A DNA stretch of 64,000 nucleotides from a virus: positions 62,001 through 126,000 of IMG/VR virus record IMGVR_UViG_3300042373_001362; one strand, written 5' to 3'. A program made the position numbers and the translations under genes. A model generated the notes under the pieces. That model was not told the origin of the DNA, ran no database searches, and saw only the letters and a program-made list of their open reading frames with translations. Positions 1 to 64,000 of the stretch are shown here, in pieces (the stretch's first letter is position 1; the number at the start of each line of letters is the position of its first letter).

Positions 1-1
1 C

Positions 2-3000
2 CTCGAATCACCACGAGTGAAGATTTGGTCAGACTTTAGAAAGCCAAAGAAACTTCCAAACGGTGAATGGGAATACCCGAACGAGCAGGAGATGAGGCTT
101 TCCTATGTTGCTGTAACAAGAGCAGAGGAAGAACTTGACCTAGGTTCACTTAGTTGGATTCTTGACCACACAACAGAAGAGGACGGTATGCCGAATACTT
201 TCTCTTCTGGAAGAAGCAAGGCAAGAGGCAACAGAGGTGATGGCAAGGGAAGACAAAAACCATGGTCGGCAGAAGATAGGCAAAGATTTGCGGACAGGGA
301 CATTCTTCGTTCACAAACACGCCCAGGAAAGCGTCGTCCAGGTCCTTCAGCAAACGAATTCTCGTCTGGTGCTGAATTTGATTTCACTCCAGAAGAGCTC
401 AATAGGTGGCAAAAAGCTAGCGAACATGCCAGCGCGTATGGCGATTGGGAAAATCTTCCAGAAAACAGAAAAAACGGATATCTTCGTAAATTCAACGGAG
501 ATGAAAATCTTGCTCGCGAGCAATTTAACGTGGAAAGAGATTTGGCAGACTTTGCTGCAGATGCACAATTTGACAAAACAGATTCACGATTCTCTTCTGG
601 AGGCCGCTTCGCAACACCACTGGATGCACCAGAGGGCTGGGAAATGCCAGAAATTGGTGATGACGGCGAAATAAAGAATGGACCGCTTAAGGGTTACTAT
701 GTTCGTGGCTTCGGGGACGATTACGTACGAGGAAGAAAATACGTAAGCTATCGTGGTGCAGACTACAGTAGTACTGATGAGCACAAAAATAACTTAGTTG
801 ATTGGGGTGATTACGAAGCGGGATACACCCTCGACAGAAACATAGGCTCTGACGAGGACATTAGGAGCATTTCTGACTCTTCCGAGCAAGAAGAAATGGC
901 GCAGTATGGCGACGAAGGTTTGTACTATGGCAATAGTTCACGCGGGCGATACGACCCTCAAAATGATTATGAAACTCCAGTAACCGACGACTCCCATTCA
1001 CCAGAAAACGGTGCAGACCACATCGGTAAAGCCGTATCCGTAACGGATGAAAATGGAAACAAATTCTACGGTGTAGTTGTTAGAGGTTGGGAACCGGAAT
1101 ACGAAGAAGACTTAGATGTTGATGAGGATGGGTGGGCAACCCCGAGCATGAACATACAAGACGGTGGCATGGTAGTTCTCGCTACTCATGATGCTGACGG
1201 CAAAAAACTTGATAAACCAGTAGTTGTTGAGGCAAGTTTTGGTCTTGAAAATGAATACGCCCTCGTATCAAATGTTGAGAGAGGTGGAGACGACTACGAA
1301 GGGCCAAAGGTCAATGTATCAAAAGGCCGTGTAAGTGAAGAAACCCTTGACGAAGCCAAAAAGCTTTATGAAGAACTGGACCCATATAGAAATGGTAAAG
1401 CCGAGGAGTTCAGGCGTCAAGGAGCCTTGATAGATAGAGCATGGAGAATGCCGGGAGGCGAAAAAGAGCGCAGGGAAAAAGCTGCCGAAGAAGCTTACAG
1501 AAGAAGCCCTGAAGGAATACAAGAGCAAAGAGAAAAGCTAGAAGCATCCATATCGGCTATAGAAGACAAGATAAGAAGCGCGGAGTCTTCTCGTGAATCT
1601 CTCATGGAGAGGCTGAACGATGTTTCTGAAAGTGGAGACAATGTCCTTGCTTCAAAAATGGAAGAAATATTAAGAGACAGAGAGGGAGCGGTACGACTCC
1701 TCCAAGAAAGACTTGAAGAAGCAAAAGCTGAACTAGATGCTTTTAATGGCGAAGGAAACAGGCTTTCTTCTGGAAGATTTGCGCCTGATGGACAATCGGG
1801 TTCAAGGCTTCAAAGAAGACTTTCTTCTGGCGATGTTTTTGGCCCACCACCAGGACAGTCGGCAAGGTATGACCGCAAGAAGCAAGTCGAGGCAACGATG
1901 GGTGCATTCCATTCTGACCCAGGCAAGGCTGTTGTGTCGAGCGACACCGAAGGCTTATTGGGTAAAATCCCTTCCGGTAAGAACTCCCATATCCTTAACG
2001 CCGAAGCAGCTAAGAGAATAATTGCAGACCCAGATACAGAGTATTCAGCAGATACCGGATGGCCGGTAGATGCAGGAAGACTTCTTGATTTCATCGAAAT
2101 TGAGAATCCTCTTGGTGGACGTCCAAGCACTCTTCGTGATAAAGACGACGCACAGCTTATTGCAAGGGTTTTGGGTATACCAGTATCGGATGCTCAGGAC
2201 ATGCTTGACGGAAAGCCTGTATACATTGCCAGCTCAACTGCGGCTGACATGTTTGACAACCTTTCAAGAAGCAGAGAGTACACAGCAAGCGTTGGTGGAT
2301 TAAACGACGTAGCGAGAGTTTGGGGATTTGATGGCGCTCCAAAGTGGGTGCGTCATAGCGATATTGCTACTCCAGAATTTGACCTCGACGAAAACGACAG
2401 AGTTAACTGGTCGCAGGTTAAGTGGGATGGACTTTCGAGGGCTGACTTTGATGCAGCAGTAAGAAGAGGGAATAACCCACCAGAACCCGTATACACATCA
2501 CCTGTTGAGTTTTTCAATAGTGATGCAATCGCCAGTAACCCCAAGTGGGACGCTCGTGGTGGCTCATTCAGAAACCCAACTGTGGATGCTGAGTTCACTG
2601 CAACACCAAAGAAGGTTGCTAGAGCTGAACAGCTGGAGCCAGAAAGATTTGTTTCTCAGGCAAGAGCCGGAGAAAGGGTTGCACGCGCTGACAAAGATTT
2701 CATGGATGAATGGACCAACGGAAGTCATGGAATTGGTGCAGCGCAGCTTATGCAAATGCTTGGATTGGAAAGAGATTCAGAAGGCGACCGCATAAGCAGC
2801 CAAGACGTAAGAAAGCTTCTTGATGAAATAAACAAGATTAAAGAAGAAGCTGGAAGCGGACTTGTTCCTGCTGCAAAGAGGGAAGACGGAAAATTTAAAG
2901 AATCACTTGAGCTGGACACAAAGAAGTCTCCAATCAATGATGAAATAATGCACGCCCTCATTGTTTCTGGAAGATTCAAGAACATGAAAGAAGCGGTTGC

Positions 3001-5374
3001 TTCTCTTGGTGACCCAAGACTTGATTCTCTTGCTGCAGAATATGACTCCCGCATGCTTGTAGATGCAGCATTTATAAGAATCAAAGACCATTTAAACAAG
3101 GTTGGAGCAGCAGACCAAAAGAAGATTCTTTCTAAGGTAATCACTGCCACCCTTGGTCGCAAGACAACACTTGAATCTCGCGTACAGGAAGGCAGAGCAT
3201 CAATCAAGGGTGTAATGAATTCAGACGCAATGATTGGCGATGAAAAGCTTTCCGAAGTAATTGGCATGGTCAACGAGGTTCTTGATGCAAGGGGTCTTGA
3301 GACAATCGACAAGGATGCATTGTTCCCAAGGGACGAGGCAGGCGGATTTGTGAACAACTTGAGTGCTTCGGCTCCAGGCGCAACGAGGCTTGCTTCTGGT
3401 CAGAGGTTTGTAGCCAGAACCGCATCAAGCAGAAGAGCTGATGCCGGAATGGATGCTGCAGCAAGAAGAGCAACAGATAGGCCAACGTTCTCAAGCGGTG
3501 CAAAGCCAGCATTTAGGGACCCAGACGGAAAACTGAACGCCACAAACATGAGAGATGCTGCATCCGAAGCAACAATTCCAGAAGGAACAATGATAAGAAA
3601 AACTCCTGGCCAAAATATAGAAGACTTTGAAAAAGCAGTTAAGACGAGGGCCGAAATAGCAGAAACCCTAAACATAGATACTTCAGCAATAAATGGCTTT
3701 ACTGTCTACGACGTTATAGACGAGCTTAAAAAGGCAGGAATACCTGAAGATACCGCAGAAGACCTTGTCGATAAGCTTGTAGAACTAGATTTCTATATTG
3801 ATGCAATCGAGGAGAGATTCTCTGAAGCCAGAGAAATCATGGATGAAGCTATTGAAGAAGCTGAAGATGCTATGGACAAGATTGCGAAGCTAAGAAAAGA
3901 GCGTGCCGACATTATTAATAGGTACGGCGAAGAAGATGGACAGCCACTGCTTGAGGTTGTTGATGAAAAAATTAGCAGAGCGACAAAAAAGCTTGACGAT
4001 GCCTACCAAAGAGGTATCGGCAATGAGGATGCAAGAATGGGAACTCTCTATTCTCAGGTTGACGAAATTCTGAGCAATAATCGTGGATGGAGAGAGTATT
4101 CGCCATCCCCATGGGGAGATAGTACAAATCAGAACCTTGCTGCTCTTGAATTAGCAATTGCAAAAGCTGGCGGAGTAAAGAAAGCCGTACCAGTTACGGG
4201 AATAGATTTCGGAGTTCCAGAAGGCACAAGGCTTTCTTCAGGAAAAGCAGAAGAGTATTACCAAAACCTCACAAGCCACTTGATAAACATGATTGAAAAA
4301 TCACAAAAAGAAGGCGGTAAGTGGGAAGCACCATGGCATAAGGCTGGAAACCTTCCAAGAAATGCTTCTACAAAGAATATGTATTCGGGTGGAAACATCT
4401 TTGCTCTTATGCTTGCAGCCGAAGAAAAGGGCTTCACAACCTCTCACTGGGGTGGATTCCAGCAGTGGAAGAAGCTTGGAGGAAGCGTAAAGAAGGGTGA
4501 AAAGGCAACCATCATCCTCATGCCAAAGCAGATGTTTGGTGAGGAAATCGACCCAGACACAGGGCAGAAGGTTAGAAAGTCAAAGGGCGTATATTTTACG
4601 ACCGCACATGTTTTCAACCTTGACCAAGTTGAGGGAATTGACCGCGATGAGTTCTTGAAGCTGCCGACAGATGCTCTGACACCAGAGCAGAGAGTCACAA
4701 AGCTTGAAGACGCAATCAAGGAAGTTGGTGCAACAATCAAGACCGGAGATGGAAGTAGGGCCTACTACTCTCCGCGTGAAGACCATGTTGTGATGCCTCC
4801 ATTCGAACTGTTCAAGTCCCCAGAGGGATACTACGGAACACTCGCCCATGAGCTTGTTCACTGGACAGGGCATTCGTCAAGACTTGACAGAAAGAACATG
4901 AACCAGTTTGGTTCTCCTGACTATGCAAGAGAAGAGCTTATTGCTGAATTTGGCTCAGCTTTCCTGTTGGCAATGTTTGGTCTTTCTGCAGAACCAAGAG
5001 AAGACCATGCCCATTACTTGGCAAACTGGTTGCAGGTTCTTCGCGATGAGCCAAATGCTCTACAGGAAGCAGCAACGAAAGCTCAAGAAGCATCAAAAAT
5101 GCTTATCGACAAGATGAAGGCAGTTCTGGAAGAGATGGGCGAAACCGCATCTACTGCTGAGTCGACGGTAGAAGAAAAGAATGCAAATATTTTTACAGAC
5201 CCGCTTTACGGAATAAAGAATGGACTTGTTGAGTGGAGCAAAAACATTGAGAACGCTCCATATTTCATCAAATCCTTGACAGACCCTGATGAGAAATACG
5301 GAAATGTAAATAGAAGATGGGAAAGAATTGCGGAAGCAGCGCTATTCCTGAACGGAATAAACAACAAAATCTAG
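2..5374 (+). CDS. Giant polyvalent protein A (5'-truncated): UvrD-type helicase end, ArdC-like domain, metallopeptidase
   Basis: The frame is open to the left edge; the first in-frame start is a GTG at 17, but the gene very likely begins outside the window. Numbering residues from that GTG, residues 27-50 match motif VI of UvrD-type helicases (RLSYVAVTRAEEEL). Residues 1410-1560 resemble the N-terminal domain of ArdC antirestriction proteins, followed by a zinc metallopeptidase with HELVH at 1611-1615 and a downstream EELIAEFGSAF ligand helix. In between are unrecognised, mostly helical segments, with coiled coil around 440-580. Eight tags of the form (F/L)(S/A)SG divide the chain, at residues 62, 115, 192, 583, 602, 1125, 1158 and 1406. 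ArdC proteins protect incoming DNA from restriction. The place ahead of the capsid gene fits a protein carried in the virion and injected with DNA (inference). Confidence 0.75.
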   Translation, partial: LESPRVKIWSDFRKPKKLPNGEWEYPNEQEMRLSYVAVTRAEEELDLGSLSWILDHTTEEDGMPNTFSSGRSKARGNRGDGKGRQKPWSAEDRQRFADRDILRSQTRPGKRRPGPSANEFSSGAEFDFTPEELNRWQKASEHASAYGDWENLPENRKNGYLRKFNGDENLAREQFNVERDLADFAADAQFDKTDSRFSSGGRFATPLDAPEGWEMPEIGDDGEIKNGPLKGYYVRGFGDDYVRGRKYVSYRGADYSSTDEHKNNLVDWGDYEAGYTLDRNIGSDEDIRSISDSSEQEEMAQYGDEGLYYGNSSRGRYDPQNDYETPVTDDSHSPENGADHIGKAVSVTDENGNKFYGVVVRGWEPEYEEDLDVDEDGWATPSMNIQDGGMVVLATHDADGKKLDKPVVVEASFGLENEYALVSNVERGGDDYEGPKVNVSKGRVSEETLDEAKKLYEELDPYRNGKAEEFRRQGALIDRAWRMPGGEKERREKAAEEAYRRSPEGIQEQREKLEASISAIEDKIRSAESSRESLMERLNDVSESGDNVLASKMEEILRDREGAVRLLQERLEEAKAELDAFNGEGNRLSSGRFAPDGQSGSRLQRRLSSGDVFGPPPGQSARYDRKKQVEATMGAFHSDPGKAVVSSDTEGLLGKIPSGKNSHILNAEAAKRIIADPDTEYSADTGWPVDAGRLLDFIEIENPLGGRPSTLRDKDDAQLIARVLGIPVSDAQDMLDGKPVYIASSTAADMFDNLSRSREYTASVGGLNDVARVWGFDGAPKWVRHSDIATPEFDLDENDRVNWSQVKWDGLSRADFDAAVRRGNNPPEPVYTSPVEFFNSDAIASNPKWDARGGSFRNPTVDAEFTATPKKVARAEQLEPERFVSQARAGERVARADKDFMDEWTNGSHGIGAAQLMQMLGLERDSEGDRISSQDVRKLLDEINKIKEEAGSGLVPAAKREDGKFKESLELDTKKSPINDEIMHALIVSGRFKNMKEAVASLGDPRLDSLAAEYDSRMLVDAAFIRIKDHLNKVGAADQKKILSKVITATLGRKTTLESRVQEGRASIKGVMNSDAMIGDEKLSEVIGMVNEVLDARGLETIDKDALFPRDEAGGFVNNLSASAPGATRLASGQRFVARTASSRRADAGMDAAARRATDRPTFSSGAKPAFRDPDGKLNATNMRDAASEATIPEGTMIRKTPGQNIEDFEKAVKTRAEIAETLNIDTSAINGFTVYDVIDELKKAGIPEDTAEDLVDKLVELDFYIDAIEERFSEAREIMDEAIEEAEDAMDKIAKLRKERADIINRYGEEDGQPLLEVVDEKISRATKKLDDAYQRGIGNEDARMGTLYSQVDEILSNNRGWREYSPSPWGDSTNQNLAALELAIAKAGGVKKAVPVTGIDFGVPEGTRLSSGKAEEYYQNLTSHLINMIEKSQKEGGKWEAPWHKAGNLPRNASTKNMYSGGNIFALMLAAEEKGFTTSHWGGFQQWKKLGGSVKKGEKATIILMPKQMFGEEIDPDTGQKVRKSKGVYFTTAHVFNLDQVEGIDRDEFLKLPTDALTPEQRVTKLEDAIKEVGATIKTGDGSRAYYSPREDHVVMPPFELFKSPEGYYGTLAHELVHWTGHSSRLDRKNMNQFGSPDYAREELIAEFGSAFLLAMFGLSAEPREDHAHYLANWLQVLRDEPNALQEAATKAQEASKMLIDKMKAVLEEMGETASTAESTVEEKNANIFTDPLYGIKNGLVEWSKNIENAPYFIKSLTDPDEKYGNVNRRWERIAEAALFLNGINNKI

Positions 5375-5404
5375 GAATAGTAATCAGTACATACACCGCA
5401 ATAC

Positions 5405-5433
5405 TTACTCGAATGATACGTTTAGAGTATAAT
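5405..5433 (+). promoter_or_regulatory. Sigma-70-like promoter for the scaffold-like gene
   Basis: TTACTC at 5405-5410, a 17-base spacer, then a perfect TATAAT at 5428-5433, in the 91-base gap after the first giant gene. AGGAG at 5452-5456 is the ribosome binding site for the ATG at 5466. Confidence 0.6.
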
Positions 5434-5465
5434 TTACGGTACTTACCAATTAGGAGTCATCTTTT

Positions 5466-7016
5466 ATGAACGATGAAATGAACATGAGCCTCAGCGTCAC
5501 AGGAGATGGCGAAGTTCTGAAGTGCGCAAAAATGGGCGCTGACGTCTCTGGCTGCGGGTACACGCCTGGTTCAAAGCTTTGTGCCAAATGTGGTGCGATG
5601 CCAACTCAGGTAAAAATCGTTCCCGTTGACGAACCAGAAGACGAGATGGAAGACGAGATGGAAGACGACGACCGTGCAATGCCTGCTCCAAGAATGGGCA
5701 ACAAGCCTGCGCCAGTCGCCATGGAAGACGCTGGCATGGAGCCAGAAGAGCTTGAAGTCGAAGACGAAGAAGACGAAGAGTCCATGGATGAAGAAAAAAC
5801 AGCTTATTACAAGAAGTATGGCTATGACCGCTACGTCAAGAAGTATGGCAAGAAGCCATGGATGATGGACGGAGAAGGTCCTGACGAAGAAGAGGATATG
5901 AGTGACGAAGAAAAGGCTCTCCTCTGGGCTCTCAACAAGAAGCGCAAGGCTCGTGGTCTGACGGCAACCCAAAACGGCATGGACGTAAAGGGTATGGGCG
6001 AAGAGTATTACGAAGAAGAAGACGAAGAAGACGAAGAAGAAATGTCTGAGGACATGCCAGAAGACGACGAAGTCGAAAAAATGGCAATGCTCGAAAGAAT
6101 GCGCAAGAAGCGCATTAAGTCACTGGGCATCACACCAGAGGCTGTAGGTCCTCGCGGCTATCTTTGCGCCATCGAAAGAAAGGCATACCCAGGTGGAGCG
6201 TCTGTTTGTGACGACTGCCCAGGCGGATGTGTTTCAGAAAAGGGACTTCCTGGCTTGCTTCATGTCGAAGGTCTTGCTGAGCAGATGTTTAAGGGAACAG
6301 TTCTTGACTCCGGATACTCAGCAAAAGCAGACATGTACGTCATTGATATCCAAACAAAAACTGGCGCAGTAAACGAAGTCTTCGTTGACGGAACAACTGC
6401 AGAGGTCATGGGTTTCCACAGGCTTGACAACTCCGTATTTGAGCAGAAGTCGGCACAAGACAGCATGCAGATGATTCAGTTCTATGAAGCAGCAGACATT
6501 GCTGTTAAGTCAATTGACGGCCACGTAATTGGTGTTGAGCCAGATTCTTTTGAAGGAATCGATGCATACGCAGTAGAAATTGATGGCTTCGACGGTAAGT
6601 CATATGACGTCTTTGTTTCTCTTGATGGCGAAGTTCTGGGCTACGATAAGTACGAGATGGACGAAGCAGAAGAGATTGAAGCAGAAGCTGCAGAAATTGC
6701 TCTGAAGCGTGCGTTCACTGAAGACCAGCGCACATCGATGGCTAAGGAAGGAACAGCAATGCCAGATGGTTCGTTCCCAATCAAGAACGAATCAGACTTG
6801 CGTAATGCAATCCAGGCCTACGGTCGTGCAAAGGACAAAGAAGCCGCAAAGCGCCACATCATGAAGCGTGCGAAAGAAATGGGCAAAGAGAACCTGATTC
6901 CTTCAAACTGGGTAATGGGTGGCGGAACCGAAAAGAAGAGTGACGTTGTTGACGCAAGTTTGATGGCTTCTCTTATCGAATTCGAGCTTCTTCAAGCCGA
7001 AACAGAAATCAACTAG
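5466..7016 (+). CDS. Scaffold-like acidic head protein with PepSY-like repeats and DUF6582-like C-terminus
   Basis: 516 residues. The N-terminus has a cysteine cluster (KLCAKCGAMP) that could bind zinc. Residues about 50-210 are extremely acidic and methionine-rich. The middle holds two PepSY-like repeats: one from about 275, and one from about 335 running from EAADIAVKSIDG to GEVLGYDKYE. Residues about 432-480 match a C-terminal domain common in actinophage head proteins (MPDGSFPIKN, LRNAIQAYGRAKDKEAAKRH), which I recall as DUF6582. The position between presumed portal and capsid genes and the acidic charge suggest a scaffold or a capsid-maturation partner. No protease active site is evident. 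It has its own promoter and ribosome binding site. Confidence 0.6.
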   Translation: MNDEMNMSLSVTGDGEVLKCAKMGADVSGCGYTPGSKLCAKCGAMPTQVKIVPVDEPEDEMEDEMEDDDRAMPAPRMGNKPAPVAMEDAGMEPEELEVEDEEDEESMDEEKTAYYKKYGYDRYVKKYGKKPWMMDGEGPDEEEDMSDEEKALLWALNKKRKARGLTATQNGMDVKGMGEEYYEEEDEEDEEEMSEDMPEDDEVEKMAMLERMRKKRIKSLGITPEAVGPRGYLCAIERKAYPGGASVCDDCPGGCVSEKGLPGLLHVEGLAEQMFKGTVLDSGYSAKADMYVIDIQTKTGAVNEVFVDGTTAEVMGFHRLDNSVFEQKSAQDSMQMIQFYEAADIAVKSIDGHVIGVEPDSFEGIDAYAVEIDGFDGKSYDVFVSLDGEVLGYDKYEMDEAEEIEAEAAEIALKRAFTEDQRTSMAKEGTAMPDGSFPIKNESDLRNAIQAYGRAKDKEAAKRHIMKRAKEMGKENLIPSNWVMGGGTEKKSDVVDASLMASLIEFELLQAETEIN

Positions 7017-7033
7017 AGCAAGGACTACCCGAC

Positions 7034-10000
7034 ATGACGGGTACGTTTAAAACGAAAACAAGATTTTATACCTCTTCGCAATTTGTGACCCCTATTTCAG
7101 GGCGCAAGCATTTCGTTGACTCCGCTATTGATTTCAGGCGAGGCCTTATTGAGAACTCATCAATGGCCGTTCTTAATGCCGATATCGCTGTTAAGGCTGC
7201 AATGGGAGCAGGGCTCTCTTCGTCTTCTGCTTCTGTCGGTCAAAAAGCACAGGGCGGCACATCTCCCGATTCTGACGGCAAAAAGCGCGTCAACAAAGGT
7301 GGCGTTCCTGGAATGGAAGAAGACGCCAACGGCTATAGGTACATGCCTGAAGCAACATGGGGTCCAGATAAGGTCCTAAATCTTTTTCCATCTCAAGAGA
7401 ATAGACAGTCAACAGACAGAACTCCAAACTTTGGATTCATCGACAAGGGTCCAGTCATCACTCCAGAACAATACGTTCAAAAAATGGAGAACGAACCACG
7501 AATCAGGATGTCCAAATACAAAATCAACTCTAGAACTGGTGAGCCTATAGAGGACACTGAAGTTGAATTTGACCGAATGAGATTCGGAAAAACTTTTGAT
7601 ATCAATCCAGATGTATCTGATGAAATATCTGAATCAGTTTCAGAAGAAATACAGGAAAAAAGTTTAGGAAGAAGTCTTAAAGAAAGAATGCCCGGCGGAA
7701 GCCTTATCGGAAGAGCTGCTGCTCGATTTGGCGTAATTATGGATGAACTTGGGAAGATGAGATGTCCTCCAGGAACTCCAGCCGCAAACCAATTTACCGA
7801 CATGACGGGTTCAAACTGTTTTGGCACATCGCCAGGAACGTTGATATCCGAAGCAATAAACCTTGCTCAAAACCTTGTTCCAGAAGACGATTCAAGACGT
7901 TCCTCTCGCCTCACAAGAGGCATTGTGAATCTTATGTTCGACTTAGAAAACGGTTTGTTTGGCAACAACGTCTGGTATCACGCAGACGGAACAAGAATGA
8001 AGCACGGCGAGTGGCGCAAGTTTCGCGAAGCTGGTGGTGTAGCAAAAAATGAACGCTGGATGGTCAATGGTGTTGAGAGAGTACTTGCCGAATTGGACTC
8101 TCAAGATGCACGAATGGAAGACCTTTATAGCAAGCTTGGCATAGACGTAAGCGATGTCAGAAAAGCAACAAACGAAGATGTATTTGAAGCTTTTCAAAAA
8201 CTCAAAGATTCAGGTGTAATTAGAGCTCAGCTTAGGGGTAGGCCATCGGCGGCTCAAGTTGAGGCGATGATGACTGCTCGCTTGCAAAACATGGACGCCC
8301 ACTGGATAGCAAGAAGCGCTGAAGAAAGAAAAATACTACTTGATATCGAGGTTAAGCGGTATAGGGAGCTAGAGAGAGCCCACATGGAGGCTTTTCTAGA
8401 TGAGGTTATTAAAAACCCAGAGCACATGAAAACTATCGGTGACGTCACTTTTAACCCAGCCGGAAGAGACCGCGCATCGTTTGGGATATCTAGGATAGGC
8501 CCAGATGGCAAGCCAGTTGGCTCTATAAATATAGACATACCGATGTCGCTCAAGTTTCAGGACTCAATGTTGCCAAATCTTTCTCCAGATGAGAGGCTAC
8601 GCATTTGGGCCGAAGGTGGACAGTCTGAAGTTTTGAGAGCAATGGCTGTTAAAGATTTCCTTGTTAATTCTAACTCTCATGCTGGACAGATGATAGCGAT
8701 GGTTGATGGTGGTCGTGGCCTTGGTCGACACGACATGAAACACGAAATAGCCCACTCAATCCAAGCCGTTGCGATATTCAACCATATGAAGAGAGAGCTA
8801 GACGCACGTGGCTCGCTCGTTATAGACAATGGAGAAAACAAAGCGCCCACCGTAATAACGGACGTAAGTCAACTTAACTCTGACATGCTTATGGCGTTGA
8901 TGGCTAGAGAAAACTTTATGGGCATTGACCTCAACTCACTAAAAGACCTCAGGTCTAGAGGTGACGTTGTTGCTTTTCTCGCTGGAAAATATATTGACGA
9001 AGTGCAGGCTCAATACGGAGGCATGAGAAGAGCGGCAGAAATAGGTGCAGAATTATGGTCACTCCGCAGTTCTGGTTTAATTTATGGCGATGACGTTGAT
9101 GCGGCTCTTGAATATATGGATGATGTTGCTTCTGGGGCGATTACAATTGATAGGACAGTTTCGGACGAAATTTTAAACAGAAGAGTTTATGAAGAATACC
9201 TCGATGGCTCCCGAAGGATACGCGAAGCCAGGGAGGAATCCGAGAGGCTCGCTGAAGAGGCTGAAGACGGGGAGTTTTTTGACGCGGAAGGAAGGGCGTC
9301 TGCCGAAAGGCTTTCTGCTGCCAGAGAAGCATACGCAGCAGAAAAACGCGCAGAAGTAAAAGAAGTAAAAGAAGCAGCAAAAACAATGTCTGAAGAAGAC
9401 ATGATTGACTTCCTCGCCGATGCGACAGAATCTTCTGATGTTCTGACAGAAATGCTTGATTCAGTAGAAGAAGCAGGTGAGGAACCTGACTGGATGTCTG
9501 TCATGGACAGAGACACTCTAGATGCAATGTCAAAAGCGGTTGTTGATGAATGGGTAAAAAGGTTTACCGTAAGAAGAAGCCCTGAGGCTATGGAAAAGCT
9601 TCAGAAAATGATTGACGACAAGCGTGAATCAAAAGGAACACTTTCTCCAGAAAAGGTTGAAGAGCGAAGATTTAGACAGTTCATGGAAGGTGCTGCTGAG
9701 CGGGCACAAGAAATGGGCCTAGAAGACCTTGTTCAGGCATACTCTGACTGGGAAGAGCTCGCTACTGGAGAAGGCGTTGATGGCGTCGACAGGGCACGCA
9801 GAAAAGAAATGCGTGATATGTACAGGGACGAGTACATAAAGAGAAGAACAGAAGGTCCTGACTCTGTTTCCAAAGAAGACGCACGCAAAGAATTCAACTC
9901 AAAGTTTAAGACACTTCGCAAGCCAAAGACAACGGCTGCTCGCGAAAGAGAAAAAAGAGCAAATCCGAAGAAGTTTAAAACTCATAACGGTAAAGATGGA

Positions 10001-13000
10001 GCACGAACTTTTGCTACCGCAGAAAGAGAAAGACTTCTCGAAGGTGCAACAACAGAAGAAAAAATTGCTCTTGTCGAAATGGGAAGCGGTGAAACTGACG
10101 TAATCAACATGATGAATGGCAGTTCCGAAGGAATGGCATCTGCTAGAGCTATCCAGAGAAGAAACACCAGACTTAAGAAAAATGGAGTTCTTCCTGATGA
10201 ATTAAATCATCATGAGGCGTCAATAGAAGAACAGGTAGAAAACTTCTACATACCACTTCTTGAATTGATGGACAAGTCCTCCCTGTCTCAAACTGTAGAA
10301 ATGCACATCGACAGCAATGATGATGCTATGAAGTACGTGGAAGACCTTCTTAATGGCGGAAGTCCAGAATTCACTGTCGGTATTGGAACCGGAACACTGG
10401 TTACAAGCAATACAGACTTTTCAGACGGCAAAAAGATAGTTATCCGCGTCCCAGAGGGAAGTAGGGCTGTTTTCCCGGACTGGTCTTTTTATTCTGACTC
10501 CGACAACGGTGAGCAGAAAATGATGATTCCACCGTCAAAGTTTCACCTTGTTGAAATTCGGGATGACGGAACAGTCGTTCTTGAGGTTGGAGAACAAAAA
10601 GGAACCGAAGAAGTTCTCAAAGATGCGATAGAGGAGATATCCCCTAGCGCTGGTGACAGTGACTTTGCATACAGAGAAGGCCTCAAGAAGAAGGTTGGCA
10701 GGGTAGTCGACAAGAGAATTGCGGAGCGTCGCAGACAGGGTATGTTTGACCCAGAAAAGCGTTCTCCAGTTGAAGAAGAAAGATTCTCTGCTAGTGCAGA
10801 CAACGCTGCTGCTGCTGCCGGTTTTGAACCAGACCTTCCACCAAGGCCAACCACTCCACCGCCAACAGGCGATTCACCCAACAAGCAGAGAGGAGTGAAA
10901 AGAAGACAGGCTTCAGCTGCGATTGACCGCGTAGTAAATCCAAACAATAGAACTGAAGACTCATGGCAGAAGGAAAGAAGAGCTAGACAAGAGCTGGATG
11001 CAATACACGCATACATAACCGGTGAAGGCGCATATCAAAATAGAACCAATCGAGTCGGTCGTAAAATAGCTCAAATGATGGAAGAAGCCTTCGGCACATC
11101 AAACATAAACGAACTAACCGAAGACCAAAAGTACGACTTAATTGATTTAATTTCTCAAAGATTAGATGCCAAGCTAAGAATAGACAACAACGGCTCTTAT
11201 GACGACAGAAGAAGCTTATCGCAATTCAAAAGCAGAATTCAAGACCACATTGACATTTCAAAAATGCTTGATTCAAATGACTTTAGCGACCCATATGGCA
11301 GCGATGGCTATGACATCGATTGGTCATCAATAGACACAACGCCTGATAGGCCTGAAAGATTCTCTTCCGGAGCCAAATGGGGGCAGATGCCTTCTAGCAA
11401 CGAACAAATAGATGGTCTTCTTGATGCATCAAACAATGATGGATTTAATGAGATTTATGGTTCACCACAAACTCGTGAAGAGCGAATTGCTCAGATGGTT
11501 GAAATGCAATCCGAAGTTCTCACTTCATTGAGAGAAATGATTGACAATGTTCCCGGCTCTGGAGACGAATTAGGACTTGAAGCCTCAAGCATTGACCCAG
11601 TAATCATGGACCTCATCAAGAACTCATCCGACGAAGAGATATATCAGATTATTTCAAAGGCCGCTATGGACTTGCATCAAAGTTTTGACTCACGACCACG
11701 TGTACGAATGAGACAAGATGAGCTTGATAACTTCCTGAAGACTGGAAGATACGGAAGAGAGTCTTCTTTTGATACCGATGCCAATAGATTTTCTTCAGGC
11801 AGGATAAGCAAAGGCATCAGGGCTAGAGCCAAAGATAAAGCAATAGAAATGATTGCTGAAAGAATTGGCAAAGATGAGGACTCACGTGAAATAGCAGAGA
11901 TGGTCCTAGACACTGTTTCTGCTCTTAAGTACGGCCCAGAAGCCGCCCTGACGCGCTTGGCGATAGACCTCGGAAGACGAGGAAGCCGAGATATTGCTGA
12001 AAGAACATTAGAAGAACTTGTTAGTAGAGGGAAACTCACAGACGAGCAAGCGAAATCTATATTGTCAAAAATGGACAGGTTTGCCCCAGACGGTCTTCCA
12101 GAACCAATCAAGAGAGGCGTCGGTTCGGCTGTTCGTGCCGCAGCAGACGCAATCGATACTCCAGAGAACAGAGAAAGACTGGACAGGGCTCGTGAAGCAG
12201 CAGGAGAAGCTGCAGGCAGAGCCAGGGAAGCTGTCGGTGAAGGTGCAAGAAACGTAGCCGAACGAGGTCGTGAGAGACTTAGAAGACTTAGGGAAAGAGA
12301 CGACAGAGGCGAAATTCCATCTTCTCCAGAAGATGTTCCATTTGGCGACTTTGACCCAGCGGATACAATTTTTTCAAGCGGCAGAAGACTCGACAGAAGA
12401 GTTGCTAGCTCGGAAGCTGGCCGTGAAAGAATCATGGATGGGGCAAAGAAGACCAGAACAAGATTCAGCAGCGGAGAGACGCCAGAACTTAAAGAGCCAA
12501 AGAAGCCAAGCAGGCCACGAGAGCCAGATAATGGCCCCATGACTGGAAAGTTCATCGACATCTTCAAGGGTGTTAAGTCATATAAAGAGATGCTCGATAG
12601 ATACAACGAGCAAGAAGTTATCTTCTTTGACTACGAGACAACTGGCTTTGACCCCAAAGTTGAAAGACCCGTTCAAATTGGTGCAGTAAAGATGAAGGGC
12701 GGAAAAGTTGTTGAAAGGTTCAATATCTTCGTAAACCCAGAAAAAGAACTTAGCGATTGGTCAAAAGCAAACCTCGTAGATGCTGACGGTAATCCACTAA
12801 CAAACGATTGGCTAAATAATCAGCCATCAATAGCAGAAGCACACCAACAACTTATTGATTTCTTTGGGCCTGATGCACTTCTTGGTGGACAGTTCACCCC
12901 GTTTGACCTTGGGTTCCTTGAAGAGTCACTCAAGAATGCCGGAATAGAATGGACTCCTGCTGGCGTTATTGACAGCAAGGCGCTTGCAGACGAGCTACTT

Positions 13001-16000
13001 CCAAAGTGGACACCAGAAACCGGCGATGGACCATTTGCTTTGAACGACGACGGCAGTAAATATGCTACTAACAGCCTTGGGCCCCTATCTGAGTACCTTG
13101 GCGTGGACCTCAAGGCATGGCATACGGCAGATGCTGACTCTGAGGCATCTGCAATGATTGTCCAGAAGATTCTTGAGCGTGCGGCCGAAAGAGACGACAC
13201 TCCAAAGCATCTGCTAAAAGTTGAAAACATGCCTGCAATCGTCAACGAGCGTAGAGCAAAGCACAAGTTGGCAATGGATAAGTACTTTGCTGACATGAAG
13301 CAGTACAAGGCAGACATGGAAGCCTATAACGCTTCTAAATCTGACTCAGGAGGCGGAACAAGATTCTCTTCCGGCGGGAAAGCCGACCCCATGGTCATCA
13401 AGACAAATGGTCGATACGGCGACACCAGCGGAAAGAGCGATTTTAGCTCAGATGAGCTAAAGACAATAGACGAAATAACCGAGCGTCTATCCAACTCTGA
13501 TTTGAATCTGGCGTGGTTTTCGTTAGAGAACGAAGACGGAACAGCCACATCTTCGCCATTGATTAACTTTAACGGCAGGCCAATAGCTGTTGTTCGTATT
13601 GGAGAACAGAACATACCGTTTTATAGAAGTACCGGAAGTGGCGGCAAAGACCCAAGCAGGTTTGTTCCAAACAAATGGTATCCATTCTGGGGGTATAACG
13701 CGTCTGGTCAGTGGTTTATAAAAAACGAAGAAATGGAAAACTATTACGGGATACCAGAGCTGGAAGAAATATCTAAACAACTGGACACCCTTACGGATGG
13801 TCTTCCAAAGTTAAAGGCATCAACAGAGTGGCGTAGCGTCGCAAACATAGAGACCGGCCAAATGGATGATGATTTTAGAGGTTTAATAAATGGAACTGCA
13901 TTTAGAAATGCTGACTCGCTTTATAACAGACGTGACATAACAAATCACATTACTGTATCTAAGAAAAAGACGAGAGACGAAATAAAGTTAATGAAGAGAG
14001 ATGCCTTAAAGGCCTCAAGAGATGGCAATACTCCTCCAGGGGTTGATAGGTTCTCTTCTGGAGAAACATATAGAGAACTGGTTAGAACTGAAGGAAGGCC
14101 ATCAGAAAAGCAAAAAGAAGCAATTTCTGATGTTAAGGACATTCTAAGAAATAACGAGTTTGGCATTGCTGACGAGTTTGACGATGAATACGAAGTAGTA
14201 GACAGTCCAAGAAGGGCTGAACTGAAGGCGAAAGTTGCTGAAAAGATTTCAGAAGCTTTCTCTCACGACATAGAAGCAAGAGAAGATGTCGTTGTTACCG
14301 CTAAGAATGGCGAAAAAATAAACCTAGGAAAAGATTTCAAGATTGAAATAAGCGAAATATCTGTAGATGTTGACACTTATGACGAAGAAACTTTAGAAGC
14401 AATCAAAGAGCAACAGTTTTACGATACTCCTACTGGCTCAATGAGCGACTCCCCAAGCACTTTAATATCGATGAAGATATCAATAAAGCCAAAAGACGAG
14501 GAAGCAGCAAAGCGCCTTGAGCAGGCAGGTATCCCGGAGCTTCTATTGCCAGACTATTTTGACGGAACCCCAGGGGCCGACGATGTAAGGGTTGGATTCT
14601 CATCAAGAAACTTAGTAATAAATGGCAACGAAATGCATGCAACGCATGAGTCACTATTCCTCAGGGATGAAGCTCAAGGGAAAGGCATAGGAAGTCTATT
14701 CAACGCTAAGAATGAAGGAGTCTATGAAGAGCTTGGCGTTAGAAGAATCCTCACCAACGGTCAATCCTCTGAACTTGGAGAATCTGAAGGTGGAACACAT
14801 TGGCCAAGAAATGGTTTTACGTGGGCCGGAGAACAGAGCAAACAGGACTTTATTAAGGTTATAGACCGAGCCCTGAAGAGAAGAAAGAGCAAATTCTCTG
14901 AAGAAGAATACGCAAGAATAAGTTCTTTATATAGAAAGAACCCCTCAACTAGGAAGTTCGAAACAGACGCATCAGCAGAAGAGCTTGTCGATTTTGCTTA
15001 TGCAGATGAACTGTTTAAAGAACAGGATGCAAGCTTCATGTTTAAGCGCGACATTGAGCTCGTATCTGCCGGTAGTCCGAGATTCTCTTCAGGTGGAACA
15101 AGGTTCTCTTCTGGGGCGTCTGGAGCAGCAAGAGCTGGAATAAACAGAGATATATATGAAAGAGAAGGGGGCAGACCCTCGGACAAGCTGGAGCCATCAT
15201 CTTTGTTAAGAAAATCATCAGACGGAAAAGACTCTTCTGCTCTAGAAATAAATGGCAAAACATATGACATTAAGTCACTCAAAAACGAAGACGGAAACTT
15301 TTCTGTATTTATAGAAAATGAAGACGGTAAAAAAATTGCTGAGATTGTTTTAAACCAGGAGCCAACATCTTATGCATCTATAGTTTCAATATCATCGGAA
15401 GAAGATGCACAAAAAGCTGGAGCGCTAGAAGGAATTTTAGACTCTTTGTTAATAAATAATCCTGACGCAACGTTTAGGAAAACAGAAAAAACAGCAGAAT
15501 GGTTCAACTACGTAACCAATGGCATGGCTGACTATGGGCTTCAGGGAAGCAGACAGGTTGGTTTCTCCGGAAAGTTCAGCGATGGAGAAAGAGCTACACC
15601 CGATGGCGACTATACGTTAAGTTCGTTTTTAAGATTTAAGCCGAAAAGAAATTCATCTAAAACGCTAAAATCCGATAAAAATTCTTTTTCAGAGTATTCA
15701 TATAAGTGGAACGGGGAAATATTTGATATCGGAGGAGAGTCATTAGTATTTGGCGCACCTGAAGATGCGGAATTTGAAGATAGTTCTATAAAAAAGATAA
15801 ATCTGAATCCATTTGAAATACTGGGTCTTGAGCCAACTTCAGAAGAAGGCAGAGATGCTGCCATGAAATGGATGTCAGCAATACACGGCGCATCAATATC
15901 CATAATATCTGACGGTCAAGAATTTAAACCTAGCACCTATGTTAGTGCTCTTCTTTACGCCTCTTCAAAGGGGGATAAGAAAGCAGCAGAAGAATTAGAC

Positions 16001-17506
16001 GCATTGGCAAAACGTTCAAGTGATTGGCTTGCAAAGCTAAAAGAAAAAGAACAAAAGATTGAAGAAACTGGAAATGCTTTGCCGCTCAATTCTAGGCTTG
16101 TTCACCAAACGTCATACAAGCCAACAATAGATAAAGACGGATATCTAGTCCTTCGACCACTAGAGGACTTTCCACAAAAATCGAACGATGGCTCTGACGT
16201 AACTGTTAACAGAACAACGCTGCATTTAGCAATCAATCACCTTGCAGAAGGTCATATGTTTAGGCAGGAAACACAAGGTAAGTCTTACATTGTAATGATG
16301 CCTCTTGACTCTTTTATGGACCAAAACCCAGATAGCCTCGAAAATCTTTCAATAGTTGACACTGCAGCAACACCCCCACCAGGAGATGGCTTGCGCATGG
16401 CTCCAGGAACATTCAAAGTTATAGAGGTCGATGAGGGCGGGAATGGTCGAAGGATGGTTGAAGATGCTCTCAGAGAAGATGGCGTAGGCGTTCTAGTCGG
16501 TGGTGACAGGTCTTCCGGAACTCCAGGAGCAGATAAAGCAGCCGAAGCTAGGGCGCGGATGCTTGGAGTGTCTAATAACGTTGCGTCTGACCTGCCGTTA
16601 ACAGTGTTTGAAACTATTAACAGGACAAGCATATATGAGCAGTCTCGCTATGCCGATGTTCCTGCAACTACCGAAATTATGCAAACTGCTAGCAAAAATA
16701 CACTCATGAGAATGGCCAACAGAAGAGAAAACGCATGGACAGCATTTGATAAAGAAGTAGTAGCAACAGACTTTTTGTCTAGCGGTGAAGTAAAAGCCCC
16801 AGCAGAACCAAGAACACGGAAGCCAAAGCGAGTAAAGAAGTATAAGGGCTACGACCTTAACGAGCCAGACAATCCGGCTCCTAAGCCGGGAGAATTCCCT
16901 GATGATGTTGTTGAGGCTGCAACAAAACATAGGGCAGAGATTGAAAAGGTAGAAGCGGAAATAACAAAGCTTCTCATTGACTTGGCCGAAAAGAATAAAG
17001 CCCGTATGGAAGGTCTTGATTTTAGGCTTAAAGCTCTGAAGTCACTAATGCGCAAGATAGCTGCAGAAAAAGACAGCGAGCATGGTGGAGACGCAGAAAA
17101 AGCAGCGAAGTCCATGTCTGATGTTGTTAGGTACACGATGTCCTACGGCCCAGAAGATTACGTTGCTGGCGTAAAAGACGTTGTAGCAGAAATGCAGAAA
17201 CTTGGGTATGACCTTAGAATTAAGAACTACTGGAAGGGCGGCGACCCATACCAGGGAATCAACGTTGCCGTAACACACCCCGATGGAACAAAGTTTGAAC
17301 TGCAATTCCATACTCCACAATCTGTGGCTGAGAAAGAAAAAATTCACGTAATGTATGAGGAGTACAGAACATCAAAAGACCCAGGTCAGAGATGGGAGTT
17401 GTACCAGCGGATGGTTGAAATAGCTAACCAAATAGGTGTACCTATTCCACCAGAAGAACTGCTAACTATCGGCCAAGTGAAAGAACAGCCATTCCAGGCG
17501 GAGTAA
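7034..17506 (+). CDS. Giant polyvalent protein B: metallopeptidase, ART-like, DnaQ exonuclease, GNAT, RelA/SpoT-like domains
   Basis: 3490 residues. In order: a CPPG...QFTD...C motif (C244, C262); a zincin-like HEIAH at 570-574; long charged helices; an ADP-ribosyltransferase-like fold about 1075-1200 whose usual second catalytic Glu appears to be Lys (E1160-Q-K); helical segments; a DEDDh 3'-5' exonuclease (D1866, E1868, H2030, D2035); a domain with IPFYRSTGSG; a GNAT acetyltransferase (QGKGIG at 2548-2553); an unknown part containing LVHQT at 3022; and a C-terminal RelA/SpoT-like nucleotidyltransferase (VVRYT with R3366, ELQFHT from E3422). Nine (F/L)SSG tags at 1443, 1586, 1780, 1811, 2111, 2340, 2684, 2691 and 3248, plus a variant at 1251, separate these units. 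Likely packaged in the head and delivered to the host (inference). Individual domain calls vary in strength; exonuclease, GNAT and RelA/SpoT are the best. Confidence 0.75.
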   Translation: MTGTFKTKTRFYTSSQFVTPISGRKHFVDSAIDFRRGLIENSSMAVLNADIAVKAAMGAGLSSSSASVGQKAQGGTSPDSDGKKRVNKGGVPGMEEDANGYRYMPEATWGPDKVLNLFPSQENRQSTDRTPNFGFIDKGPVITPEQYVQKMENEPRIRMSKYKINSRTGEPIEDTEVEFDRMRFGKTFDINPDVSDEISESVSEEIQEKSLGRSLKERMPGGSLIGRAAARFGVIMDELGKMRCPPGTPAANQFTDMTGSNCFGTSPGTLISEAINLAQNLVPEDDSRRSSRLTRGIVNLMFDLENGLFGNNVWYHADGTRMKHGEWRKFREAGGVAKNERWMVNGVERVLAELDSQDARMEDLYSKLGIDVSDVRKATNEDVFEAFQKLKDSGVIRAQLRGRPSAAQVEAMMTARLQNMDAHWIARSAEERKILLDIEVKRYRELERAHMEAFLDEVIKNPEHMKTIGDVTFNPAGRDRASFGISRIGPDGKPVGSINIDIPMSLKFQDSMLPNLSPDERLRIWAEGGQSEVLRAMAVKDFLVNSNSHAGQMIAMVDGGRGLGRHDMKHEIAHSIQAVAIFNHMKRELDARGSLVIDNGENKAPTVITDVSQLNSDMLMALMARENFMGIDLNSLKDLRSRGDVVAFLAGKYIDEVQAQYGGMRRAAEIGAELWSLRSSGLIYGDDVDAALEYMDDVASGAITIDRTVSDEILNRRVYEEYLDGSRRIREAREESERLAEEAEDGEFFDAEGRASAERLSAAREAYAAEKRAEVKEVKEAAKTMSEEDMIDFLADATESSDVLTEMLDSVEEAGEEPDWMSVMDRDTLDAMSKAVVDEWVKRFTVRRSPEAMEKLQKMIDDKRESKGTLSPEKVEERRFRQFMEGAAERAQEMGLEDLVQAYSDWEELATGEGVDGVDRARRKEMRDMYRDEYIKRRTEGPDSVSKEDARKEFNSKFKTLRKPKTTAAREREKRANPKKFKTHNGKDGARTFATAERERLLEGATTEEKIALVEMGSGETDVINMMNGSSEGMASARAIQRRNTRLKKNGVLPDELNHHEASIEEQVENFYIPLLELMDKSSLSQTVEMHIDSNDDAMKYVEDLLNGGSPEFTVGIGTGTLVTSNTDFSDGKKIVIRVPEGSRAVFPDWSFYSDSDNGEQKMMIPPSKFHLVEIRDDGTVVLEVGEQKGTEEVLKDAIEEISPSAGDSDFAYREGLKKKVGRVVDKRIAERRRQGMFDPEKRSPVEEERFSASADNAAAAAGFEPDLPPRPTTPPPTGDSPNKQRGVKRRQASAAIDRVVNPNNRTEDSWQKERRARQELDAIHAYITGEGAYQNRTNRVGRKIAQMMEEAFGTSNINELTEDQKYDLIDLISQRLDAKLRIDNNGSYDDRRSLSQFKSRIQDHIDISKMLDSNDFSDPYGSDGYDIDWSSIDTTPDRPERFSSGAKWGQMPSSNEQIDGLLDASNNDGFNEIYGSPQTREERIAQMVEMQSEVLTSLREMIDNVPGSGDELGLEASSIDPVIMDLIKNSSDEEIYQIISKAAMDLHQSFDSRPRVRMRQDELDNFLKTGRYGRESSFDTDANRFSSGRISKGIRARAKDKAIEMIAERIGKDEDSREIAEMVLDTVSALKYGPEAALTRLAIDLGRRGSRDIAERTLEELVSRGKLTDEQAKSILSKMDRFAPDGLPEPIKRGVGSAVRAAADAIDTPENRERLDRAREAAGEAAGRAREAVGEGARNVAERGRERLRRLRERDDRGEIPSSPEDVPFGDFDPADTIFSSGRRLDRRVASSEAGRERIMDGAKKTRTRFSSGETPELKEPKKPSRPREPDNGPMTGKFIDIFKGVKSYKEMLDRYNEQEVIFFDYETTGFDPKVERPVQIGAVKMKGGKVVERFNIFVNPEKELSDWSKANLVDADGNPLTNDWLNNQPSIAEAHQQLIDFFGPDALLGGQFTPFDLGFLEESLKNAGIEWTPAGVIDSKALADELLPKWTPETGDGPFALNDDGSKYATNSLGPLSEYLGVDLKAWHTADADSEASAMIVQKILERAAERDDTPKHLLKVENMPAIVNERRAKHKLAMDKYFADMKQYKADMEAYNASKSDSGGGTRFSSGGKADPMVIKTNGRYGDTSGKSDFSSDELKTIDEITERLSNSDLNLAWFSLENEDGTATSSPLINFNGRPIAVVRIGEQNIPFYRSTGSGGKDPSRFVPNKWYPFWGYNASGQWFIKNEEMENYYGIPELEEISKQLDTLTDGLPKLKASTEWRSVANIETGQMDDDFRGLINGTAFRNADSLYNRRDITNHITVSKKKTRDEIKLMKRDALKASRDGNTPPGVDRFSSGETYRELVRTEGRPSEKQKEAISDVKDILRNNEFGIADEFDDEYEVVDSPRRAELKAKVAEKISEAFSHDIEAREDVVVTAKNGEKINLGKDFKIEISEISVDVDTYDEETLEAIKEQQFYDTPTGSMSDSPSTLISMKISIKPKDEEAAKRLEQAGIPELLLPDYFDGTPGADDVRVGFSSRNLVINGNEMHATHESLFLRDEAQGKGIGSLFNAKNEGVYEELGVRRILTNGQSSELGESEGGTHWPRNGFTWAGEQSKQDFIKVIDRALKRRKSKFSEEEYARISSLYRKNPSTRKFETDASAEELVDFAYADELFKEQDASFMFKRDIELVSAGSPRFSSGGTRFSSGASGAARAGINRDIYEREGGRPSDKLEPSSLLRKSSDGKDSSALEINGKTYDIKSLKNEDGNFSVFIENEDGKKIAEIVLNQEPTSYASIVSISSEEDAQKAGALEGILDSLLINNPDATFRKTEKTAEWFNYVTNGMADYGLQGSRQVGFSGKFSDGERATPDGDYTLSSFLRFKPKRNSSKTLKSDKNSFSEYSYKWNGEIFDIGGESLVFGAPEDAEFEDSSIKKINLNPFEILGLEPTSEEGRDAAMKWMSAIHGASISIISDGQEFKPSTYVSALLYASSKGDKKAAEELDALAKRSSDWLAKLKEKEQKIEETGNALPLNSRLVHQTSYKPTIDKDGYLVLRPLEDFPQKSNDGSDVTVNRTTLHLAINHLAEGHMFRQETQGKSYIVMMPLDSFMDQNPDSLENLSIVDTAATPPPGDGLRMAPGTFKVIEVDEGGNGRRMVEDALREDGVGVLVGGDRSSGTPGADKAAEARARMLGVSNNVASDLPLTVFETINRTSIYEQSRYADVPATTEIMQTASKNTLMRMANRRENAWTAFDKEVVATDFLSSGEVKAPAEPRTRKPKRVKKYKGYDLNEPDNPAPKPGEFPDDVVEAATKHRAEIEKVEAEITKLLIDLAEKNKARMEGLDFRLKALKSLMRKIAAEKDSEHGGDAEKAAKSMSDVVRYTMSYGPEDYVAGVKDVVAEMQKLGYDLRIKNYWKGGDPYQGINVAVTHPDGTKFELQFHTPQSVAEKEKIHVMYEEYRTSKDPGQRWELYQRMVEIANQIGVPIPPEELLTIGQVKEQPFQAE

Positions 17507-17507
17507 A

Positions 17508-17747
17508 ATGAAGAAAAGATTTTTCACAAAAGGTAAGAACACCAAATTATTCGTTCTTTTTATTGACGATGCAAAAAAAGAGATGTACGAGTATGTCTTG
17601 ACAGAGGATGGACTAGAAGAGACATCAGACCTTATGAAAATAATGATTGATGGGTTTCAGGGCATAGAAGAAATAAGCGAACAGAAGGCATCAGAACTTT
17701 ATAAAGACAAAGGCTTTAAAAAAGCCATGAATAGCCTTGGTAAGTAA
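17508..17747 (+). CDS. Small hypothetical protein
   Basis: 79 residues, starting two bases after the stop of giant protein B, so translationally coupled to it. Lysine-rich with a central acidic helix. It resembles no family I recognise. Close coupling suggests a chaperone or immunity-like partner of the giant protein, but nothing in the sequence proves that. Confidence 0.6.
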   Translation: MKKRFFTKGKNTKLFVLFIDDAKKEMYEYVLTEDGLEETSDLMKIMIDGFQGIEEISEQKASELYKDKGFKKAMNSLGK

Positions 17748-17748
17748 A

Positions 17749-18750
17749 ATGAGCGAAGAATCTACAAAAAAGATTGCCGACGTAGCAAGAAGAGCCTATG
17801 AAACACGCATTGGCATACAGCCAGACGTCGACGACTCTGCCAGGCCTGTTAGTGGCTATTTGGTCAATAGGTCACAGGACACAAAAAGAAGAGCAATGGC
17901 AAAACTGGAAAATCCAGAAGGAGCTACTGCCCCGTTTGAGACAGTAGAAGGAGACCCGTCTGGCACCGACGCTATATCTCAGGGAGAAATAGAGATAATT
18001 CTTAAGCCTGGCGTTGCCAAGAAAACCTCCTACACTCGCGGCGATGCTGTGTCTACCGGCGGAAGGGCCGTAGCAATGAACTCCGACGCGCAAGAAGACA
18101 TACTTAATGCGATAATCCACGATGATGGACCAAATGCCAAAAAGACAATGGCCAGGACGATGATTGGTCTTCTAAAATCGTCTCTAGACGAAGATTATAC
18201 AGGGGTTACTTCTCTCCCTGATAATGCAGGAAGACTTACGCCTGTAGACAAAGAAGACCCGTCTGCATCGCAAAGAAAAAATGAGTCGTTTGAAGCAATG
18301 ATTCTAGGTGGGTTTGAAATAGACGATGTTGAGGGTGTTCATTTCCCTTACTCAAAAATCAAACAAATAGCTGAAGATGAAGATATTTCTGACTTCTTCA
18401 ACAACAACTTTGTTATGTCTCGCCTAAAAACTCTCAACAATAACGCTGAACAAGCAAGGGTTTTTTCAACCCTTGAATCAGCGGACAAGATAAGAACGGA
18501 ATCTGTAGTCGCTCTCAAGGAATATAGGGCAGCAAAGCGCATTAAGAAAATGTACGAATCTGGAGGGGTTGGATATGTGAAGATATCTCACCCAAAGGGA
18601 GTCAACATAGAAGACCCAAGGACGTATGACAGAAACGCATCTCCTCTTGACAATGTTGAATCAATACTAAAAGCAAAGATAGCCAAAGAACTGGATTCAG
18701 AAATTCAGAAAATATTTAACAAAAAGCCTGGAATGAAGAAGGAAAAGTAA
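17749..18750 (+). CDS. Hypothetical head-module protein
   Basis: 333 residues from ATG 17749; a TTG four codons upstream would overlap the previous gene and is less likely. A central part reads GEIEIILKPGV followed by SYTRGDAV, then a helical second half. The pattern recalls extended phage proteins that accompany polyvalent proteins, but I cannot assign a family. It overlaps the next gene by one base (TAATG), so the two are co-translated. Confidence 0.65.
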   Translation: MSEESTKKIADVARRAYETRIGIQPDVDDSARPVSGYLVNRSQDTKRRAMAKLENPEGATAPFETVEGDPSGTDAISQGEIEIILKPGVAKKTSYTRGDAVSTGGRAVAMNSDAQEDILNAIIHDDGPNAKKTMARTMIGLLKSSLDEDYTGVTSLPDNAGRLTPVDKEDPSASQRKNESFEAMILGGFEIDDVEGVHFPYSKIKQIAEDEDISDFFNNNFVMSRLKTLNNNAEQARVFSTLESADKIRTESVVALKEYRAAKRIKKMYESGGVGYVKISHPKGVNIEDPRTYDRNASPLDNVESILKAKIAKELDSEIQKIFNKKPGMKKEK

Positions 18751-19184
18751 TGGGTGCTGTTCTTGTTGCTACGGCCGGAGATAAAAAAATATATTACGTT
18801 GTCGACTCTAAGGACTCATCAAAAGATGGAGTCATTGAGGATGCAGATGGAAAAACAACTGAAGTCCCATTCTTTTCATACATAGGCAAGACAACCGGAA
18901 TTCGACCAATCAGAAGCACCGAATTCCACAAGTTTTTATGGGATGAGCCGTCTGAAAAAAACAAAAAAAGATGGATGGAAACATTCATACTGAAGGTCGA
19001 GGAGCCAGATAAAAACGAGATGGACGGAGTAGTAGTCCAGGACTCAACTGGCAAGGCTAGAAAAAAGAAAACAAATATTGACAGGAAAGCAAATGCTTTT
19101 ATGAACAATAATCACATTAGCAATTCGTATGGTCTTCAGTTTTCGACTAAAATGATACTATCTGATATTAAGCGCGAAAAATAG
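18750..19184 (+). CDS. Hypothetical protein
   Basis: 144 residues. The ATG shares one base with the previous stop. The N-terminal half looks like a small beta domain (VLVATAGDKKIYYVVDS), the C-terminal half is basic. No recognised family. Part of the head-module operon. Confidence 0.6.
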   Translation: MGAVLVATAGDKKIYYVVDSKDSSKDGVIEDADGKTTEVPFFSYIGKTTGIRPIRSTEFHKFLWDEPSEKNKKRWMETFILKVEEPDKNEMDGVVVQDSTGKARKKKTNIDRKANAFMNNNHISNSYGLQFSTKMILSDIKREK

Positions 19185-19195
19185 GCAGGAAAAAG

Positions 19196-19846
19196 ATGTC
19201 AAGAGAATATTGGGAAAAAGCTGCTGGAGAAGGTGTTCTTCCAGACTTCGTCCCTCAGGAAAACGTAACTGGAGACATCCTTAAGGGCCGAGGTCCAAGA
19301 AGAGGAAACCTGGAGCGACTTCTTCGCTACTGGAGACCAATCATGAAGAAGCCAGGTGGTTTTCGTCGCTGCAGGGTAATTCTAGCTAACCACCCAGAAC
19401 TTTTTCCATTGGAGAGAATCTGTGCTTGGTTGCATCACGAAACTACTGGTCTTTGGCCAAACGAGGGCTGCCACCACCCAGGAATGAAAAACTGTCGTGG
19501 AAAACTGAAGAAGATAAACATGTCTGATTCTGACTTCAGAAAAAAACTTAGGAAAATAGGCGCTGCTGGAAAGCCTGGTAAAAAATCAGCCGAACAAGCA
19601 GAAGATTTTGACTACTTCTATAGCCAAATGGACCACCCAAACATGGGTGAGGACAATCCCGTAGTGACGGAAGACGACCTTATGCATGCAATGAAGGTTT
19701 TGGTTGACTTCTGCGAAATGGAAAAGGATTTTGTCAAATTTCTGAGAGATGACGAAAGCTGGGAAATAGAAGGAGAAGATTCCATGGGCAGGACAAAGTC
19801 TGTTCCATTCTCTTCCCTTGAAAGAAAGACCGATTGCTGCGGCTAA
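19196..19846 (+). CDS. Conserved actinophage-type protein with Cys/His cluster
   Basis: 216 residues with a ribosome binding site (AGGAAAAAG) before ATG 19196. The middle holds LLRYWRPIMKKPGGFRRC, then ICAWLHHETTGLWPNEG followed by CHHPGMKNC, a Cys/His-rich block that could hold a metal. I recall similar blocks in structural-region genes of actinophages but know no function. The C-terminus is acidic and ends in CCG. Confidence 0.6.
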   Translation: MSREYWEKAAGEGVLPDFVPQENVTGDILKGRGPRRGNLERLLRYWRPIMKKPGGFRRCRVILANHPELFPLERICAWLHHETTGLWPNEGCHHPGMKNCRGKLKKINMSDSDFRKKLRKIGAAGKPGKKSAEQAEDFDYFYSQMDHPNMGEDNPVVTEDDLMHAMKVLVDFCEMEKDFVKFLRDDESWEIEGEDSMGRTKSVPFSSLERKTDCCG

Positions 19847-19850
19847 TAAA

Positions 19851-21854
19851 ATGAATAACGAATCATGCTGTGACGATAGACAAACACATGTGACAAGAGT
19901 GATTCTTGGCGCATCTGTTGAAAGAAGCCGCCCAATGGTGGTTAAGTCTGCTATCGCAAAAACTGGCTTGATTGTTGACTACAAGGCTGCTGCCAACAGA
20001 AGCGGCACAACAAGGAATTTCTCTAAATCTAAAAGCGATGCAACTTCTGGCTATAGAGAAAAGTCGGCAGTGTTAAGCACCCTGACATCGCTGGCCATAC
20101 CTGGAGACATCTCTCCAATCAGGTCACCGATACGTTCAGCGGTGTACAGAACAATTACCCCAGGCAAACCTGGCTTTGGCGGCAGCGTGCCAACGAAGCC
20201 AAACAGGGGCTACAGATGCCCAGAGGGCTATCAGTATGGTGGAAGATTTACCGACTCTAGGCTTTCAACATGCGGAATGAAGTTGTTCGACATTCCTAGC
20301 CCGCTCGGAATGGCTCTTGCTGCTATCAGGCGTTCCGTGAGAAGGCCGAAACTTGATGGCATAACATCTGGTGTTCTTGGTGGTATTGCGCCACCAGGAG
20401 ACCCAACAGTAAGACGAGACCCGAACGTACAGATACCAAAAGTGTCTTCGTTTAATAAAGCTGCCTTCCTTGCTCAGATTAAAGAAATGATTAATGGGCT
20501 AAGTTCTACAAGCTCTCCAGCTGCACGAATGGTCCGTAGAGATGGGTTTGTTCTTCAGCCGGTTGTTCCAGCACGAGTTCTGCGTTCGATACCAGACAAC
20601 AGGGACATGGAGGGGGCCGCTTATTTAACTTCAGTCCTTAATCCTCGTGGATTTGGTAAAGACGAAGTTGGCTTGCTTTCAAATACTGGAGTAAATTCGG
20701 TTACTTTCGTTCTTCCAGGTGGTTCGACGATTTCTTTATCCAAAGCTCGTGACCTAACGGTTGGAGAGAGAAGAAAATTAGGCAAGACAATACGTACTGC
20801 CGAGTCAATGGCAACACCTAAAGACCCAACTGGAAACATGAAATACATTGCTGACCAGATGGGTGATGGTATTGCCTATTCAGAGTCGTTCGTTAACATT
20901 AAGAACCCAAATGAAATAGTCAACGGTAAGCCAAAGTGGATAACTTCTGTATTTTCTGAAGCCAACAGGCCGAAGAAACCAGAAGAATTTTCAGCCAGAG
21001 AAACGGTTAGTAGTTCTGCCATTGGTAAAAAAATAAACTCGCTGGATGCTGCCGTTGAGCACATTCTTGGCGGTGGAAGCCTGTCTCAGATATCTCCAGA
21101 TGTCTTGGCAAAAATCCTTGCTAGTAAAGAATTGGTAAAACTGCAAAAAATCAATAGCAGGCAATCAATGGTTGTCATAAACGGACAACAGTACATTCTT
21201 TACTCTCCTAAATCAGACTATGCGCACCTTGCCGAGAGGTTCGCTTCTGATGTTCAGCAGTATCTAAGTCTTGAATCTCCAGATGTTTTGCTCGTAGGAA
21301 AGCCTTCAGATAAAAGAAAGTATTTAGTTCAGGGCGTTGAGTCTGCTGTTCAGGGAGCAGTATTTAATCCCAACGCAAAAATGTCCGACTTCAAACCAGA
21401 AGACGTTGCAAAAATGATGGTTTCTGATTTCTTGACAGACCAAAGGGTAAGGGATTTGTCGTCAGTGCATGCCCTAACTACGGCAGATGGCGAAATACCG
21501 ATGTTTGCTCAAAACCCAACATCTGGATTGACCGAGTTGAGCAAGATAGAAATTACAAAACGAATGAAAATGTCTATAGCGGAATTCTATAATTCCGGCA
21601 CCCAAATAGACTATTCAGAGTATTACCAAGCTCTAAAGATAGAGCAGCAGCTTGCCTATAGAAGAATGATAGAGCAGCTGATAACGAGAGCTAAAAACTT
21701 TAAGGTTGCAGACATAAGAAGAAGATTGAAGACAGACGGGTTAAGTGCTGGTGAATTAGCTCACCTAGAGATAATCGAGAAAATATACACAGCAAGAATG
21801 AACGTTTTATCTTCAAGCAAAAAAATGCTCACCAACTACCTAAAGGGAATGTGA
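19851..21854 (+). CDS. Large hypothetical head-region protein
   Basis: 667 residues from ATG 19851, four bases after the previous stop. It has RCPEG...RFTD...C with cysteines at 123 and 141, the same 18-residue spacing as C244-C262 of giant protein B. Its middle (about 250-560) includes a stretch around VAKMMVSDFLTDQRVRD that loosely recalls kinase-like phage proteins, but catalytic residues are not convincing. The C-terminal 100 residues are helical. Function unknown; the shared cysteine motif suggests it works with the giant protein. Confidence 0.6.
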   Translation: MNNESCCDDRQTHVTRVILGASVERSRPMVVKSAIAKTGLIVDYKAAANRSGTTRNFSKSKSDATSGYREKSAVLSTLTSLAIPGDISPIRSPIRSAVYRTITPGKPGFGGSVPTKPNRGYRCPEGYQYGGRFTDSRLSTCGMKLFDIPSPLGMALAAIRRSVRRPKLDGITSGVLGGIAPPGDPTVRRDPNVQIPKVSSFNKAAFLAQIKEMINGLSSTSSPAARMVRRDGFVLQPVVPARVLRSIPDNRDMEGAAYLTSVLNPRGFGKDEVGLLSNTGVNSVTFVLPGGSTISLSKARDLTVGERRKLGKTIRTAESMATPKDPTGNMKYIADQMGDGIAYSESFVNIKNPNEIVNGKPKWITSVFSEANRPKKPEEFSARETVSSSAIGKKINSLDAAVEHILGGGSLSQISPDVLAKILASKELVKLQKINSRQSMVVINGQQYILYSPKSDYAHLAERFASDVQQYLSLESPDVLLVGKPSDKRKYLVQGVESAVQGAVFNPNAKMSDFKPEDVAKMMVSDFLTDQRVRDLSSVHALTTADGEIPMFAQNPTSGLTELSKIEITKRMKMSIAEFYNSGTQIDYSEYYQALKIEQQLAYRRMIEQLITRAKNFKVADIRRRLKTDGLSAGELAHLEIIEKIYTARMNVLSSSKKMLTNYLKGM

Positions 21855-22570
21855 TGCAGTTATTTTCTGTTGTTTATGACCCAAGTACGTCTTCTCCGTT
21901 TGGTCTAGTCGTTGAGGATGCAAGCGGAGAAAGGCATGCCTATGGTCTTTCTGAAGCTGGACGCTATTGGGAAAAATCTGGAAATACTTCTATCCCAGAA
22001 AGAATGATTACAACAGGTTTTGCTCCATATACAAAGTCCGCACAGGAGGCTCTATCTTTGGCAATAACTGGCGATGTCGTGGTATCTCTGTCAGAGATAA
22101 AAGAATATGTCAATCCTGAAATGGTTTACGCGGGAAGAACAATTAGAAAAAATACAAAGCAGCCTTCTGGTAGGACTTTTTCTATATCTAAATCTTATGG
22201 AAAATCAAAAGTTCAAATCGCTGAGTATTTAGCAGAAAAGTTTAAGTCATCCATAAAGCAGGCAACAGTAGTTTATGAAGTCAAATCTGCGAACATAGGC
22301 TTTAGCGAAAAGATAAATACACCTAAAACCGTAAGTTCTGAACCCGGCAAAGTATGGCTGGTTGATAGGGTTGGGTCGTTTCTGGGAAGAAGCGCTTCTC
22401 GTAGAATGGGTGAAAAAATAAACTCTTCTTATAGAGATAGTTACTCTGAAAATAACAGAATAAACAGAAGAGTAAAGTCTCTTATCGGAATTGAAGAAAT
22501 AGACCTAAGCCACTATCCAGTACCTGAAAGAATGAATATTTCTGGCATTGAGAGAACTAGGAGAATCTGA
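21854..22570 (+). CDS. Hypothetical protein
   Basis: 238 residues. ATG 21854 overlaps the previous TGA (TGATG). N-terminal beta-rich part (MQLFSVVYDPSTSSPFGLVV) followed by a basic, serine-rich half. No recognised family. The stop overlaps the next start (TGATG), so the genes are co-translated. Confidence 0.6.
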   Translation: MQLFSVVYDPSTSSPFGLVVEDASGERHAYGLSEAGRYWEKSGNTSIPERMITTGFAPYTKSAQEALSLAITGDVVVSLSEIKEYVNPEMVYAGRTIRKNTKQPSGRTFSISKSYGKSKVQIAEYLAEKFKSSIKQATVVYEVKSANIGFSEKINTPKTVSSEPGKVWLVDRVGSFLGRSASRRMGEKINSSYRDSYSENNRINRRVKSLIGIEEIDLSHYPVPERMNISGIERTRRI

Positions 22571-23724
22571 TGACCAAGAAGCAAAGGTTCAGAGCTCCAA
22601 GGTTTGATAAGGCTGATGCCGAAAAGCTTGCAGCATCCATAGGATGTTCAGGAGCCCATCAGGATTCCGAAGGTAAATGGCTCCCCTGTGCATCAGAAGA
22701 AGAAATGCAGCGTCTTTCTAATGAGGCCGAACCAGAAAAAAAACCAGTTGGCTTTTATGACAAAAAAGAAGGAAAGCCAAAAAGAAAAAAGCGTGGGAAA
22801 AGAAAACGCTATGTAAATGATGAATGGGAAAATCTAAGGCAACGCGCACCTCTTGGTTTTGACAGTCTTCCAGGTGGTGGCATTGTGTCTGGAAATAACC
22901 CTCCGATTCCTGCAGTTGGAGAAACTGTTACAGCTTTTGGTGGTGGAACAATTCCTGGTATAACGAATACTGGAATCAAGTCTGCCCTTGGAGCATCTAT
23001 TGGAGAAAGAGCTGGTGGCAGTTCTTCTTCTGGAAGTGCGAGAGACGGTGTTGACAGAGATGGTGACGGAGTAATAAATGACGGCACAGAAGACGAGCGC
23101 CCATCTAAAAAGAAAAAACGAGACGAACGTCCAGTGCCTGGAGATGGAGTTGGTCCGCCAAAACCAAAGAACAGAGACGAAATGCCACCAGGGGGCAATG
23201 CTGGTCCGCCAAAACCCAAAAACAGAGATAGGCGTCCAGTGCCTGGAGATGGAGTTGGTCCGCCAAAACCAAAGAATCCTCGCCGCAGAGACACTCCGAT
23301 AAGGCCAATACCTAATGCTCCGTTGCAGGGTAGAGATACACCTGCGAGGCCAATACCAAATAGCCCAATTGACAGTAATCGCGATGAAGCGGCAAGGCCT
23401 TATAACAAGGGCAAGTCAGAGAGTGTAGAAGACGTCGAGACCAAAGCAAGACAGATGGTTGGTCCTGAGTACGTTAGAGACAATGACCCAGACGTGTTTA
23501 TAGACCCAGAGTCTGCAAGGTTTCGCTCTAGGCAGCTTGGGTGTATAGGAATTTCTAGAAGAATATCTAAAACAGGTAGAGCCGTGTGGATGCCTTGCAC
23601 AAACATGAGCGATTATTCAAGAGTTTCTGGCTCAACATCTCTCGGCAGAAGAGGCCAAAGAAGAGAGATGGAAAACACGGTTAGAACGATTGTGTCAAGA
23701 GAACTTAGAAAAAACAAGAAGTAA
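22570..23724 (+). CDS. Proline-rich repeat protein with paired Cys motifs
   Basis: 384 residues. Near the N-terminus is IGCSG...GKWLPC, and near the C-terminus LGCIG...AVWMPC, a repeated motif. Between them lie a calcium-binding-like stretch (DRDGDGVINDG) and tandem proline-rich repeats: GDGVGPPKPKN twice with a related copy between, then RPIPNAP-type units. This looks like an extended, flexible connector with two folded ends, possibly a minor head or decoration protein. No enzyme motif seen. Confidence 0.65.
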   Translation: MTKKQRFRAPRFDKADAEKLAASIGCSGAHQDSEGKWLPCASEEEMQRLSNEAEPEKKPVGFYDKKEGKPKRKKRGKRKRYVNDEWENLRQRAPLGFDSLPGGGIVSGNNPPIPAVGETVTAFGGGTIPGITNTGIKSALGASIGERAGGSSSSGSARDGVDRDGDGVINDGTEDERPSKKKKRDERPVPGDGVGPPKPKNRDEMPPGGNAGPPKPKNRDRRPVPGDGVGPPKPKNPRRRDTPIRPIPNAPLQGRDTPARPIPNSPIDSNRDEAARPYNKGKSESVEDVETKARQMVGPEYVRDNDPDVFIDPESARFRSRQLGCIGISRRISKTGRAVWMPCTNMSDYSRVSGSTSLGRRGQRREMENTVRTIVSRELRKNKK

Positions 23725-23887
23725 CATTTTTATTGTTCGTATAAATATTTACGCACAATAGTTACTAAATATTGTTAGTTCCACTATTGATGGTAAATCT
23801 CTGTTATTTTTGATAGTTAAGGGCTGGGTGCTCACCTAAGTCGCAGTTAACCATCCATTATCAATCTCACAAAGAAGTAGGAAAATC
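23725..23887 (+). promoter_or_regulatory. Capsid gene upstream region
   Basis: 163 bases without a gene, AT-rich for the first 90. TTGATA at 23810-23815 followed by GTTAAGGGCTGGGT and TAAGTC at 23837-23842 looks like a diverged relative of the right-arm promoter family, with a 21-base spacer. The capsid ribosome binding site is AAGTAGG just before the ATG. Confidence 0.35.
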
Positions 23888-25255
23888 ATGTCGGAAGACA
23901 CTTCAAGAATCAAGGAACTGCAGAGCGCACTCCGCGTCAAAATGGCAGACAACAAGGCTATCGCCGATTCATTCAGAATCGAAGATGGCGCTGTGGTCGT
24001 CTCTGCAGAGCAAAAGACTGCGTTCGATAAGAACATGCAGGACATCAAAGAAATCAAGAGCCTCATTGAGGGTCTTGAGACCATGGGCGGCGTAAGCAGC
24101 TGGTCATCTGAGCCACAGGAAACTGTTTCTGGTGCATTTGCAGCAGCACAGAATGACATCAAGCAACTTTCTTCACGCGAAATCAAGAGCATCGGTGAAA
24201 TGTTCCTCGACTCAGCAGAATTCAAGGCACTTAATGGTGGCAAGAATGGCGCAAACATGGCAGCAGCATGGCAGGCAGGCGTTTCGCTTACCGGCTTCAA
24301 CGTCAAGGACGTTTACTCAGCACTTCCAAGCGGCACAATGGGCCGTGGTGCAGACGCAGTATTCGGTTCAATTCAGCGCGATGCGCTGGTAACTCCTCCA
24401 ATGCGCACAAAGCGCGTTCGTGACTTGTTCCCAGTTCGCACCACAACCGCTGCAGTTATCGAATACTTCCGCCAAATCGGTTTCACGACCTTGGCAGCAC
24501 CTGGTGTTACCAACTCCACATATTCGACCAACAACGCTGCAGCTCCAGTTGCAGAGCGTGACGGCGGAGCATTCGGCATCAAGCCACAGTCAGCATTCCA
24601 GTTCGTCGGCGAGCAGTCGCCAGTGCGTACGCTTGCTCACTGGGAAGCTGCACACCGCAATGTTCTCGCAGACGAGCCACAGCTTCGTAGCATCATCGAC
24701 AACGAGTTGATGTACGGTCTTCGCCTCCTTGAAGACTCACAAATCCTCAACGGTGACGGTACCGGCGAAAACTTGCTCGGCGTTTTGAACACACCTGGCA
24801 TCCAGGAGTACGCATGGTCAGACGGCGCTGTATCTCCAGTTCCCGACACCAAGGCTGATGCACTTCGTCGCGCTGCAACTCTCTCGTTCCTCGCATACTA
24901 CGAGCCAACCGGCATCGTGTTGCACCCGAACGATTGGGAAGACATCGAATTGACCAAGGACTCACAAGGTCAGTACCTCATCGCAGTTTCGGTTGCAATG
25001 GGTGGCGAGCCAAAGGTTTGGCGCATGCCAATCGTGGACACTCCTGCAATGCAAGAGGGAACAGCTTTGGTTGGTGCTTTCGGTACCGGCGCTCAGTTGT
25101 ACGACCGCGAGCAAGCAAGCATCCGCATCTCAGAGCAGCACTCGGACTTCTTCGTGCGCAACGCAATTGTCATCTTGGCCGAGCAGCGCCTCGCCCTTGC
25201 TGTCAAGCGCCCAGAAGCATTCGTGACTGTCGACTTTGACGGTGCACCTAGCTGA
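23888..25255 (+). CDS. Major capsid protein, HK97 fold
   Basis: 455 residues. From about residue 130 it matches HK97-type phage capsid proteins: DVYSALPSGTMGRGA, PPMRTKRVRDLFPVRTT, the long helix region LADEPQLRSIIDNELMYGL and NGDGTGENLLGVLNTPGI, and a C-terminal RISEQHSDFFVRNAIVILAE strand. The first 100 or so residues are helical and charged, as in the removable delta domain or scaffold part of HK97-type capsids. The codons are host-like (CGC, CGT, GTC) and avoid the AGA and ATA common in neighbours, typical of the most highly expressed phage gene. It has its own upstream region and a strong terminator just after the stop. Confidence 0.9.
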   Translation: MSEDTSRIKELQSALRVKMADNKAIADSFRIEDGAVVVSAEQKTAFDKNMQDIKEIKSLIEGLETMGGVSSWSSEPQETVSGAFAAAQNDIKQLSSREIKSIGEMFLDSAEFKALNGGKNGANMAAAWQAGVSLTGFNVKDVYSALPSGTMGRGADAVFGSIQRDALVTPPMRTKRVRDLFPVRTTTAAVIEYFRQIGFTTLAAPGVTNSTYSTNNAAAPVAERDGGAFGIKPQSAFQFVGEQSPVRTLAHWEAAHRNVLADEPQLRSIIDNELMYGLRLLEDSQILNGDGTGENLLGVLNTPGIQEYAWSDGAVSPVPDTKADALRRAATLSFLAYYEPTGIVLHPNDWEDIELTKDSQGQYLIAVSVAMGGEPKVWRMPIVDTPAMQEGTALVGAFGTGAQLYDREQASIRISEQHSDFFVRNAIVILAEQRLALAVKRPEAFVTVDFDGAPS

Positions 25256-25278
25256 TAGCTAGTTAATAGCAAAGATGT

Positions 25279-25310
25279 AAGCCCCCTGCAGAAATGTGGG
25301 GGGCTTCTTC
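25279..25310 (+). terminator. Rho-independent terminator after the capsid gene
   Basis: AAGCCCCC at 25279-25286 pairs with GGGGGGCTT at 25298-25306, followed by CTTCT. It lies 24 bases after the capsid stop and insulates the capsid transcript. Confidence 0.8.
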
Positions 25311-25354
25311 TATTATTGGATGATGTAGAATATAAAAAACAAAAAGGTGCACCA

Positions 25355-26017
25355 ATGAACGAAGAAGAAATATTCGAAAGTCTTTTAAAGATTGAAAAAA
25401 ACATCGTCGTAAAAGATGATTTTTTTGATGTCGAATTTCCTGAGTGGGGTGAAGACTATTCAGATGAAGCGCTATTCGGTGATGGAATCTCTTCCAAGTC
25501 TGCAAAGCTAAAAGACCCCAAGGGTGGACTTACTGCGGCAGGAAGAAAGCACTTCAAGAGAACGCAGGGAGCAAACCTCAAGCCTGGAGTAAAAGGTGCT
25601 GCCGACACTCCCGAGAAGATGAGACGTAAGGGTTCTTTCCTTACCCGCTTCTTTACCAACCCATCTGGCCCAATGGTCGACGAAAAAGGAAGAGCAACGA
25701 GACTGGCTTTATCAGCAGCAGCGTGGGGCGAAAGAGTTCCCAAGAATGCAGAAGATGCAGCAGCACTTGCAGCAAAAGGTCGCAGACTTCTTGAAAGATA
25801 CGAAAATACAAAGAAAAAGAAAAAAGACGCTTTCGATGACGTTAAAACAAAGTCAAAGAAAAAGCCAGCATTCTGGGAGCAGCCTTCACCATCAAAAGGG
25901 AAGACTTCTAAGCTGACAGATTCTCAAAAGAAAAAAGCTAAAGCTCGTGCCAAGGCAGCCGGTCGTCCATATCCAAACCTTGTAGACAATGCATGGGCAG
26001 TTAAGCAGAAGCCATGA
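25355..26017 (+). CDS. Conserved basic phage protein (DUF6321-like)
   Basis: 220 residues from ATG 25355, preceded by AAAGG; an upstream TTG at 25316 lies in the terminator region and is rejected. The centre carries GGLTAAGRKHFKRTQGANL, PGVKGAADTPEKMRRKGSF, FTNPSGP and LALSAAAWGE, a block common in phage and metagenome proteins that I recall as DUF6321. The C-terminus is lysine-rich (KKKAKARAKAAGRP), so it may bind DNA. It overlaps the nuclease start by four bases. Confidence 0.6.
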   Translation: MNEEEIFESLLKIEKNIVVKDDFFDVEFPEWGEDYSDEALFGDGISSKSAKLKDPKGGLTAAGRKHFKRTQGANLKPGVKGAADTPEKMRRKGSFLTRFFTNPSGPMVDEKGRATRLALSAAAWGERVPKNAEDAAALAAKGRRLLERYENTKKKKKDAFDDVKTKSKKKPAFWEQPSPSKGKTSKLTDSQKKKAKARAKAAGRPYPNLVDNAWAVKQKP

Positions 26018-26424
26018 GTCAGAGATTTTGGTACGGAGCAACTGTCCTAAACGTCGTTGATGGTGACACTATTGACTTAATGATTGACCTTGGATTCAAT
26101 GTTCATCACAAAATCAGGGTGAGACTTTATGGAGTCAACACTCCAGAATCAAGAACAAAAGATTTGAAAGAAAAAGAGCTAGGTCTAAAGGCTAAGGAAT
26201 TTACAAAAGACTGGCTATCTAAGCATCAGTGGGTATACGTAAATACAATTCCCGACAAGAACGATAAGTACGGCCGTGTACTTGCAAAAATATACACAGA
26301 TGAAGAAATAGCGCGCCCAGAAGTAGCTTGCCTCAATGAAGACATTATTGAGTCTGGTTACGCTCGTCAGTACTTTGGCGTTGGCGATAAAACTTGGTCA
26401 GAATTCAAGAAGGAAACAAAATAG
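26014..26424 (+). CDS. Thermonuclease (staphylococcal nuclease-like)
   Basis: 136 residues. VVDGDTIDLMIDLGF, the RVRLYGVNTPE strand, and catalytic residues R37, E45 and R88 line up with R35, E43 and R87 of staphylococcal nuclease. This family cuts DNA and RNA using calcium. There is no signal peptide, so it would act in the cytoplasm, perhaps on host nucleic acid. ATG 26014 overlaps the previous stop (ATGA). Confidence 0.85.
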   Translation: MSQRFWYGATVLNVVDGDTIDLMIDLGFNVHHKIRVRLYGVNTPESRTKDLKEKELGLKAKEFTKDWLSKHQWVYVNTIPDKNDKYGRVLAKIYTDEEIARPEVACLNEDIIESGYARQYFGVGDKTWSEFKKETK

Positions 26425-26426
26425 CC

Positions 26427-26792
26427 ATGTCTGAAGAAAAATCAATTATAGAACTCCTGATGGCTGGAATGCCTGTAAGAATTGTCAACAGGCCAGAGCC
26501 CCCAAAACACTTTCTTCAACCAGAAGAAAAAGAACTTGCTGAATCTTTAGTAAAGATTGCAGAAAAGTATGGAAAGTTCAACGAGGACGGAAAAGGCATC
26601 TGGGCTGGGTACAAGCCAGCATCCAGTAATCAAAAAGCCAGAATAGGCGTTAAGTGCGAAAACTGTGTCCTATACGCAGGCGGCGGGCAATGCCGCATAA
26701 TCCTTCAGACTGTTGAGCCTGAAGGAAAATGCAGATTTGCAGTTATCCCTGATGGCGTTGTTCAAGTAGCTATGGGTGGCCCGACTACTTAA
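26427..26792 (+). CDS. Small conserved phage protein with Cys cluster
   Basis: 121 residues from ATG 26427, two bases after the nuclease stop. The C-terminal half has VKCENCVLY, GGGQCRII and EGKCRFAVIPDG, four cysteines that may hold zinc or an iron-sulfur cluster. I have seen this block in other actinophage small proteins; function unknown. The 3' end overlaps the convergent ribonucleotide reductase gene by eight bases. Confidence 0.6.
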   Translation: MSEEKSIIELLMAGMPVRIVNRPEPPKHFLQPEEKELAESLVKIAEKYGKFNEDGKGIWAGYKPASSNQKARIGVKCENCVLYAGGGQCRIILQTVEPEGKCRFAVIPDGVVQVAMGGPTT

Positions 26793-28725
26793 TCGGACAT
26801 GCGCCAGTAGCGCAGTCATCCATGTCCATTTCACCGATTCCCTTTGGAACGTAAAGAGGAACAGTGAAATCAACCTTGCTAAGAAGCTTTTCGTATGCTT
26901 CTTTTGTGATTTCCTCATATGGAGCCAAAGCAAAGTTGTGGTCCGAATGGAGAAGGAAAGATACGGACTTAACTGAGTTGTCGTAATTCTTCTCAAGCCA
27001 TTCTTTAATCAATGGAAGCTCTTCTTTGCGGTAATAGACGGTCACCGAAACAGCATTGTCTGCCCATTCAGTTTGCATCTTCTTTACCCACTCAAGCTGT
27101 TCTACTGCTGTCATGTCTTTTGCGAGAACCGCATTCTCTGGAGACTCACAGGGGAACTCAACCACGTAGCGAGTGTGGTCTTCGCGTCCATCAAGACCCA
27201 TGTCCCATTGAACTTTGTATCCACGCTTACGGCATGCCTCAACCAATGGGTCAGCAGAGCCAAAACGCACTCTACGGATGTAGTGGCGAGCATACGCTGG
27301 GTGAATTCCCGGAGCAATGCCAGGGAGAAGAGACAGGGTTCCAGAAGGCTGGACAGTAGTAAGCCTCACCGACTTAGGGAATGAGTTCTCCTTGGAGTAG
27401 GACTCGTCAAATTCTCTAAGATGCTTGTAAGCCTCATCAAGCCACGAAACTTGCTCTTCAGATGCTTGAAGCACTCCTGTGATTGACTGACCAAGACGAG
27501 CATTCTGACGAACGATTGCCGTGGTCTTCTCGTATGGGTAATTCATTCTGGTGATTTGCTTTTGAACCTTGTACAGAAGCGTGCTGATTTCCTTGAACTG
27601 CTTAAGCGACTCAATGTTCGGAAGGAATATTGTTGCCAAGTTGCAAGACTCGCCATCACCTAGCGCTATTTCTGCGCAAGGGTTAAATCCTTCGATTGAG
27701 TTATCCAGTCGCTTCTCTCCAAGACGGCCAGTGGTACGAGCCAAACGACGATTAAGAAGGCCGTATGGCTCTCCTGAGCCGTCATAGCCCTTCCACAGTT
27801 CGGACATAATCTCATCAAAATGGTCAGCGTAAATACTGTTGTTCGAGTTGGCTCTCCATGCAGGAACATTTCCCGATGCCCAGTTCTTTGCACGAAGGAA
27901 AAGAACGTCATCTGGGTCACCCATTGCTATTTGCGCCGACCGCCTAGACGAGCCGGAAACAACAATGCGACCAATAATGTTACAAATATCCAGAACATCA
28001 ATAGACCTCAATTTCTTTCCTGCGCGGTTCTCCAGAACCTTGCAGATGTCTTCAATACCGTCAACGAGCGCGCCAGGTCCGCTTGCTGTTCCACCAAACG
28101 TCTTGAGTGGTGCTCCAAATTCGCGAATCAAAATTGTGGAGTAAGAGAACGACTTGCCGGTATCAAAGTATGAACGAAGAACACTATGCAACAGGCGACG
28201 CCATCCTTGACGTGAGTCTGGAACAATGATGTCTGCATCGTTGCTGCGTTCGTGAGTGATTGATACACCGGTCTTTACTTTTGGAAGTTCGTGAATCTTG
28301 GAACGCTCTACAGAAAAACCAACGCCTCCACCAAGCATGAGGTAGTCAAACAAAAGCTCAAAGTCCTCAATCTTCTCAATGTTCGTGAAGTAACAGTTAT
28401 TAAGAGAAGTTGCGTTGTACTTTTCTACTAATGGCGTTCCGAGTTGCCATAAAGACCTGCCCGAAAAAGAACAACGCAAGTTAAAACAGTGGTCGAATAA
28501 AGTCTCAGCTTCATCTTTTGTGAACGGTACGCCAATGTCAATAGCACCATTAATAACACGCTGGAGTGTTTCTGCCCACGTCTCATTATCGCCATTCTCT
28601 TTCTGTCTGCTGTATGTACGAAGAAATACTATTTCTCCAAGACCGTTGAATCCCCAAGGGGCTTGTTTCATTGCGTAAGAGTCAACAAATGACTGTTCTA
28701 AGTGGCTCATTTTCTTCCTGTTCAT
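26785..28725 (-). CDS. Adenosylcobalamin-dependent (class II) ribonucleoside-triphosphate reductase
   Basis: 646 residues. It reduces ribonucleotides to deoxyribonucleotides using vitamin B12 coenzyme and needs no oxygen or second subunit. The cysteines match the monomeric Lactobacillus-type enzyme: C111 (NNCYFTN), C350 and E352 (FNPCAEI), C361 (ESCNLATI), and the tail pair C638 and C643 (DCATGAC). The spacings 350-361 and 638-643 equal 408-419 and 731-736 of that enzyme. It is about 90 residues shorter than the 739-residue reference. An alternative start is the ATG at 28710. It is the only large leftward gene in this half. It pairs functionally with ThyX at 44 kb in dNTP supply. Confidence 0.93.
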   Translation of the reverse strand: MNRKKMSHLEQSFVDSYAMKQAPWGFNGLGEIVFLRTYSRQKENGDNETWAETLQRVINGAIDIGVPFTKDEAETLFDHCFNLRCSFSGRSLWQLGTPLVEKYNATSLNNCYFTNIEKIEDFELLFDYLMLGGGVGFSVERSKIHELPKVKTGVSITHERSNDADIIVPDSRQGWRRLLHSVLRSYFDTGKSFSYSTILIREFGAPLKTFGGTASGPGALVDGIEDICKVLENRAGKKLRSIDVLDICNIIGRIVVSGSSRRSAQIAMGDPDDVLFLRAKNWASGNVPAWRANSNNSIYADHFDEIMSELWKGYDGSGEPYGLLNRRLARTTGRLGEKRLDNSIEGFNPCAEIALGDGESCNLATIFLPNIESLKQFKEISTLLYKVQKQITRMNYPYEKTTAIVRQNARLGQSITGVLQASEEQVSWLDEAYKHLREFDESYSKENSFPKSVRLTTVQPSGTLSLLPGIAPGIHPAYARHYIRRVRFGSADPLVEACRKRGYKVQWDMGLDGREDHTRYVVEFPCESPENAVLAKDMTAVEQLEWVKKMQTEWADNAVSVTVYYRKEELPLIKEWLEKNYDNSVKSVSFLLHSDHNFALAPYEEITKEAYEKLLSKVDFTVPLYVPKGIGEMDMDDCATGACPIK

Positions 28726-28791
28726 TTAGTCACCCATGGTGGTGGGAGTTACTATTGTAACCTACAGGAAAATACTAAAAGGGTCTACTAT

Positions 28792-29133
28792 CTACGGAAG
28801 TTTTGGTCTTTCAACCAAGCCAAGTTTTTCTGCTTCTCTAAACGGAATGTATTTACCTTTTCTGTGCAAAAGAACTTTTGCACGAGTGAAAGGTGTTATT
28901 TGTCTCTCTTCAAAAATGTCTTCTTCAACAAGAATTGTTTGTGTGTCAATGATTGTTTCACTTGAGCCTTGACCAAAAATAACTATTGGTGGACCGGAGT
29001 CTCCAGTGCAGTCCCCAGTTTCATGGCCACAAACAATGCATGGCTTTCTATCTGCTCCAAGAACTGTTACGTCGTTGAAAAGTCTACGAGTGCCGTCCCC
29101 ATTCATGTATGAATTTTCGTAGAACGCGCTCAT
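28792..29133 (-). CDS. Small hypothetical protein with Cys motif
   Basis: 113 residues from ATG 29133 (an upstream TTG is less likely). On the minus strand TATAAT ends five bases before the ATG, so the message is probably leaderless. It contains KPCIVCGHETGDCTG, a possible zinc site, and an acidic segment (ETIIDTQTILVEEDIFE). No family recognised. Confidence 0.6.
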   Translation of the reverse strand: MSAFYENSYMNGDGTRRLFNDVTVLGADRKPCIVCGHETGDCTGDSGPPIVIFGQGSSETIIDTQTILVEEDIFEERQITPFTRAKVLLHRKGKYIPFREAEKLGLVERPKLP

Positions 29134-29147
29134 GACCAATTATACCA

Positions 29148-29783
29148 TTAAGGCAGTTCTTGAATGTAAAACCCGTTGCTATCTATCGCATCACGTAATT
29201 CCGTGTAGGCCTCATCTGGGAGCTCTTCGGTAGAGATGGGTTCGGCCAGTGCCTTGCGAAGCATTTTGGGAAAGCTTGAATTTCTCAACACTTTATCTGC
29301 GCTTCCAGGATAGGTTAGAATTTCTCCCCACTCTATTTCATTGTTTTGTAAATATTTATAGGGGACAGCGACAAGGTCGCTTAGCATTTTGTCGCCAACT
29401 ATTGACGCATGGGCTACGGTTATGCACTCCTGGACGTCTTCTTTATTATCGGCATAGGCTTTGGCTAGGTCTAGACCTTTGGTTTTTCGCGAATCGGTGG
29501 AGCAAAAGCCCTCGGCAACCATAGTTATGTCGGTTACCCCCCAGTACCTTCTCAGGGCAGTACACAGATGGCCAGACCTGGTTAGCCTTTCGGCGTGCTC
29601 TAGGTCCATTATGGGCTTCTTCATTTGACAGATTATGACAAGAGTGTCCCTGTCCCATCCCATGAAGTTAAAAGTAAGGTCTTCCCCTACTCCAAACTCC
29701 TTGACAGACATTTTCTTAGCCAATTGAGCAGAAGTTATCGACAGGGCGATTTTGCTAAAATTATTGTCGTAACTTGATTCCAC
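29148..29783 (-). CDS. Hypothetical protein
   Basis: 211 residues. Includes LTFNFMGWDRDTLVIICQMKK then ERLTRSGHLCTALRRYWGVTDITMVAEGF, looking like a compact alpha/beta domain. No family recognised. It is the last gene of a leftward trio with the 113-residue protein and the ribonucleotide reductase. Confidence 0.6.
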   Translation of the reverse strand: MESSYDNNFSKIALSITSAQLAKKMSVKEFGVGEDLTFNFMGWDRDTLVIICQMKKPIMDLEHAERLTRSGHLCTALRRYWGVTDITMVAEGFCSTDSRKTKGLDLAKAYADNKEDVQECITVAHASIVGDKMLSDLVAVPYKYLQNNEIEWGEILTYPGSADKVLRNSSFPKMLRKALAEPISTEELPDEAYTELRDAIDSNGFYIQELP

Positions 29784-29853
29784 AGGGCAATAATAATCAC
29801 AAATTGGTCGTTCCTAGGGGTACTTCCACCGCAGGCCCGCCACATTCGCTATT

Positions 29854-30243
29854 ATGTCCCCTATGGCAACACAAAAGAAAAAGACAACAGCAAAGAAGGC
29901 CCCTGCAAAGAAGGCCGCCCCTAAGAAGAGCACGGCAAAAAAGGCCCCCGCTAAAAAGGCTCCTGCAAAGAAGAGCCCTGCGAAAAAAGCCCCTGCCCCC
30001 AAAACACCTTCTGTTGTCAATGTTACGAGCACAACAACAACCTCCGGTACGCCCGACTTTAAGGTGTCGTTTCAGACTGCACCAATTCATGAGGCGATTG
30101 ACAAGACTGTCGAAAATGCAACAGTCGTAATTAACGACATTGTGGACAGCGTTGAAGAAATGGTGTCTACCCTTGACTCAGCACTTCCGGAGAGCATTAA
30201 GAAGACATCGTTCTTCAAGAGGATTTTCCGTCGTAAGAAGTAG
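29854..30243 (+). CDS. Histone H1-like lysine/alanine/proline-rich protein
   Basis: 129 residues. Residues 8-50 are repeats of AKKAP and AKK types, as in histone H1 tails and bacterial H1-like proteins that bind DNA by charge. The rest is a helical domain (EAIDKTVENATVVINDIVDSV) ending in a basic tail KRIFRRKK. It probably binds and compacts DNA. Starts are possible at 29854 or at ATG 29863; TATTAT at 29850-29855 lies seven bases before the second, which would be leaderless. Confidence 0.75.
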   Translation: MSPMATQKKKTTAKKAPAKKAAPKKSTAKKAPAKKAPAKKSPAKKAPAPKTPSVVNVTSTTTTSGTPDFKVSFQTAPIHEAIDKTVENATVVINDIVDSVEEMVSTLDSALPESIKKTSFFKRIFRRKK

Positions 30244-30249
30244 TCATAA

Positions 30250-30657
30250 ATGACTACAGAACACCGCAAGGCCCCAAGAAAAAAAATCATATCTGTAACC
30301 AGAGTTGGTGAATGGGGCAATGTTCGCTATGACCACCTTCTTTCCTGTGGACACATAGAGTCGAGACCAAGAGAAGCTGACACCAAAACGAATACCCTCG
30401 CTTGTGCATGGTGTTTTAAGTCGGTGAATATGGGTAGGGAACTTATGAAGCTCGGTTCATCGACAGTTCTCTATGAAGAGGACTCTTCAAGTTCGGAATC
30501 TCGAATAAACAGCATCAAGGCTTCTATCGCCGCAAAGTTCAATGTTCCACTCGATTCTGTTGATGTAGTTTCAACTGTGGATAACGCTGAATTGAAAATT
30601 CAGTACGCAACGGTATTTCTTTCTTCTATTGACGTTGGTAGGATTACAAACACCTAG
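30250..30657 (+). CDS. Small zinc-ribbon-like protein
   Basis: 135 residues. LSCGHIES and later LACAWC form a CxH...CxxC set that could bind one zinc. The C-terminal half is an alpha/beta stretch. Six bases after the H1-like gene, so in the same operon. No family recognised. Confidence 0.6.
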   Translation: MTTEHRKAPRKKIISVTRVGEWGNVRYDHLLSCGHIESRPREADTKTNTLACAWCFKSVNMGRELMKLGSSTVLYEEDSSSSESRINSIKASIAAKFNVPLDSVDVVSTVDNAELKIQYATVFLSSIDVGRITNT

Positions 30658-30675
30658 CCACTAACGGAGGAATAA

Positions 30676-31035
30676 ATGGCCGACAAGTTCGATGAAGCCC
30701 CACGGGATGGAAACTGCAAAGGCCATGACACAAATATGTGGTTTCCCGTTTTTGGACCTTCGCCCACTAGGGAAGAACGAAAAACAAACGAGAGAAACAC
30801 TGCGCAGGCTTTAATTATCTGTGGTTCTTGCGCAAAGACTGAACACTGTCTAGAGTATTCGCTACGCCACGAGCCCTATGGGATTTGGGGTGGAAAAACA
30901 GAGTTACAGCGTGCAAAACTGAGAGCAATTAGAAGCATAAGGCTCTCGCGCGACGCAAGAATATTTTTTCCAGGGATAGGGACAAGGAATGCCAACGGAG
31001 ACTTCACCGGATGGCGTGAAATGGAAACAGAGTGA
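30676..31035 (+). CDS. WhiB-family transcriptional regulator
   Basis: 119 residues. Four cysteines at 13, 48, 51 and 57 in the WhiB pattern (CxxC then five residues to C) would hold a 4Fe-4S cluster, and GIWGG at 68-72 is the family's beta-turn. A basic C-terminal region contacts DNA in the family. WhiB proteins are confined to Actinobacteria and their phages and usually act with the host sigma factor; WhiB-like proteins of mycobacteriophages can repress host whiB genes. Excellent ribosome binding site (GGAGG) before ATG 30676. Confidence 0.92.
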   Translation: MADKFDEAPRDGNCKGHDTNMWFPVFGPSPTREERKTNERNTAQALIICGSCAKTEHCLEYSLRHEPYGIWGGKTELQRAKLRAIRSIRLSRDARIFFPGIGTRNANGDFTGWREMETE

Positions 31036-32798
31036 GTCAACCTAAATATCCACACACCCAAGAATTTCTATCTCGTCTTGTCGGTGTAAGAGACACATCT
31101 GCAGGATGGGAAGCCAGATGTCCATGCAGAGACGACGACAGAAATCCGTCTTTGTCGGTGGCAGAGGACGAAAATGGTACGGTCCTTGTTCACTGTCACA
31201 GAGGTAATGGGTGTGGCGTAGACAAAATATGTTCTTCCGTTGGGCTTAAACCAGCAGACCTCTATCCTGTCAAGATAGAAAAGAAAGAACGCCCACAAGA
31301 AAAGGAAAAGCTCACTCTTGTAAAAGAGTATGACTACCTTGACAAAGATGGGAACCTGCTGTTCCAGAAGCTACGGTACGTGAATCAGTGGGGAGTAAAA
31401 ACCTTTAGACAAAGAAAACCATTGCCAAATGGCGATTGGGCTTACTCGTTGGGCGACACTCCTAAAGTTTTATATAACTTGCCCTACATTGCGCAGGCAA
31501 TAGAAGCGAACGTACCAATCTGGTTGGTCGAGGGTGAAAAAGATGCAGACACACTCATGGATATGGGTATTGTCGCAACTACAGCTCCGGGTGGTGCTGG
31601 TAAATGGCTTGACATAAATACAGAATCACTCGCTGGCGCAACTGTTGAGATTGTTGCCGACAATGATTCAGTGGGTAAAGCCCACGCAATAATGGTTTGT
31701 GACCAGCTTAAAAAGGCTGGATGCACTGCAACCATATTCATAAGCCCTTTTGCAAAAGACGTAACAGACCATATAGAGGCTGGATACTCTCTTGATGAGC
31801 TTGAATACTTTGACCCATCTGACTTCATTGAAGAAGTAAAAGAGACAGATGAAGTAATCGAAAAAGAAAAAGACAAGGGTCAAGAAACTCTTGACAGGCT
31901 CTCAAAGATTCTCGGCAATGATGAGTTAAATACTCTTCAGAAGATAGTCAAGGCATCGACAATCATAAGTTCGTTTTCGCAGGATGAAGCACCAGACCCA
32001 GGTCGCCTTGTTGATTGGGAGACGTTCTTAGCAGAGACAGACGATGATACATACGAATGGATTATCCCTGGCCTTTTGGAAAAGAGCGAAAGAGTAATTG
32101 TTGTTGCAGCGGAAGGCGTTGGAAAGACAATGCTTGCTCGACAAATAGCAATTTGTTCAATGTGGGGAATTCACCCTTTCACATATCAACCAATGGACCA
32201 AGTCAGAACTCTGACAATCGACCTTGAGAACCCTGAAAGAATCATCAGGAGAACGTCCAGAGCAATCGGTAAGGCTGCGGAAAACAGGGCGAAGATGTAT
32301 CGAAAGGTAAGCTCGCCTACGGGCAGTCTCGTTGTCAAGCCAGACGGACTAGACTTACTAAAAGCGTCCGACAGGCTAATCATCGAGGAACATATCGAGA
32401 AGAAAAAGCCTCAGCTTGTAGTCATGGGTCCTCTGTACAAGGCTTTCGTAGACCCAGGTGGAAGAACTTCTGAATCCGTTGCTGTCGAAGTAGCAAAATA
32501 CCTTGACTACATCAGGACAACCTATGGTTGCGCTCTATGGCTTGAGCACCATGCACCGCTTGGTCAGAGTATGTCAACAAGAGACCTGCGTCCATTTGGT
32601 TCCGCAGTTTGGTCTAGGTGGCCAGAATTCGGCGTATCCCTACAGCCAGACTTTACCTCTACCGTTCCCTATGTGTACGATGTGAGACACTTTAGAGGCG
32701 CTCGCGATGAGCGCCATTGGCCTACGAAAATCAAGCGTGGCAAAGAATTCCCGTTTGAGGTGCTTGAATTTGCTAATGTTTCAGGAGAGCATCGATGA
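31032..32798 (+). CDS. Primase-helicase (zinc finger, TOPRIM, RecA-like ATPase)
   Basis: 588 residues from a GTG overlapping the WhiB stop (GTGA). Residues 30-61 are a CHC2-type zinc site (CPC, HCHRGNGC). TOPRIM follows with E167 (LVEGEKDADTL) and a D-x-D (ADNDSVG). From about 350 comes a RecA-like domain with Walker A GVGKT at 362-366 (AAEGVGKTMLA) and a Walker B-like hydrophobic strand (PQLVVMGPL). Such fusions prime and unwind DNA at the phage fork. The ATPase half resembles RepA/KaiC-type hexameric helicases. Likely the central replication enzyme here, as no DNA polymerase is in the window. Confidence 0.85.
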   Translation: MSQPKYPHTQEFLSRLVGVRDTSAGWEARCPCRDDDRNPSLSVAEDENGTVLVHCHRGNGCGVDKICSSVGLKPADLYPVKIEKKERPQEKEKLTLVKEYDYLDKDGNLLFQKLRYVNQWGVKTFRQRKPLPNGDWAYSLGDTPKVLYNLPYIAQAIEANVPIWLVEGEKDADTLMDMGIVATTAPGGAGKWLDINTESLAGATVEIVADNDSVGKAHAIMVCDQLKKAGCTATIFISPFAKDVTDHIEAGYSLDELEYFDPSDFIEEVKETDEVIEKEKDKGQETLDRLSKILGNDELNTLQKIVKASTIISSFSQDEAPDPGRLVDWETFLAETDDDTYEWIIPGLLEKSERVIVVAAEGVGKTMLARQIAICSMWGIHPFTYQPMDQVRTLTIDLENPERIIRRTSRAIGKAAENRAKMYRKVSSPTGSLVVKPDGLDLLKASDRLIIEEHIEKKKPQLVVMGPLYKAFVDPGGRTSESVAVEVAKYLDYIRTTYGCALWLEHHAPLGQSMSTRDLRPFGSAVWSRWPEFGVSLQPDFTSTVPYVYDVRHFRGARDERHWPTKIKRGKEFPFEVLEFANVSGEHR

Positions 32799-32811
32799 AT
32801 AGGCGCGCTAA

Positions 32812-33459
32812 ATGGCAGATGACAAAGGAAACAAGCCGGTAACCAGGGAGTTCCTGTCGGAAAGAGACGCCCGCATTTTTAAGATGCGTCAAGCTGGAAC
32901 GTCTATACAAGAAATAGCTAGAAGATTTGGCGTTAGTAGTGGTGTTGTCTCTAACGCAATTAAGCGACAACTAGAAAAGCTCAACAAAGAAGCAATGCTT
33001 GCTTACCCTGAGGTTCTCAGGATGGAGCTTGAGCGTTTGGACAACCTCCAGCAGGCGATATGGCCTATGACTCAACATCGCAAGGTCAGAATGGATGACG
33101 GCTCAGAGGTGTCTGTCGAGCCAGACATGAAAGCAATACAACAGGTACTGTCAATCATGGATAGACGCACAAAGCTATTGGGCATGGACCATGTCAATGT
33201 AAATGTGCAAATGGAAGCAAATATGTCCAATGCCGACCCGGTCAAGGTAACGCTTGCTGGAGCAATTACCAATCAAGAGACAGAGAAGTTTGACCCAGAG
33301 TCCGAAGCTAAGAAACTTCTTGAACTTATGGGAGCATCGGGAATATTACCCCCAGACATGATTAAGCAGCTTCTGGGTAACAGAGAAATAATTGATGCAG
33401 AAATAGTCGAAGAAGAAGAAGAGGAAATGACTCTCAGTATTGAGGAGTCAAAAGAATGA
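32812..33459 (+). CDS. Terminase small subunit-like HTH protein
   Basis: 215 residues. Residues about 15-52 form a helix-turn-helix (ARIFKMRQAGTSIQEIARRF then GVSSGVVSNAI). The middle contains IQQVLSIMDRRTKLLGMD, a phrase typical of phage small terminase subunits, which recognise DNA for packaging. The tail is acidic. The distance from the head module is unusual, so a different DNA-binding role remains possible. Confidence 0.6.
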   Translation: MADDKGNKPVTREFLSERDARIFKMRQAGTSIQEIARRFGVSSGVVSNAIKRQLEKLNKEAMLAYPEVLRMELERLDNLQQAIWPMTQHRKVRMDDGSEVSVEPDMKAIQQVLSIMDRRTKLLGMDHVNVNVQMEANMSNADPVKVTLAGAITNQETEKFDPESEAKKLLELMGASGILPPDMIKQLLGNREIIDAEIVEEEEEEMTLSIEESKE

Positions 33460-33773
33460 TGGAAAAGAACAAAAAAGCCAGAGAAGCAATTGACAAAGTC
33501 ATGGAAGAAAATAAAGACATATCTATTGCCAACCCTGCAACAGCAAATGGTGAAACTGTTGACAAACAGGTTCTTATTCGTGCATCAGAGGCAGACAGAG
33601 ACAGATGGAAACAGGCTGCAGAAAAAGCCGGAATAACACTTTCTGCATGGATACGAGATTCTTTAAATAAAAGCGCATCTGAAGCCCTGGATTGCCCACA
33701 CCCTCTCAACTTTAGAAGGTTTTACCCATGGGCAGAAATTTGCTTAGCTTGTCACACTAGGTTAAAAGGTTAG
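33456..33773 (+). CDS. Ribbon-helix-helix protein with C-terminal zinc motif
   Basis: 105 residues. QVLIRASEADRDRWKQAAEK followed by AGITLSAWIRDSLNKSA fits the ribbon-helix-helix fold of Arc- or MobC-type DNA-binding proteins. The C-terminus (DCPHPLNFRRFYPWAEIC, CHTRL) has cysteines and histidine that could bind zinc. It overlaps the previous gene by four bases. Confidence 0.6.
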   Translation: MMEKNKKAREAIDKVMEENKDISIANPATANGETVDKQVLIRASEADRDRWKQAAEKAGITLSAWIRDSLNKSASEALDCPHPLNFRRFYPWAEICLACHTRLKG

Positions 33774-33812
33774 TTTCCCTACCTAGCCCTGTATAAAAGT
33801 AGAATATCTTCT

Positions 33813-34904
33813 ATGGAAAATACACCAGAAGGCAATTCGGGGCGACGAAATAAATGGCCTGACCAGAAGAACTCGGAACGAATAGCTGGTGCCGGGAGGG
33901 TAAAAAGGAAATTCCTCTCTGACAGGGTTGCCCCAAAAAACAAATCTGAGTTTTCTGAGCGGACCCCCATAAAGGCTCTCCCGGTTGAAGAAACCCTAGA
34001 GCTTCCCAAAATGCCTGCGCCTGACCCCAAAAGACTTTTTTCCGAGATGCCTACAGAGCAGATAGTGGAAATGGTTACCCCAGCATCTGCTGAGCAGTAC
34101 TACGAAATGTGGAAAAGGTTTAACAATCTTGAAAACATGACCGACAAATCAGAAAAAAAATTTAAATCTGAGTTTGATAAGTGGATTGCCAAGCCAGAAA
34201 ATGCTGTTGACTTTTCTGACAAAACCGTTGCCAGAGTAAAAGAAATCTTCAAAAAAGTTATAGACGAGTCACCAAAATTTGTTTCCGCTATTCAGAAGTT
34301 CGGTTTCCCAATAATTGTTGCAAAAACAGAAAATGCTGAAAAAGAAATAGTAAAGCAAATGTCTGGGGCCAAAGATGAAGAAGCACGAGAAAACAGCGAA
34401 GTAGCTATCGTCTCGGATGCATTCACTACAAGTATTGCAATACTTCCTTCCGCTATTAAGTCGCTGTACCCAGACGGGGAAATGCTAGAAGAATCATCAC
34501 TCATAAGTAGAGCGTCTATGCCAAAGATGGGTGAACCACTAATCGACTCCTCAGTGAACGGTCAAGTGCGTCATGAATGGTCTCATTATCTTATTTCATC
34601 TACTCTCAATAACTCAGAGAGGCTTTCTGCTACTTCAAGAATGAAGGACAGAAATAATGCAAGACTTTTTGGTATTGCAGAAAAATACATGTCTGATTCG
34701 ACAATGATGCCTCTTTTGGATAAAGAATTCTCTGAGACAAAAACTATGCCTAGAACAATAACAAGATACGCACACTCAAATATGTTTGAGATGTTTGCTG
34801 AAGGGATAAATGCTTACTTGCACCCTGACACAAACTTCGAACGTTTTGTTATAAATTCTGTTCTTAGAAAAGACATACAGTCAGCTCTCGGTGAGGACGA
34901 ATAA
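33813..34904 (+). CDS. Zincin-like metallopeptidase
   Basis: 363 residues. HEWSH at 254-258 is an HExxH zinc site, and NMFEMFAEGINAYL downstream would give the third ligand Glu. The N-terminal 70 residues are basic and proline-rich, the middle is helical. This architecture resembles the metallopeptidase domains found in polyvalent and toxin proteins. No signal peptide, so it would act in the cytoplasm or after injection. It stands outside the giant proteins and lacks their (F/L)SSG tags, which makes it a candidate protease acting in trans (speculative). Confidence 0.65.
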   Translation: MENTPEGNSGRRNKWPDQKNSERIAGAGRVKRKFLSDRVAPKNKSEFSERTPIKALPVEETLELPKMPAPDPKRLFSEMPTEQIVEMVTPASAEQYYEMWKRFNNLENMTDKSEKKFKSEFDKWIAKPENAVDFSDKTVARVKEIFKKVIDESPKFVSAIQKFGFPIIVAKTENAEKEIVKQMSGAKDEEARENSEVAIVSDAFTTSIAILPSAIKSLYPDGEMLEESSLISRASMPKMGEPLIDSSVNGQVRHEWSHYLISSTLNNSERLSATSRMKDRNNARLFGIAEKYMSDSTMMPLLDKEFSETKTMPRTITRYAHSNMFEMFAEGINAYLHPDTNFERFVINSVLRKDIQSALGEDE

Positions 34905-34906
34905 AA

Positions 34907-35080
34907 ATGAGCGGATACGAAGACGAAGACGACATGCTTCTAGAGCAGTATCAGAGGTATGTTCTTTCCAATCCTGGAATACCGGAAGACTTTGATACTT
35001 GGGTTCAAAGCCAGGGAGAGACACACAGGCGTAAGCCTAAAAAACAGCGCCCTAGAAAATTCACGGACTACGGTGATTAA
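34907..35080 (+). CDS. Small acidic-basic hypothetical protein
   Basis: 57 residues, two bases after the metallopeptidase stop. Acidic N-terminus (GYEDEDDMLLEQY), basic C-terminus (HRRKPKKQRPRK). Short but well placed in the operon. Confidence 0.55.
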   Translation: MSGYEDEDDMLLEQYQRYVLSNPGIPEDFDTWVQSQGETHRRKPKKQRPRKFTDYGD

Positions 35081-35081
35081 T

Positions 35082-35276
35082 ATGGCTTTGCCTTTTGATA
35101 CAAAAAATCCAGATTCTGCTCTTGCATCTATAAAGATATCTAACAGCATTTTCTTAAGTCAAAACAATGACTTAATGGATTTAGTTGTAGTTGCAGAACA
35201 CAATGATACGGTAAAAAAGAATCACCAAAAAGTCATTGAAGATTCGGCACAGATAGATTTAGAAGAAGAAGAATAA
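35082..35276 (+). CDS. Small hypothetical protein
   Basis: 64 residues from ATG 35082, one base after the previous stop; longer in-frame starts would overlap that gene. Ends in a run of acidic residues. Its stop abuts the stop of the convergent gene. Confidence 0.5.
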   Translation: MALPFDTKNPDSALASIKISNSIFLSQNNDLMDLVVVAEHNDTVKKNHQKVIEDSAQIDLEEEE

Positions 35277-35480
35277 TTACTTCTTCATTACTGCTTTCAT
35301 CTCTTTTTCGAGAATCTCTGCATACTCGTCGGAATGACGATGCTGCAAAACAAGCAAAGCCCTGCGACGTGCTTCTTGACGCTTATTGGTCATCTCTTTG
35401 CGTAGCTCGCGTTCCTCATCGCTGAGGCGAGGGCGACCACGAACAAGTCCTTTATTTTTTAGTACATCGTACTCAGACAT
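35277..35480 (-). CDS. Small basic DNA-binding-like protein
   Basis: 67 residues, preceded by AAGGAG. RGRPRLSDEERELRKEM is a motif frequent in small actinobacterial and phage DNA-associated proteins (AT-hook-like RGRPR followed by a charged helix). Transcribed against its neighbours, from a region shared with the next rightward gene. Confidence 0.6.
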   Translation of the reverse strand: MSEYDVLKNKGLVRGRPRLSDEERELRKEMTNKRQEARRRALLVLQHRHSDEYAEILEKEMKAVMKK

Positions 35481-35605
35481 AAAGTCTCCTTTTTTCTAGG
35501 TTGTTTTTAACCTATACACAAGCTGGTTACATTGCAACACCGGACGTCAAATATTTTCCGTTTTATTGTGGTGGCATTAATTCCCAAGGATGGTAGTGTC
35601 TGGGC

Positions 35606-35806
35606 GTGGAAGAAATAGACCGCTATCTTGCAGAGCTTTCAGAGCTCTATTCTTACGACAATTTCTTTAGGGTTTCAGTAGAAAGCGTCATAGACCGAAT
35701 TCTTGAAATCAGAACATCGCTTCCCAAGCCTCGCGAAATCATTATTGACGGTGACGAGCTATCTAAATACTTTAGAGGGGACAAAGGAGGGGCATCTGAT
35801 GACTAG
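35606..35806 (+). CDS. Small hypothetical protein
   Basis: 66 residues from a GTG at 35606 with AAGGATGG upstream. Acidic, helical. It overlaps the next gene by eight bases. Confidence 0.55.
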   Translation: MEEIDRYLAELSELYSYDNFFRVSVESVIDRILEIRTSLPKPREIIIDGDELSKYFRGDKGGASDD

Positions 35807-36263
35807 AAAAGAATATGACCTTCCACAAAGAACGTTCGACTTCAAGAAAGACCTTTCTTTTGGGCATCAGGGCGAGGACCTGGTTACTGGTTTTTTAGAT
35901 TCTCTTTCAGCCGGAAGTTTTGAGGTCAAAACTGACAGGTACCGAAATGGAAGAATGATTGTGGAAACCAACCAAAACCCCAAAGCCCTCCGTGACGAAA
36001 ACGGCGAACAGGTATGGGTTCCTAGTGGAATAAACGTTACTACCGCAAAATGGTGGGTTTACGTTTTTGCGCTTGACGGCTCGTTCGTGATGGTTGACAC
36101 CTCTCGACTGAGGCGCTATCTTCGTGCGAACAGAAATAAGTTCAATGAGTCAACAAAAAAATCTCTGGGCGGGGAAGACAACCCTGCTCGTGGGTTCTTG
36201 CTAATGGCCAACGATGTTCAAGATTTACTCATCAACCCTAAATACGATTCGGACACAGAATAA
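35799..36263 (+). CDS. PD-(D/E)XK-like nuclease
   Basis: 154 residues from ATG 35799 behind a strong AGGAGGGG site. GHQGEDLVTGFLDS followed by SFEVKTDRYRNGRMIVE gives the Glu, Glu-x-Lys arrangement of PD-(D/E)XK nucleases. Similar small phage proteins are annotated as Holliday junction resolvase-like. The rest (WWVYVFALDGSFVMV) completes a small alpha/beta fold. It may resolve replication or recombination intermediates alongside endonuclease VII nearby. Confidence 0.6.
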   Translation: MTRKEYDLPQRTFDFKKDLSFGHQGEDLVTGFLDSLSAGSFEVKTDRYRNGRMIVETNQNPKALRDENGEQVWVPSGINVTTAKWWVYVFALDGSFVMVDTSRLRRYLRANRNKFNESTKKSLGGEDNPARGFLLMANDVQDLLINPKYDSDTE

Positions 36264-36619
36264 TGGAAATGCCAGACCTACCGCCTTCTGAAAAAAGAAG
36301 CGAAGAGCGTAAGCAGCTGAAATTTTGGATTGAACAGTGTCATCGTTTTGAACAGCGGATTCTTGAACTAAAAGAAGATATCGCAACCCTTGAATCACAA
36401 AAGCTGACTGCTGAGGCCTTGCTCCATCACTGGTTCCCGGAAGTAATGGCATCTAGGTCAGAGTCGTACTTTGCTGCTGGCTGGCTTGTAGACCTAGACA
36501 AGAAACTGCCAGAAATGGACCAAGACATCCACGATGCAGCAATGCTTCTCGGAGAAATTCCAACATACTGGAACAGAGACTCTGAACCAGAATCAGCAGA
36601 ACGCCGAATATATCCGTAA
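36263..36619 (+). CDS. Small hypothetical coiled-coil protein
   Basis: 118 residues. Residues 8-55 look like a coiled coil (EERKQLKFWIEQCHRFEQRI). The ATG shares its A with the nuclease stop (TAATGG). No family recognised. Confidence 0.55.
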   Translation: MEMPDLPPSEKRSEERKQLKFWIEQCHRFEQRILELKEDIATLESQKLTAEALLHHWFPEVMASRSESYFAAGWLVDLDKKLPEMDQDIHDAAMLLGEIPTYWNRDSEPESAERRIYP

Positions 36620-36625
36620 TCACTA

Positions 36626-36698
36626 GGGCTAGTAGCTCAGTGGTTAGAGCGCCATTCTTATAAAATGGTGGTCGCGGGTTCAATTCCCGTCTAGCCCA
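36626..36698 (+). tRNA. tRNA-Ile (anticodon TAT)
   Basis: Full cloverleaf: acceptor GGGCTAG/CTAGCCC, D stem GCTC/GAGC, anticodon stem CCATT/AATGG with loop CTTATAA, T arm with TTCAATT. CCA is not encoded. Anticodon TAT reads the ATA codon, rare in most Actinobacteria but common in this phage's left-half genes. Confidence 0.93.
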
Positions 36699-36716
36699 CT
36701 AGACAAAATAAAATGT

Positions 36717-37268
36717 ATGAGAAAAGACGAATCGCAACTACGTTTATCAGAAATGCCACAGCCGGTGTATTTGCGCTGGGCCAGAGAACCTGAGCGCAAT
36801 AGTTACGATACAAAAACTTTACTCGACTACGACGGCTATAGATATCTGCATACCTGGCAGGCAGGTTGTTGCGCCATGTGTGGCAATGATAAAGCAAGCA
36901 TGGTTCTTGACCATTGCCACGAGAGTGGACTAGCACGAGGATTTCTTTGCAGCCCGTGCAACACAAAAGAGGGAACTAGTTTCAACGACGTTGAGTGGGA
37001 AATCTACAGAAAGTTTCCACCAACTGTTTTGCTTGACTTGAAGTTTTACTACAACGACTTCGGCAGAGCTCCATACCCTGTGCAGGCCGAGATATCTAAA
37101 GAAAAAGTGGATACAAAGGTCAAGACCTGGGATAACGAATTTTGTTATCAGGTCGTAAAAGAATACTGCAACTACAAGTCGAGCCTTCATTGGATAAATT
37201 CATCCGATATGAGGGAATTAATTAGAAAATCGATAGCATACGTTAGAGAAGCAACTAGAAACGGATAA
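36717..37268 (+). CDS. Recombination endonuclease VII-like nuclease
   Basis: 183 residues. The block CAMCGNDKASMVLDHCHESG then LARGFLCSPCN matches the phage T4 endonuclease VII (His-Me finger) family: two CxxC zinc pairs around the DHCH catalytic motif. The family cuts branched DNA such as Holliday junctions. C-terminal part helical. It lies between two tRNA genes. Confidence 0.88.
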   Translation: MRKDESQLRLSEMPQPVYLRWAREPERNSYDTKTLLDYDGYRYLHTWQAGCCAMCGNDKASMVLDHCHESGLARGFLCSPCNTKEGTSFNDVEWEIYRKFPPTVLLDLKFYYNDFGRAPYPVQAEISKEKVDTKVKTWDNEFCYQVVKEYCNYKSSLHWINSSDMRELIRKSIAYVREATRNG

Positions 37269-37270
37269 AC

Positions 37271-37468
37271 ATGGAAAACACCGAAACAACAATCGATTTT
37301 ATCGACAACTGTGTAAAGTGCGACAAGTCACTGATTTCAGATGACGGAAAACGTATAGGTGGATTAATGAGAAGCGTCAAGCTTGGTAACGCAACAATTT
37401 ACGGCACCAAATGCTGGGAATGCGTAATGGCTCCCGATTCAGAAATTTGGAAAGAAGAACAGGACTAA
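37271..37468 (+). CDS. Small zinc-ribbon protein
   Basis: 65 residues. CVKCDKS and KCWECVM form two CxxC pairs for one zinc. It begins two bases after the endonuclease VII stop. Confidence 0.6.
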   Translation: MENTETTIDFIDNCVKCDKSLISDDGKRIGGLMRSVKLGNATIYGTKCWECVMAPDSEIWKEEQD

Positions 37469-37478
37469 CATCCAATTC

Positions 37479-37555
37479 GGGCCCTTAGCTCAGTTGGTTA
37501 GAGCGCCGGACTCATAATCCGTTGGTCGTGGGTTCAAGTCCCACAGGGCCCACCA
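37479..37555 (+). tRNA. tRNA-Met (anticodon CAT), CCA encoded
   Basis: Acceptor GGGCCCT/AGGGCCC, discriminator A and an encoded CCA at 37553-37555. D stem GCTC/GAGC; anticodon loop CTCATAA; T arm GTGGG TTCAAGT CCCAC. The outermost anticodon-stem pair is mismatched. Elongator type; with CAT it could also be an Ile tRNA needing lysidine. Confidence 0.93.
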
Positions 37556-37572
37556 TTTACACAAAGGAAAAA

Positions 37573-38217
37573 ATGCCAGAATTAAACGCAAACACACCAC
37601 CAGTGCATTGCTATGTGAGGGGTAACTTCCTAGCAAACCAAAAACATAGCCACGACCTGAAGTTCCCTGTTGTTATCTTCGGAGTTGCATCCATTACAGA
37701 CAGGGCACCAGTTTTCCACTTTCTGATGGAAGATGGCGGAGTTTGGTGGAGAGCTCCAATTAACGCTTTCTGTATGTATGAGGACAGCCCTGTTGTGGAC
37801 ATCCATGACCTAGTAATGTGGAACTGCTTCTCTCCGTACATCACTGTCACCACCTTTGAGCACATGCGTGGCAGGTCAATGACCTATGTGGACCGCCACA
37901 GAGAAGATGTAAACGGCAAGTACATGTTCACTCTCGACTGGCACCATCCGGACAACAACATCATTGACTCAAATTATTCAATAAATTCAGCGAACCACAA
38001 ATGCGGCCATGTAATTGAGCGAACAGACGGCAACTTTGCTATCCAGCCAAACAATCGCGTACATCTCTGGGACCCTTCACACACAACTAAGAAGGGCGTT
38101 CACCTGATTGACCGTGAGGTAAGCGACCACATCTGGGGCGTGGAAGACGGCTCTAAATGGCTGACCTCTGATGATTATGCCTATAACTACGATGTCCAGA
38201 ACATGGAAGAAAAGTAA
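37573..38217 (+). CDS. Hypothetical protein
   Basis: 214 residues from ATG 37573 with AAAGGA upstream; a longer in-frame start would lie inside the tRNA and is rejected. Rich in His and Trp (FHFLMEDGGVWWRAP, TLDWHHPDNN). Probably a beta-rich protein. No family recognised. Confidence 0.6.
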   Translation: MPELNANTPPVHCYVRGNFLANQKHSHDLKFPVVIFGVASITDRAPVFHFLMEDGGVWWRAPINAFCMYEDSPVVDIHDLVMWNCFSPYITVTTFEHMRGRSMTYVDRHREDVNGKYMFTLDWHHPDNNIIDSNYSINSANHKCGHVIERTDGNFAIQPNNRVHLWDPSHTTKKGVHLIDREVSDHIWGVEDGSKWLTSDDYAYNYDVQNMEEK

Positions 38218-38223
38218 AAGACA

Positions 38224-38409
38224 ATGGATAAATTTATCTGCATTTCATACCCAAAATCATTGTTTGATGATGACCATGTTGACTACTGCGACATTGTAGA
38301 AATCCAGGACGACCGAACCGGCATCATTTGGGTTCGTGGTGTCGAAAAGGAAAAGGCAATGACTATCGCCAAGGCTCTCAATGACGCAAGCAACAACCCA
38401 AAGGGGTGA
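38224..38409 (+). CDS. Small hypothetical protein
   Basis: 61 residues. Acidic N-terminal half. Its start region (GGATAAATTTATCT at 38225) resembles the operator-like motif listed among the findings, but here it is coding. Confidence 0.5.
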   Translation: MDKFICISYPKSLFDDDHVDYCDIVEIQDDRTGIIWVRGVEKEKAMTIAKALNDASNNPKG

Positions 38410-38665
38410 AAATAGGCTCTCTATCGAGCCTGTCATGGCGATGTTCGCCGAAAAGGACCTCTGCGTCAACGACATAGGCGAGGTATGTGGGTTTTCTCGT
38501 AAGACCTACTATCGTCTAGTCCAAAATGGCGTCCCTTTAACCTGGGCCGAGAAGATAGCCCACAGCTTGGGCCTCCACCCAACGGAGATTTGGGGCAGTG
38601 CATACACCATGCTCTGTGCGGCCGAGGACGAATTCTGTGCCCAGGAATCGCCTTCCGCCAATTAA
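38381..38665 (+). CDS. Small HTH (XRE-like) DNA-binding protein
   Basis: 94 residues. LCVNDIGEVCGFSRKTYYRL then LTWAEKIAHSLGLHPTEIWG reads as a helix-turn-helix of the XRE type with a cold-adapted-looking loop; candidate repressor or excise-like protein. ATG 38381 overlaps the previous gene by 29 bases; ATG 38435 is an alternative start just before the domain. Confidence 0.6.
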   Translation: MTQATTQRGENRLSIEPVMAMFAEKDLCVNDIGEVCGFSRKTYYRLVQNGVPLTWAEKIAHSLGLHPTEIWGSAYTMLCAAEDEFCAQESPSAN

Positions 38666-38853
38666 ACGCCCCACAGGGCTTCCCAGGCCCCAATCCGGGC
38701 CCCCACGCCCCCGCCCGACCGCAACTATCCGGCATCGTTAAGTTGTATTAAAGAATCCAGCGCGCAGCGCTCCGCGAAATTTTTTAGAAAAACCAACAAG
38801 ATGCAAAAAAGCCCGCTAAATTTATCCGAGAAGAACCGAGAAAGTTGAATATT
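38666..38853 (+). promoter_or_regulatory. Regulatory region upstream of the LexA-like gene
   Basis: 188 bases without a gene. First part is C-rich; AGCGCGCAGCGCT near 38760 is palindromic; TTTATCC at 38821 is half of the GGATAAATCTATCC motif. A promoter for the LexA-like gene probably lies in the AT-rich last 80 bases, but no clear boxes stand out. Confidence 0.4.
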
Positions 38854-39150
38854 ATGACCAACCCTCAACCGTATGTAGCAAAAAACGACGGAGCTACCAT
38901 GCGTCACCGTCAAATGAGCCTCCGTTTGGTTAAATTTATCCACGAATACCGTGAAGAGAATGGATTTCCCCCGTCAGTACGAGAAATCTGTGCAGAAATG
39001 GGCTATAACTCGACAAGCTCCGGCAAAACTCTTCTAGAAAACACGCAAAAGCGTGGATGGATTCAGGTCAACACGAAAATTCCACGAGGAATCAAGATTC
39101 TGGACGAAGGAATGGCCGTGTTGCTGCAAGAAATTCAGGAAACTGAATAA
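38854..39150 (+). CDS. LexA N-terminal-type winged-helix repressor
   Basis: 98 residues from ATG 38854. RQMSLRLVKFIHEYREENGF, PPSVREICAEMGYNSTSS and the wing GWIQVNTKIPRGIKIL match the DNA-binding half of LexA. The autocleavage peptidase half is absent, so it cannot self-cleave like LexA. Likely a phage transcription regulator. GGATAAATCTATCC-like sites lie on both sides of it (38815 and 39164), suggesting self-regulation (inference). Confidence 0.75.
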   Translation: MTNPQPYVAKNDGATMRHRQMSLRLVKFIHEYREENGFPPSVREICAEMGYNSTSSGKTLLENTQKRGWIQVNTKIPRGIKILDEGMAVLLQEIQETE

Positions 39151-39163
39151 AAAACGCCCCTTT

Positions 39164-39177
39164 GGATAAATCTATCC
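39164..39177. promoter_or_regulatory. Operator-like quasi-palindrome GGATAAATCTATCC
   Basis: A near-perfect dyad between the LexA-like gene and the next gene. Related copies occur at 38815, 39464 and 47800, in or near other promoters. Confidence 0.4.
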
Positions 39178-39237
39178 GGACAGAATCTCACTTCCGTTAG
39201 ATTTTTAGGGGTACCAGCTCCTGTAAGGTACAGAATT

Positions 39238-39447
39238 ATGACACTACGTGACAATAACCAGTACATGAGAGAGATTGTCGAACGATTTGAGCGTTACGAC
39301 CACCCTAAAGCTCGTGCCTATGTGCAGTACTACAAAGAGAATGGCCATTTCCCGCCCGGAGTGTGGGATGACGTACAGATACTTGACATGCGATTCAACA
39401 TGCAGATTGCAATGGGTGAACGCCCTGAGGATATTGAAGAAGACTAG
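39238..39447 (+). CDS. Small hypothetical protein
   Basis: 69 residues. TAAGGT at 39224-39229 lies eight bases before the ATG, so the mRNA is nearly leaderless. Helical, acidic C-terminus. No family recognised. Confidence 0.5.
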   Translation: MTLRDNNQYMREIVERFERYDHPKARAYVQYYKENGHFPPGVWDDVQILDMRFNMQIAMGERPEDIEED

Positions 39448-39477
39448 TCCTTCTGGGGAGTTTGGATAAATCTAGTG

Positions 39478-40720
39478 GAGATTTTGCGAACTCAAAAATT
39501 TGCGATTTTGACCCCCCCAGCCCGTGACGTCCCCCCGGAAGGTTTCACGGGGCTGCCTAGACCCCTTTCCCCGACCCCATACCCCACTATGTACGGCACA
39601 CGGCATAGCACACACGCAATCACATAGCACATACGCAACGCACACGCAAGCACACAGCACACAGCACACACGCAGTGATACACGCACACGCACACACGCA
39701 CACAATCGCTTATGGGTTGTATGGGTTGTATGGGTTGTACGGGTTACGGGTATCGCACACACACGCACACACGCAGTGTGTATCGCAATCGCACACCACA
39801 CCACATCACACGCAATCGCCCACCACACCACATCACACGCAATCGCACACATACGCAAACGAATACACACACATCACATCACACAGTGACGTCACACGCA
39901 GTGACGCAACACATCATCACATCACATCACATCACAACGCACACATACACATACGCACACACAGTGACACATCACATCATCACGCACGTATCGCATACAC
40001 ACATCACACGCACACACACGCACACGCATAGTGTCATCACATCACATCACATCACATCACATAGTGACGCACACGCAGTGACACACGCACATCACACATC
40101 ACACACACACGGTGACGCACGCACGCACGCACACGCATAGGTACGCATAGGTACACACATAGGTACACACGCATACACACACGCACACGCACATAGGTCG
40201 CTAGGCGTCACGGGTTGCCTTCGGGTTACACACACACATAGGTACATACACATACACACACATAGCGCACGCTATGTCACTCACCTACATAGGCATACAC
40301 CACATCACCCCATAGGCATACACCCCTACCCCCTATGCCCCCTACCTACATAGCCCACATACATACACACCCCTACACATCAGCTACCCCTAGTGAGGTG
40401 AGGCGCAAGGTGCTATGGGTAGCCCTACGGGTATCACACACATACCTAGTACCCACCTAGTACCTACCTAGTACCTACCTACATAGGTACACATACATAC
40501 ATACCTACATACCTGCCTACCTGCCTACCCTATGTACCTACCTGCCTAGTATCCATAGCCCTATCGCCATTAGCCCCATTAGCCCTATCACTATGCCCAT
40601 ACATACCACTGTCGTATCCATACATACACGCTACCCATACACACCCCTACATACCCCATTGCCCAATAGGCGAGGGACACCCCACCTACCCACACCCCAT
40701 ACACATACCCCATACACAAA
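39478..40720. repeat. Gene-free low-complexity CA-rich region
   Basis: About 1.24 kb of simple sequence with no credible gene. Sub-blocks: (CA)n mixed with CACACGCA from 39620; three TATGGGTTG direct repeats at 39715-39740; ATCACATCAC runs from 39890 to 40070; several GTGACG/GTGACA units; CATAGGTACAC repeats near 40140; ACCTAGT and ACCTACAT runs from 40440 to 40530. The top strand is rich in A and C. Alternating purine-pyrimidine runs could form Z-DNA. It separates the AT-rich-codon left half from the right half. A replication origin or recombination region is plausible but unproven. Confidence 0.75.
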
Positions 40721-40759
40721 TGCTTGACTTTATCCACAAGGGGGATTACTGTAAGAGGT

Positions 40760-41050
40760 ATGGAAAACAGCACCACATACAGCACCTACTACAAGAGGCG
40801 CATAGCAGTAGCCAGCATCATCACTATCGTAGTGATGGTACTGTCCTACCTGCTAGGCACAGACATTGACAATGGCTATGACTACACCTGCCCTATGGCG
40901 AGCGTGACAGTAGAGCAAGGCGAGACACTTGCCAGCATCACAGAGAGATACTGTGAAGGTCACACACTCCAAGCAAGTTGGGACATAGCAGAGAAGCGTG
41001 GCACTAGCGCAGTGGACATAGGCGACATCATTCATCTAGGGGGCAAGTGA
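40760..41050 (+). CDS. Membrane-anchored LysM protein
   Basis: 96 residues from ATG 40760. Residues about 13-33 are a membrane segment (IAVASIITIVVMVLSYLLG), followed by a LysM domain (VTVEQGETLASITERYC...DIGDIIHL). LysM binds peptidoglycan, so the protein should sit in the membrane with the domain outside. TTGACT at 40724 and TACTGT at 40747 form a likely promoter giving a leaderless message. Confidence 0.75.
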   Translation: MENSTTYSTYYKRRIAVASIITIVVMVLSYLLGTDIDNGYDYTCPMASVTVEQGETLASITERYCEGHTLQASWDIAEKRGTSAVDIGDIIHLGGK

Positions 41051-41051
41051 G

Positions 41052-41369
41052 GTGAAGCACATCAGCGAACTACTAACAGAGGTCGTGGCAAAACTTGTCG
41101 GTCAAGAGGGGGAGCAGATAGTATTAGAGGAGAGCGACAAGGAGAACGCAATGTCATTAGACGACAACTCACACACACGAACACACGACAAGTTCGCACT
41201 CTGCCCACGTTGTGAAGGCTTTATCCCAAACAACGACACCCCAGGTGCTTACCCAGGTGCTATCTCACGACTAGACAACAAGACAGAAATCTGTTCAGAG
41301 TGTGGAACGATTGAGGCAATGCTTGATTGGCAAGGTGAACTCACTGATTGGCGTAAGCCACAGGAGTAA
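41052..41369 (+). CDS. Small zinc-ribbon protein
   Basis: 105 residues from GTG 41052, two bases after the LysM stop. CPRCEGFIPNNDTPGAYPGA then EICSECGTIEAM is a zinc ribbon common in actinobacterial phages and plasmids. Function unknown. Confidence 0.7.
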   Translation: MKHISELLTEVVAKLVGQEGEQIVLEESDKENAMSLDDNSHTRTHDKFALCPRCEGFIPNNDTPGAYPGAISRLDNKTEICSECGTIEAMLDWQGELTDWRKPQE

Positions 41370-41398
41370 AAACATCACGTCACCTGTACTATTCAGGT

Positions 41399-41677
41399 AT
41401 GAATGATGAGCCAAAAGAACTAGCACTCGTAGCCTTCTCAATGGAGGAACTAAACGAACTACGCCGAATACTCAAAGGCCACTGTCGCTCACTCGCAAAC
41501 AGAGAAGCGAGAGGCGACGAAGTCCCGGCAATCAAAGTGGAGCTCGCCAACACAATGCTCCACAATGTAACTGACACGCTGTTAGAGGTTGAGACATACG
41601 ACATCATTGGTGACGCAATGAGAGACGGCACGTTTGAGGAAGTCGTTAGAAGTTGGCAAGGCGACACGGGTGCTTGA
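41399..41677 (+). CDS. Small hypothetical protein
   Basis: 92 residues, acidic and helical. TACTAT ends six bases before the ATG, so probably leaderless. Followed by a strong two-way terminator. Confidence 0.55.
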   Translation: MNDEPKELALVAFSMEELNELRRILKGHCRSLANREARGDEVPAIKVELANTMLHNVTDTLLEVETYDIIGDAMRDGTFEEVVRSWQGDTGA

Positions 41678-41709
41678 CGGGTATCCACTACACATAACGC
41701 ATACATAAC

Positions 41710-41750
41710 AAAAGCCCCCTCTCCTGATTGCTCAGTGCGAGGGGGCTTTT
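41710..41750. terminator. Bidirectional rho-independent terminator
   Basis: AAAAGCCCCCTC at 41710-41721 pairs perfectly with GAGGGGGCTTTT at 41739-41750. It sits between convergent genes and serves both. Confidence 0.9.
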
Positions 41751-41793
41751 GTCTAAGAGGGATTGGAATGGAAACGCTCCCCCTTAGTTCTTG

Positions 41794-42243
41794 TTAGAAC
41801 GGCTCGTCATCTGCTCCGACATTAGCGAGTGTGCGCTTTGTGTTGGGGCGTGGGGCATTGGTGCGAGCACCACCCTGACCACCTTCTGAACGCTGACGGC
41901 GAGTTACCTGCTCAATGGCTGAGGTGTTGATAGCGATTTGCTCTGCTACTACCTCAACTGCTGAACGGGTGTTGCCTTCTTTGTCCTCGTAGGTGCGCTG
42001 TTCCAAGCGACCGATTACTACAACGCCAATTCCTTTTTCCAAAGTCTTTGCTGCGTTTTCTGCTGTGTATCGCCAAGCAACAACATTCACGAAAGAAGTC
42101 TTTTCCTGCTTTTCGTTGTTGGCGTCGTACCAAACATAGTTCACTGCTACTGAGAAGCCAAGTCGTGCTTGACCACTCGTTGTAAAGGTGAGTTCGGGGT
42201 CTTGGGTGATGTTCCCAATTACCGTGATTGGACTGTTATTCAT
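41794..42243 (-). CDS. ssb: Single-stranded DNA-binding protein
   Basis: 149 residues. OB fold start (ITVIGNITQDPELTFTTSG), FVNVVAWRYTAENAAKTLEKG and VVVIGRLEQRTYEDKEGNTR are typical of bacterial SSB. The tail ends in DDEPF, the acidic tip that binds replication partners. Coats single-stranded DNA in replication. AAGGAG before the ATG. Confidence 0.95.
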   Translation of the reverse strand: MNNSPITVIGNITQDPELTFTTSGQARLGFSVAVNYVWYDANNEKQEKTSFVNVVAWRYTAENAAKTLEKGIGVVVIGRLEQRTYEDKEGNTRSAVEVVAEQIAINTSAIEQVTRRQRSEGGQGGARTNAPRPNTKRTLANVGADDEPF

Positions 42244-42349
42244 TTCATCTCCTTGTGGGGCTAGGAGACTTACGATAACAGCTCACTACACCTCACGCAA
42301 CACCGAAACGCCATTTTCTTTTACGACAACATTTTACACAGGGTCGTGG

Positions 42350-42379
42350 TTGTGATAGCCTCTACGGGTGGGCTAGGGT
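42350..42379 (+). promoter_or_regulatory. Family promoter (diverged copy), leaderless
   Basis: TTGTGA, 18-base spacer with GGGTGGG, TAGGGT; the ATG at 42386 follows after six bases. First copy of the family on the map, divergent from ssb. Confidence 0.65.
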
Positions 42380-42385
42380 GACCAA

Positions 42386-42727
42386 ATGACAGACACACCC
42401 AAGACCCCCGAACAGAGCGAAGCCTTCATAGCAGTAGTGACAGCAGTCGGAGACGCTCTCTTTCTGCTCCTCTCTGATGAGACATTCACAGAGGACGAAA
42501 TAGAAAGTTTTAGTGCTGACACCAATGAGGTAGCCATTCTTGCTCTCGGAGCGTTTGACCCACAGGTGATTGACACAGAAACACTCGGTGACGGCTCAAA
42601 GAAGTTCACATTCAGTATGACTATCCCGACTACTGACACTTTTGACACATTCTGGAACCACTACAAAGAAGTCCTCGGAGAGTACCCCACAGATGACGAC
42701 GATGAAGACGACGAAGACGAAGAATAG
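42386..42727 (+). CDS. Acidic hypothetical protein
   Basis: 113 residues, with a tail of Asp and Glu (DDDDEDDEDEE). Leaderless start set by the promoter at 42350. No family recognised; the charge suggests a DNA mimic or a binder of basic partners. Confidence 0.6.
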   Translation: MTDTPKTPEQSEAFIAVVTAVGDALFLLLSDETFTEDEIESFSADTNEVAILALGAFDPQVIDTETLGDGSKKFTFSMTIPTTDTFDTFWNHYKEVLGEYPTDDDDEDDEDEE

Positions 42728-42739
42728 TCAATAAACACA

Positions 42740-42772
42740 AGTGTCCTAGACACTAAAACACAGGTGTAAAAT
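42740..42772 (+). promoter_or_regulatory. Promoter region of the endolysin gene with a dyad
   Basis: AGTGTC-CTA-GACACT at 42740-42754 is a perfect inverted repeat; TAAAAT at 42767-42772 is a candidate -10 box. A regulator could bind the dyad to time lysis. Confidence 0.4.
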
Positions 42773-42836
42773 AGATACACACCAAACGCCCCCCTACTAA
42801 CAGGGCAGTCCTATCCCCTTATCAAAGGAAAGACCA

Positions 42837-43943
42837 TTGCCAAATAACCAGCGTTACCTACTGCCCTTTCTCATTGCCTCGCTTTTTACGGCGAGCACTG
42901 CCCACGCTCTAAGCGTAGATAAGGGGGTCGGCTCAACAGCTGGTCAAGAGACCACATCAACACTCGTGGTCTTGGCAAAGCCTCTCTCTGCTCCTTCACA
43001 CACAACTCTTGCTTTTGACAAGACCCCCAACGCTCCGGTAGAGTTTTGGGAGAAAATGGCTGTCTGTGAAACCAACAGCAATTGGCAGAACACGGGTCAA
43101 TGGGCAGGTGGACTAGGTATCTACACAAAGGGCGAGTTCCCTCAGTCAAGTATGGGCACTTGGGAACGCTACGGTGGCGAGGAGTTTGCTCCCTCTCCCG
43201 ACAAAGCGACCAAAGAACAGCAAATCATCATTGCTAACCGTATTTCCGTAGAGGGTTGGAAAACCACAGTGACCCGTGACGAAGTGCGAGCAAAGGCTAT
43301 GGGTGTCCCACAGGTCTATGAGTGGCATCAAAAACCCGTTGGGTTCACAGGGTGGGGTTGCTACAAATCCAAATCAACAGGCAAGCACCGAATGGCGAAG
43401 CCTCTGTTGCTCCACTACGACCCAAAGATGGTTCCGATAGTTCAGTACCATTTCAACCAAAGAGGCATCATTGTTCAGGACTTACAGAAACTAATCGGCG
43501 TTACTCCTGACGGTCACTACGGGGTAAAGACAAGAGAAGCACACATTCGTTACCTCAAAGAACACAAACTATCAACACTTGGAGTTGGTGTTCTACCGAC
43601 ATTCCTTAGTGGGAACTATCCAAAAGACAAGACAAAGCGTTGTCCACAGTGGGAGGGTCGCCTTCGTTTTCACGGACTACAACCCGTAGACCGTTTCTCT
43701 TACATAATGTGGAGAGAGAGCCGTTGTCAAGAAAAGATAGTTTCTAAACCAAACTCAAACGGTACAAGAGACTACGGGTTGCTACAAATCAACTCATCTT
43801 GGGTCACAGTAACAAAGAAACTGTGTGGTGGCAAGGATATGAAAGTCCTACTGAACCACAAGTGTAATCTCAAGGTGGCGAAGTATCTACTTGACAACGG
43901 TGGGCTTGGTCATTGGTCTGCTACATCAGGTTCAGACAAGTAA
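42837..43943 (+). CDS. Secreted endolysin: Rpf-like, peptidoglycan-binding and lysozyme-like domains
   Basis: 368 residues from a TTG with AAGGAAAG upstream. Residues 1-25 are a signal peptide. Residues about 66-135 match the resuscitation-promoting-factor fold (FWEKMAVCETNSNW with E78 as catalytic Glu). Residues about 205-240 form a peptidoglycan-binding repeat (QDLQKLIGVTPDGHYGVKT). Residues about 280-365 form a lysozyme-like transglycosylase (MWRESRCQ with E294, then DYGLLQINSSW). Two wall-cutting domains in one exported protein suit an actinobacterial cell wall. The signal peptide implies export by the host Sec pathway rather than by a holin alone. Confidence 0.88.
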   Translation: MPNNQRYLLPFLIASLFTASTAHALSVDKGVGSTAGQETTSTLVVLAKPLSAPSHTTLAFDKTPNAPVEFWEKMAVCETNSNWQNTGQWAGGLGIYTKGEFPQSSMGTWERYGGEEFAPSPDKATKEQQIIIANRISVEGWKTTVTRDEVRAKAMGVPQVYEWHQKPVGFTGWGCYKSKSTGKHRMAKPLLLHYDPKMVPIVQYHFNQRGIIVQDLQKLIGVTPDGHYGVKTREAHIRYLKEHKLSTLGVGVLPTFLSGNYPKDKTKRCPQWEGRLRFHGLQPVDRFSYIMWRESRCQEKIVSKPNSNGTRDYGLLQINSSWVTVTKKLCGGKDMKVLLNHKCNLKVAKYLLDNGGLGHWSATSGSDK

Positions 43944-44654
43944 CTACGGAGAGACTTTTCCGTTAGCAATCCAGCTTTCGTAAGTAATTGGCATTTCCTT
44001 AGAAAACAATGTCTCAACAGCGTTTGCGTATTTGCGAATGTCAAGTTGTGCGTTCTCGTCTGTCCTGAGCGAAAGAAAGTTCATCAAAGCACGGGCGTTC
44101 ACTGTCCAATAGAACTGAGTGAACATTCCCATTGGTAGGACAGTTCTCGCCAACTCCTTAGCAACACCAAGAGCCAGCATCTCAGCGTAAGCCTCATAGG
44201 CGTTACTGTTACTCTCAGTAATTATCTCGGTCGTTCTCAGTGCCGTACTCATATCAGCCTGCTTGAACTTGTAAGCCCCGGGCTTACCTGTCTGCTCTCG
44301 CACCTCAGCAAGCTCAGGCACGAACATCTCATTAGGAACCTCTGAGTAGCGAGCCGAGAACTCATTGAAAGAACCAATACGGTGACGAAACCACTCACGG
44401 GCTACAAACACAGGGCACTTGATGTGGAAACGAAAAGCGTTATGCTCAAACGGAGTACCGTGACGCTCTCTCATTAGGAAGTTGATTAGTCCAACTTCTG
44501 CGTCTGTCATCTCGACTTCATCTTCCCTATTGCGAGCAAAACTCACACGGGCTGAGTTCACAACAGAATAATCGTCAGCCATACAGTTGTCAAGCCGAAC
44601 GAATCCGTTACCAATGTTTAGTGTGTTGCTGTCTATGTTGTTCATAGCGAACAT
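43944..44654 (-). CDS. thyX: Flavin-dependent thymidylate synthase
   Basis: 236 residues. The ThyX signature RHRIGSFNEFSARY at 90-103 is intact. It makes dTMP from dUMP using FAD, NADPH and methylene-tetrahydrofolate. Its stop abuts the endolysin stop. An alternative start is ATG 44645. A tRNA gene lies just upstream on the same strand and may share the transcript. Confidence 0.95.
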   Translation of the reverse strand: MFAMNNIDSNTLNIGNGFVRLDNCMADDYSVVNSARVSFARNREDEVEMTDAEVGLINFLMRERHGTPFEHNAFRFHIKCPVFVAREWFRHRIGSFNEFSARYSEVPNEMFVPELAEVREQTGKPGAYKFKQADMSTALRTTEIITESNSNAYEAYAEMLALGVAKELARTVLPMGMFTQFYWTVNARALMNFLSLRTDENAQLDIRKYANAVETLFSKEMPITYESWIANGKVSP

Positions 44655-44663
44655 ACTACTCTG

Positions 44664-44905
<242 letters not shown>

Positions 44906-44908
44906 TAG

Positions 44909-44980
44909 CACCCCCGATAGGAATCGAACCTACGCACATAGTTTAGGAAACTACTGCTCTATCCACTGAGCTACGGGAGT
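44909..44980 (-). tRNA. tRNA-Arg (anticodon CCT)
   Basis: Acceptor ACTCCCG/CGGGGGT, D stem GCTC/GAGC, anticodon loop TTCCTAA, T arm GTAGG TTCGATT CCTAT. Reads AGG. CCA not encoded. Confidence 0.92.
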
Positions 44981-44986
44981 TTGACA

Positions 44987-45367
44987 CTACGCCTGCGCTG
45001 CTGCGTCAAGGAACCATTGGTTGTGTGGGCAAATGTTCAAAACTGCGTGTCGCACCATAAATCCGATAAGAGCAACATCTCCACCTTGGGGAACCATTCG
45101 TGCCAAATCACTAAGAGACATTCCTTCGTCAATCGCGTCACAAGCAATTTGACCGAACTCCACAATCCACTTGCGACCGTGAATGTTTACTGCGTCAGGG
45201 AAGCCTTCCATCACTGCGTCAAAGTAACCCTCGACACCACCTCTAGACTCAGGTGCTGTCACGGGTGGGTTTGTTGATTCAGGCGTAGTAGCTTCAACTA
45301 CAACAGTTCTTGTTCCACACCCGACAAGAGTTACGCTTGCGAGTATTACGAGTATTGCTTTTTTCAT
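44987..45367 (-). CDS. Lipoprotein with DUF732-like domain
   Basis: 126 residues from ATG 45367 behind GGAGAG; a longer reading would run into the tRNA. MKKAILVILASVTLVGC is a lipoprotein signal with the lipobox LVGC. The rest (YFDAVMEGFPDAVNIHGRKW, GQIACDAIDEGMS, AVLNICP) resembles DUF732, a small secreted domain of mycobacteria and their phages. It should be anchored outside the membrane; superinfection exclusion is one possible role. Confidence 0.7.
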   Translation of the reverse strand: MKKAILVILASVTLVGCGTRTVVVEATTPESTNPPVTAPESRGGVEGYFDAVMEGFPDAVNIHGRKWIVEFGQIACDAIDEGMSLSDLARMVPQGGDVALIGFMVRHAVLNICPHNQWFLDAAAQA

Positions 45368-45399
45368 TTTCTCTCCGTTTGTTAGATACACAAGTATCG

Positions 45400-45472
45400 T
45401 ACCCCTAGCAGGGCTCGAACCTGCGACGCACGGATTAAAAGTCCGACGCTCTACCAACTGAGCTATAGGGGC
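45400..45472 (-). tRNA. tRNA-Lys (anticodon TTT)
   Basis: Acceptor GCCCCTA/TAGGGGT, D stem GCTC/GAGC, anticodon loop CTTTTAA, T arm CGCAG TTCGAG-type loop. Reads AAA. CCA not encoded. Confidence 0.93.
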
Positions 45473-45476
45473 GTGA

Positions 45477-45611
45477 TTAATCTAGGTAGTAATCGTTTTC
45501 TCTCTTTTTACGCCTTGCGTCTCGAGCGTTTCTTTCTGCGTTCTGAGCAAAGAAAACACCAGCGAAAAAGATAGCTGTCGTCTGTATCAGAAAAATGATT
45601 AATTCAACCAT
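45477..45611 (-). CDS. Small membrane protein
   Basis: 44 residues: a hydrophobic helix (LIIFLIQTTAIFFAGVFFA) then a basic tail (RNARDARRKKRE). On the minus strand TTGACT (45641-45646), 17 bases, TAGGTT and six bases lead to the ATG, so it is leaderless. Size and shape would allow a holin or an inhibitor of it. Confidence 0.6.
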   Translation of the reverse strand: MVELIIFLIQTTAIFFAGVFFAQNAERNARDARRKKRENDYYLD

Positions 45612-45681
45612 TCCTTAAACCTAACACCTAAAAGCACATAAGTCAAGCATTTACGCAAGCTCGCCTGCTCCCGGGCCCCGT

Positions 45682-45966
45682 TCACTCGTCAAGGTCGTCG
45701 TCTGGCTCAATCCCTATGGCATAGCCAAAGATAGCGTCCCAACGTTCTTCTTCAGTCATTTGTCGTGCCTTCTCTGTAACCGAGTAAAGCCATTGACCGT
45801 CATCTGTTATGCCTGTGACGGTGACGAGCCCGAGCGCAACTAGCGTTTCTAGTTCTCGCTCTATTTCCTTACGGGGGTCATCTTCGTCATAATCCACAAT
45901 AAACGAATAATACCACCAGCCCGTGGTCGCAAAATCAGCAAGTAATCGTGGTCTTATCAACAACAA
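45682..45966 (-). CDS. Small winged-helix-like protein
   Basis: 94 residues. EIERELETLVALGLVTVTG then DDGQWLYSVTEKARQMTEEE resembles a winged helix. A paralogue sits at the far right of the window (63746-63946) with the same GLxxV...DGxWxY...MTEEE pattern. It overlaps the next leftward-coded gene by 32 bases. Confidence 0.6.
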   Translation of the reverse strand: MLLIRPRLLADFATTGWWYYSFIVDYDEDDPRKEIERELETLVALGLVTVTGITDDGQWLYSVTEKARQMTEEERWDAIFGYAIGIEPDDDLDE

Positions 45967-46804
45967 TGTTGTCCGTGCTAACGAACTCCAAATCTGCGCT
46001 TCTGTCGGTGATGCTCATAAACAATGCGCCGTGATGCTTATTTGACAAGAAAGCAGAGCCCTCTACGGGTGTCCTGACACGACGTAAATCTTTTCCACCA
46101 GTGCCGACAACGAACTGAACAGGCTGTGTGTCAAATCGTTCGTAATGATGGTCGTGTCCACTCAGCAGGACATCAACACCATACTGAGTCATCAGGTCAA
46201 AAGAGTCCTTCATAAACTTGGAAGAACCGTGAACTCCTGACGAGTATCTAGGGTGATGGGCCATCACAACAACACACCTCGATGCGTTCTTTTGTAGTTC
46301 CGACTCGAGCCATAAGTATTGGTCTGAGCCTTTTCCACAATAAACGAACCGACACTCATCATTCGTGTTCATTACCACGGCAACCCAATCGCTGTTGATG
46401 TCGAAAGAGTAATACCCAGGCTTCGGATACTTCACCCACGTCGCATAGTAACCACGAGCCCCGGCTTCTGCGTACTCGTGGTTGCCAGCAACAGGTTTGG
46501 CAATAGGTATCAGGTCAGACCAAATGGGCGCAAAGTTCTCTTGGAAGTTCTTGATTGTATGACTTTGATACTGAATGTCCCCTAGAAGGAACAGGTGGTC
46601 GGGTTGTCTACTACGAACGACAGAAGCAACATCTGCGTCTACGCAAGGATACTTTCCACTGTTTCGCTGTGTTTTTGAGCAGGAAATGTCACCAACAGAA
46701 GCAACAATCACGGGTTCAGGCTTTGTCTCAATGGTTGTTGTAGTCGGGGAGTTGTTTGAGCAGGCGTACAGAAAGACGATAAACGCACTCATAATCTTTT
46801 TCAT
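45935..46804 (-). CDS. Secreted metallophosphoesterase lipoprotein
   Basis: 289 residues from ATG 46804. Signal MKKIMSAFIVFLYACS ends in a lipobox-like LYAC. The calcineurin-type motifs are in order: VGDISC, LLGDIQ, AGNHEYAE, VMAHHPRY, LSGHDHHYER. It resembles purple-acid-phosphatase-like enzymes and would act outside the membrane on phosphate esters. Rare in phages; possibly acquired from a host. Confidence 0.8.
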   Translation of the reverse strand: MKKIMSAFIVFLYACSNNSPTTTTIETKPEPVIVASVGDISCSKTQRNSGKYPCVDADVASVVRSRQPDHLFLLGDIQYQSHTIKNFQENFAPIWSDLIPIAKPVAGNHEYAEAGARGYYATWVKYPKPGYYSFDINSDWVAVVMNTNDECRFVYCGKGSDQYLWLESELQKNASRCVVVMAHHPRYSSGVHGSSKFMKDSFDLMTQYGVDVLLSGHDHHYERFDTQPVQFVVGTGGKDLRRVRTPVEGSAFLSNKHHGALFMSITDRSADLEFVSTDNIVVDKTTITC

Positions 46805-46805
46805 C

Positions 46806-47414
46806 TCAGAACCAAGCCTTTTTGATAGTACGAGCAATGTATTTTGCTCTTAGTTTTGACCCAGTGCTACCGTAGTGAACTCCGTCAGGATTTAGCAAGC
46901 CCCTGTTCTTTGTGATAACTTTGTCCCAGTAGATAATAGAAAAACCGTATTTATCCGACTTTTTCTCCAACATTGCGTTCCAGTTACGGGCTGACGGGTT
47001 GTTTTTCTTGCCCTTCCACACTGTCACCCAAGCAACTTTCATTCCTTTGAGTTCCCTCATTACGGAAGCAACACGAGTTCCGACATCTTGATACTTCCAA
47101 GCAGGGCTGTCGTTTGTTCCCAATGCGATTACCCAGCAGGTATTTTGGTCAGACCTTTTCTTCCAATACTTCACAGCCTCTAAGCCAGTGTGCCTATCGT
47201 TAGGCAACTTACTCAACACTGAGCGACTGCCGTGAGCAGAGATAACAGCGTTCGGGTATCCGAGTTTCTTGTATTCCTTTTGTTGGAACTCTCGGGAATG
47301 GACACTGAGCGAGTCTCCAATGTGGACAATGTTTGAGCAACCGTCTGTGGCTCTTGCTTGCTGAGGGATAGCGATAGCAGTGACAATAAGTGCTGAGAGT
47401 AGAAGCTTCTTCAT
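46806..47414 (-). CDS. Secreted SGNH/GDSL-type hydrolase
   Basis: 202 residues from ATG 47414; the reading continues further upstream but the signal peptide MKKLLLSALIVTAIAIPQQARA fixes the start. HIGDSLSVHS, IALGTNDSPAW and NPDGVHYG give the Ser, Asn and Asp/His blocks of SGNH hydrolases. It probably removes acyl groups from a cell-envelope glycan or lipid. Starts one base before the phosphoesterase, with which it forms an exported pair. Confidence 0.75.
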   Translation of the reverse strand: MKKLLLSALIVTAIAIPQQARATDGCSNIVHIGDSLSVHSREFQQKEYKKLGYPNAVISAHGSRSVLSKLPNDRHTGLEAVKYWKKRSDQNTCWVIALGTNDSPAWKYQDVGTRVASVMRELKGMKVAWVTVWKGKKNNPSARNWNAMLEKKSDKYGFSIIYWDKVITKNRGLLNPDGVHYGSTGSKLRAKYIARTIKKAWF

Positions 47415-47437
47415 TCCGGGCCCCGTTCCTAGTAGAT

Positions 47438-47479
47438 AAGACGGCAGAGCCCTAGTCCGAACACAGGCTCTACCGTCTT
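47438..47479. terminator. Hairpin, likely terminator
   Basis: AAGACGGCAGAGCC at 47438-47451 pairs with GGCTCTACCGTCTT at 47466-47479 with one G-T pair. It ends the small gene at 47521-47724 on the minus strand. Confidence 0.6.
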
Positions 47480-47520
47480 GATGTGACAGGCTACTAAGGG
47501 AAGGCTGGTCTGCCAACCCC

Positions 47521-47724
47521 TTAGAAGTTGGCTCGGGGGACTTGTGCGCCACACGCATACTCGGCAACACGACCCCACGGACGGCAGTCACAGTAGACAC
47601 AACGGTCAAACTGAGGGTCAAAGTAGTGAGTGTTGTAGTTTTCCGACTTTTCTGCGTCCGACCCCGAAAAAGGGACAGGGGCATTGACGGTAGTAGGGGC
47701 AAGGATTTCGCTGTTTGTTTCCAT
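47521..47724 (-). CDS. Small Cys-containing protein
   Basis: 67 residues, leaderless. N-terminal METNSE is typical of genes behind the family promoter. CVYCDCRPWG may bind zinc. No family recognised. Confidence 0.65.
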   Translation of the reverse strand: METNSEILAPTTVNAPVPFSGSDAEKSENYNTHYFDPQFDRCVYCDCRPWGRVAEYACGAQVPRANF

Positions 47725-47730
47725 ACCTAA

Positions 47731-47760
47731 ATCTTAGACAAACCCACCCATACCCGACAA
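47731..47760 (-). promoter_or_regulatory. Family promoter, leaderless
   Basis: TTGTCG, 18-base spacer with GGGTGGG, TAAGAT; ATG six bases on. Divergent from the DUF932 gene. Confidence 0.8.
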
Positions 47761-47780
47761 GTTTCACTACGGGCAGGTAG

Positions 47781-47813
47781 TTGGGACTATGATGAGTTCA
47801 GATAAATCTATCC
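47781..47813 (+). promoter_or_regulatory. Putative promoter and operator of the DUF932 gene
   Basis: TTGGGA at 47781, 16 bases, TAAATC at 47803, overlapped by an AGATAAATCTATCC motif at 47800-47813 like those around the LexA-type gene. Suggests repression by that protein. Confidence 0.4.
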
Positions 47814-47839
47814 ATACGGATAGGAAGGACACACGGAAA

Positions 47840-48865
47840 ATGGCACACGAACTAGAGTTTGACCGTAAGGGCTTGGCGAAAATGGCTTACGCTGACCGAG
47901 AAGTGCCGTGGCACAGGCTAGGAACGCCTATGAAGGGCTTACAGACGGCTGAGGCAATGCTGGCAGCAGCACAGGCTGACTATGACGTAGTTCTTGCCAA
48001 AGTTGCCGTAGTAGACGACGAAGGCAACTTCATCACCAACCCTGACGGGACTCCTGTGCTGGTGGACGACAGCCGTGCCACAGTCCGAGTGAACCCTGAC
48101 GGCTCATTTGACGGATTGTCCACAGTTGGGACAAGGTATGTAGTCCAACAGAACCGTGAGTGCCTTGAGTACGCCCTCGCCATTGTGGGTGCGTCTAAGG
48201 GTGACGCAGTTGTGGACACTTGTGGAGTTCTCCACGGTGGGCGTGAGTTCTTTTCATCTATTGACTTGGGTGGTCTAATCATTGACCCCAAGGGAGTGAA
48301 TGACAAGATTGAGCGTTACCTGCTTGTTCGCAATGGTCACGATGGCAAGACAGCGATTACTTTCGCAAACACAAGCATTCGTGCCGTTTGTAAAAATACC
48401 GTTATCGCTGGAATGAACAATGCTCAACGGGTATTCACGGCTCGCCATACAAGAAATGTGGAAACTGCTCTCGCAGAGGCTCAAAGCATTCTCAACATCT
48501 CAACCGAGTGGGCTAAGTCGTTCAGCGCAACAGCCGAGAAAATGTTGTCAATCCCGATGAGTTTGAGTTCAGCAAGAATGGACACGCTTATCGGTGCTCT
48601 CTATCCCGAAAAGCCCCAAGAAACCGACAGACAAAAGCGCAATAGGGACAACATAACTATGACCATTCGTGCTCTCTATCAGACAGAAAGAAACTCTGCT
48701 GGATACGGAGACAACGGCTGGTCTGCTTACAACGCTGTCGTGGAATACCTTGACCACTACCGAGACGGTGGAGTTACGGAACGGGCGATTGCGTCTATGG
48801 ACGCAAACTCATCAGTCACACACAAGAAGATAAAAGCCCAAGAAGTTATCTTGTCATTCGCTTGA
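47840..48865 (+). CDS. DUF932 phage/plasmid protein
   Basis: 341 residues from ATG 47840 (MAHELEF is the usual start of the family; earlier in-frame ATGs lack a site). DREVPWHRLGTPM, QNRECLEYALAIVG, CGVLHGGREFF and NTSIRAVCKNT are family landmarks. DUF932 proteins occur on phages and plasmids; their function is uncertain, with links to DNA maintenance proposed. Confidence 0.85.
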   Translation: MAHELEFDRKGLAKMAYADREVPWHRLGTPMKGLQTAEAMLAAAQADYDVVLAKVAVVDDEGNFITNPDGTPVLVDDSRATVRVNPDGSFDGLSTVGTRYVVQQNRECLEYALAIVGASKGDAVVDTCGVLHGGREFFSSIDLGGLIIDPKGVNDKIERYLLVRNGHDGKTAITFANTSIRAVCKNTVIAGMNNAQRVFTARHTRNVETALAEAQSILNISTEWAKSFSATAEKMLSIPMSLSSARMDTLIGALYPEKPQETDRQKRNRDNITMTIRALYQTERNSAGYGDNGWSAYNAVVEYLDHYRDGGVTERAIASMDANSSVTHKKIKAQEVILSFA

Positions 48866-48911
48866 CACACCCACGGGTTATCATTGTTGTACGGACTGAA
48901 GGGACGGAACA

Positions 48912-49397
48912 ATGGATTTCTTTGATGAAGAAGACGACGAAACGTTCGCAAGCCCCGAGGAGCTCGCTGTCTGGCTGAGCGAGTTTATGGCTCAAACATC
49001 AGACGCAGAAGTAATGTACCGAAACCACTTCTGTACTATGATTGCTAACCGTGTCTATGACGAGTTCGGACACGAAGGCCTGTGCGAACTGATGATAGCA
49101 ATGGACAAGAAGGCTGGCTGGATTTCGGACATCATCATTGAGAACAATGACCTCGATGAAATACTGTTCAAGAAGTACGGCGTGTATGACCACAACATTG
49201 TCTCAAAAGCTCGCAAAACAGAAGCCGTTCAGGAAATGAACACAAAGATTTGGAAGTTACGCCGTAAGTACGCCAAAGCAATAGTGGACGAGCTGATGGT
49301 AGCCCCGTCTGACCCCACCCCGATTGACCCACTGCTAGAAGAACAAGAGACGCAAAAGCCCACCGACAGCGACAACGGTGGGACTTCTACGGAGTAG
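48912..49397 (+). CDS. Hypothetical protein
   Basis: 161 residues with GAAGGGA upstream of the ATG. Acidic N-terminus, helical middle, Thr/Pro-rich tail. Lies 46 bases after the DUF932 gene and probably shares its transcript. No family recognised. Confidence 0.6.
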   Translation: MDFFDEEDDETFASPEELAVWLSEFMAQTSDAEVMYRNHFCTMIANRVYDEFGHEGLCELMIAMDKKAGWISDIIIENNDLDEILFKKYGVYDHNIVSKARKTEAVQEMNTKIWKLRRKYAKAIVDELMVAPSDPTPIDPLLEEQETQKPTDSDNGGTSTE

Positions 49398-49442
49398 ACA
49401 ACGGGGGGCGTTGCCTGCTCAGATTTGTGAGGTTGCGACTAT

Positions 49443-49676
49443 TTAGTAGTCGTCATCATCACCCCAGCCGATACCAGCAAGGGCGTTAGCGTCAGCCCAG
49501 CCGTCAGTTTCGTACGGCTCCGTACTGTCATCACGGACAACGCAGTCGCAGTCATCTTCACATTCGCAGTCTTGCTCCCACTCACAAGCACCCTCGTGCT
49601 CAAACTCCAAGTCGCAATTTACGCAATACGACATAATGTAGGGGGCAGTTTCGGCAATTTCGCTGTTCATTTCCAT
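49443..49676 (-). CDS. Small Cys-rich acidic protein
   Basis: 77 residues from ATG 49676, placed by the promoter; a GTG two codons earlier would lie before the predicted transcript start. YCVNCDLEFEHEGACEWEQ and a CECEDDCDC run suggest metal binding. Confidence 0.65.
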   Translation of the reverse strand: MEMNSEIAETAPYIMSYCVNCDLEFEHEGACEWEQDCECEDDCDCVVRDDSTEPYETDGWADANALAGIGWGDDDDY

Positions 49677-49682
49677 ACACAC

Positions 49683-49712
49683 AGATTAGCAAGACCCACC
49701 CCAGCCCGACAA
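49683..49712 (-). promoter_or_regulatory. Family promoter, leaderless
   Basis: TTGTCG, 18-base spacer with GGGTGGG, TAATCT; ATG six bases on. Confidence 0.85.
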
Positions 49713-49716
49713 GTTT

Positions 49717-51627
49717 CTACATTCCCATCAGGTCAAACAGCAGTTGTGCTGTATCTACATCATCTACGGGTGAACCACCGTCTACAGCCCTATTGACCAC
49801 GCTTCTCTTGCGTTCTATGAGGGAATAGATTTCCTCATCTATCGTGCCGTCTGTGAGTAGATAGGTAGCCACCACGCTTCCCTTCTGCCCTAATCTGTGG
49901 CATCGTGAGTATGTTTGGTCTACATCAGCAGGCGTCCACGGTAGTTCCACGAATAAGACATCTTGCGCCGATGTCAGCGTGTGACCCGTCTTGGCTGCCT
50001 GAATGGACAGCACGATAACCGGGGCTTCCTCTACCGGCAGCGTTTGGAACTTCTTCTTCTGTTCCTCTACTTCCTCAACGCTCATTCCACCCTGAATGCG
50101 TAGGTTGCCGAACTTCATTGCTAACTCATCAACAATGTCTCTGTGATGGGCAGCGATTACAACTTTCTTTCCATCTTCTATTCGCTGCTTTACCCATTCT
50201 TCTACTACGGGCATCTTTGCTCTTGCTGACAACCTTCGCAGCACAGACAAGCGAACTAAATGTTCGTTGCTTTCTGCTTTGATGCGAGCAACAACGGCAG
50301 CAGACCCTACGGGTTCTCCAAGTTCTCTCGCTATTTCCTTTGCTCTGTCAATGAGATACTGAATAATGTCTACTTCTGCTTTTTTGTATTCTTTCATCGC
50401 AGCAGCACTTCCCTCAACCAATACGGGGCTGTGGATGACAGGGGGCAGTTCCGATAGCACTTGGTCTTTTGTTCTCCTGATGTAGCAAACACCACGAAGC
50501 CGTTCGTTTAGTTCGTCAAGGTGTGAATGTCCACTGATGTTCCATTGACCGAAGCTGTCCTGAAAAGCGTTACAGTAACGCCGATAAAAGCCCCACAAAC
50601 CACCGAATTCTTTTAGTTTCCCAAGAATGTCGAGTTGTGATGCGTACTCTGACGGGCGATTAGTAACGGGTGTTCCTGTTAGACAAAGAACAATTCCGTC
50701 TTTTGGTGCGCTTTTAGCAATCTTTTGTGCGCTTTTGGTTCTCTGTGCTGTAACAGTTTTACAGTAATGGCTTTCGTCAAATACATAGGAACGATGTTTA
50801 GACAACTCTTTTTCCCATTTGGTAATGTTGCTGTATCCAACGACAACGACATCATAAGTTCCACTTTCGGGGAATTCTTTTCTGTTCGTTACAACCGAAA
50901 CTCTCCGACTAGGAAGCCAACGGGCGTATTCAGCTTGCCAATTGAGAACAAGAGAAGGTGGGCAAACAACGACTGCTGGGTAACTATCCATAACATACTC
51001 AACGGTGGCAATGGCTTGGAGAGTTTTGCCTAGACCCATTTCATCAGCAATAAAAGTTCTGCGAGCATTGGAAGCGTAAGCAACGCCTGCCCTCTGATAA
51101 GGAAGAAGTTCTGCCGTTAGTGACGGAATAGAAATCTCAGCATCTACTGAGCGAGAAGCCTCAATGAGAGCATTTAGATTATTTGTGACATTCTCTGAAC
51201 ACGACCTTAGTTCATCGGACACCTCAATGTCAAAGTATTCAGCCCACCTGATGACATCATTCGCCGATGTCAACGGGGCCCTCCACGCCTTCTTGGTTGC
51301 GTTCCAAGTGATAGACGGTATTTTCTTGACGCTGTTGATGACTACCTTCTCATACGGGAATGTAATAAAAATCCAATCGCCTTCTAGCCAAATGGAATTG
51401 ACAGCTTTCCTAACCGGTGGGGTGATTAGCAGTATCTCTGTATCAACCTCTATGTCGTGCTTTATTGCGAAAGCTCTTGCTTCGGACATAGAGGTAACCG
51501 GAACTCTCCATACCTTTGAGACCTTGTCCCATTTAGCCCCTGCGATTTTTTTGACCTCATCAACTTGGTCTTTGTCGTAGGGAAAATCGAGAATTATTTG
51601 GTCGTCTACAAGTCTTGCCGTGCTCAT
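49717..51627 (-). CDS. SNF2-family helicase with two HARP-like repeats
   Basis: 636 residues. The N-terminus carries two tandem copies of a HARP-like unit: FPYDKDQVDEVKKI...WRVPVTS (about 15-60) and FPYEKVVINSVKKI...WRAPLTS (about 90-135), as in SMARCAL1 proteins that rewind stalled forks. The ATPase follows: Walker A DEMGLGKT at 195-202, DESH at 284-287, and motif VI RCHRLGQKGSV near the C-terminus. It would remodel forks or anneal DNA. Its stop lies four bases beyond the -35 box of the 49676 promoter. Confidence 0.88.
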   Translation of the reverse strand: MSTARLVDDQIILDFPYDKDQVDEVKKIAGAKWDKVSKVWRVPVTSMSEARAFAIKHDIEVDTEILLITPPVRKAVNSIWLEGDWIFITFPYEKVVINSVKKIPSITWNATKKAWRAPLTSANDVIRWAEYFDIEVSDELRSCSENVTNNLNALIEASRSVDAEISIPSLTAELLPYQRAGVAYASNARRTFIADEMGLGKTLQAIATVEYVMDSYPAVVVCPPSLVLNWQAEYARWLPSRRVSVVTNRKEFPESGTYDVVVVGYSNITKWEKELSKHRSYVFDESHYCKTVTAQRTKSAQKIAKSAPKDGIVLCLTGTPVTNRPSEYASQLDILGKLKEFGGLWGFYRRYCNAFQDSFGQWNISGHSHLDELNERLRGVCYIRRTKDQVLSELPPVIHSPVLVEGSAAAMKEYKKAEVDIIQYLIDRAKEIARELGEPVGSAAVVARIKAESNEHLVRLSVLRRLSARAKMPVVEEWVKQRIEDGKKVVIAAHHRDIVDELAMKFGNLRIQGGMSVEEVEEQKKKFQTLPVEEAPVIVLSIQAAKTGHTLTSAQDVLFVELPWTPADVDQTYSRCHRLGQKGSVVATYLLTDGTIDEEIYSLIERKRSVVNRAVDGGSPVDDVDTAQLLFDLMGM

Positions 51628-51663
51628 TGCTATTATTCTACTCTCTGAAACAAAGGAGAGCGA

Positions 51664-51912
51664 ATGCCCTTAGAACAAGAACCAACGGTAGAAAGTCTCA
51701 GCAAGAGAATTGACGAGCTCGAGCAAATCGTCAAGCAACTCAAGACAACTATCGAGAGAATGGAAAGCTCTACAAAGAAGCTTCCGGTAATTCCACAAAT
51801 TTCTATTCCCGGCTCACTTGGTGACAACACTCTGTCTATTGGCAAAAGACAAGCGACACTCCACGAGAACGAGCAACGCCTAGCGTGGGAACGAGCAACC
51901 GGGGCTCAGTAG
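51664..51912 (+). CDS. Small coiled-coil protein
   Basis: 82 residues behind AAAGGAGAG. Residues 8-38 form a leucine-zipper-like coiled coil (SLSKRIDELEQIVKQLKTTI). Divergent from the SNF2 gene. Confidence 0.6.
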   Translation: MPLEQEPTVESLSKRIDELEQIVKQLKTTIERMESSTKKLPVIPQISIPGSLGDNTLSIGKRQATLHENEQRLAWERATGAQ

Positions 51913-51922
51913 AAAGTAGAGT

Positions 51923-51967
51923 GCCACAGAACTAGGGGAACAGCGACGAAAACCCTAGCCCTGTGGC
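51923..51967. terminator. Hairpin between convergent genes
   Basis: GCCACAG..CTAGGG (51923-51937) pairs with CCCTAG..CTGTGGC (ending 51967), with a two-base internal loop. Likely two-way terminator. Confidence 0.6.
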
Positions 51968-51983
51968 AGACCGAACTCTATCA

Positions 51984-52499
51984 TTAGCAGATAGAGAAAC
52001 CCCCACACTCTGAGAGAAACTCAGCAAACTGCGAGACATTCTCAACATTGAACGGATAGTGCGAAGCCCACGATTCTTTTGTGCCCACTCCGTCACAAGC
52101 GTTACACCAACCGTGTGTGCGACCTGTAAGAATCTGAACCTCTACCGATAGTTCACGCTCAGGATGTCCAGACTCAATGCCTAGTGCGTCTCTGCGTATT
52201 CCAGTCGCTTCACACAAAGCGCAATCCTCACGGGGAAGGTTTGCTATGTATTCGTAGTAAGACTGCTGATGAGCAAGAGCCCCACCATTTTCTATTTCCT
52301 CACGGAGAATGTTTGCCAACTCCAATGAGCCTTCCTCATCTAGTCCTTCTCCGTCATTGGTATGACCACTCACTTCACTACATAGGTGAGGTGCGACTAT
52401 TTCGCAATAATCCCACAGTGGTCGCCACCACCAAACATTGTTACGAAAATACTCACCCTTCTCGCTTGAAGGATTCTGTCCGTAAACATCCATACCCAT
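51984..52499 (-). CDS. Conserved small actinophage protein (MGMDVYG type)
   Basis: 171 residues from ATG 52499, chosen because the family promoter would start transcription downstream of the earlier ATG at 52538, and GAGAGGAAAAG lies before 52499. MGMDVYGQNPSSEKGEYF then NNVWWWRPLWDYC is a common opening in actinobacterial phage proteins. CALCEATG and CNACDGVG give two CxxC pairs. Function unknown. Confidence 0.7.
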   Translation of the reverse strand: MGMDVYGQNPSSEKGEYFRNNVWWWRPLWDYCEIVAPHLCSEVSGHTNDGEGLDEEGSLELANILREEIENGGALAHQQSYYEYIANLPREDCALCEATGIRRDALGIESGHPERELSVEVQILTGRTHGWCNACDGVGTKESWASHYPFNVENVSQFAEFLSECGGFSIC

Positions 52500-52534
52500 A
52501 GTCGCTTTTCCTCTCGGCTCGCTTGTTTCTCTCA

Positions 52535-52564
52535 ACATTATCTCAACCCACCCTCAACCGACAA
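52535..52564 (-). promoter_or_regulatory. Family promoter with short leader
   Basis: TTGTCG, 18-base spacer with GGGTGGG, TAATGT. Transcript begins with an ACAAGCGA-containing leader and a ribosome binding site. Confidence 0.8.
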
Positions 52565-52566
52565 AT

Positions 52567-52598
52567 CTTTATCTGTGAGGCGGGGCTCACAGATAAAG
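52567..52598. repeat. Conserved-loop hairpin
   Basis: Arms CTTTATCTGTGAG and CTCACAGATAAAG, 13 perfect pairs, loop GCGGGG (CCCCGC on the minus strand). Directly precedes the 52535-52564 promoter. Confidence 0.8.
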
Positions 52599-52633
52599 AA
52601 GCACTCAGTGTCGGGGGGTGACACTGAGTGCTT
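52599..52633. terminator. Hairpin after a small gene
   Basis: AAGCACTCAGTGTC pairs perfectly with GACACTGAGTGCTT around a GGGGGGT loop, 20 bases after the stop of the 52654-52806 gene. Confidence 0.7.
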
Positions 52634-52653
52634 ACTGGAGAGAATTGCTGGGG

Positions 52654-52806
52654 CTAAACGCCCTTGGCGATGAGCAGGTCTATCAAGACGACGAGACGCT
52701 GGGCGTCCATCTCGCTCTTTGTGATTCTGCCACGCTTGAGCTGGTCGTCCAACTTCTCCAACTGGAGAAGGGCTTGTTCTATTGGGGATGTCGCTGTTGT
52801 TTCCAT
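52654..52806 (-). CDS. Small helical protein
   Basis: 50 residues, leaderless; starts METTAT like many genes of this promoter family. EQALLQLEKLDDQLKRG then ITKSEMDAQRLVVLIDLLI is amphipathic helix. Placed by its promoter and terminator. Confidence 0.65.
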   Translation of the reverse strand: METTATSPIEQALLQLEKLDDQLKRGRITKSEMDAQRLVVLIDLLIAKGV

Positions 52807-52812
52807 AAGAAC

Positions 52813-52842
52813 AGCCTAGCATCACCCACCCCAGGCCGACAA
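52813..52842 (-). promoter_or_regulatory. Family promoter, leaderless, abutting parS
   Basis: TTGTCG, 18-base spacer with GGGTGGG, TAGGCT; ATG six bases on. Its -35 box touches the parS palindrome. Confidence 0.8.
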
Positions 52843-52860
52843 TGTTTCACGTGAAACATT
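52841..52860. promoter_or_regulatory. parS: parS centromere site (ParB binding)
   Basis: A perfect 20-base palindrome containing TGTTTCACGTGAAACA (52843-52858), identical to the conserved bacterial parS sequence bound by chromosomal ParB. It lies between two divergent family promoters. No parA or parB gene is in the window. Confidence 0.85.
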
Positions 52861-52899
52861 TTGCCCGACAAGAGCCCCGATGGCTAACTTGTCGGGCAA
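52861..52899. repeat. Conserved-loop hairpin overlapping a -35 box
   Basis: TTGCCCGACAAG pairs with CTTGTCGGGCAA, 12 pairs; loop begins AGCCCCG. The right arm contains the -35 TTGTCG of the next promoter. Confidence 0.75.
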
Positions 52900-52918
52900 G
52901 GGTGGGTCGGAGTAAGGT
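52889..52918 (+). promoter_or_regulatory. Family promoter, leaderless
   Basis: TTGTCG, 18-base spacer with GGGTGGG, TAAGGT; ATG at 52925. Confidence 0.85.
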
Positions 52919-52924
52919 GGAGGT

Positions 52925-53089
52925 ATGAACACGGCACCAGAAAAACTGACCAACCACCAAATGCTCAACAAGATTGAGGAAGTGATGAACTCCTTCGAGC
53001 ATCGCCAAGACTGGAGCGACACGGACAGGAAGGTCTTCCTCAGCCTCCACGAGGCTTGGAAGGCACTCGCTGAAGCAGTCGCCCTCTAG
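52925..53089 (+). CDS. Small helical protein
   Basis: 54 residues, leaderless. Helical throughout (MLNKIEEVMNSFEHRQDWSD). Lacks the usual AACAGCG motif after the start. Terminator follows six bases after the stop. Confidence 0.65.
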   Translation: MNTAPEKLTNHQMLNKIEEVMNSFEHRQDWSDTDRKVFLSLHEAWKALAEAVAL

Positions 53090-53094
53090 GAAGT

Positions 53095-53122
53095 GAACGC
53101 CCCTCCAGTGGGGGCGTTCTTT
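53095..53122 (+). terminator. Rho-independent terminator
   Basis: GAACGCCCC at 53095-53103 pairs with GGGGCGTTC at 53111-53119, followed by TTT. It shares TTC (53117-53119) with the next hairpin, so both cannot form fully at once. Confidence 0.8.
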
Positions 53123-53151
53123 CTACGCAAGCCCCGTTTGCGTAGAAAGAA
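53117..53151. repeat. Conserved-loop hairpin
   Basis: TTCTTTCTACGCAA pairs with TTGCGTAGAAAGAA, 14 perfect pairs; loop GCCCCGT. Confidence 0.8.
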
Positions 53152-53165
53152 CGCTTGTGGCTGAT

Positions 53166-53195
53166 TTGTCGGCTAAGGGTGGGTCGGTGTAAGGT
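53166..53195 (+). promoter_or_regulatory. Family promoter, leaderless
   Basis: TTGTCG, 18-base spacer with GGGTGGG, TAAGGT; ATG at 53202. Confidence 0.87.
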
Positions 53196-53201
53196 TTGGG
53201 T

Positions 53202-53510
53202 ATGGAAACAACAGCGACAACAAAAGCAGCAATCATCGCAGAGTGGTACGACAACCGCTTCGGTGCGGAAGTGTTCGGAGCACTCATCAACATTCTCCGT
53301 CTCGCAGGAGCAACGGAGTTCACAATCCCAACCGCTTGGCTTGACTTTCAGCCCAACGGTCGGGAAGGCGAGATTGCTTTCCGCTTCGCCCACACGCTCT
53401 CTTGGGAGAACGGTGAGACAGCACCAGTCATCAAGGCTCTCCGTGAAGTAGCCCGTATCAAGTCGGTGGATTGGGACACAGACGCTCCGAGAGATTGGGA
53501 CTACGACTAG
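53202..53510 (+). CDS. Hypothetical protein
   Basis: 102 residues, leaderless (METTATT). Compact alpha/beta look: GAEVFGALINILRLAGATEF then IAFRFAHTLSWENG. No family recognised. Confidence 0.65.
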   Translation: METTATTKAAIIAEWYDNRFGAEVFGALINILRLAGATEFTIPTAWLDFQPNGREGEIAFRFAHTLSWENGETAPVIKALREVARIKSVDWDTDAPRDWDYD

Positions 53511-53517
53511 TCCCAAC

Positions 53518-53547
53518 TTGTCGGCTAAGGGTGGGGTGAACTAAGGT
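53518..53547 (+). promoter_or_regulatory. Family promoter, leaderless
   Basis: TTGTCG, 18-base spacer with GGGTGGG, TAAGGT. Lies seven bases after the previous stop with no hairpin between. Confidence 0.87.
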
Positions 53548-53553
53548 ATGGGT

Positions 53554-53751
53554 ATGACATCAACAGCGAAATGGATTAGCGAACTCCCAACAGTAGAGGA
53601 GTGCGACAAGGAGATTGCTCGCCTCTCTTACTGGCTGGAAACAAAGCGATACGAGATGAGCGCACGAGAGGCAGTTGCCCTCGCTGACCGTATTCGGACT
53701 TGGGAGAAAAAGCGCATTTGGGCGAGACGCTACGGAAAGTGTGACTACTGA
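53554..53751 (+). CDS. Small hypothetical protein
   Basis: 65 residues. ATG 53554 obeys the six-base rule; ATG 53548 is two codons earlier. MTSTAKW start, then acidic and basic helices. It overlaps the next gene (ATGA). Confidence 0.6.
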   Translation: MTSTAKWISELPTVEECDKEIARLSYWLETKRYEMSAREAVALADRIRTWEKKRIWARRYGKCDY

Positions 53752-53927
53752 TGAAGAAGTACAGCGCAACAATCTCTCTGTTCATTGACGAGTTTGAGGC
53801 AGAGGACAGAGAGAGTGCTAGGGCGATTGTCGGCAAATACATTGACCACCTCATTGACATTTGTGAGGTCAATGAGGGCGAACTCACTTGGGGTGGGGTA
53901 GACGAGTCAATAGAAGAAGAACAGTAA
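53751..53927 (+). CDS. Small hypothetical protein
   Basis: 58 residues, start overlapping the previous stop. MKKYSATISLFIDEFEAEDR then ARAIVGKYIDHL suggests a beta-alpha unit. Ends in acidic residues. Confidence 0.6.
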   Translation: MKKYSATISLFIDEFEAEDRESARAIVGKYIDHLIDICEVNEGELTWGGVDESIEEEQ

Positions 53928-53948
53928 GAGAGACGGGGCTCTCTTACT
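53923..53948. terminator. Conserved-loop hairpin acting as terminator
   Basis: AGTAAGAGAG pairs with CTCTCTTACT; loop ACGGGG; T-rich on the right (TTCTTTTTC). It covers the ends of two convergent genes. Confidence 0.75.
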
Positions 53949-54090
53949 TCTTTTTCTTTATCGTGTAGCCGTTTGCTTTGAGGTCTTTGACTATCCGTTC
54001 TGGAATGCCACCCCAAATGGGGATACCAGAAGAGGCCAGTGAGCGAGCGATAATGTCAAGCTTTTTCTTACGGTGGAGTTGTCTGAACAT
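53944..54090 (-). CDS. Small basic protein
   Basis: 48 residues. MFRQLHRKKKLDIIARSLAS then GIPIWGGIPERIVKDL ends in a lysine run. On the minus strand TATGCT lies six bases before the ATG, consistent with leaderless expression, though no -35 box is clear. Confidence 0.5.
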   Translation of the reverse strand: MFRQLHRKKKLDIIARSLASSGIPIWGGIPERIVKDLKANGYTIKKKK

Positions 54091-54109
54091 TCTGAAAGCA
54101 TACAACGAT

Positions 54110-54139
54110 TTGTCGGCCTGGGGTGGGGTGGACTAAGAT
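54110..54139 (+). promoter_or_regulatory. Family promoter, leaderless
   Basis: TTGTCG, 18-base spacer with GGGTGGG, TAAGAT; ATG at 54146. Confidence 0.85.
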
Positions 54140-54145
54140 TTAGGT

Positions 54146-54325
54146 ATGGACAGCGACAAAGACCTGATGGAACTACTGGAACAGATAGAGAAGATTATGC
54201 GCCCACTGGCCGAGTGCTGTGGGAAAATCCCACAAGGCGTATGGTTAGAGCGCACCTACTGCGTTTACTGCGAGATGAGTGCCGAGTGGTGCCAGTGTGA
54301 TGTGTCCGACTTCTGCGACTGCTAG
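54146..54325 (+). CDS. Small Cys-rich protein
   Basis: 59 residues with nine cysteines, most in TYCVYCEMSAEWCQCDV and FCDC; likely metal-binding. Leaderless. Confidence 0.65.
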   Translation: MDSDKDLMELLEQIEKIMRPLAECCGKIPQGVWLERTYCVYCEMSAEWCQCDVSDFCDC

Positions 54326-54354
54326 CAATCGGCCAGACATCTGACGGCCTTGCT

Positions 54355-54388
54355 ACGCAGGCACGAGGCCGGGGCTACGTGCCTGCGT
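54355..54388. repeat. Conserved-loop hairpin
   Basis: ACGCAGGCACG pairs with CGTGCCTGCGT; the 12-base loop contains CGGGGCT. Confidence 0.75.
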
Positions 54389-54391
54389 GAT

Positions 54392-54421
54392 TTGTCGGTC
54401 GAGGGTGGGTCGGAGTAATGT
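54392..54421 (+). promoter_or_regulatory. Family promoter, leaderless
   Basis: TTGTCG, 18-base spacer with GGGTGGG, TAATGT; ATG at 54428. Confidence 0.87.
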
Positions 54422-54427
54422 GTGTGT

Positions 54428-54745
54428 ATGGAAACAAACAGCACATACCCAACACCCGAAGCCCAAGCAGTAGCCGAAGGCACAACCGTTCACGAGAGTG
54501 GAGCAATCTCTCTCGACAACCCAGCAAGCATTGAGCACTTGCGTTTCGTGAGCGCAATCAGCGCACTCTCACTCGAAGCAAAGACGGGAATGAAAATGAC
54601 CCGAGTCCCAATGACACGCTTTTGCCGTGAGAACTACGGAACAACGAAGCGCACCCTGAAGGGTTGCTTGCGTGAGATGCTCGACCTCTACAAAGAGGTG
54701 TACGGGCGTGAGAGCGAGTTTGAGAAGTCCTACAGCCAACTGTAG
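54428..54745 (+). CDS. Hypothetical protein
   Basis: 105 residues, leaderless (METNST). The C-terminal two thirds are helical (HLRFVSAISALSLEAKTG, FCRENYGTTKRTLKGCLREM). No family recognised. Confidence 0.65.
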   Translation: METNSTYPTPEAQAVAEGTTVHESGAISLDNPASIEHLRFVSAISALSLEAKTGMKMTRVPMTRFCRENYGTTKRTLKGCLREMLDLYKEVYGRESEFEKSYSQL

Positions 54746-54750
54746 AACTC

Positions 54751-54780
54751 TCGACCACAGGAACGGCAGCCTGTGGTCGA
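54751..54780. terminator. Hairpin after the 54428 gene
   Basis: TCGACCACAGG pairs with CCTGTGGTCGA, 11 pairs, six bases after the stop. Confidence 0.6.
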
Positions 54781-54814
54781 CAAACCCCCTGAGCCCCGGC
54801 TATTGGGGGTTTGT
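54780..54814. repeat. Conserved-loop hairpin overlapping a -35 box
   Basis: ACAAACCCCC pairs with GGGGGTTTGT; loop contains AGCCCCG. Its last four bases are the start of the next -35 box. Confidence 0.75.
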
Positions 54815-54840
54815 CGGTTTGGGGTGGGTACTGATAAAGT
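54811..54840 (+). promoter_or_regulatory. Family promoter, leaderless GTG gene
   Basis: TTGTCG, 18-base spacer with GGGTGGG, TAAAGT; GTG at 54847 six bases on. Confidence 0.83.
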
Positions 54841-54846
54841 GGAATC

Positions 54847-55086
54847 GTGAACAGCAAGCCAAACTCAATTTTTGACATTTTCGTAGACGGTTGCGAATGC
54901 GACAACTGCCAAGAGAAAGTGTCAAAGCCAGACCTATTCGCCAACATCATCACGGTCAATGGAAAAAGCTCCATTCAGGTGTTCAACAGCGATTACAAGC
55001 ATTTAGAAGCAGTCAAGTACTCAAGCATCTTTGATGCTATGGCAGTCATTAGAGAGAACGGTCTAACGCTCCTAGCGTCAATCTGA
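54847..55086 (+). CDS. Small hypothetical protein
   Basis: 79 residues from a leaderless GTG. Alternating strands and helices (SSIQVFNSDYKHLEAVKYSS). CECDNCQ near the N-terminus. Overlaps the next ATG. Confidence 0.6.
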   Translation: MNSKPNSIFDIFVDGCECDNCQEKVSKPDLFANIITVNGKSSIQVFNSDYKHLEAVKYSSIFDAMAVIRENGLTLLASI

Positions 55087-55298
55087 TGACATACAACGAG
55101 TTTCTATTCCACTTCATCAAGAGCCTCCCCAATGACGGAGAGACGCGCATTGGACAGCACTACTTCAACACGCTCAACGAAGTACGGCCAGAAATAGCCA
55201 AGAGAATCAGAGCGATGAAGATTGACCCGTTCTATTTGAACTCAGTCCCCGAAGAAACGGAAAAGGTGGTACGGGGCTTATGGGAGCAGAAGCTGTGA
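55086..55298 (+). CDS. Small hypothetical protein
   Basis: 70 residues; ATG shares its A with the previous TGA. Helical (FLFHFIKSLPNDGETRIGQH). Second gene of a two-gene unit. Confidence 0.6.
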   Translation: MTYNEFLFHFIKSLPNDGETRIGQHYFNTLNEVRPEIAKRIRAMKIDPFYLNSVPEETEKVVRGLWEQKL

Positions 55299-55300
55299 AC

Positions 55301-55330
55301 TTGTCGGTTTGGGGTGGGGTGAACTAATCT
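55301..55330 (+). promoter_or_regulatory. Family promoter, leaderless
   Basis: TTGTCG two bases after the previous stop, 18-base spacer with GGGTGGG, TAATCT; ATG at 55337. No hairpin between. Confidence 0.87.
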
Positions 55331-55336
55331 GTGTGT

Positions 55337-55465
55337 ATGGACAGCGATTACCAAAACGAATACCAAGACCATTGCGAAGACCTCGCAAACTCTTTCCTCT
55401 GTGACACGGCAGAACCAAAAGAACAGCCCGATTACGGAGACATTGAGAGCGATGGAGTTTTCTAA
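55337..55465 (+). CDS. Very small acidic protein
   Basis: 42 residues, leaderless (MDSDYQNEYQ). Its stop overlaps the next ATG (TAATG), so it may mainly couple translation of the operon. Confidence 0.55.
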   Translation: MDSDYQNEYQDHCEDLANSFLCDTAEPKEQPDYGDIESDGVF

Positions 55466-55818
55466 TGGGAGTATTTGAGCAAGCACAAGAAGAGATGTGG
55501 AGAAACGCCGTGAGCGTTCGCATCTCACCGATTGACCTTCCCGATGAACCAATGAGCGAATGGATGTGGGATGTTGAGATTGTCGTTCCAAATAATCAGT
55601 GGGAGAACTCTGATGAAGATGGGAACTTCACGATTGAGCAATGTGGCATTGACTCTTTTCATTCGCTTGAGTCAGCTTTTGAGTGGGCGTACAAGTGGCT
55701 CAAGGGTCGTGGCTATGATGTCTCCAACATTGAACTTTCATTGACCTCAATGGTGGGCAGTGGGATTACTCACAACAACGATTTACAAAAAGTTATGGAA
55801 GCGAGAACAAATGCTTGA
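55465..55818 (+). CDS. Hypothetical protein
   Basis: 117 residues. Alpha/beta pattern with MSEWMWDVEIVVPNNQWENS and SAFEWAYKWLKGRGYDVSNI. Middle gene of a three-gene operon. Confidence 0.6.
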   Translation: MGVFEQAQEEMWRNAVSVRISPIDLPDEPMSEWMWDVEIVVPNNQWENSDEDGNFTIEQCGIDSFHSLESAFEWAYKWLKGRGYDVSNIELSLTSMVGSGITHNNDLQKVMEARTNA

Positions 55819-56191
55819 GGCATTGCCAAAGGAATGTAGTGAGTGCGGGGCTCACTACCCATCACACCAGCAAGAAGGTCGCTTTATTGACTACGGGTGG
55901 TCTTTCAACTACCTCACTCTCGGTCACTACGGAGGATTTACCGATTGCGTTCCCGACAGGGGAGATGATTGGGATGATGAGAAATACATTGTCCACCTTT
56001 GCCACGATTGCTGTCTGAAACTAATACGGGCATTGCCTAGTGTCTTTAGAAAAGCTCTCGGTGACTTAGGTTGTCATCCAGGCAATGTCGGACAGCCAGC
56101 GTGCTGTGAGTATGCGTGGACAACAGACAATTCAGGCTTTCACTACAGAGGGTCGGCTGATGGCTCTTGGACTTTGGTTGGTAAGGACTGA
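55811..56191 (+). CDS. Zinc-binding small phage protein
   Basis: 126 residues from ATG 55811, overlapping the previous gene by eight bases. ECSECGAHYP, then HYGGFTDCVPD, CHDCC and CCEYAW. Similar Cys-rich proteins are frequent in actinophages; function unknown. Confidence 0.6.
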   Translation: MLEALPKECSECGAHYPSHQQEGRFIDYGWSFNYLTLGHYGGFTDCVPDRGDDWDDEKYIVHLCHDCCLKLIRALPSVFRKALGDLGCHPGNVGQPACCEYAWTTDNSGFHYRGSADGSWTLVGKD

Positions 56192-56206
56192 TGTACCATT
56201 GAGTAC

Positions 56207-56344
56207 ATGAGTGAAGAGCAACAGCCAAAAGAACAGCCACAAAAAGCTGAGAAAAAAGTTACCGAGGTGAACATCACCAAGCCCCGTCCCGGGAAGCTAA
56301 GGACAACAGTTATTCGGAAGGTTTGTTGCCGTCGCGGAAGATAA
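56207..56344 (+). CDS. Very small basic protein
   Basis: 45 residues (MSEEQQPKEQPQKAEKKVTE... ending CCRRGR). TACCAT lies seven bases before the ATG. It overlaps a convergent gene by 35 bases; a weak call. Confidence 0.4.
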   Translation: MSEEQQPKEQPQKAEKKVTEVNITKPRPGKLRTTVIRKVCCRRGR

Positions 56345-56531
56345 GCCACTGTCCGTAGCAAGAGTTGAGAACAGCGCACAAAATAAGAATTATCGCTAAT
56401 ACTGTCCCTACAAAGAAAGACATGTAAGCGATAACAAGACTCAATCCAATGTGAAGCAACCCCTTCATGACGGGGTCTTCAGGAATCCATCTATCAATAA
56501 CTGAAATCAGCTTTTCCAATGGTTTCTCCAC
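56310..56531 (-). CDS. Small membrane protein
   Basis: 73 residues from GTG 56531. Hydrophobic region LLHIGLSLVIAYMSFF then VGTVLAIILILCAVLNS, enough for two membrane helices, followed by a charged tail. Holin-like in shape, but far from the endolysin. Confidence 0.55.
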   Translation of the reverse strand: MEKPLEKLISVIDRWIPEDPVMKGLLHIGLSLVIAYMSFFVGTVLAIILILCAVLNSCYGQWLIFRDGNKPSE

Positions 56532-56746
56532 TGACTAGGTGAATGACCTTCCTCAGCCTCTGCTTTATCTTCCGGAGATTCATAAAGACGAATGGCGTGG
56601 ATACATGGGTCTCCACCTTCTTCCCACATTTCTTCTTCTGCTTTTGTCTGTGGCAATCCGTCATGGGTTTCGCAAAGAGGTGGTGAACACCAACCTTGTT
56701 GCATGCCATAGGTAATCCATTCGTCAAAGTTGTTTATCTCGGCCAT
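56507..56746 (-). CDS. Small conserved actinophage-type protein
   Basis: 79 residues behind AAGGA. WITYGMQQGWCSPPLCETHD, GLPQTKAEEEMWEEGGDPC is a pattern I have seen in other actinophage proteins. Function unknown. It overlaps the membrane protein gene by 25 bases. Confidence 0.65.
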   Translation of the reverse strand: MAEINNFDEWITYGMQQGWCSPPLCETHDGLPQTKAEEEMWEEGGDPCIHAIRLYESPEDKAEAEEGHSPSQWRNHWKS

Positions 56747-56755
56747 GTCTAATCC

Positions 56756-56962
56756 TTAGAAAAGTGTTGGGTCATTGTCTACGCCGTCTTTGACGCAGTA
56801 CTCATGAATGTATCGGAAATCTTCTGTAATTATTGAATGGACGCTTCTGCCTTTTCCCTTCAACCAAACCGTAGCTTGCCGGACGACAGTGCTCGAGTTT
56901 CTATCTAAGGGATGGCCACACTTCTCACAATAATAAAGCGATGGCATTTTCATGGTTCGCAT
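56756..56962 (-). CDS. Small zinc-ribbon protein
   Basis: 68 residues; ATG 56953 is an alternative start better spaced from TATAAG. YYCEKCGHPLDR and a late CVKDG give a partial zinc ribbon; the helix middle is basic. First gene of a leftward trio. Confidence 0.55.
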   Translation of the reverse strand: MRTMKMPSLYYCEKCGHPLDRNSSTVVRQATVWLKGKGRSVHSIITEDFRYIHEYCVKDGVDNDPTLF

Positions 56963-56966
56963 CTTA

Positions 56967-56989
56967 TAGGAATAGCCCCGCTATTCCTA
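56967..56989. repeat. Conserved-loop hairpin
   Basis: TAGGAATAG pairs with CTATTCCTA; loop CCCCG. It stands between divergent genes. Confidence 0.75.
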
Positions 56990-57011
56990 CACACAGGGAG
57001 AAGGGCGAAAC

Positions 57012-57042
57012 TTGTCGGCTAAGGGTGGGGTCTTGCTAAACT
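57012..57042 (+). promoter_or_regulatory. Family promoter with leader
   Basis: TTGTCG, 19-base spacer (one longer than usual) with GGGTGGG, TAAACT. The 40-base leader contains ACAGCGAAA twice and a ribosome binding site. Confidence 0.75.
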
Positions 57043-57088
57043 GGCAAAGCCGAAAGGCACACAGCGAAAAACAGCGAAAGGAAAAGCA

Positions 57089-57442
57089 GTGGCACTTACA
57101 GCACAGGAACTTGCGAAGCTCCCGATTTGGGAAGCAGAAGCGTTCGGGCGTTGGCTCGCAGGCGAAGCGTTTGATGACGGTTCTGACGATTATTACGATT
57201 CTTCCGAGGGAGAACTTTACGCCGAGTTCGTCTCATCTTGGGTTTCGGGTGGAGGTCTTTACTCTGACGCCTCTCGGGCGTGGAATTCAGGTATCGCTCA
57301 CCGTAACGGTTACGCTTCAGCTCCCGAGGGAGATTACGAGGAACGCCCTGATTGGCTTCCTCGTTACGGCACCCCTGAATGGGAAGCTTACGAGCTTGCG
57401 ATGGACGCACGAGATTACATGGAAGAAATGCGAGGTTATTAG
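57089..57442 (+). CDS. Acidic aromatic-rich protein
   Basis: 117 residues from GTG 57089 behind GAAAGGAAAAG. Rich in Trp, Tyr, Glu and Asp (FDDGSDDYYDSSEGELYAEF). No family recognised; acidic small proteins of this kind can mimic DNA. Confidence 0.65.
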   Translation: MALTAQELAKLPIWEAEAFGRWLAGEAFDDGSDDYYDSSEGELYAEFVSSWVSGGGLYSDASRAWNSGIAHRNGYASAPEGDYEERPDWLPRYGTPEWEAYELAMDARDYMEEMRGY

Positions 57443-57443
57443 G

Positions 57444-57626
57444 ATGCGAGCGATTCACAACACACCAATTCCCGACGAGCAAGAGTTCCCTATCCCCGAC
57501 GATTGCGTTTGCGACGGTGACGAGCTTTGCGAAGCTTGTCAGCGTGTCATCGCCGACGACCTGCGTCAGCAGGAGGAAGAGGAGGCGGGGCTCCTCTTGT
57601 ACTTGTCGGTTGAGGGTGGGGACTAA
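57444..57626 (+). CDS. Small Cys-containing acidic protein
   Basis: 60 residues, one base after the previous stop. CVCDGDELCEACQ looks metal-binding. The last 15 codons run through the conserved-loop hairpin and most of the next promoter. Confidence 0.55.
   Translation: MRAIHNTPIPDEQEFPIPDDCVCDGDELCEACQRVIADDLRQQEEEEAGLLLYLSVEGGD
57577..57598. repeat. Conserved-loop hairpin inside a coding region
   Basis: AAGAGGAG pairs with CTCCTCTT; loop GCGGGG. Confidence 0.65.
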
Positions 57627-57632
57627 TAAAAT
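57603..57632 (+). promoter_or_regulatory. Family promoter, leaderless
   Basis: TTGTCG, 18-base spacer with GGGTGGG, TAAAAT; ATG at 57639. Mostly inside the end of the previous gene. Confidence 0.83.
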
Positions 57633-57638
57633 TAGGTC

Positions 57639-57842
57639 ATGCTGATAACGACATATTGCAAAAACGAAAAGTGCGCTGAATTTGAGAACGACTTTGACGA
57701 CCAAGAAGTTGATTTAGACGGCGATTACACACTCAAGGATTGGGTTGAGTACGAATGGGATTGCCCAGAGTGTGGAGAGACCAGCACCCACTATGAGCAA
57801 GCGAAAGACCTGCATCATGGTTATTGGTCAGATGACTACTAA
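57639..57842 (+). CDS. Small zinc-ribbon protein
   Basis: 67 residues, leaderless. CKNEKC and CPECGE give a plausible zinc ribbon in an acidic protein. Confidence 0.62.
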   Translation: MLITTYCKNEKCAEFENDFDDQEVDLDGDYTLKDWVEYEWDCPECGETSTHYEQAKDLHHGYWSDDY

Positions 57843-57865
57843 CCGATAACGCAATGCTTGTTGCG

Positions 57866-57903
57866 CTATCTAAAGGTATAGACGGGGCTATACCTTTAGA
57901 TAG
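57866..57903. terminator. Conserved-loop hairpin between convergent genes
   Basis: CTATCTAAAGGTATAG pairs with CTATACCTTTAGATAG, 16 perfect pairs; loop ACGGGG. Likely two-way terminator. Confidence 0.8.
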
Positions 57904-57904
57904 A

Positions 57905-58216
57905 TTATCGCAGAGCTTCTTTTCCTTCTTCAGTGATTTCGCAAACCTGCATCGCCGAACCGGCCGAAGAAGGTCGAGTTTCACCGGTAGGAACAATCAA
58001 GCCGTTAGCACGAAGTTCTGAGCACCTCTTCCAATAGCAACACTTTGGCTTCGAAGCAAGTCCAGTGGCTATGCCAGCTTCCTCATCAGTTAGACCACCG
58101 TGTAAATATTCAGCAAGTAACAGCATCGCTTGTGAGCGTTTACGAGGCTTGACATCTTCAGCACCCATCGCCGAAGTGGCCGGGTCTGCACTACGAAACA
58201 TTGGTAAGTCGTTCAT
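57905..58216 (-). CDS. Winged-helix-like DNA-binding protein
   Basis: 103 residues from ATG 58216 behind AAGGAAAC. SADPATSAMGAED, then SQAMLLLAEYLHGGLTDEEA and CSELRANGLI with CEITEEGKEALR at the end is a winged-helix pattern common in phage genomes. Possible regulator of the accessory region. Confidence 0.65.
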   Translation of the reverse strand: MNDLPMFRSADPATSAMGAEDVKPRKRSQAMLLLAEYLHGGLTDEEAGIATGLASKPKCCYWKRCSELRANGLIVPTGETRPSSAGSAMQVCEITEEGKEALR

Positions 58217-58275
58217 AAGTTTCCTTCTATTTGTTTTCAAGTCTAAACATTATGCCAAGCGTTTGAACATCTGTC

Positions 58276-58318
58276 AATCTCACCACTACGGGAGCCCCGC
58301 CCCCGTAGTGGTGAGATT
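58276..58318. repeat. Conserved-loop hairpin
   Basis: AATCTCACCACTACGGG pairs with CCCGTAGTGGTGAGATT, 17 perfect pairs; loop AGCCCCGCC. Its last T is the first base of the next -35 box. Confidence 0.8.
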
Positions 58319-58347
58319 TGTCGGCTAGGGGTGGGTCGTGATAAGTT
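58318..58347 (+). promoter_or_regulatory. Family promoter with long leader
   Basis: TTGTCG, 18-base spacer with GGGTGGG, TAAGTT. Followed by about 130 untranslated bases before the ATG at 58481; AACAGCGAAAG lies just before that start. Confidence 0.8.
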
Positions 58348-58480
58348 GTTTACAGACAAGGAAGTAAGCCAAGTCGGTGGGGAAGCCTAGAAAGCACCAC
58401 ATTGTTGAAGCCGAGAGGTGGAGATGTGAATGACGGTGTAGCCCACATAAAAACCACCCAATAACAGCGAAAGAGAAAAA

Positions 58481-58597
58481 ATGGGATACGACTACGATTA
58501 CGACTGGGACGACCGAGACGAACTCGCAGGTCATCACGCCGCAGGCGCAGCCGAGGCACGAGCTGAGGACGAGCTGGACTGGGAAGAGGAGGAATAA
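58481..58597 (+). CDS. Very small acidic protein
   Basis: 38 residues (GYDYDYDWDDRDE... ending in acidic residues). Recognised from its acidic composition, the GCGAAAGAG before the ATG and the promoter. The long leader makes a regulatory RNA an alternative product. Confidence 0.5.
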   Translation: MGYDYDYDWDDRDELAGHHAAGAAEARAEDELDWEEEE

Positions 58598-58602
58598 CCA
58601 GT

Positions 58603-58638
58603 CCCCTACGGGCGTAGCCCCGGCTTACCCCGTAGGGG
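58603..58638. repeat. Conserved-loop hairpin
   Basis: CCCCTACGGG pairs with CCCGTAGGGG; loop contains AGCCCCG. Confidence 0.75.
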
Positions 58639-58642
58639 TGAT

Positions 58643-58672
58643 TTGTCGGTTAGGGGTTGTCTTTGCGAGAAT
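58643..58672 (+). promoter_or_regulatory. Family promoter with leader, weak -10
   Basis: TTGTCG, 18-base spacer, GAGAAT. Leader contains AGGAAGGAACAGCGA before ATG 58717. A leaderless GTG at 58679 is also possible. Confidence 0.65.
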
Positions 58673-58716
58673 GTAGGAGTGAACTCCATTGGGGGGTTCA
58701 GGAAGGAACAGCGATT

Positions 58717-58980
58717 ATGTGTCAATGTGAAGACCGACCCTGTTGTGGTCACCCAGCAGAGGAACTTGCTGATGCTCGTTATTGGGCAGAGCGTGAGTAT
58801 TACGGCGATGATTATGACCGTGATTACGACGAATACGACGGAAGCGACGAACGCTGTGAGGGCTGTGGGGGAACATTTGATGACCCTGAAGACGACGAAG
58901 CGTGTCTCTGTCGTGGCACCGATGGCTCTTGGGGGCGTGAAGACTCTGCTCTTGAGTCGTCCATTTTCGGAGATTGCTAG
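58717..58980 (+). CDS. Small Cys-rich acidic protein
   Basis: 87 residues from ATG 58717 with AAGGAA upstream. CQCEDRPCCGHP, then RCEGCGG and CLCRG, within a very acidic protein (DDYDRDYDEYDG). Likely metal-binding. Confidence 0.62.
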   Translation: MCQCEDRPCCGHPAEELADARYWAEREYYGDDYDRDYDEYDGSDERCEGCGGTFDDPEDDEACLCRGTDGSWGREDSALESSIFGDC

Positions 58981-59194
58981 ATAGGCTCTAGACAGTTGTA
59001 GGGGGTGGGTGTCCTGGATATTCGCCCACCCCCTAACAACCTCTCACCATTTGCGGTGGGGCGATGCGGTCTTTGGGGCAACCACATAGTCAAGACCCTA
59101 ACAGCAGCGGGGCTGCTGTAGTGAAAGAATCCGAGCTGATAAATAATTCTGATTAGTTCTGACATTGTTTGACGCAAGGTCACTTCTATTAGGT
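58981..59194. other. Intergenic stretch with two hairpins
   Basis: 214 bases without a gene. GTTGTAGGGGGTGGG at 58995 pairs with CCCACCCCCTAACAAC ending 59040 (one bulge), a likely terminator. ACAGCAG-CGGGG-CTGCTGT at 59101-59119 is a short conserved-loop hairpin. The last 75 bases are AT-rich and probably hold the promoter of the next gene. Confidence 0.6.
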
Positions 59195-59494
59195 ATGACG
59201 GCACTTATCCCTTCACCATCTGCTTACCATTCCAAGTCCCCTGATGAGTGGACACCACGAGACCTCTTTGAGCGTGAGGTGGATTGGTATTGTCAAGGCC
59301 ATAGCCGTGTTCGCTACCGTTCTAAGGAATGGATTGAGTTCACAGAACGCTTTGTACCGTATTGTGAAGATTGGAACGGCTGTTGGGTTGCTGAGGAAGC
59401 GTGGCGTGAGTTCACGCTCTATCTAACTCTCCCTGAAGGCGAGTACTACCCTGATGAATACCCTGAGGGGTGGCACTTCAGACGAGGCTATTAG
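59195..59494 (+). CDS. Hypothetical protein
   Basis: 99 residues from ATG 59195, close behind TATTAG. Trp/Tyr-rich (REVDWYCQGHSRVRYRSKEW). It overlaps the end of the convergent glycosylase-like gene by 17 bases. No family recognised. Confidence 0.6.
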   Translation: MTALIPSPSAYHSKSPDEWTPRDLFEREVDWYCQGHSRVRYRSKEWIEFTERFVPYCEDWNGCWVAEEAWREFTLYLTLPEGEYYPDEYPEGWHFRRGY

Positions 59495-59909
59495 AGTCTG
59501 AATCTACCCACACATACGGAAGGTCATCGGGTATGCCTTCCCAAATACCACCATAGAACTCAGGTGCTTTACGAATGAGATTACTTCTATGGGAATCAAC
59601 AATGTCCATACGACCCCACCATTCAGGAAGGTCTGTTTCATCGGGCTTTACTAACTCAACAATTTTGTCCATTGTCGTGTCTTTGTAACCTCTTGACTTC
59701 CACTCAAGACACATAGCAACTCCATAGGCAGACAGCCCCGGCAAGTTGTCTGCCCACATACGAGAAGCTGGGTGGTTTCTCCAACCGTTTGTCATTCCTA
59801 GATTCGCACGAAGAATCTGAAATGTCTCGACCCGTTGTTTTCCTAGCCTTCGATAATCGAGAACCTTTGCAATGCTTTGGAAATCTAGTTCGGGAACAAA
59901 TACTTGCAT
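59478..59909 (-). CDS. Pyrimidine-dimer glycosylase-like protein (MSMEG_6728 type)
   Basis: 143 residues from ATG 59909. MQVFVPELDFQSIAKVLDYR then RLGKQRVETFQIL, HPASRMW, CLEWKSRGY and HRSNLIRKAPEFY match a family seen in actinobacteria and phages and related to phage T4 endonuclease V. T4 endonuclease V removes UV-made pyrimidine dimers with an N-terminal amine. The role in this branch is not established; a repair enzyme is likely. Confidence 0.75.
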   Translation of the reverse strand: MQVFVPELDFQSIAKVLDYRRLGKQRVETFQILRANLGMTNGWRNHPASRMWADNLPGLSAYGVAMCLEWKSRGYKDTTMDKIVELVKPDETDLPEWWGRMDIVDSHRSNLIRKAPEFYGGIWEGIPDDLPYVWVDSDSNSLV

Positions 59910-59998
59910 AAAATCTCTTTTCAGTAGGCGGCCAACGATAGTCACACTTTTACTAATTAGCAACACAACTACGGGGCTCAGCCCTTGATTGTTGCGAT

Positions 59999-60028
59999 TT
60001 GTCGGCTAAGGGTGGGCGTTGCTAAATT
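59999..60028 (+). promoter_or_regulatory. Family promoter, leaderless
   Basis: TTGTCG, 18-base spacer with GGGTGGG, TAAATT; ATG at 60035. Preceded by an imperfect GCAACA/TGTTGC hairpin (59961-59996) carrying CGGGGCTCAGCCC. Confidence 0.85.
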
Positions 60029-60034
60029 GTTCGT

Positions 60035-60256
60035 ATGGAAACAGCAACACAAACAGACCACCCGTACCTAGTCCAATTACGTGACGAAGACGGCGCACCT
60101 ATCGGTGCTCTTTACTTTCGCAACCTTGCGAACGCACAGGGCTACGCCTTCACAATGCTCGGACACGAAAAGAGCACAGGGCTCGTTTGCTCGGCAGAAA
60201 TTATGACGAAGCAAGCAGATGGTTGTTACATCGTCACAGAAGAAATGGAGTACTAG
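60035..60256 (+). CDS. Small hypothetical protein
   Basis: 73 residues, leaderless (METATQTD). LVQLRDEDGAPIGALYFRNL suggests a small beta domain. No family recognised. Confidence 0.62.
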   Translation: METATQTDHPYLVQLRDEDGAPIGALYFRNLANAQGYAFTMLGHEKSTGLVCSAEIMTKQADGCYIVTEEMEY

Positions 60257-60258
60257 AA

Positions 60259-60657
60259 ATGGGCGACAGGGCAGTAACAGGATTTAGGGAGACACCCGAA
60301 TCACCAACGATTTTCATTTACCAACATTGGGTAAATGGTGACCAGTGTGACGTTCTAGCAAGCGCATTAGAAGCGTCACGCCCTAGGTGGAAAGATGATT
60401 CATACGCCACCCGTATCTGTCTCTCTCAAATTGTTGGGGAGAGTTGGAATGGTGAATTGGGCTACGGCATTTACGCAAGTGGCACATCACACGGTGCCGA
60501 TTACGATTACATTTTGGTAGTTGATTGGTCTCGTATGGTTGTGATGGTTTGTCGCAATGATGATTCGGATTCAGTAATTGGAGAATTGTCTTTTGACGAT
60601 TTTCTTCTACACCCACAAACAGCAGTATCCGACATTCTTGACAGCGTGAGGAGTTGA
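60259..60657 (+). CDS. Hypothetical protein
   Basis: 132 residues from ATG 60259, two bases after the previous stop. SYATRICLSQIVGESWNGEL, YGIYASGTSHGADYDYI then VVDWSRMVVMVC form an alpha/beta protein. Second gene of its unit. Confidence 0.6.
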   Translation: MGDRAVTGFRETPESPTIFIYQHWVNGDQCDVLASALEASRPRWKDDSYATRICLSQIVGESWNGELGYGIYASGTSHGADYDYILVVDWSRMVVMVCRNDDSDSVIGELSFDDFLLHPQTAVSDILDSVRS

Positions 60658-60688
60658 TAACAGGGGGAGCCCCGTCTCCCCCTGTTAT
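60657..60688. repeat. Conserved-loop hairpin
   Basis: ATAACAGGGGGAG pairs with CTCCCCCTGTTAT, 13 perfect pairs; loop CCCCGT. Starts at the previous stop codon. Confidence 0.8.
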
Positions 60689-60693
60689 TGGAT

Positions 60694-60723
60694 TTGTCGG
60701 TTGAGGGTGGGTCTTGCTAATCT
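60694..60723 (+). promoter_or_regulatory. Family promoter, leaderless
   Basis: TTGTCG, 18-base spacer with GGGTGGG, TAATCT; ATG at 60730. Confidence 0.87.
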
Positions 60724-60729
60724 GATTAC

Positions 60730-60930
60730 ATGAACACAGCGACAGACATTCAGTTAGCAGAAGCACTACTCACGAGCCTTGCCCGTGTGATTGTGCGAAA
60801 CTCAAAAGACCACGATGAAATGGTTTCACAGTTCATCACCACTTGCACCACCTATCGCATTGAGTTGATGACCAACATGGCAGAGAACCTTTGGCAGAAG
60901 GTTCTCACCGTTCAGGAAGGAAACAAGTAA
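60730..60930 (+). CDS. Small helical protein
   Basis: 66 residues, leaderless (MNTATD). Helical throughout. Overlaps the next ATG by one base. Confidence 0.62.
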   Translation: MNTATDIQLAEALLTSLARVIVRNSKDHDEMVSQFITTCTTYRIELMTNMAENLWQKVLTVQEGNK

Positions 60931-61106
60931 TGGCTTGCCGATGCGACTCACTTGGGTATCAGTGCCCTGATTGCGACAGGTTCTACACCAACAGCGAACG
61001 CTACGCACACATTCACGATGCGAAGTTTGACCGTAATGGCAACTTCACAGGGCGTGACAGTTGGAAAGACAACGATGAGTTTTTTGATGGGGACTGGGAC
61101 GACTAA
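60930..61106 (+). CDS. Small zinc-finger-like protein
   Basis: 58 residues. CRCDSLGYQCPDCDRFYTN then ERYAHIH resembles a C2H2-type finger. Acidic tail. Middle gene of a three-gene operon with one-base overlaps. Confidence 0.6.
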   Translation: MACRCDSLGYQCPDCDRFYTNSERYAHIHDAKFDRNGNFTGRDSWKDNDEFFDGDWDD

Positions 61107-61282
61107 TGGGATTATTTACTTCCTACGTTTTTTATCGTGTTGGCAAGAGTCGTGGCGAGCGAAAAGCGAGACAACGAGACCACGGGGCTCCGGCTTGTTA
61201 TGACGAGCGGTGCGATGATTACTACTACTGCAAAGCAAGTGAGAACTGCAACGGTCAATGCACTTACGAGAATCAAGAGTAG
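61106..61282 (+). CDS. Small basic Cys-rich protein
   Basis: 58 residues. MGLFTSYVFYRVGKSRGERK then CYDERC, CKASENCNGQC: five cysteines in the C-terminal half. No family recognised. Confidence 0.58.
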   Translation: MGLFTSYVFYRVGKSRGERKARQRDHGAPACYDERCDDYYYCKASENCNGQCTYENQE

Positions 61283-61289
61283 CTCTCGC

Positions 61290-61310
61290 TTGCGCAGCCC
61301 CGCTGCGCAA
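61290..61310. repeat. Conserved-loop hairpin
   Basis: TTGCGCAG pairs with CTGCGCAA; loop CCCCG. Confidence 0.75.
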
Positions 61311-61330
61311 TAAGCACGGCCATTCTCGAT

Positions 61331-61360
61331 TTGTCGGTTAGGGGTTGACGTTGCTAATCT
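61331..61360 (+). promoter_or_regulatory. Family promoter, leaderless
   Basis: TTGTCG, 18-base spacer (GGGGTTG in place of GGGTGGG), TAATCT; ATG at 61367. Confidence 0.83.
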
Positions 61361-61366
61361 TTGAGC

Positions 61367-61804
61367 ATGGAAACAGCAACACACGCCGAGCAGATTCTGC
61401 AGGCAGACCGTACTATCAGAGACCGCAAGGTTACTTACGTCTGGAAGAATCAGACTCTCGATAAGGATTGGGACGGCACGCCTGCAGGCGAACAAGTCGA
61501 GATAGAACTACGTCACGACACCAAGCGCAAGCAATACACCGCAACTATTCGACTTGTTTGGTGGCAACCTAATGACCGTGGATTTACCGTCACCATGTAC
61601 GCACCATTCGACAACGTGACTTATCCGTCTTCACGCTTTCATAGTCAAGGCGTGAACCGATACAGCGATAAGTCGTTTGCGCAATTCGAGACAGATTCTC
61701 TTTCTATTGTTTCTGAAGTTCTGCATGAACTCGAGAACTCCGATAGAGACAAGTCGACAGACACAGTCCTTGTTCGACTACTCGATAAAGTTCTAACTTT
61801 CTAA
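61367..61804 (+). CDS. Hypothetical protein
   Basis: 145 residues, leaderless (METATH). Beta-rich middle (VEIELRHDTKRKQYTATIRL), helical C-terminus. No family recognised. Confidence 0.63.
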   Translation: METATHAEQILQADRTIRDRKVTYVWKNQTLDKDWDGTPAGEQVEIELRHDTKRKQYTATIRLVWWQPNDRGFTVTMYAPFDNVTYPSSRFHSQGVNRYSDKSFAQFETDSLSIVSEVLHELENSDRDKSTDTVLVRLLDKVLTF

Positions 61805-61839
61805 TCGAGAGAGGCCAAGCATCTTATGGTGCTTGTGTC

Positions 61840-61873
61840 TCTCCCTACGGGAGACGGGGCTCCCGTAGGGAGA
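61840..61873. repeat. Conserved-loop hairpin
   Basis: TCTCCCTACGGGAG pairs with CTCCCGTAGGGAGA, 14 perfect pairs; loop ACGGGG. Confidence 0.8.
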
Positions 61874-61882
61874 TTGTCCGGT

Positions 61883-61912
61883 TTGTCGGTTAGGGGGTGG
61901 GCATACTAAGGT
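61883..61912 (+). promoter_or_regulatory. Family promoter, leaderless
   Basis: TTGTCG, 18-base spacer with GGGTGGG, TAAGGT; ATG at 61919. Confidence 0.87.
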
Positions 61913-61918
61913 GGGTGC

Positions 61919-62197
61919 ATGGAAACAGCGACAACATACACGGTAACCATTTCAGACAATGTGTTCTGCGATTGGAGAACGCGCGGCCTTATTGACAACA
62001 TCAACGAGGACACCGAGCGTTGCGTAATCGTAAAGAGAACGAAAACACTCTGCACACTGACAATGGATAAAGAAGCACTGAACTACCTCATCAGTGACTT
62101 GGAATACCAAATAGAAATCATTCAACAGAACGGCGACGGAGATAGTCCGGCAATGTTCAAGAGGGCACTAGCAAAACTCAACGCAGCGAAAGGATAA
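61919..62197 (+). CDS. Small hypothetical protein
   Basis: 92 residues, leaderless (METATT). N-terminal beta part, C-terminal helix (NYLISDLEYQIEIIQ). Followed by a 36-residue gene. Confidence 0.62.
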   Translation: METATTYTVTISDNVFCDWRTRGLIDNINEDTERCVIVKRTKTLCTLTMDKEALNYLISDLEYQIEIIQQNGDGDSPAMFKRALAKLNAAKG

Positions 62198-62201
62198 AGC
62201 A

Positions 62202-62312
62202 ATGCGTAACCCATTCATCATCAAGACCGGCCCAAACGAGGGCTACACCTACTTCCGTCTCATCAAGGCGAAGGCGTATCTTCGCTACTTGCGTATTCGC
62301 TACGCAAGGTAG
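62202..62312 (+). CDS. Very small basic protein
   Basis: 36 residues with AAGGA before ATG 62202. FRLIKAKAYLRYLRIRYAR is a strongly basic amphipathic helix that could bind nucleic acid or membrane. Confidence 0.5.
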   Translation: MRNPFIIKTGPNEGYTYFRLIKAKAYLRYLRIRYAR

Positions 62313-62317
62313 TCGAG

Positions 62318-62355
62318 AAGTATCCGGATACTTACAAGCTGAGTATCCGGATACT
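62318..62355. repeat. Two tandem palindromes AGTATCCGGATACT
   Basis: AAGTATCCGGATACTT at 62318-62333 and AGTATCCGGATACT at 62342-62355, centres 23 bases apart, about two helical turns. A candidate operator; the copies precede a conserved-loop hairpin and promoter. Confidence 0.6.
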
Positions 62356-62391
62356 TTACCGGCTGCGTGTCCGGCTATTCTTCCCGGTTAC

Positions 62392-62419
62392 AAATCAGCA
62401 GCGGGGCTTCTGCTGATTT
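62392..62419. repeat. Conserved-loop hairpin
   Basis: AAATCAGCAG pairs with CTGCTGATTT; loop CGGGGCTT. Its end overlaps the next -35 box. Confidence 0.78.
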
Positions 62420-62447
62420 GTCGGTCGAGGGGTGGCGTTGCTAAGGT
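62418..62447 (+). promoter_or_regulatory. Family promoter with leader
   Basis: TTGTCG, 18-base spacer, TAAGGT. The leader carries ACAGCGAAAGGGG, which includes the ribosome binding site for ATG 62476. Confidence 0.83.
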
Positions 62448-62475
62448 GATTACGTCTACAGCGAAAGGGGACACT

Positions 62476-62769
62476 ATGCCGAACACGGCTATCAAAATCC
62501 GTAAAACCAAAAGTGGTAGAGGCGCTATCTACAAACTCGAACCAGCATTGGTTACTGAGTCGGGCCCAGTCGAGTACGTCATTTACGAGTGCATCTCGAA
62601 TAGCCCGACATACGGTGGAATGGTTTCGCCAGTGAAGGTCACAACTCTCGTGGCCTGCGTACCTTCAGAGAATGGTTACGACACAAAGAGAGCACTTTTC
62701 TCTCGCCGATACGACGGCAAGAAACTGTCAGTACAGAAGGCCTTCGAGCAGATTGGATACTCAGCATGA
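62476..62769 (+). CDS. Small basic hypothetical protein
   Basis: 97 residues from ATG 62476. Beta-rich (GPVEYVIYECISNSPTYGGM, VKVTTLVACVPS). No family recognised. Overlaps the next ATG (ATGA). Confidence 0.62.
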   Translation: MPNTAIKIRKTKSGRGAIYKLEPALVTESGPVEYVIYECISNSPTYGGMVSPVKVTTLVACVPSENGYDTKRALFSRRYDGKKLSVQKAFEQIGYSA

Positions 62770-62999
62770 AACACTATTTCATTGTTTGCTTCGACGCAGA
62801 GTCGAACACTTGGGATTGGGATACGGAGCAAGAGGAGGCCTCACTCACTGACGGCACTTGCTTCGATGAGAAATCTGGAGAATGGGTTTACGCCTATCTC
62901 GGTGATGGTGAGTACATCGACGACGAAGACCTACTGTCAGAACAACTGTGCAGCCATCTCAGAATGATGAACAACGAAAGGAAAGCTGCTGCCGAATAG
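62766..62999 (+). CDS. Small acidic hypothetical protein
   Basis: 77 residues. MKHYFIVCFDAESNTWDWDT, then a run of acidic residues. Translationally coupled to the previous gene. Confidence 0.6.
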   Translation: MKHYFIVCFDAESNTWDWDTEQEEASLTDGTCFDEKSGEWVYAYLGDGEYIDDEDLLSEQLCSHLRMMNNERKAAAE

Positions 63000-63015
63000 C
63001 GCAGCAAAATTCCGG

Positions 63016-63042
63016 TGCAGCAAGCGAGCGGGGCTTGCTGCA
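63016..63042. repeat. Conserved-loop hairpin
   Basis: TGCAGCAAGC pairs with GCTTGCTGCA; the loop plus closing bases contain GCGGGGC. Confidence 0.75.
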
Positions 63043-63055
63043 GGTCGTCGGGAGT

Positions 63056-63085
63056 TTGTCGGCTTGGGGTAGGGCCAACTAAGAT
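63056..63085 (+). promoter_or_regulatory. Family promoter, leaderless
   Basis: TTGTCG, 18-base spacer (GGGGTAGGG variant), TAAGAT; ATG at 63092. Confidence 0.85.
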
Positions 63086-63091
63086 AAAGAC

Positions 63092-63304
63092 ATGGAAACA
63101 GCGATGAACATTCAGGTAACAACGGAACACGAAAATTGCGAATACTGCAATAACTTCATTGACGGAAGTGTTGAGCAATTTCTCTCCGATGACAGGTACA
63201 ACGTTGCTAGCGGTTACGGGCACATCACTTCTGCTGGTGGCTACGGTGGCACAACGGCAGACGGTGTAACTCACTCCGCTATGGTGCGTTGGGCTACGGC
63301 CTAA
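63092..63304 (+). CDS. Small hypothetical protein
   Basis: 70 residues, leaderless (METAMN). ENCEYCNNF may bind metal; glycine-rich C-terminal half (SGYGHITSAGGYGGTTADG). Confidence 0.62.
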   Translation: METAMNIQVTTEHENCEYCNNFIDGSVEQFLSDDRYNVASGYGHITSAGGYGGTTADGVTHSAMVRWATA

Positions 63305-63358
63305 CAAAAATTCCGGCAGCGGAAAACACTGCGGCACAAACCAGGCAGCAATGCGGCC

Positions 63359-63395
63359 ATACATAGGTGCATAGCCCCGCTATGCACCTATGTAT
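63359..63395. repeat. Conserved-loop hairpin
   Basis: ATACATAGGTGCATAG pairs with CTATGCACCTATGTAT, 16 perfect pairs; loop CCCCG. Directly abuts the next -35 box. Confidence 0.82.
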
Positions 63396-63425
63396 TTGTC
63401 GGCTTGGGGTGGGCAGTGCTAAGGT
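63396..63425 (+). promoter_or_regulatory. Family promoter, leaderless
   Basis: TTGTCG, 18-base spacer with GGGTGGG, TAAGGT; ATG at 63432. Confidence 0.87.
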
Positions 63426-63431
63426 AAAGAC

Positions 63432-63644
63432 ATGGCAACAGCGAAAACAAAAAAACTCAAAGTTCAAGATGTAGTTGGCAACGAAGTGCGTTTGCACTCT
63501 CAGCTGTGGATACAGGGATACTGTGACGGTATCTGCACTGGCTACGACAGCAAGCGTGGAGTGCTCTTCTTCCGTCGTCATGGCCAGCAACTTGATGAGG
63601 GTACTTACGAAGTACGCAACATCTCACAGTTTGAATTGCTGTAA
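63432..63644 (+). CDS. Small basic beta-rich protein
   Basis: 70 residues, leaderless (MATAKTKKLK). KVQDVVGNEVRLHSQLWIQG, then GVLFFRRHGQQLDEGTYEV looks like a small SH3-like barrel. Function unknown. Confidence 0.62.
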   Translation: MATAKTKKLKVQDVVGNEVRLHSQLWIQGYCDGICTGYDSKRGVLFFRRHGQQLDEGTYEVRNISQFELL

Positions 63645-63651
63645 GGGAATG

Positions 63652-63676
63652 AGGGAACCGAAAGGTTCCCTTTACC
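63652..63676 (+). terminator. Rho-independent terminator with GAAA loop
   Basis: AGGGAACC, GAAA tetraloop, GGTTCCCT, then TT; seven bases after the stop. Confidence 0.75.
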
Positions 63677-63745
63677 CGTATTGAGCCCCGGTATTGGCTG
63701 CATCGATTGCGCAGCAGAAATCACTGCGGCACAAAAGTACTGCTG

Positions 63746-63946
63746 CTAGTCTTCCGGCAAATCGTCGTATTCGTCGAGCCTGGAGATAAGGTCAGCTTTC
63801 TCTTCTTCGGTCATCGACAGTGCAGCTTCGCTTGGCCGGTACACCCACTCCCCATCTTCTCTCATTGCTACATCGAGCAGCCCGGCTTTCACCATCAGGT
63901 ATAAGTCGCGGGCCAGGTCATCAGTTGTGTATTCGCTATTTGCCAT
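63746..63946 (-). CDS. Small winged-helix-like protein
   Basis: 66 residues. LARDLYLMVKAGLLDVAMRE then DGEWVYRPSEAALSMTEEE matches the protein at 45682-45966, so the two are paralogues. Likely small DNA-binding regulators. The window ends 54 bases beyond, in CGGGGCT and TTTGT, the start of another hairpin-promoter unit. Confidence 0.6.
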   Translation of the reverse strand: MANSEYTTDDLARDLYLMVKAGLLDVAMREDGEWVYRPSEAALSMTEEEKADLISRLDEYDDLPED

Positions 63947-64000
63947 CCAGGCAGCATAGACCGGATGGCAGCAAAAACACGGGGCTCAAAACAGATTTGT

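What the first reader, a model, noticed from the sequence alone, without database searches (positions are those of the whole stretch)
7034..17506. A 3490-residue effector chain with exonuclease, GNAT, ART-like, peptidase and RelA/SpoT-like domains
Motifs for a DEDDh exonuclease (D1866, E1868, H2030, D2035), GNAT (QGKGIG), zincin (HEIAH) and RelA/SpoT (R3366, ELQFHT) are all visible in one chain just before the capsid gene. Polyvalent proteins are known to carry such mixtures and be injected with DNA. A RelA/SpoT unit could make alarmone or modify host tRNA or nucleotides on entry.
Basis: partly seen in the sequence, partly recalled or inferred. Interest (0 to 1): 0.8.

Follow-up and report, generated by a model that had tools for sequence, protein, structure and literature searches.

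The report
Tag-delimited modular phage effector chain
This giant phage protein is a string of interchangeable enzyme cassettes separated by a short peptide 'tag' whose spelling is fixed within each phage but differs between related phages, as if the arsenal were made as one precursor with marked cutting or handling points.

Summary
The 3490-residue ORF is real, and most of its named domains hold up. There is an intact DEDDh exonuclease, a zincin (HExxH...E), an alarmone synthetase and a probable GNAT. An ART fold is present but lacks the canonical catalytic glutamate in all ten orthologues, and the chain is not 'just before the capsid gene' (MCP lies 6.4 kb downstream). The RelA/SpoT-like end is closest to SaEAS and the Apk2 toxins (RYT/GxN/[FY]H motifs), so it is predicted to make (p)ppApp and/or (p)ppGpp. 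No phage immunity hydrolase was found.

The main result is the tags. This chain and the upstream prohead-protease-fused 3963-residue chain carry 24 copies of [R][FL]SSG. Related freshwater phages have the same architecture, each with its own word (RLSSG, GLSSG, SLSSG, KLSSG, ISGRM, GFAS, GLAS), also placed in the tape-measure protein. Tags coincide with borders of shuffled modules (52 against 0.7 expected); synonymous codons vary; one exonuclease module is flanked by the local word in each phage. This implies protein-level selection by a phage-specific reader, most likely a protease cutting a polyprotein. Cleavage, reader and packaging are inferred, not shown. New variant of polyvalent proteins.

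The parts
7034..17506 (+). Chain II: 3490-aa tagged polyvalent chain
   Evidence: ORF; orthologues in the same place in about 20 phages
7760..7825 (+). RCPPGTPAANQFTDMTGSNCFG motif of the chain-II core (aa 243-264), conserved also in phages with other tag words
8411..9133 (+). Zincin metallopeptidase-like domain (HEIAH aa 570-574 plus downstream Glu)
   Evidence: HExxH and downstream Glu conserved in 11 phages; no Pfam match
10121..10645 (+). ART-fold domain lacking the canonical catalytic Glu (pseudo-ART)
   Evidence: AlphaFold model and Foldseek; alignment
11357..11371 (+). tag RFSSG (aa 1442-1446)
11786..11800 (+). tag RFSSG
12371..12382 (+). tag FSSG (IFSSG)
12461..12475 (+). tag RFSSG at the 5' border of the exonuclease module
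12464..13363 (+). DEDDh exonuclease module (RNase_T aa 1863-2041)
   Evidence: Pfam PF00929 E=3e-16; catalytic residues intact in homologues
13361..13375 (+). tag RFSSG
13364..14050 (+). Module E (aa 2111-2339), unknown; homologues in other phages
14048..14062 (+). tag RFSSG
14051..15103 (+). GNAT-like module (QGKGIG), absent from the two closest relatives
15080..15094 (+). tag RFSSG (first of a double tag)
15101..15115 (+). tag RFSSG (second of a double tag)
15104..16774 (+). Module G (aa 2691-3247), unknown fold; homologous stretch aa 2868-3236
16772..16786 (+). tag FLSSG
16775..17503 (+). RSH/alarmone synthetase module (aa 3248-3490; domain 3281-3488)
   Evidence: PHROG 2859/7625; PDB 8vx3 E=2.4e-21; syn motifs
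2..5374 (+). In-window part of chain I (3963 aa; whole ORF L004:5483-17374): S78 prohead protease, UvrD helicase, ArdC-N, MPTase-PolyVal, 15 [FL]SSG tags
4253..5077 (+). ArdC-N + MPTase-PolyVal module at the C-terminus of chain I
   Evidence: Pfam E=1e-25 and 8e-44
5466..7016 (+). 516-aa conserved ORF between the chains; its C-terminal part is homologous to the C-terminal part of the capsid maturation protease gene of Gordonia phage ChisanaKitsune
23888..25255 (+). HK97-type major capsid protein (used to find relatives)

Best explanation
The ORF is a polyvalent virion protein built as a fixed N-terminal core (zincin plus pseudo-ART) followed by a row of interchangeable effector cassettes. Each cassette is bordered by a five-residue tag, R[FL]SSG in this phage. 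SHOWN by sequence: the tag word is uniform within a phage across two or three giant chains and the tape-measure protein; it differs between phages, is under protein-level selection, marks the borders of swapped modules, and is 're-spelled' when the same module sits in another phage. Candidates are the S78 prohead protease fused to chain I and the chain-II zincin, which changes type with the tag clade. INFERRED: the pieces are packaged and enter the cell with the DNA, where the C-terminal enzyme makes (p)ppApp/(p)ppGpp and drains nucleotides or restrains the host.
For: Tags: 9 [FL]SSG in this chain against 0.18 expected in shuffles (max 3 of 2000); 24 in the two chains. Phage-specific words, e.g. 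ISGRM 13 copies against 0.006 expected, GLSSG 17, SLSSG 16, GFAS 21, GLAS 26 in giant chains. Codons at tags vary freely, including TCN<->AGY serine. Module borders: of 214 homologies between non-colinear positions, 52 (5') and 47 (3') have both ends within 12 aa of a tag, against 0.7-0.8 expected and at most 6-8 in 500 circular shifts. Closest relatives G001/G003 share flanking segments at 71-83% but lack segments 2111-3247 and carry others, exactly tag to tag. The same exonuclease module is flanked by RFSSG, RLSSG, SLSSG, ISGRM, ISGAM or GFAS according to phage. The tape-measure protein carries the local word in its linker in most phages checked. Peptidases in the same chains: S78, zincin, MPTase-PolyVal. 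Intact catalytic residues argue that the released modules are active.
Against: No cleavage data exist. S78 is 70-90% conserved between phages with wholly different words, and the presumed MCP maturation region KDV[YF]S does not follow the tag word, which counts against S78 as sole reader. The tape-measure tag needs a reader not confined to the capsid. Zincin type follows tag clade but so does phylogeny, and G037 (GFAS word) has the [FL]SSG-group zincin. One tape-measure homologue (G017) lacks the tag. Some modules in other chains have borders without a detectable tag.
Confidence: 0.55

Rival explanations
1. The tags are not cut: they are short docking peptides that bind a phage scaffold, capsid or tail-lumen protein and hold each module during packaging, and the chain acts as one long protein.
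For: A phage-specific word repeated once per module fits a binding site as well as a cut site; T4 capsid-targeting sequences are a precedent for short targeting peptides (PMC7411985); the MCP maturation region does not share the word.
Against: The word also occurs in the tape-measure protein, which is not a head protein; T4-type targeting peptides are terminal and single, here they are internal and up to 18 per chain; peptidase domains sit in the same chains.
Confidence: 0.22
2. Tags are relics of module exchange: recombination joints or flexible linkers with no reader.
For: They lie at module borders in low-complexity linkers.
Against: Synonymous codons vary while the peptide is kept, so it is not a DNA joint; the word is uniform within a phage and changes in homologous modules between phages; it also occurs in the tape-measure protein.
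Confidence: 0.07
3. The tags are cut by a host protease after ejection, so the words reflect different hosts rather than a phage reader.
For: All tag-bearing proteins are of kinds that enter or span the cell during ejection; the words are phage- and perhaps host-specific; neither phage peptidase tracks the word cleanly.
Against: Hosts are unknown (no match in 84,980 species genomes); peptidases are already encoded in the chains.
Confidence: 0.13

Closest known systems
Polyvalent proteins of phages and conjugative elements (Iyer et al. 2017, PMC5512222)
   Same: Many unrelated enzymatic domains in one chain; same repertoire (zincin/MPTase-PolyVal, ArdC-N, GNAT, ART, RelA/SpoT, helicase); encoded next to portal/capsid genes; comparison with polyproteins already made there.
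   Different: Passages read there describe no uniform, phage-specific separator peptide, no tag-to-tag cassette exchange and no shared word in the tape-measure protein.
Apk2 / MuF (p)ppApp-synthetase toxins (PMC12226406) and exported alarmone synthetase SaEAS (PMC12691689, PDB 8vx3)
   Same: Homologous catalytic domain, 33% identical to a Streptococcus phage member over the aligned region; RYT syn2, GxN syn3, aromatic-H syn4; catalytic Asp and Glu kept.
   Different: No MuF domain, no adjacent Aph1-type HD hydrolase in the phage record; the module sits behind a tag in a 3490-aa chain. SaEAS makes both alarmones, so product specificity is open.
Phage P1 Dar proteins, T4 Alt/internal proteins, SPN3US ejection proteins (PMC12810830, PMC7411985)
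   Same: Internal head proteins ejected with DNA; several are cut by the prohead protease.
   Different: Cuts there remove terminal propeptides; no multi-site tagged precursor of several enzymes is described in the passages read.
Gordonia phage ChisanaKitsune / Brevibacterium phage Cantare structural region
   Same: MCP 47-48% identical; same late region; both have an RNA ligase gene between portal and capsid, and ChisanaKitsune also a VIP2-like ART toxin and an HNH gene.
   Different: Effectors are separate genes there, protease is a single 400-500-aa gene, and no repeated tag was found.

Membership tests
Polyvalent proteins | Several functionally unrelated effector domains in one chain | tested here: met
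   exonuclease, zincin, alarmone synthetase, ART fold, GNAT-like
Polyvalent proteins | Encoded with portal/terminase/capsid genes | tested here: met
   terminase, portal, S78 protease, MCP around it
Polyvalent proteins | Packaged in the virion and injected | not testable with these tools
   no proteomics; inferred from context
RSH alarmone synthetase domain | Syn motifs and catalytic residues | tested here: met
   RYT, GIN, ELQFHT; invariant in five homologues, aligned with a Streptococcus phage Apk2-type protein; 8vx3 E=2.4e-21
Apk2 (MuF polymorphic toxin) | N-terminal MuF domain | tested here: not met
   PHROG MuF families match only the C-terminal domain; no MuF Pfam match
Apk2 (MuF polymorphic toxin) | Linked (p)ppApp hydrolase immunity gene (aph1) | tested here: not met
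   No HD_4 (PF13328) match in the 148-kb record; controls ring in 10 of 14 genomes
Apk2 (MuF polymorphic toxin) | Linked iapK immunity gene; exclusive (p)ppApp product | not tested
   no IapK model used; product needs an enzyme assay
DEDDh 3'-5' exonuclease | DxE, D and HxxxxD catalytic residues, RNase_T profile | tested here: met
   E=3e-16; residues kept in homologues
Zincin metallopeptidase | HExxH plus downstream third ligand | tested here: met
   H570-E571-xx-H574 and a downstream Glu invariant in 18 aligned sequences
MPTase-PolyVal (Pfam PF18818) | Profile match of the chain-II zincin | tested here: not met
   No match in 18 homologues; the true MPTase-PolyVal is in chain I
GNAT acetyltransferase | Motif A and profile or fold match | tested here: inconclusive
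   [QR]GxG[IL][GA] in most homologues; Pfam best E=0.027 in 4 of 17; no model made
ADP-ribosyltransferase | ART fold | tested here: met
   Foldseek prob 1.00, E=6e-4 to C3-type ARTs
ADP-ribosyltransferase | Catalytic glutamate | tested here: not met
   absent in all ten orthologues aligned

The most novel reading that the evidence does not exclude
These phages make their injected arsenal, and handle their tape measure, as polyproteins with a lineage-specific cleavage 'password' read by a co-evolving phage protease, so that any effector gaining two copies of the password can be plugged in. This would be a phage counterpart of eukaryotic RNA-virus polyproteins.
Probability: 0.42. Interest if true: 0.92.

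Novelty: new variant of a known kind. Interest (0 to 1): 0.76.

Why it matters
Polyvalent proteins are known, but how one chain becomes several working effectors, and how modules are gained and lost, is open. The alarmone synthetase end would be an example of (p)ppApp/(p)ppGpp chemistry carried in a virion chain without a linked hydrolase.

Tried and rejected
(1) tblastn of aa 1-1745 and of the GNAT-like module against 50,697 named phages: nothing; of aa 1746-3490: only exonuclease and synthetase relatives. (2) Exact-peptide scan of viral contigs with the whole chain found no relative; MCP, GNAT and zincin queries worked. (3) Zincin core in GTDB genomes for a host clue: none. (4) A combined E-F-G alignment misaligned fragments and was discarded; modules were aligned singly. 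(5) Module G: AlphaFold (mean pLDDT 69) with no PDB fold and one unnamed phage match, so no function is claimed. (6) Idea that the [FL]SSG-type zincin is the universal reader: phages with other words lack it, but carry a different HExxH protein at the same place, so the idea is weakened, not excluded. (7) Idea that MCP maturation uses the same word: not supported. (8) Idea of DNA recombination sites: rejected by synonymous variation. (9) HD_4 immunity hydrolase: absent.

Full report
OBSERVATION. The window is G000:C1:62001-126000 of a 148,355-base IMG/VR virus record. The ORF 7034-17506 (+) is open for 3490 codons. Against an ~80% identical orthologue (G003) it shows strong purifying selection in core, exonuclease and synthetase segments (dN 0.11-0.15, dS 1.0 to saturation). 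It is therefore a real gene.

DOMAINS, IN ORDER. The core (aa ~190-1285) is conserved at the same place in the relatives and contains a Cys motif RCPPGTPAANQFTD..GSNCFG. It has a zincin helix (HEIAH 570-574, with a downstream ExxAEL-like Glu; both invariant in the 18 aligned sequences). Its last part (~1030-1204) is an ART fold by AlphaFold and Foldseek, in which the canonical catalytic glutamate is absent in all ten orthologues. I call it a pseudo-ART. The exonuclease (1811-2110) is a DEDDh RNase_T domain with all catalytic residues. Module E (2111-2339) is unknown. Module F (2340-2690) is GNAT-like by motif and weak profiles. Module G (2691-3247) is a phage-specific unknown. Module H (3248-3490) is an RSH-type alarmone synthetase. 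Its nearest solved structure by sequence is 8vx3, SaSAS/SaEAS (E=2.4e-21). It shares RYT, GxN and an aromatic-H syn4 motif with Apk2 toxins. Apk2 domains make only (p)ppApp (PMC12226406), while SaEAS makes both alarmones (PMC12691689), so the product is left open. The record has no HD_4 hydrolase, unlike Apk2 loci.

THE TAGS. R[FL]SSG occurs nine times in this chain in relaxed form ([FL]SSG; 0.18 expected, maximum 3 in 2000 shuffles). It occurs 15 times in the upstream 3963-aa chain, which begins with an S78 prohead protease domain and carries a UvrD helicase, ArdC-N and MPTase-PolyVal. It also occurs twice, in relaxed form, in the tape-measure homologue.

RELATIVES. The MCP scan gave 80 related contigs. 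In the relatives read in detail, the same two or three giant chains (up to 7369 aa open) recur, each with its own word: RLSSG, GLSSG, SL[SA]SG, KLSSG, FSSGR, [DE]GFAS, GLAS, ISGRM, [IV][ST]GxM. One fragmentary relative (G039) gave no word. Named relatives (Gordonia phage ChisanaKitsune, Brevibacterium phage Cantare) have separate effector genes and no repeated tag.

WHAT THE TAGS MARK. Across 39 tagged chains, homologies between non-colinear positions start and end at tags far more often than chance (52 and 47, against 0.7 and 0.8). In the three closest phages, whole tag-to-tag segments are present or absent while their neighbours stay 71-83% identical or better. The exonuclease module is preceded or followed by the local word in each phage. 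For instance KTRTRFSSGETPELKEPKKPSRPREPDNGP... here corresponds to TSFSISGRMGTPDPVKPQRPREPDNGP... in G031. The word therefore follows the phage, not the module.

LEVEL OF SELECTION. Tag codons vary synonymously, including TCN to AGY serine, so the peptide is what is kept. A uniform word across several proteins of one phage, changing between phages, implies one reader per phage (inference).

WHO READS IT. Three candidates remain. The S78 protease is found wherever the stretch read covers that region, and its domain begins chain I in most phages; but it is well conserved across different words, and the MCP maturation region does not follow the word. The chain-II zincin changes type with tag clade ([FL]SSG: HE[IF]xH..Q; ISGxM: HExGH), which fits the suggestion in PMC5512222 that embedded peptidases release effectors; this is confounded by phylogeny, and G037 is an exception. 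A host protease cannot be excluded.

MECHANISM. I judge proteolytic separation of modules the most likely use (0.55), docking or packaging second (0.22), host processing third (0.13). Precedents exist for prohead-protease trimming of ejected proteins (T4 IPs and Alt, SPN3US, P1 DarA), but in the passages read these are single terminal cuts.

NOVELTY. Polyvalent proteins, RelA/SpoT in them, and the polyprotein analogy are known. I found no description of a phage-specific separator word; this rests on seven searches of an open-access library that lacks most subscription journals. Hence 'new variant of a known kind'.

LIMITS. There are no experiments, no host and no proteomics. Boundary statistics use related chains, so homologies are not independent, though the excess is about 60-70-fold. 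Ends of some contigs and fetched stretches cut chains short.

Noticed in passing
L004:5483-17374 (window 2-5374 is its C-terminal part): The prohead protease is the N-terminus of a 3963-aa tagged chain, and the 516-aa ORF after it is homologous to the C-terminal part of the single capsid-protease gene of Gordonia phage ChisanaKitsune, as if the cassette array had been inserted into an ancestral protease gene.
   Followed up: partly
L002:14795-19912 (-): Tape-measure homologue with KLSSG near its N-terminus and RFSSG in its central linker; homologues in other phages carry their own tag word in the linker.
   Followed up: yes
L121-L122 (G010:27616-49725): One open frame of 7369 codons with 17 LSSG/LASG-type tags and six HExxH motifs in a related phage.
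   Followed up: partly
window 33813-34904: ORF with HEWSH and HSNMFEMFAEG-like context, possibly another small zincin outside the tagged chains.
   Followed up: no
window 26014-26424: Small thermonuclease-like ORF (by eye: SNase-type sequence) just after the capsid gene.
   Followed up: no
L166 (G007:53146-67368): A related chain I carries sigma-70 region 4, KTSC, UvrD helicase and exonuclease modules together, showing that transcription-factor-like cassettes are also in play.
   Followed up: no
window 36626-45472: Five tRNA genes (Ile-TAT, Met-CAT, Arg-TCT, Arg-CCT, Lys-TTT), on both strands.
   Followed up: no
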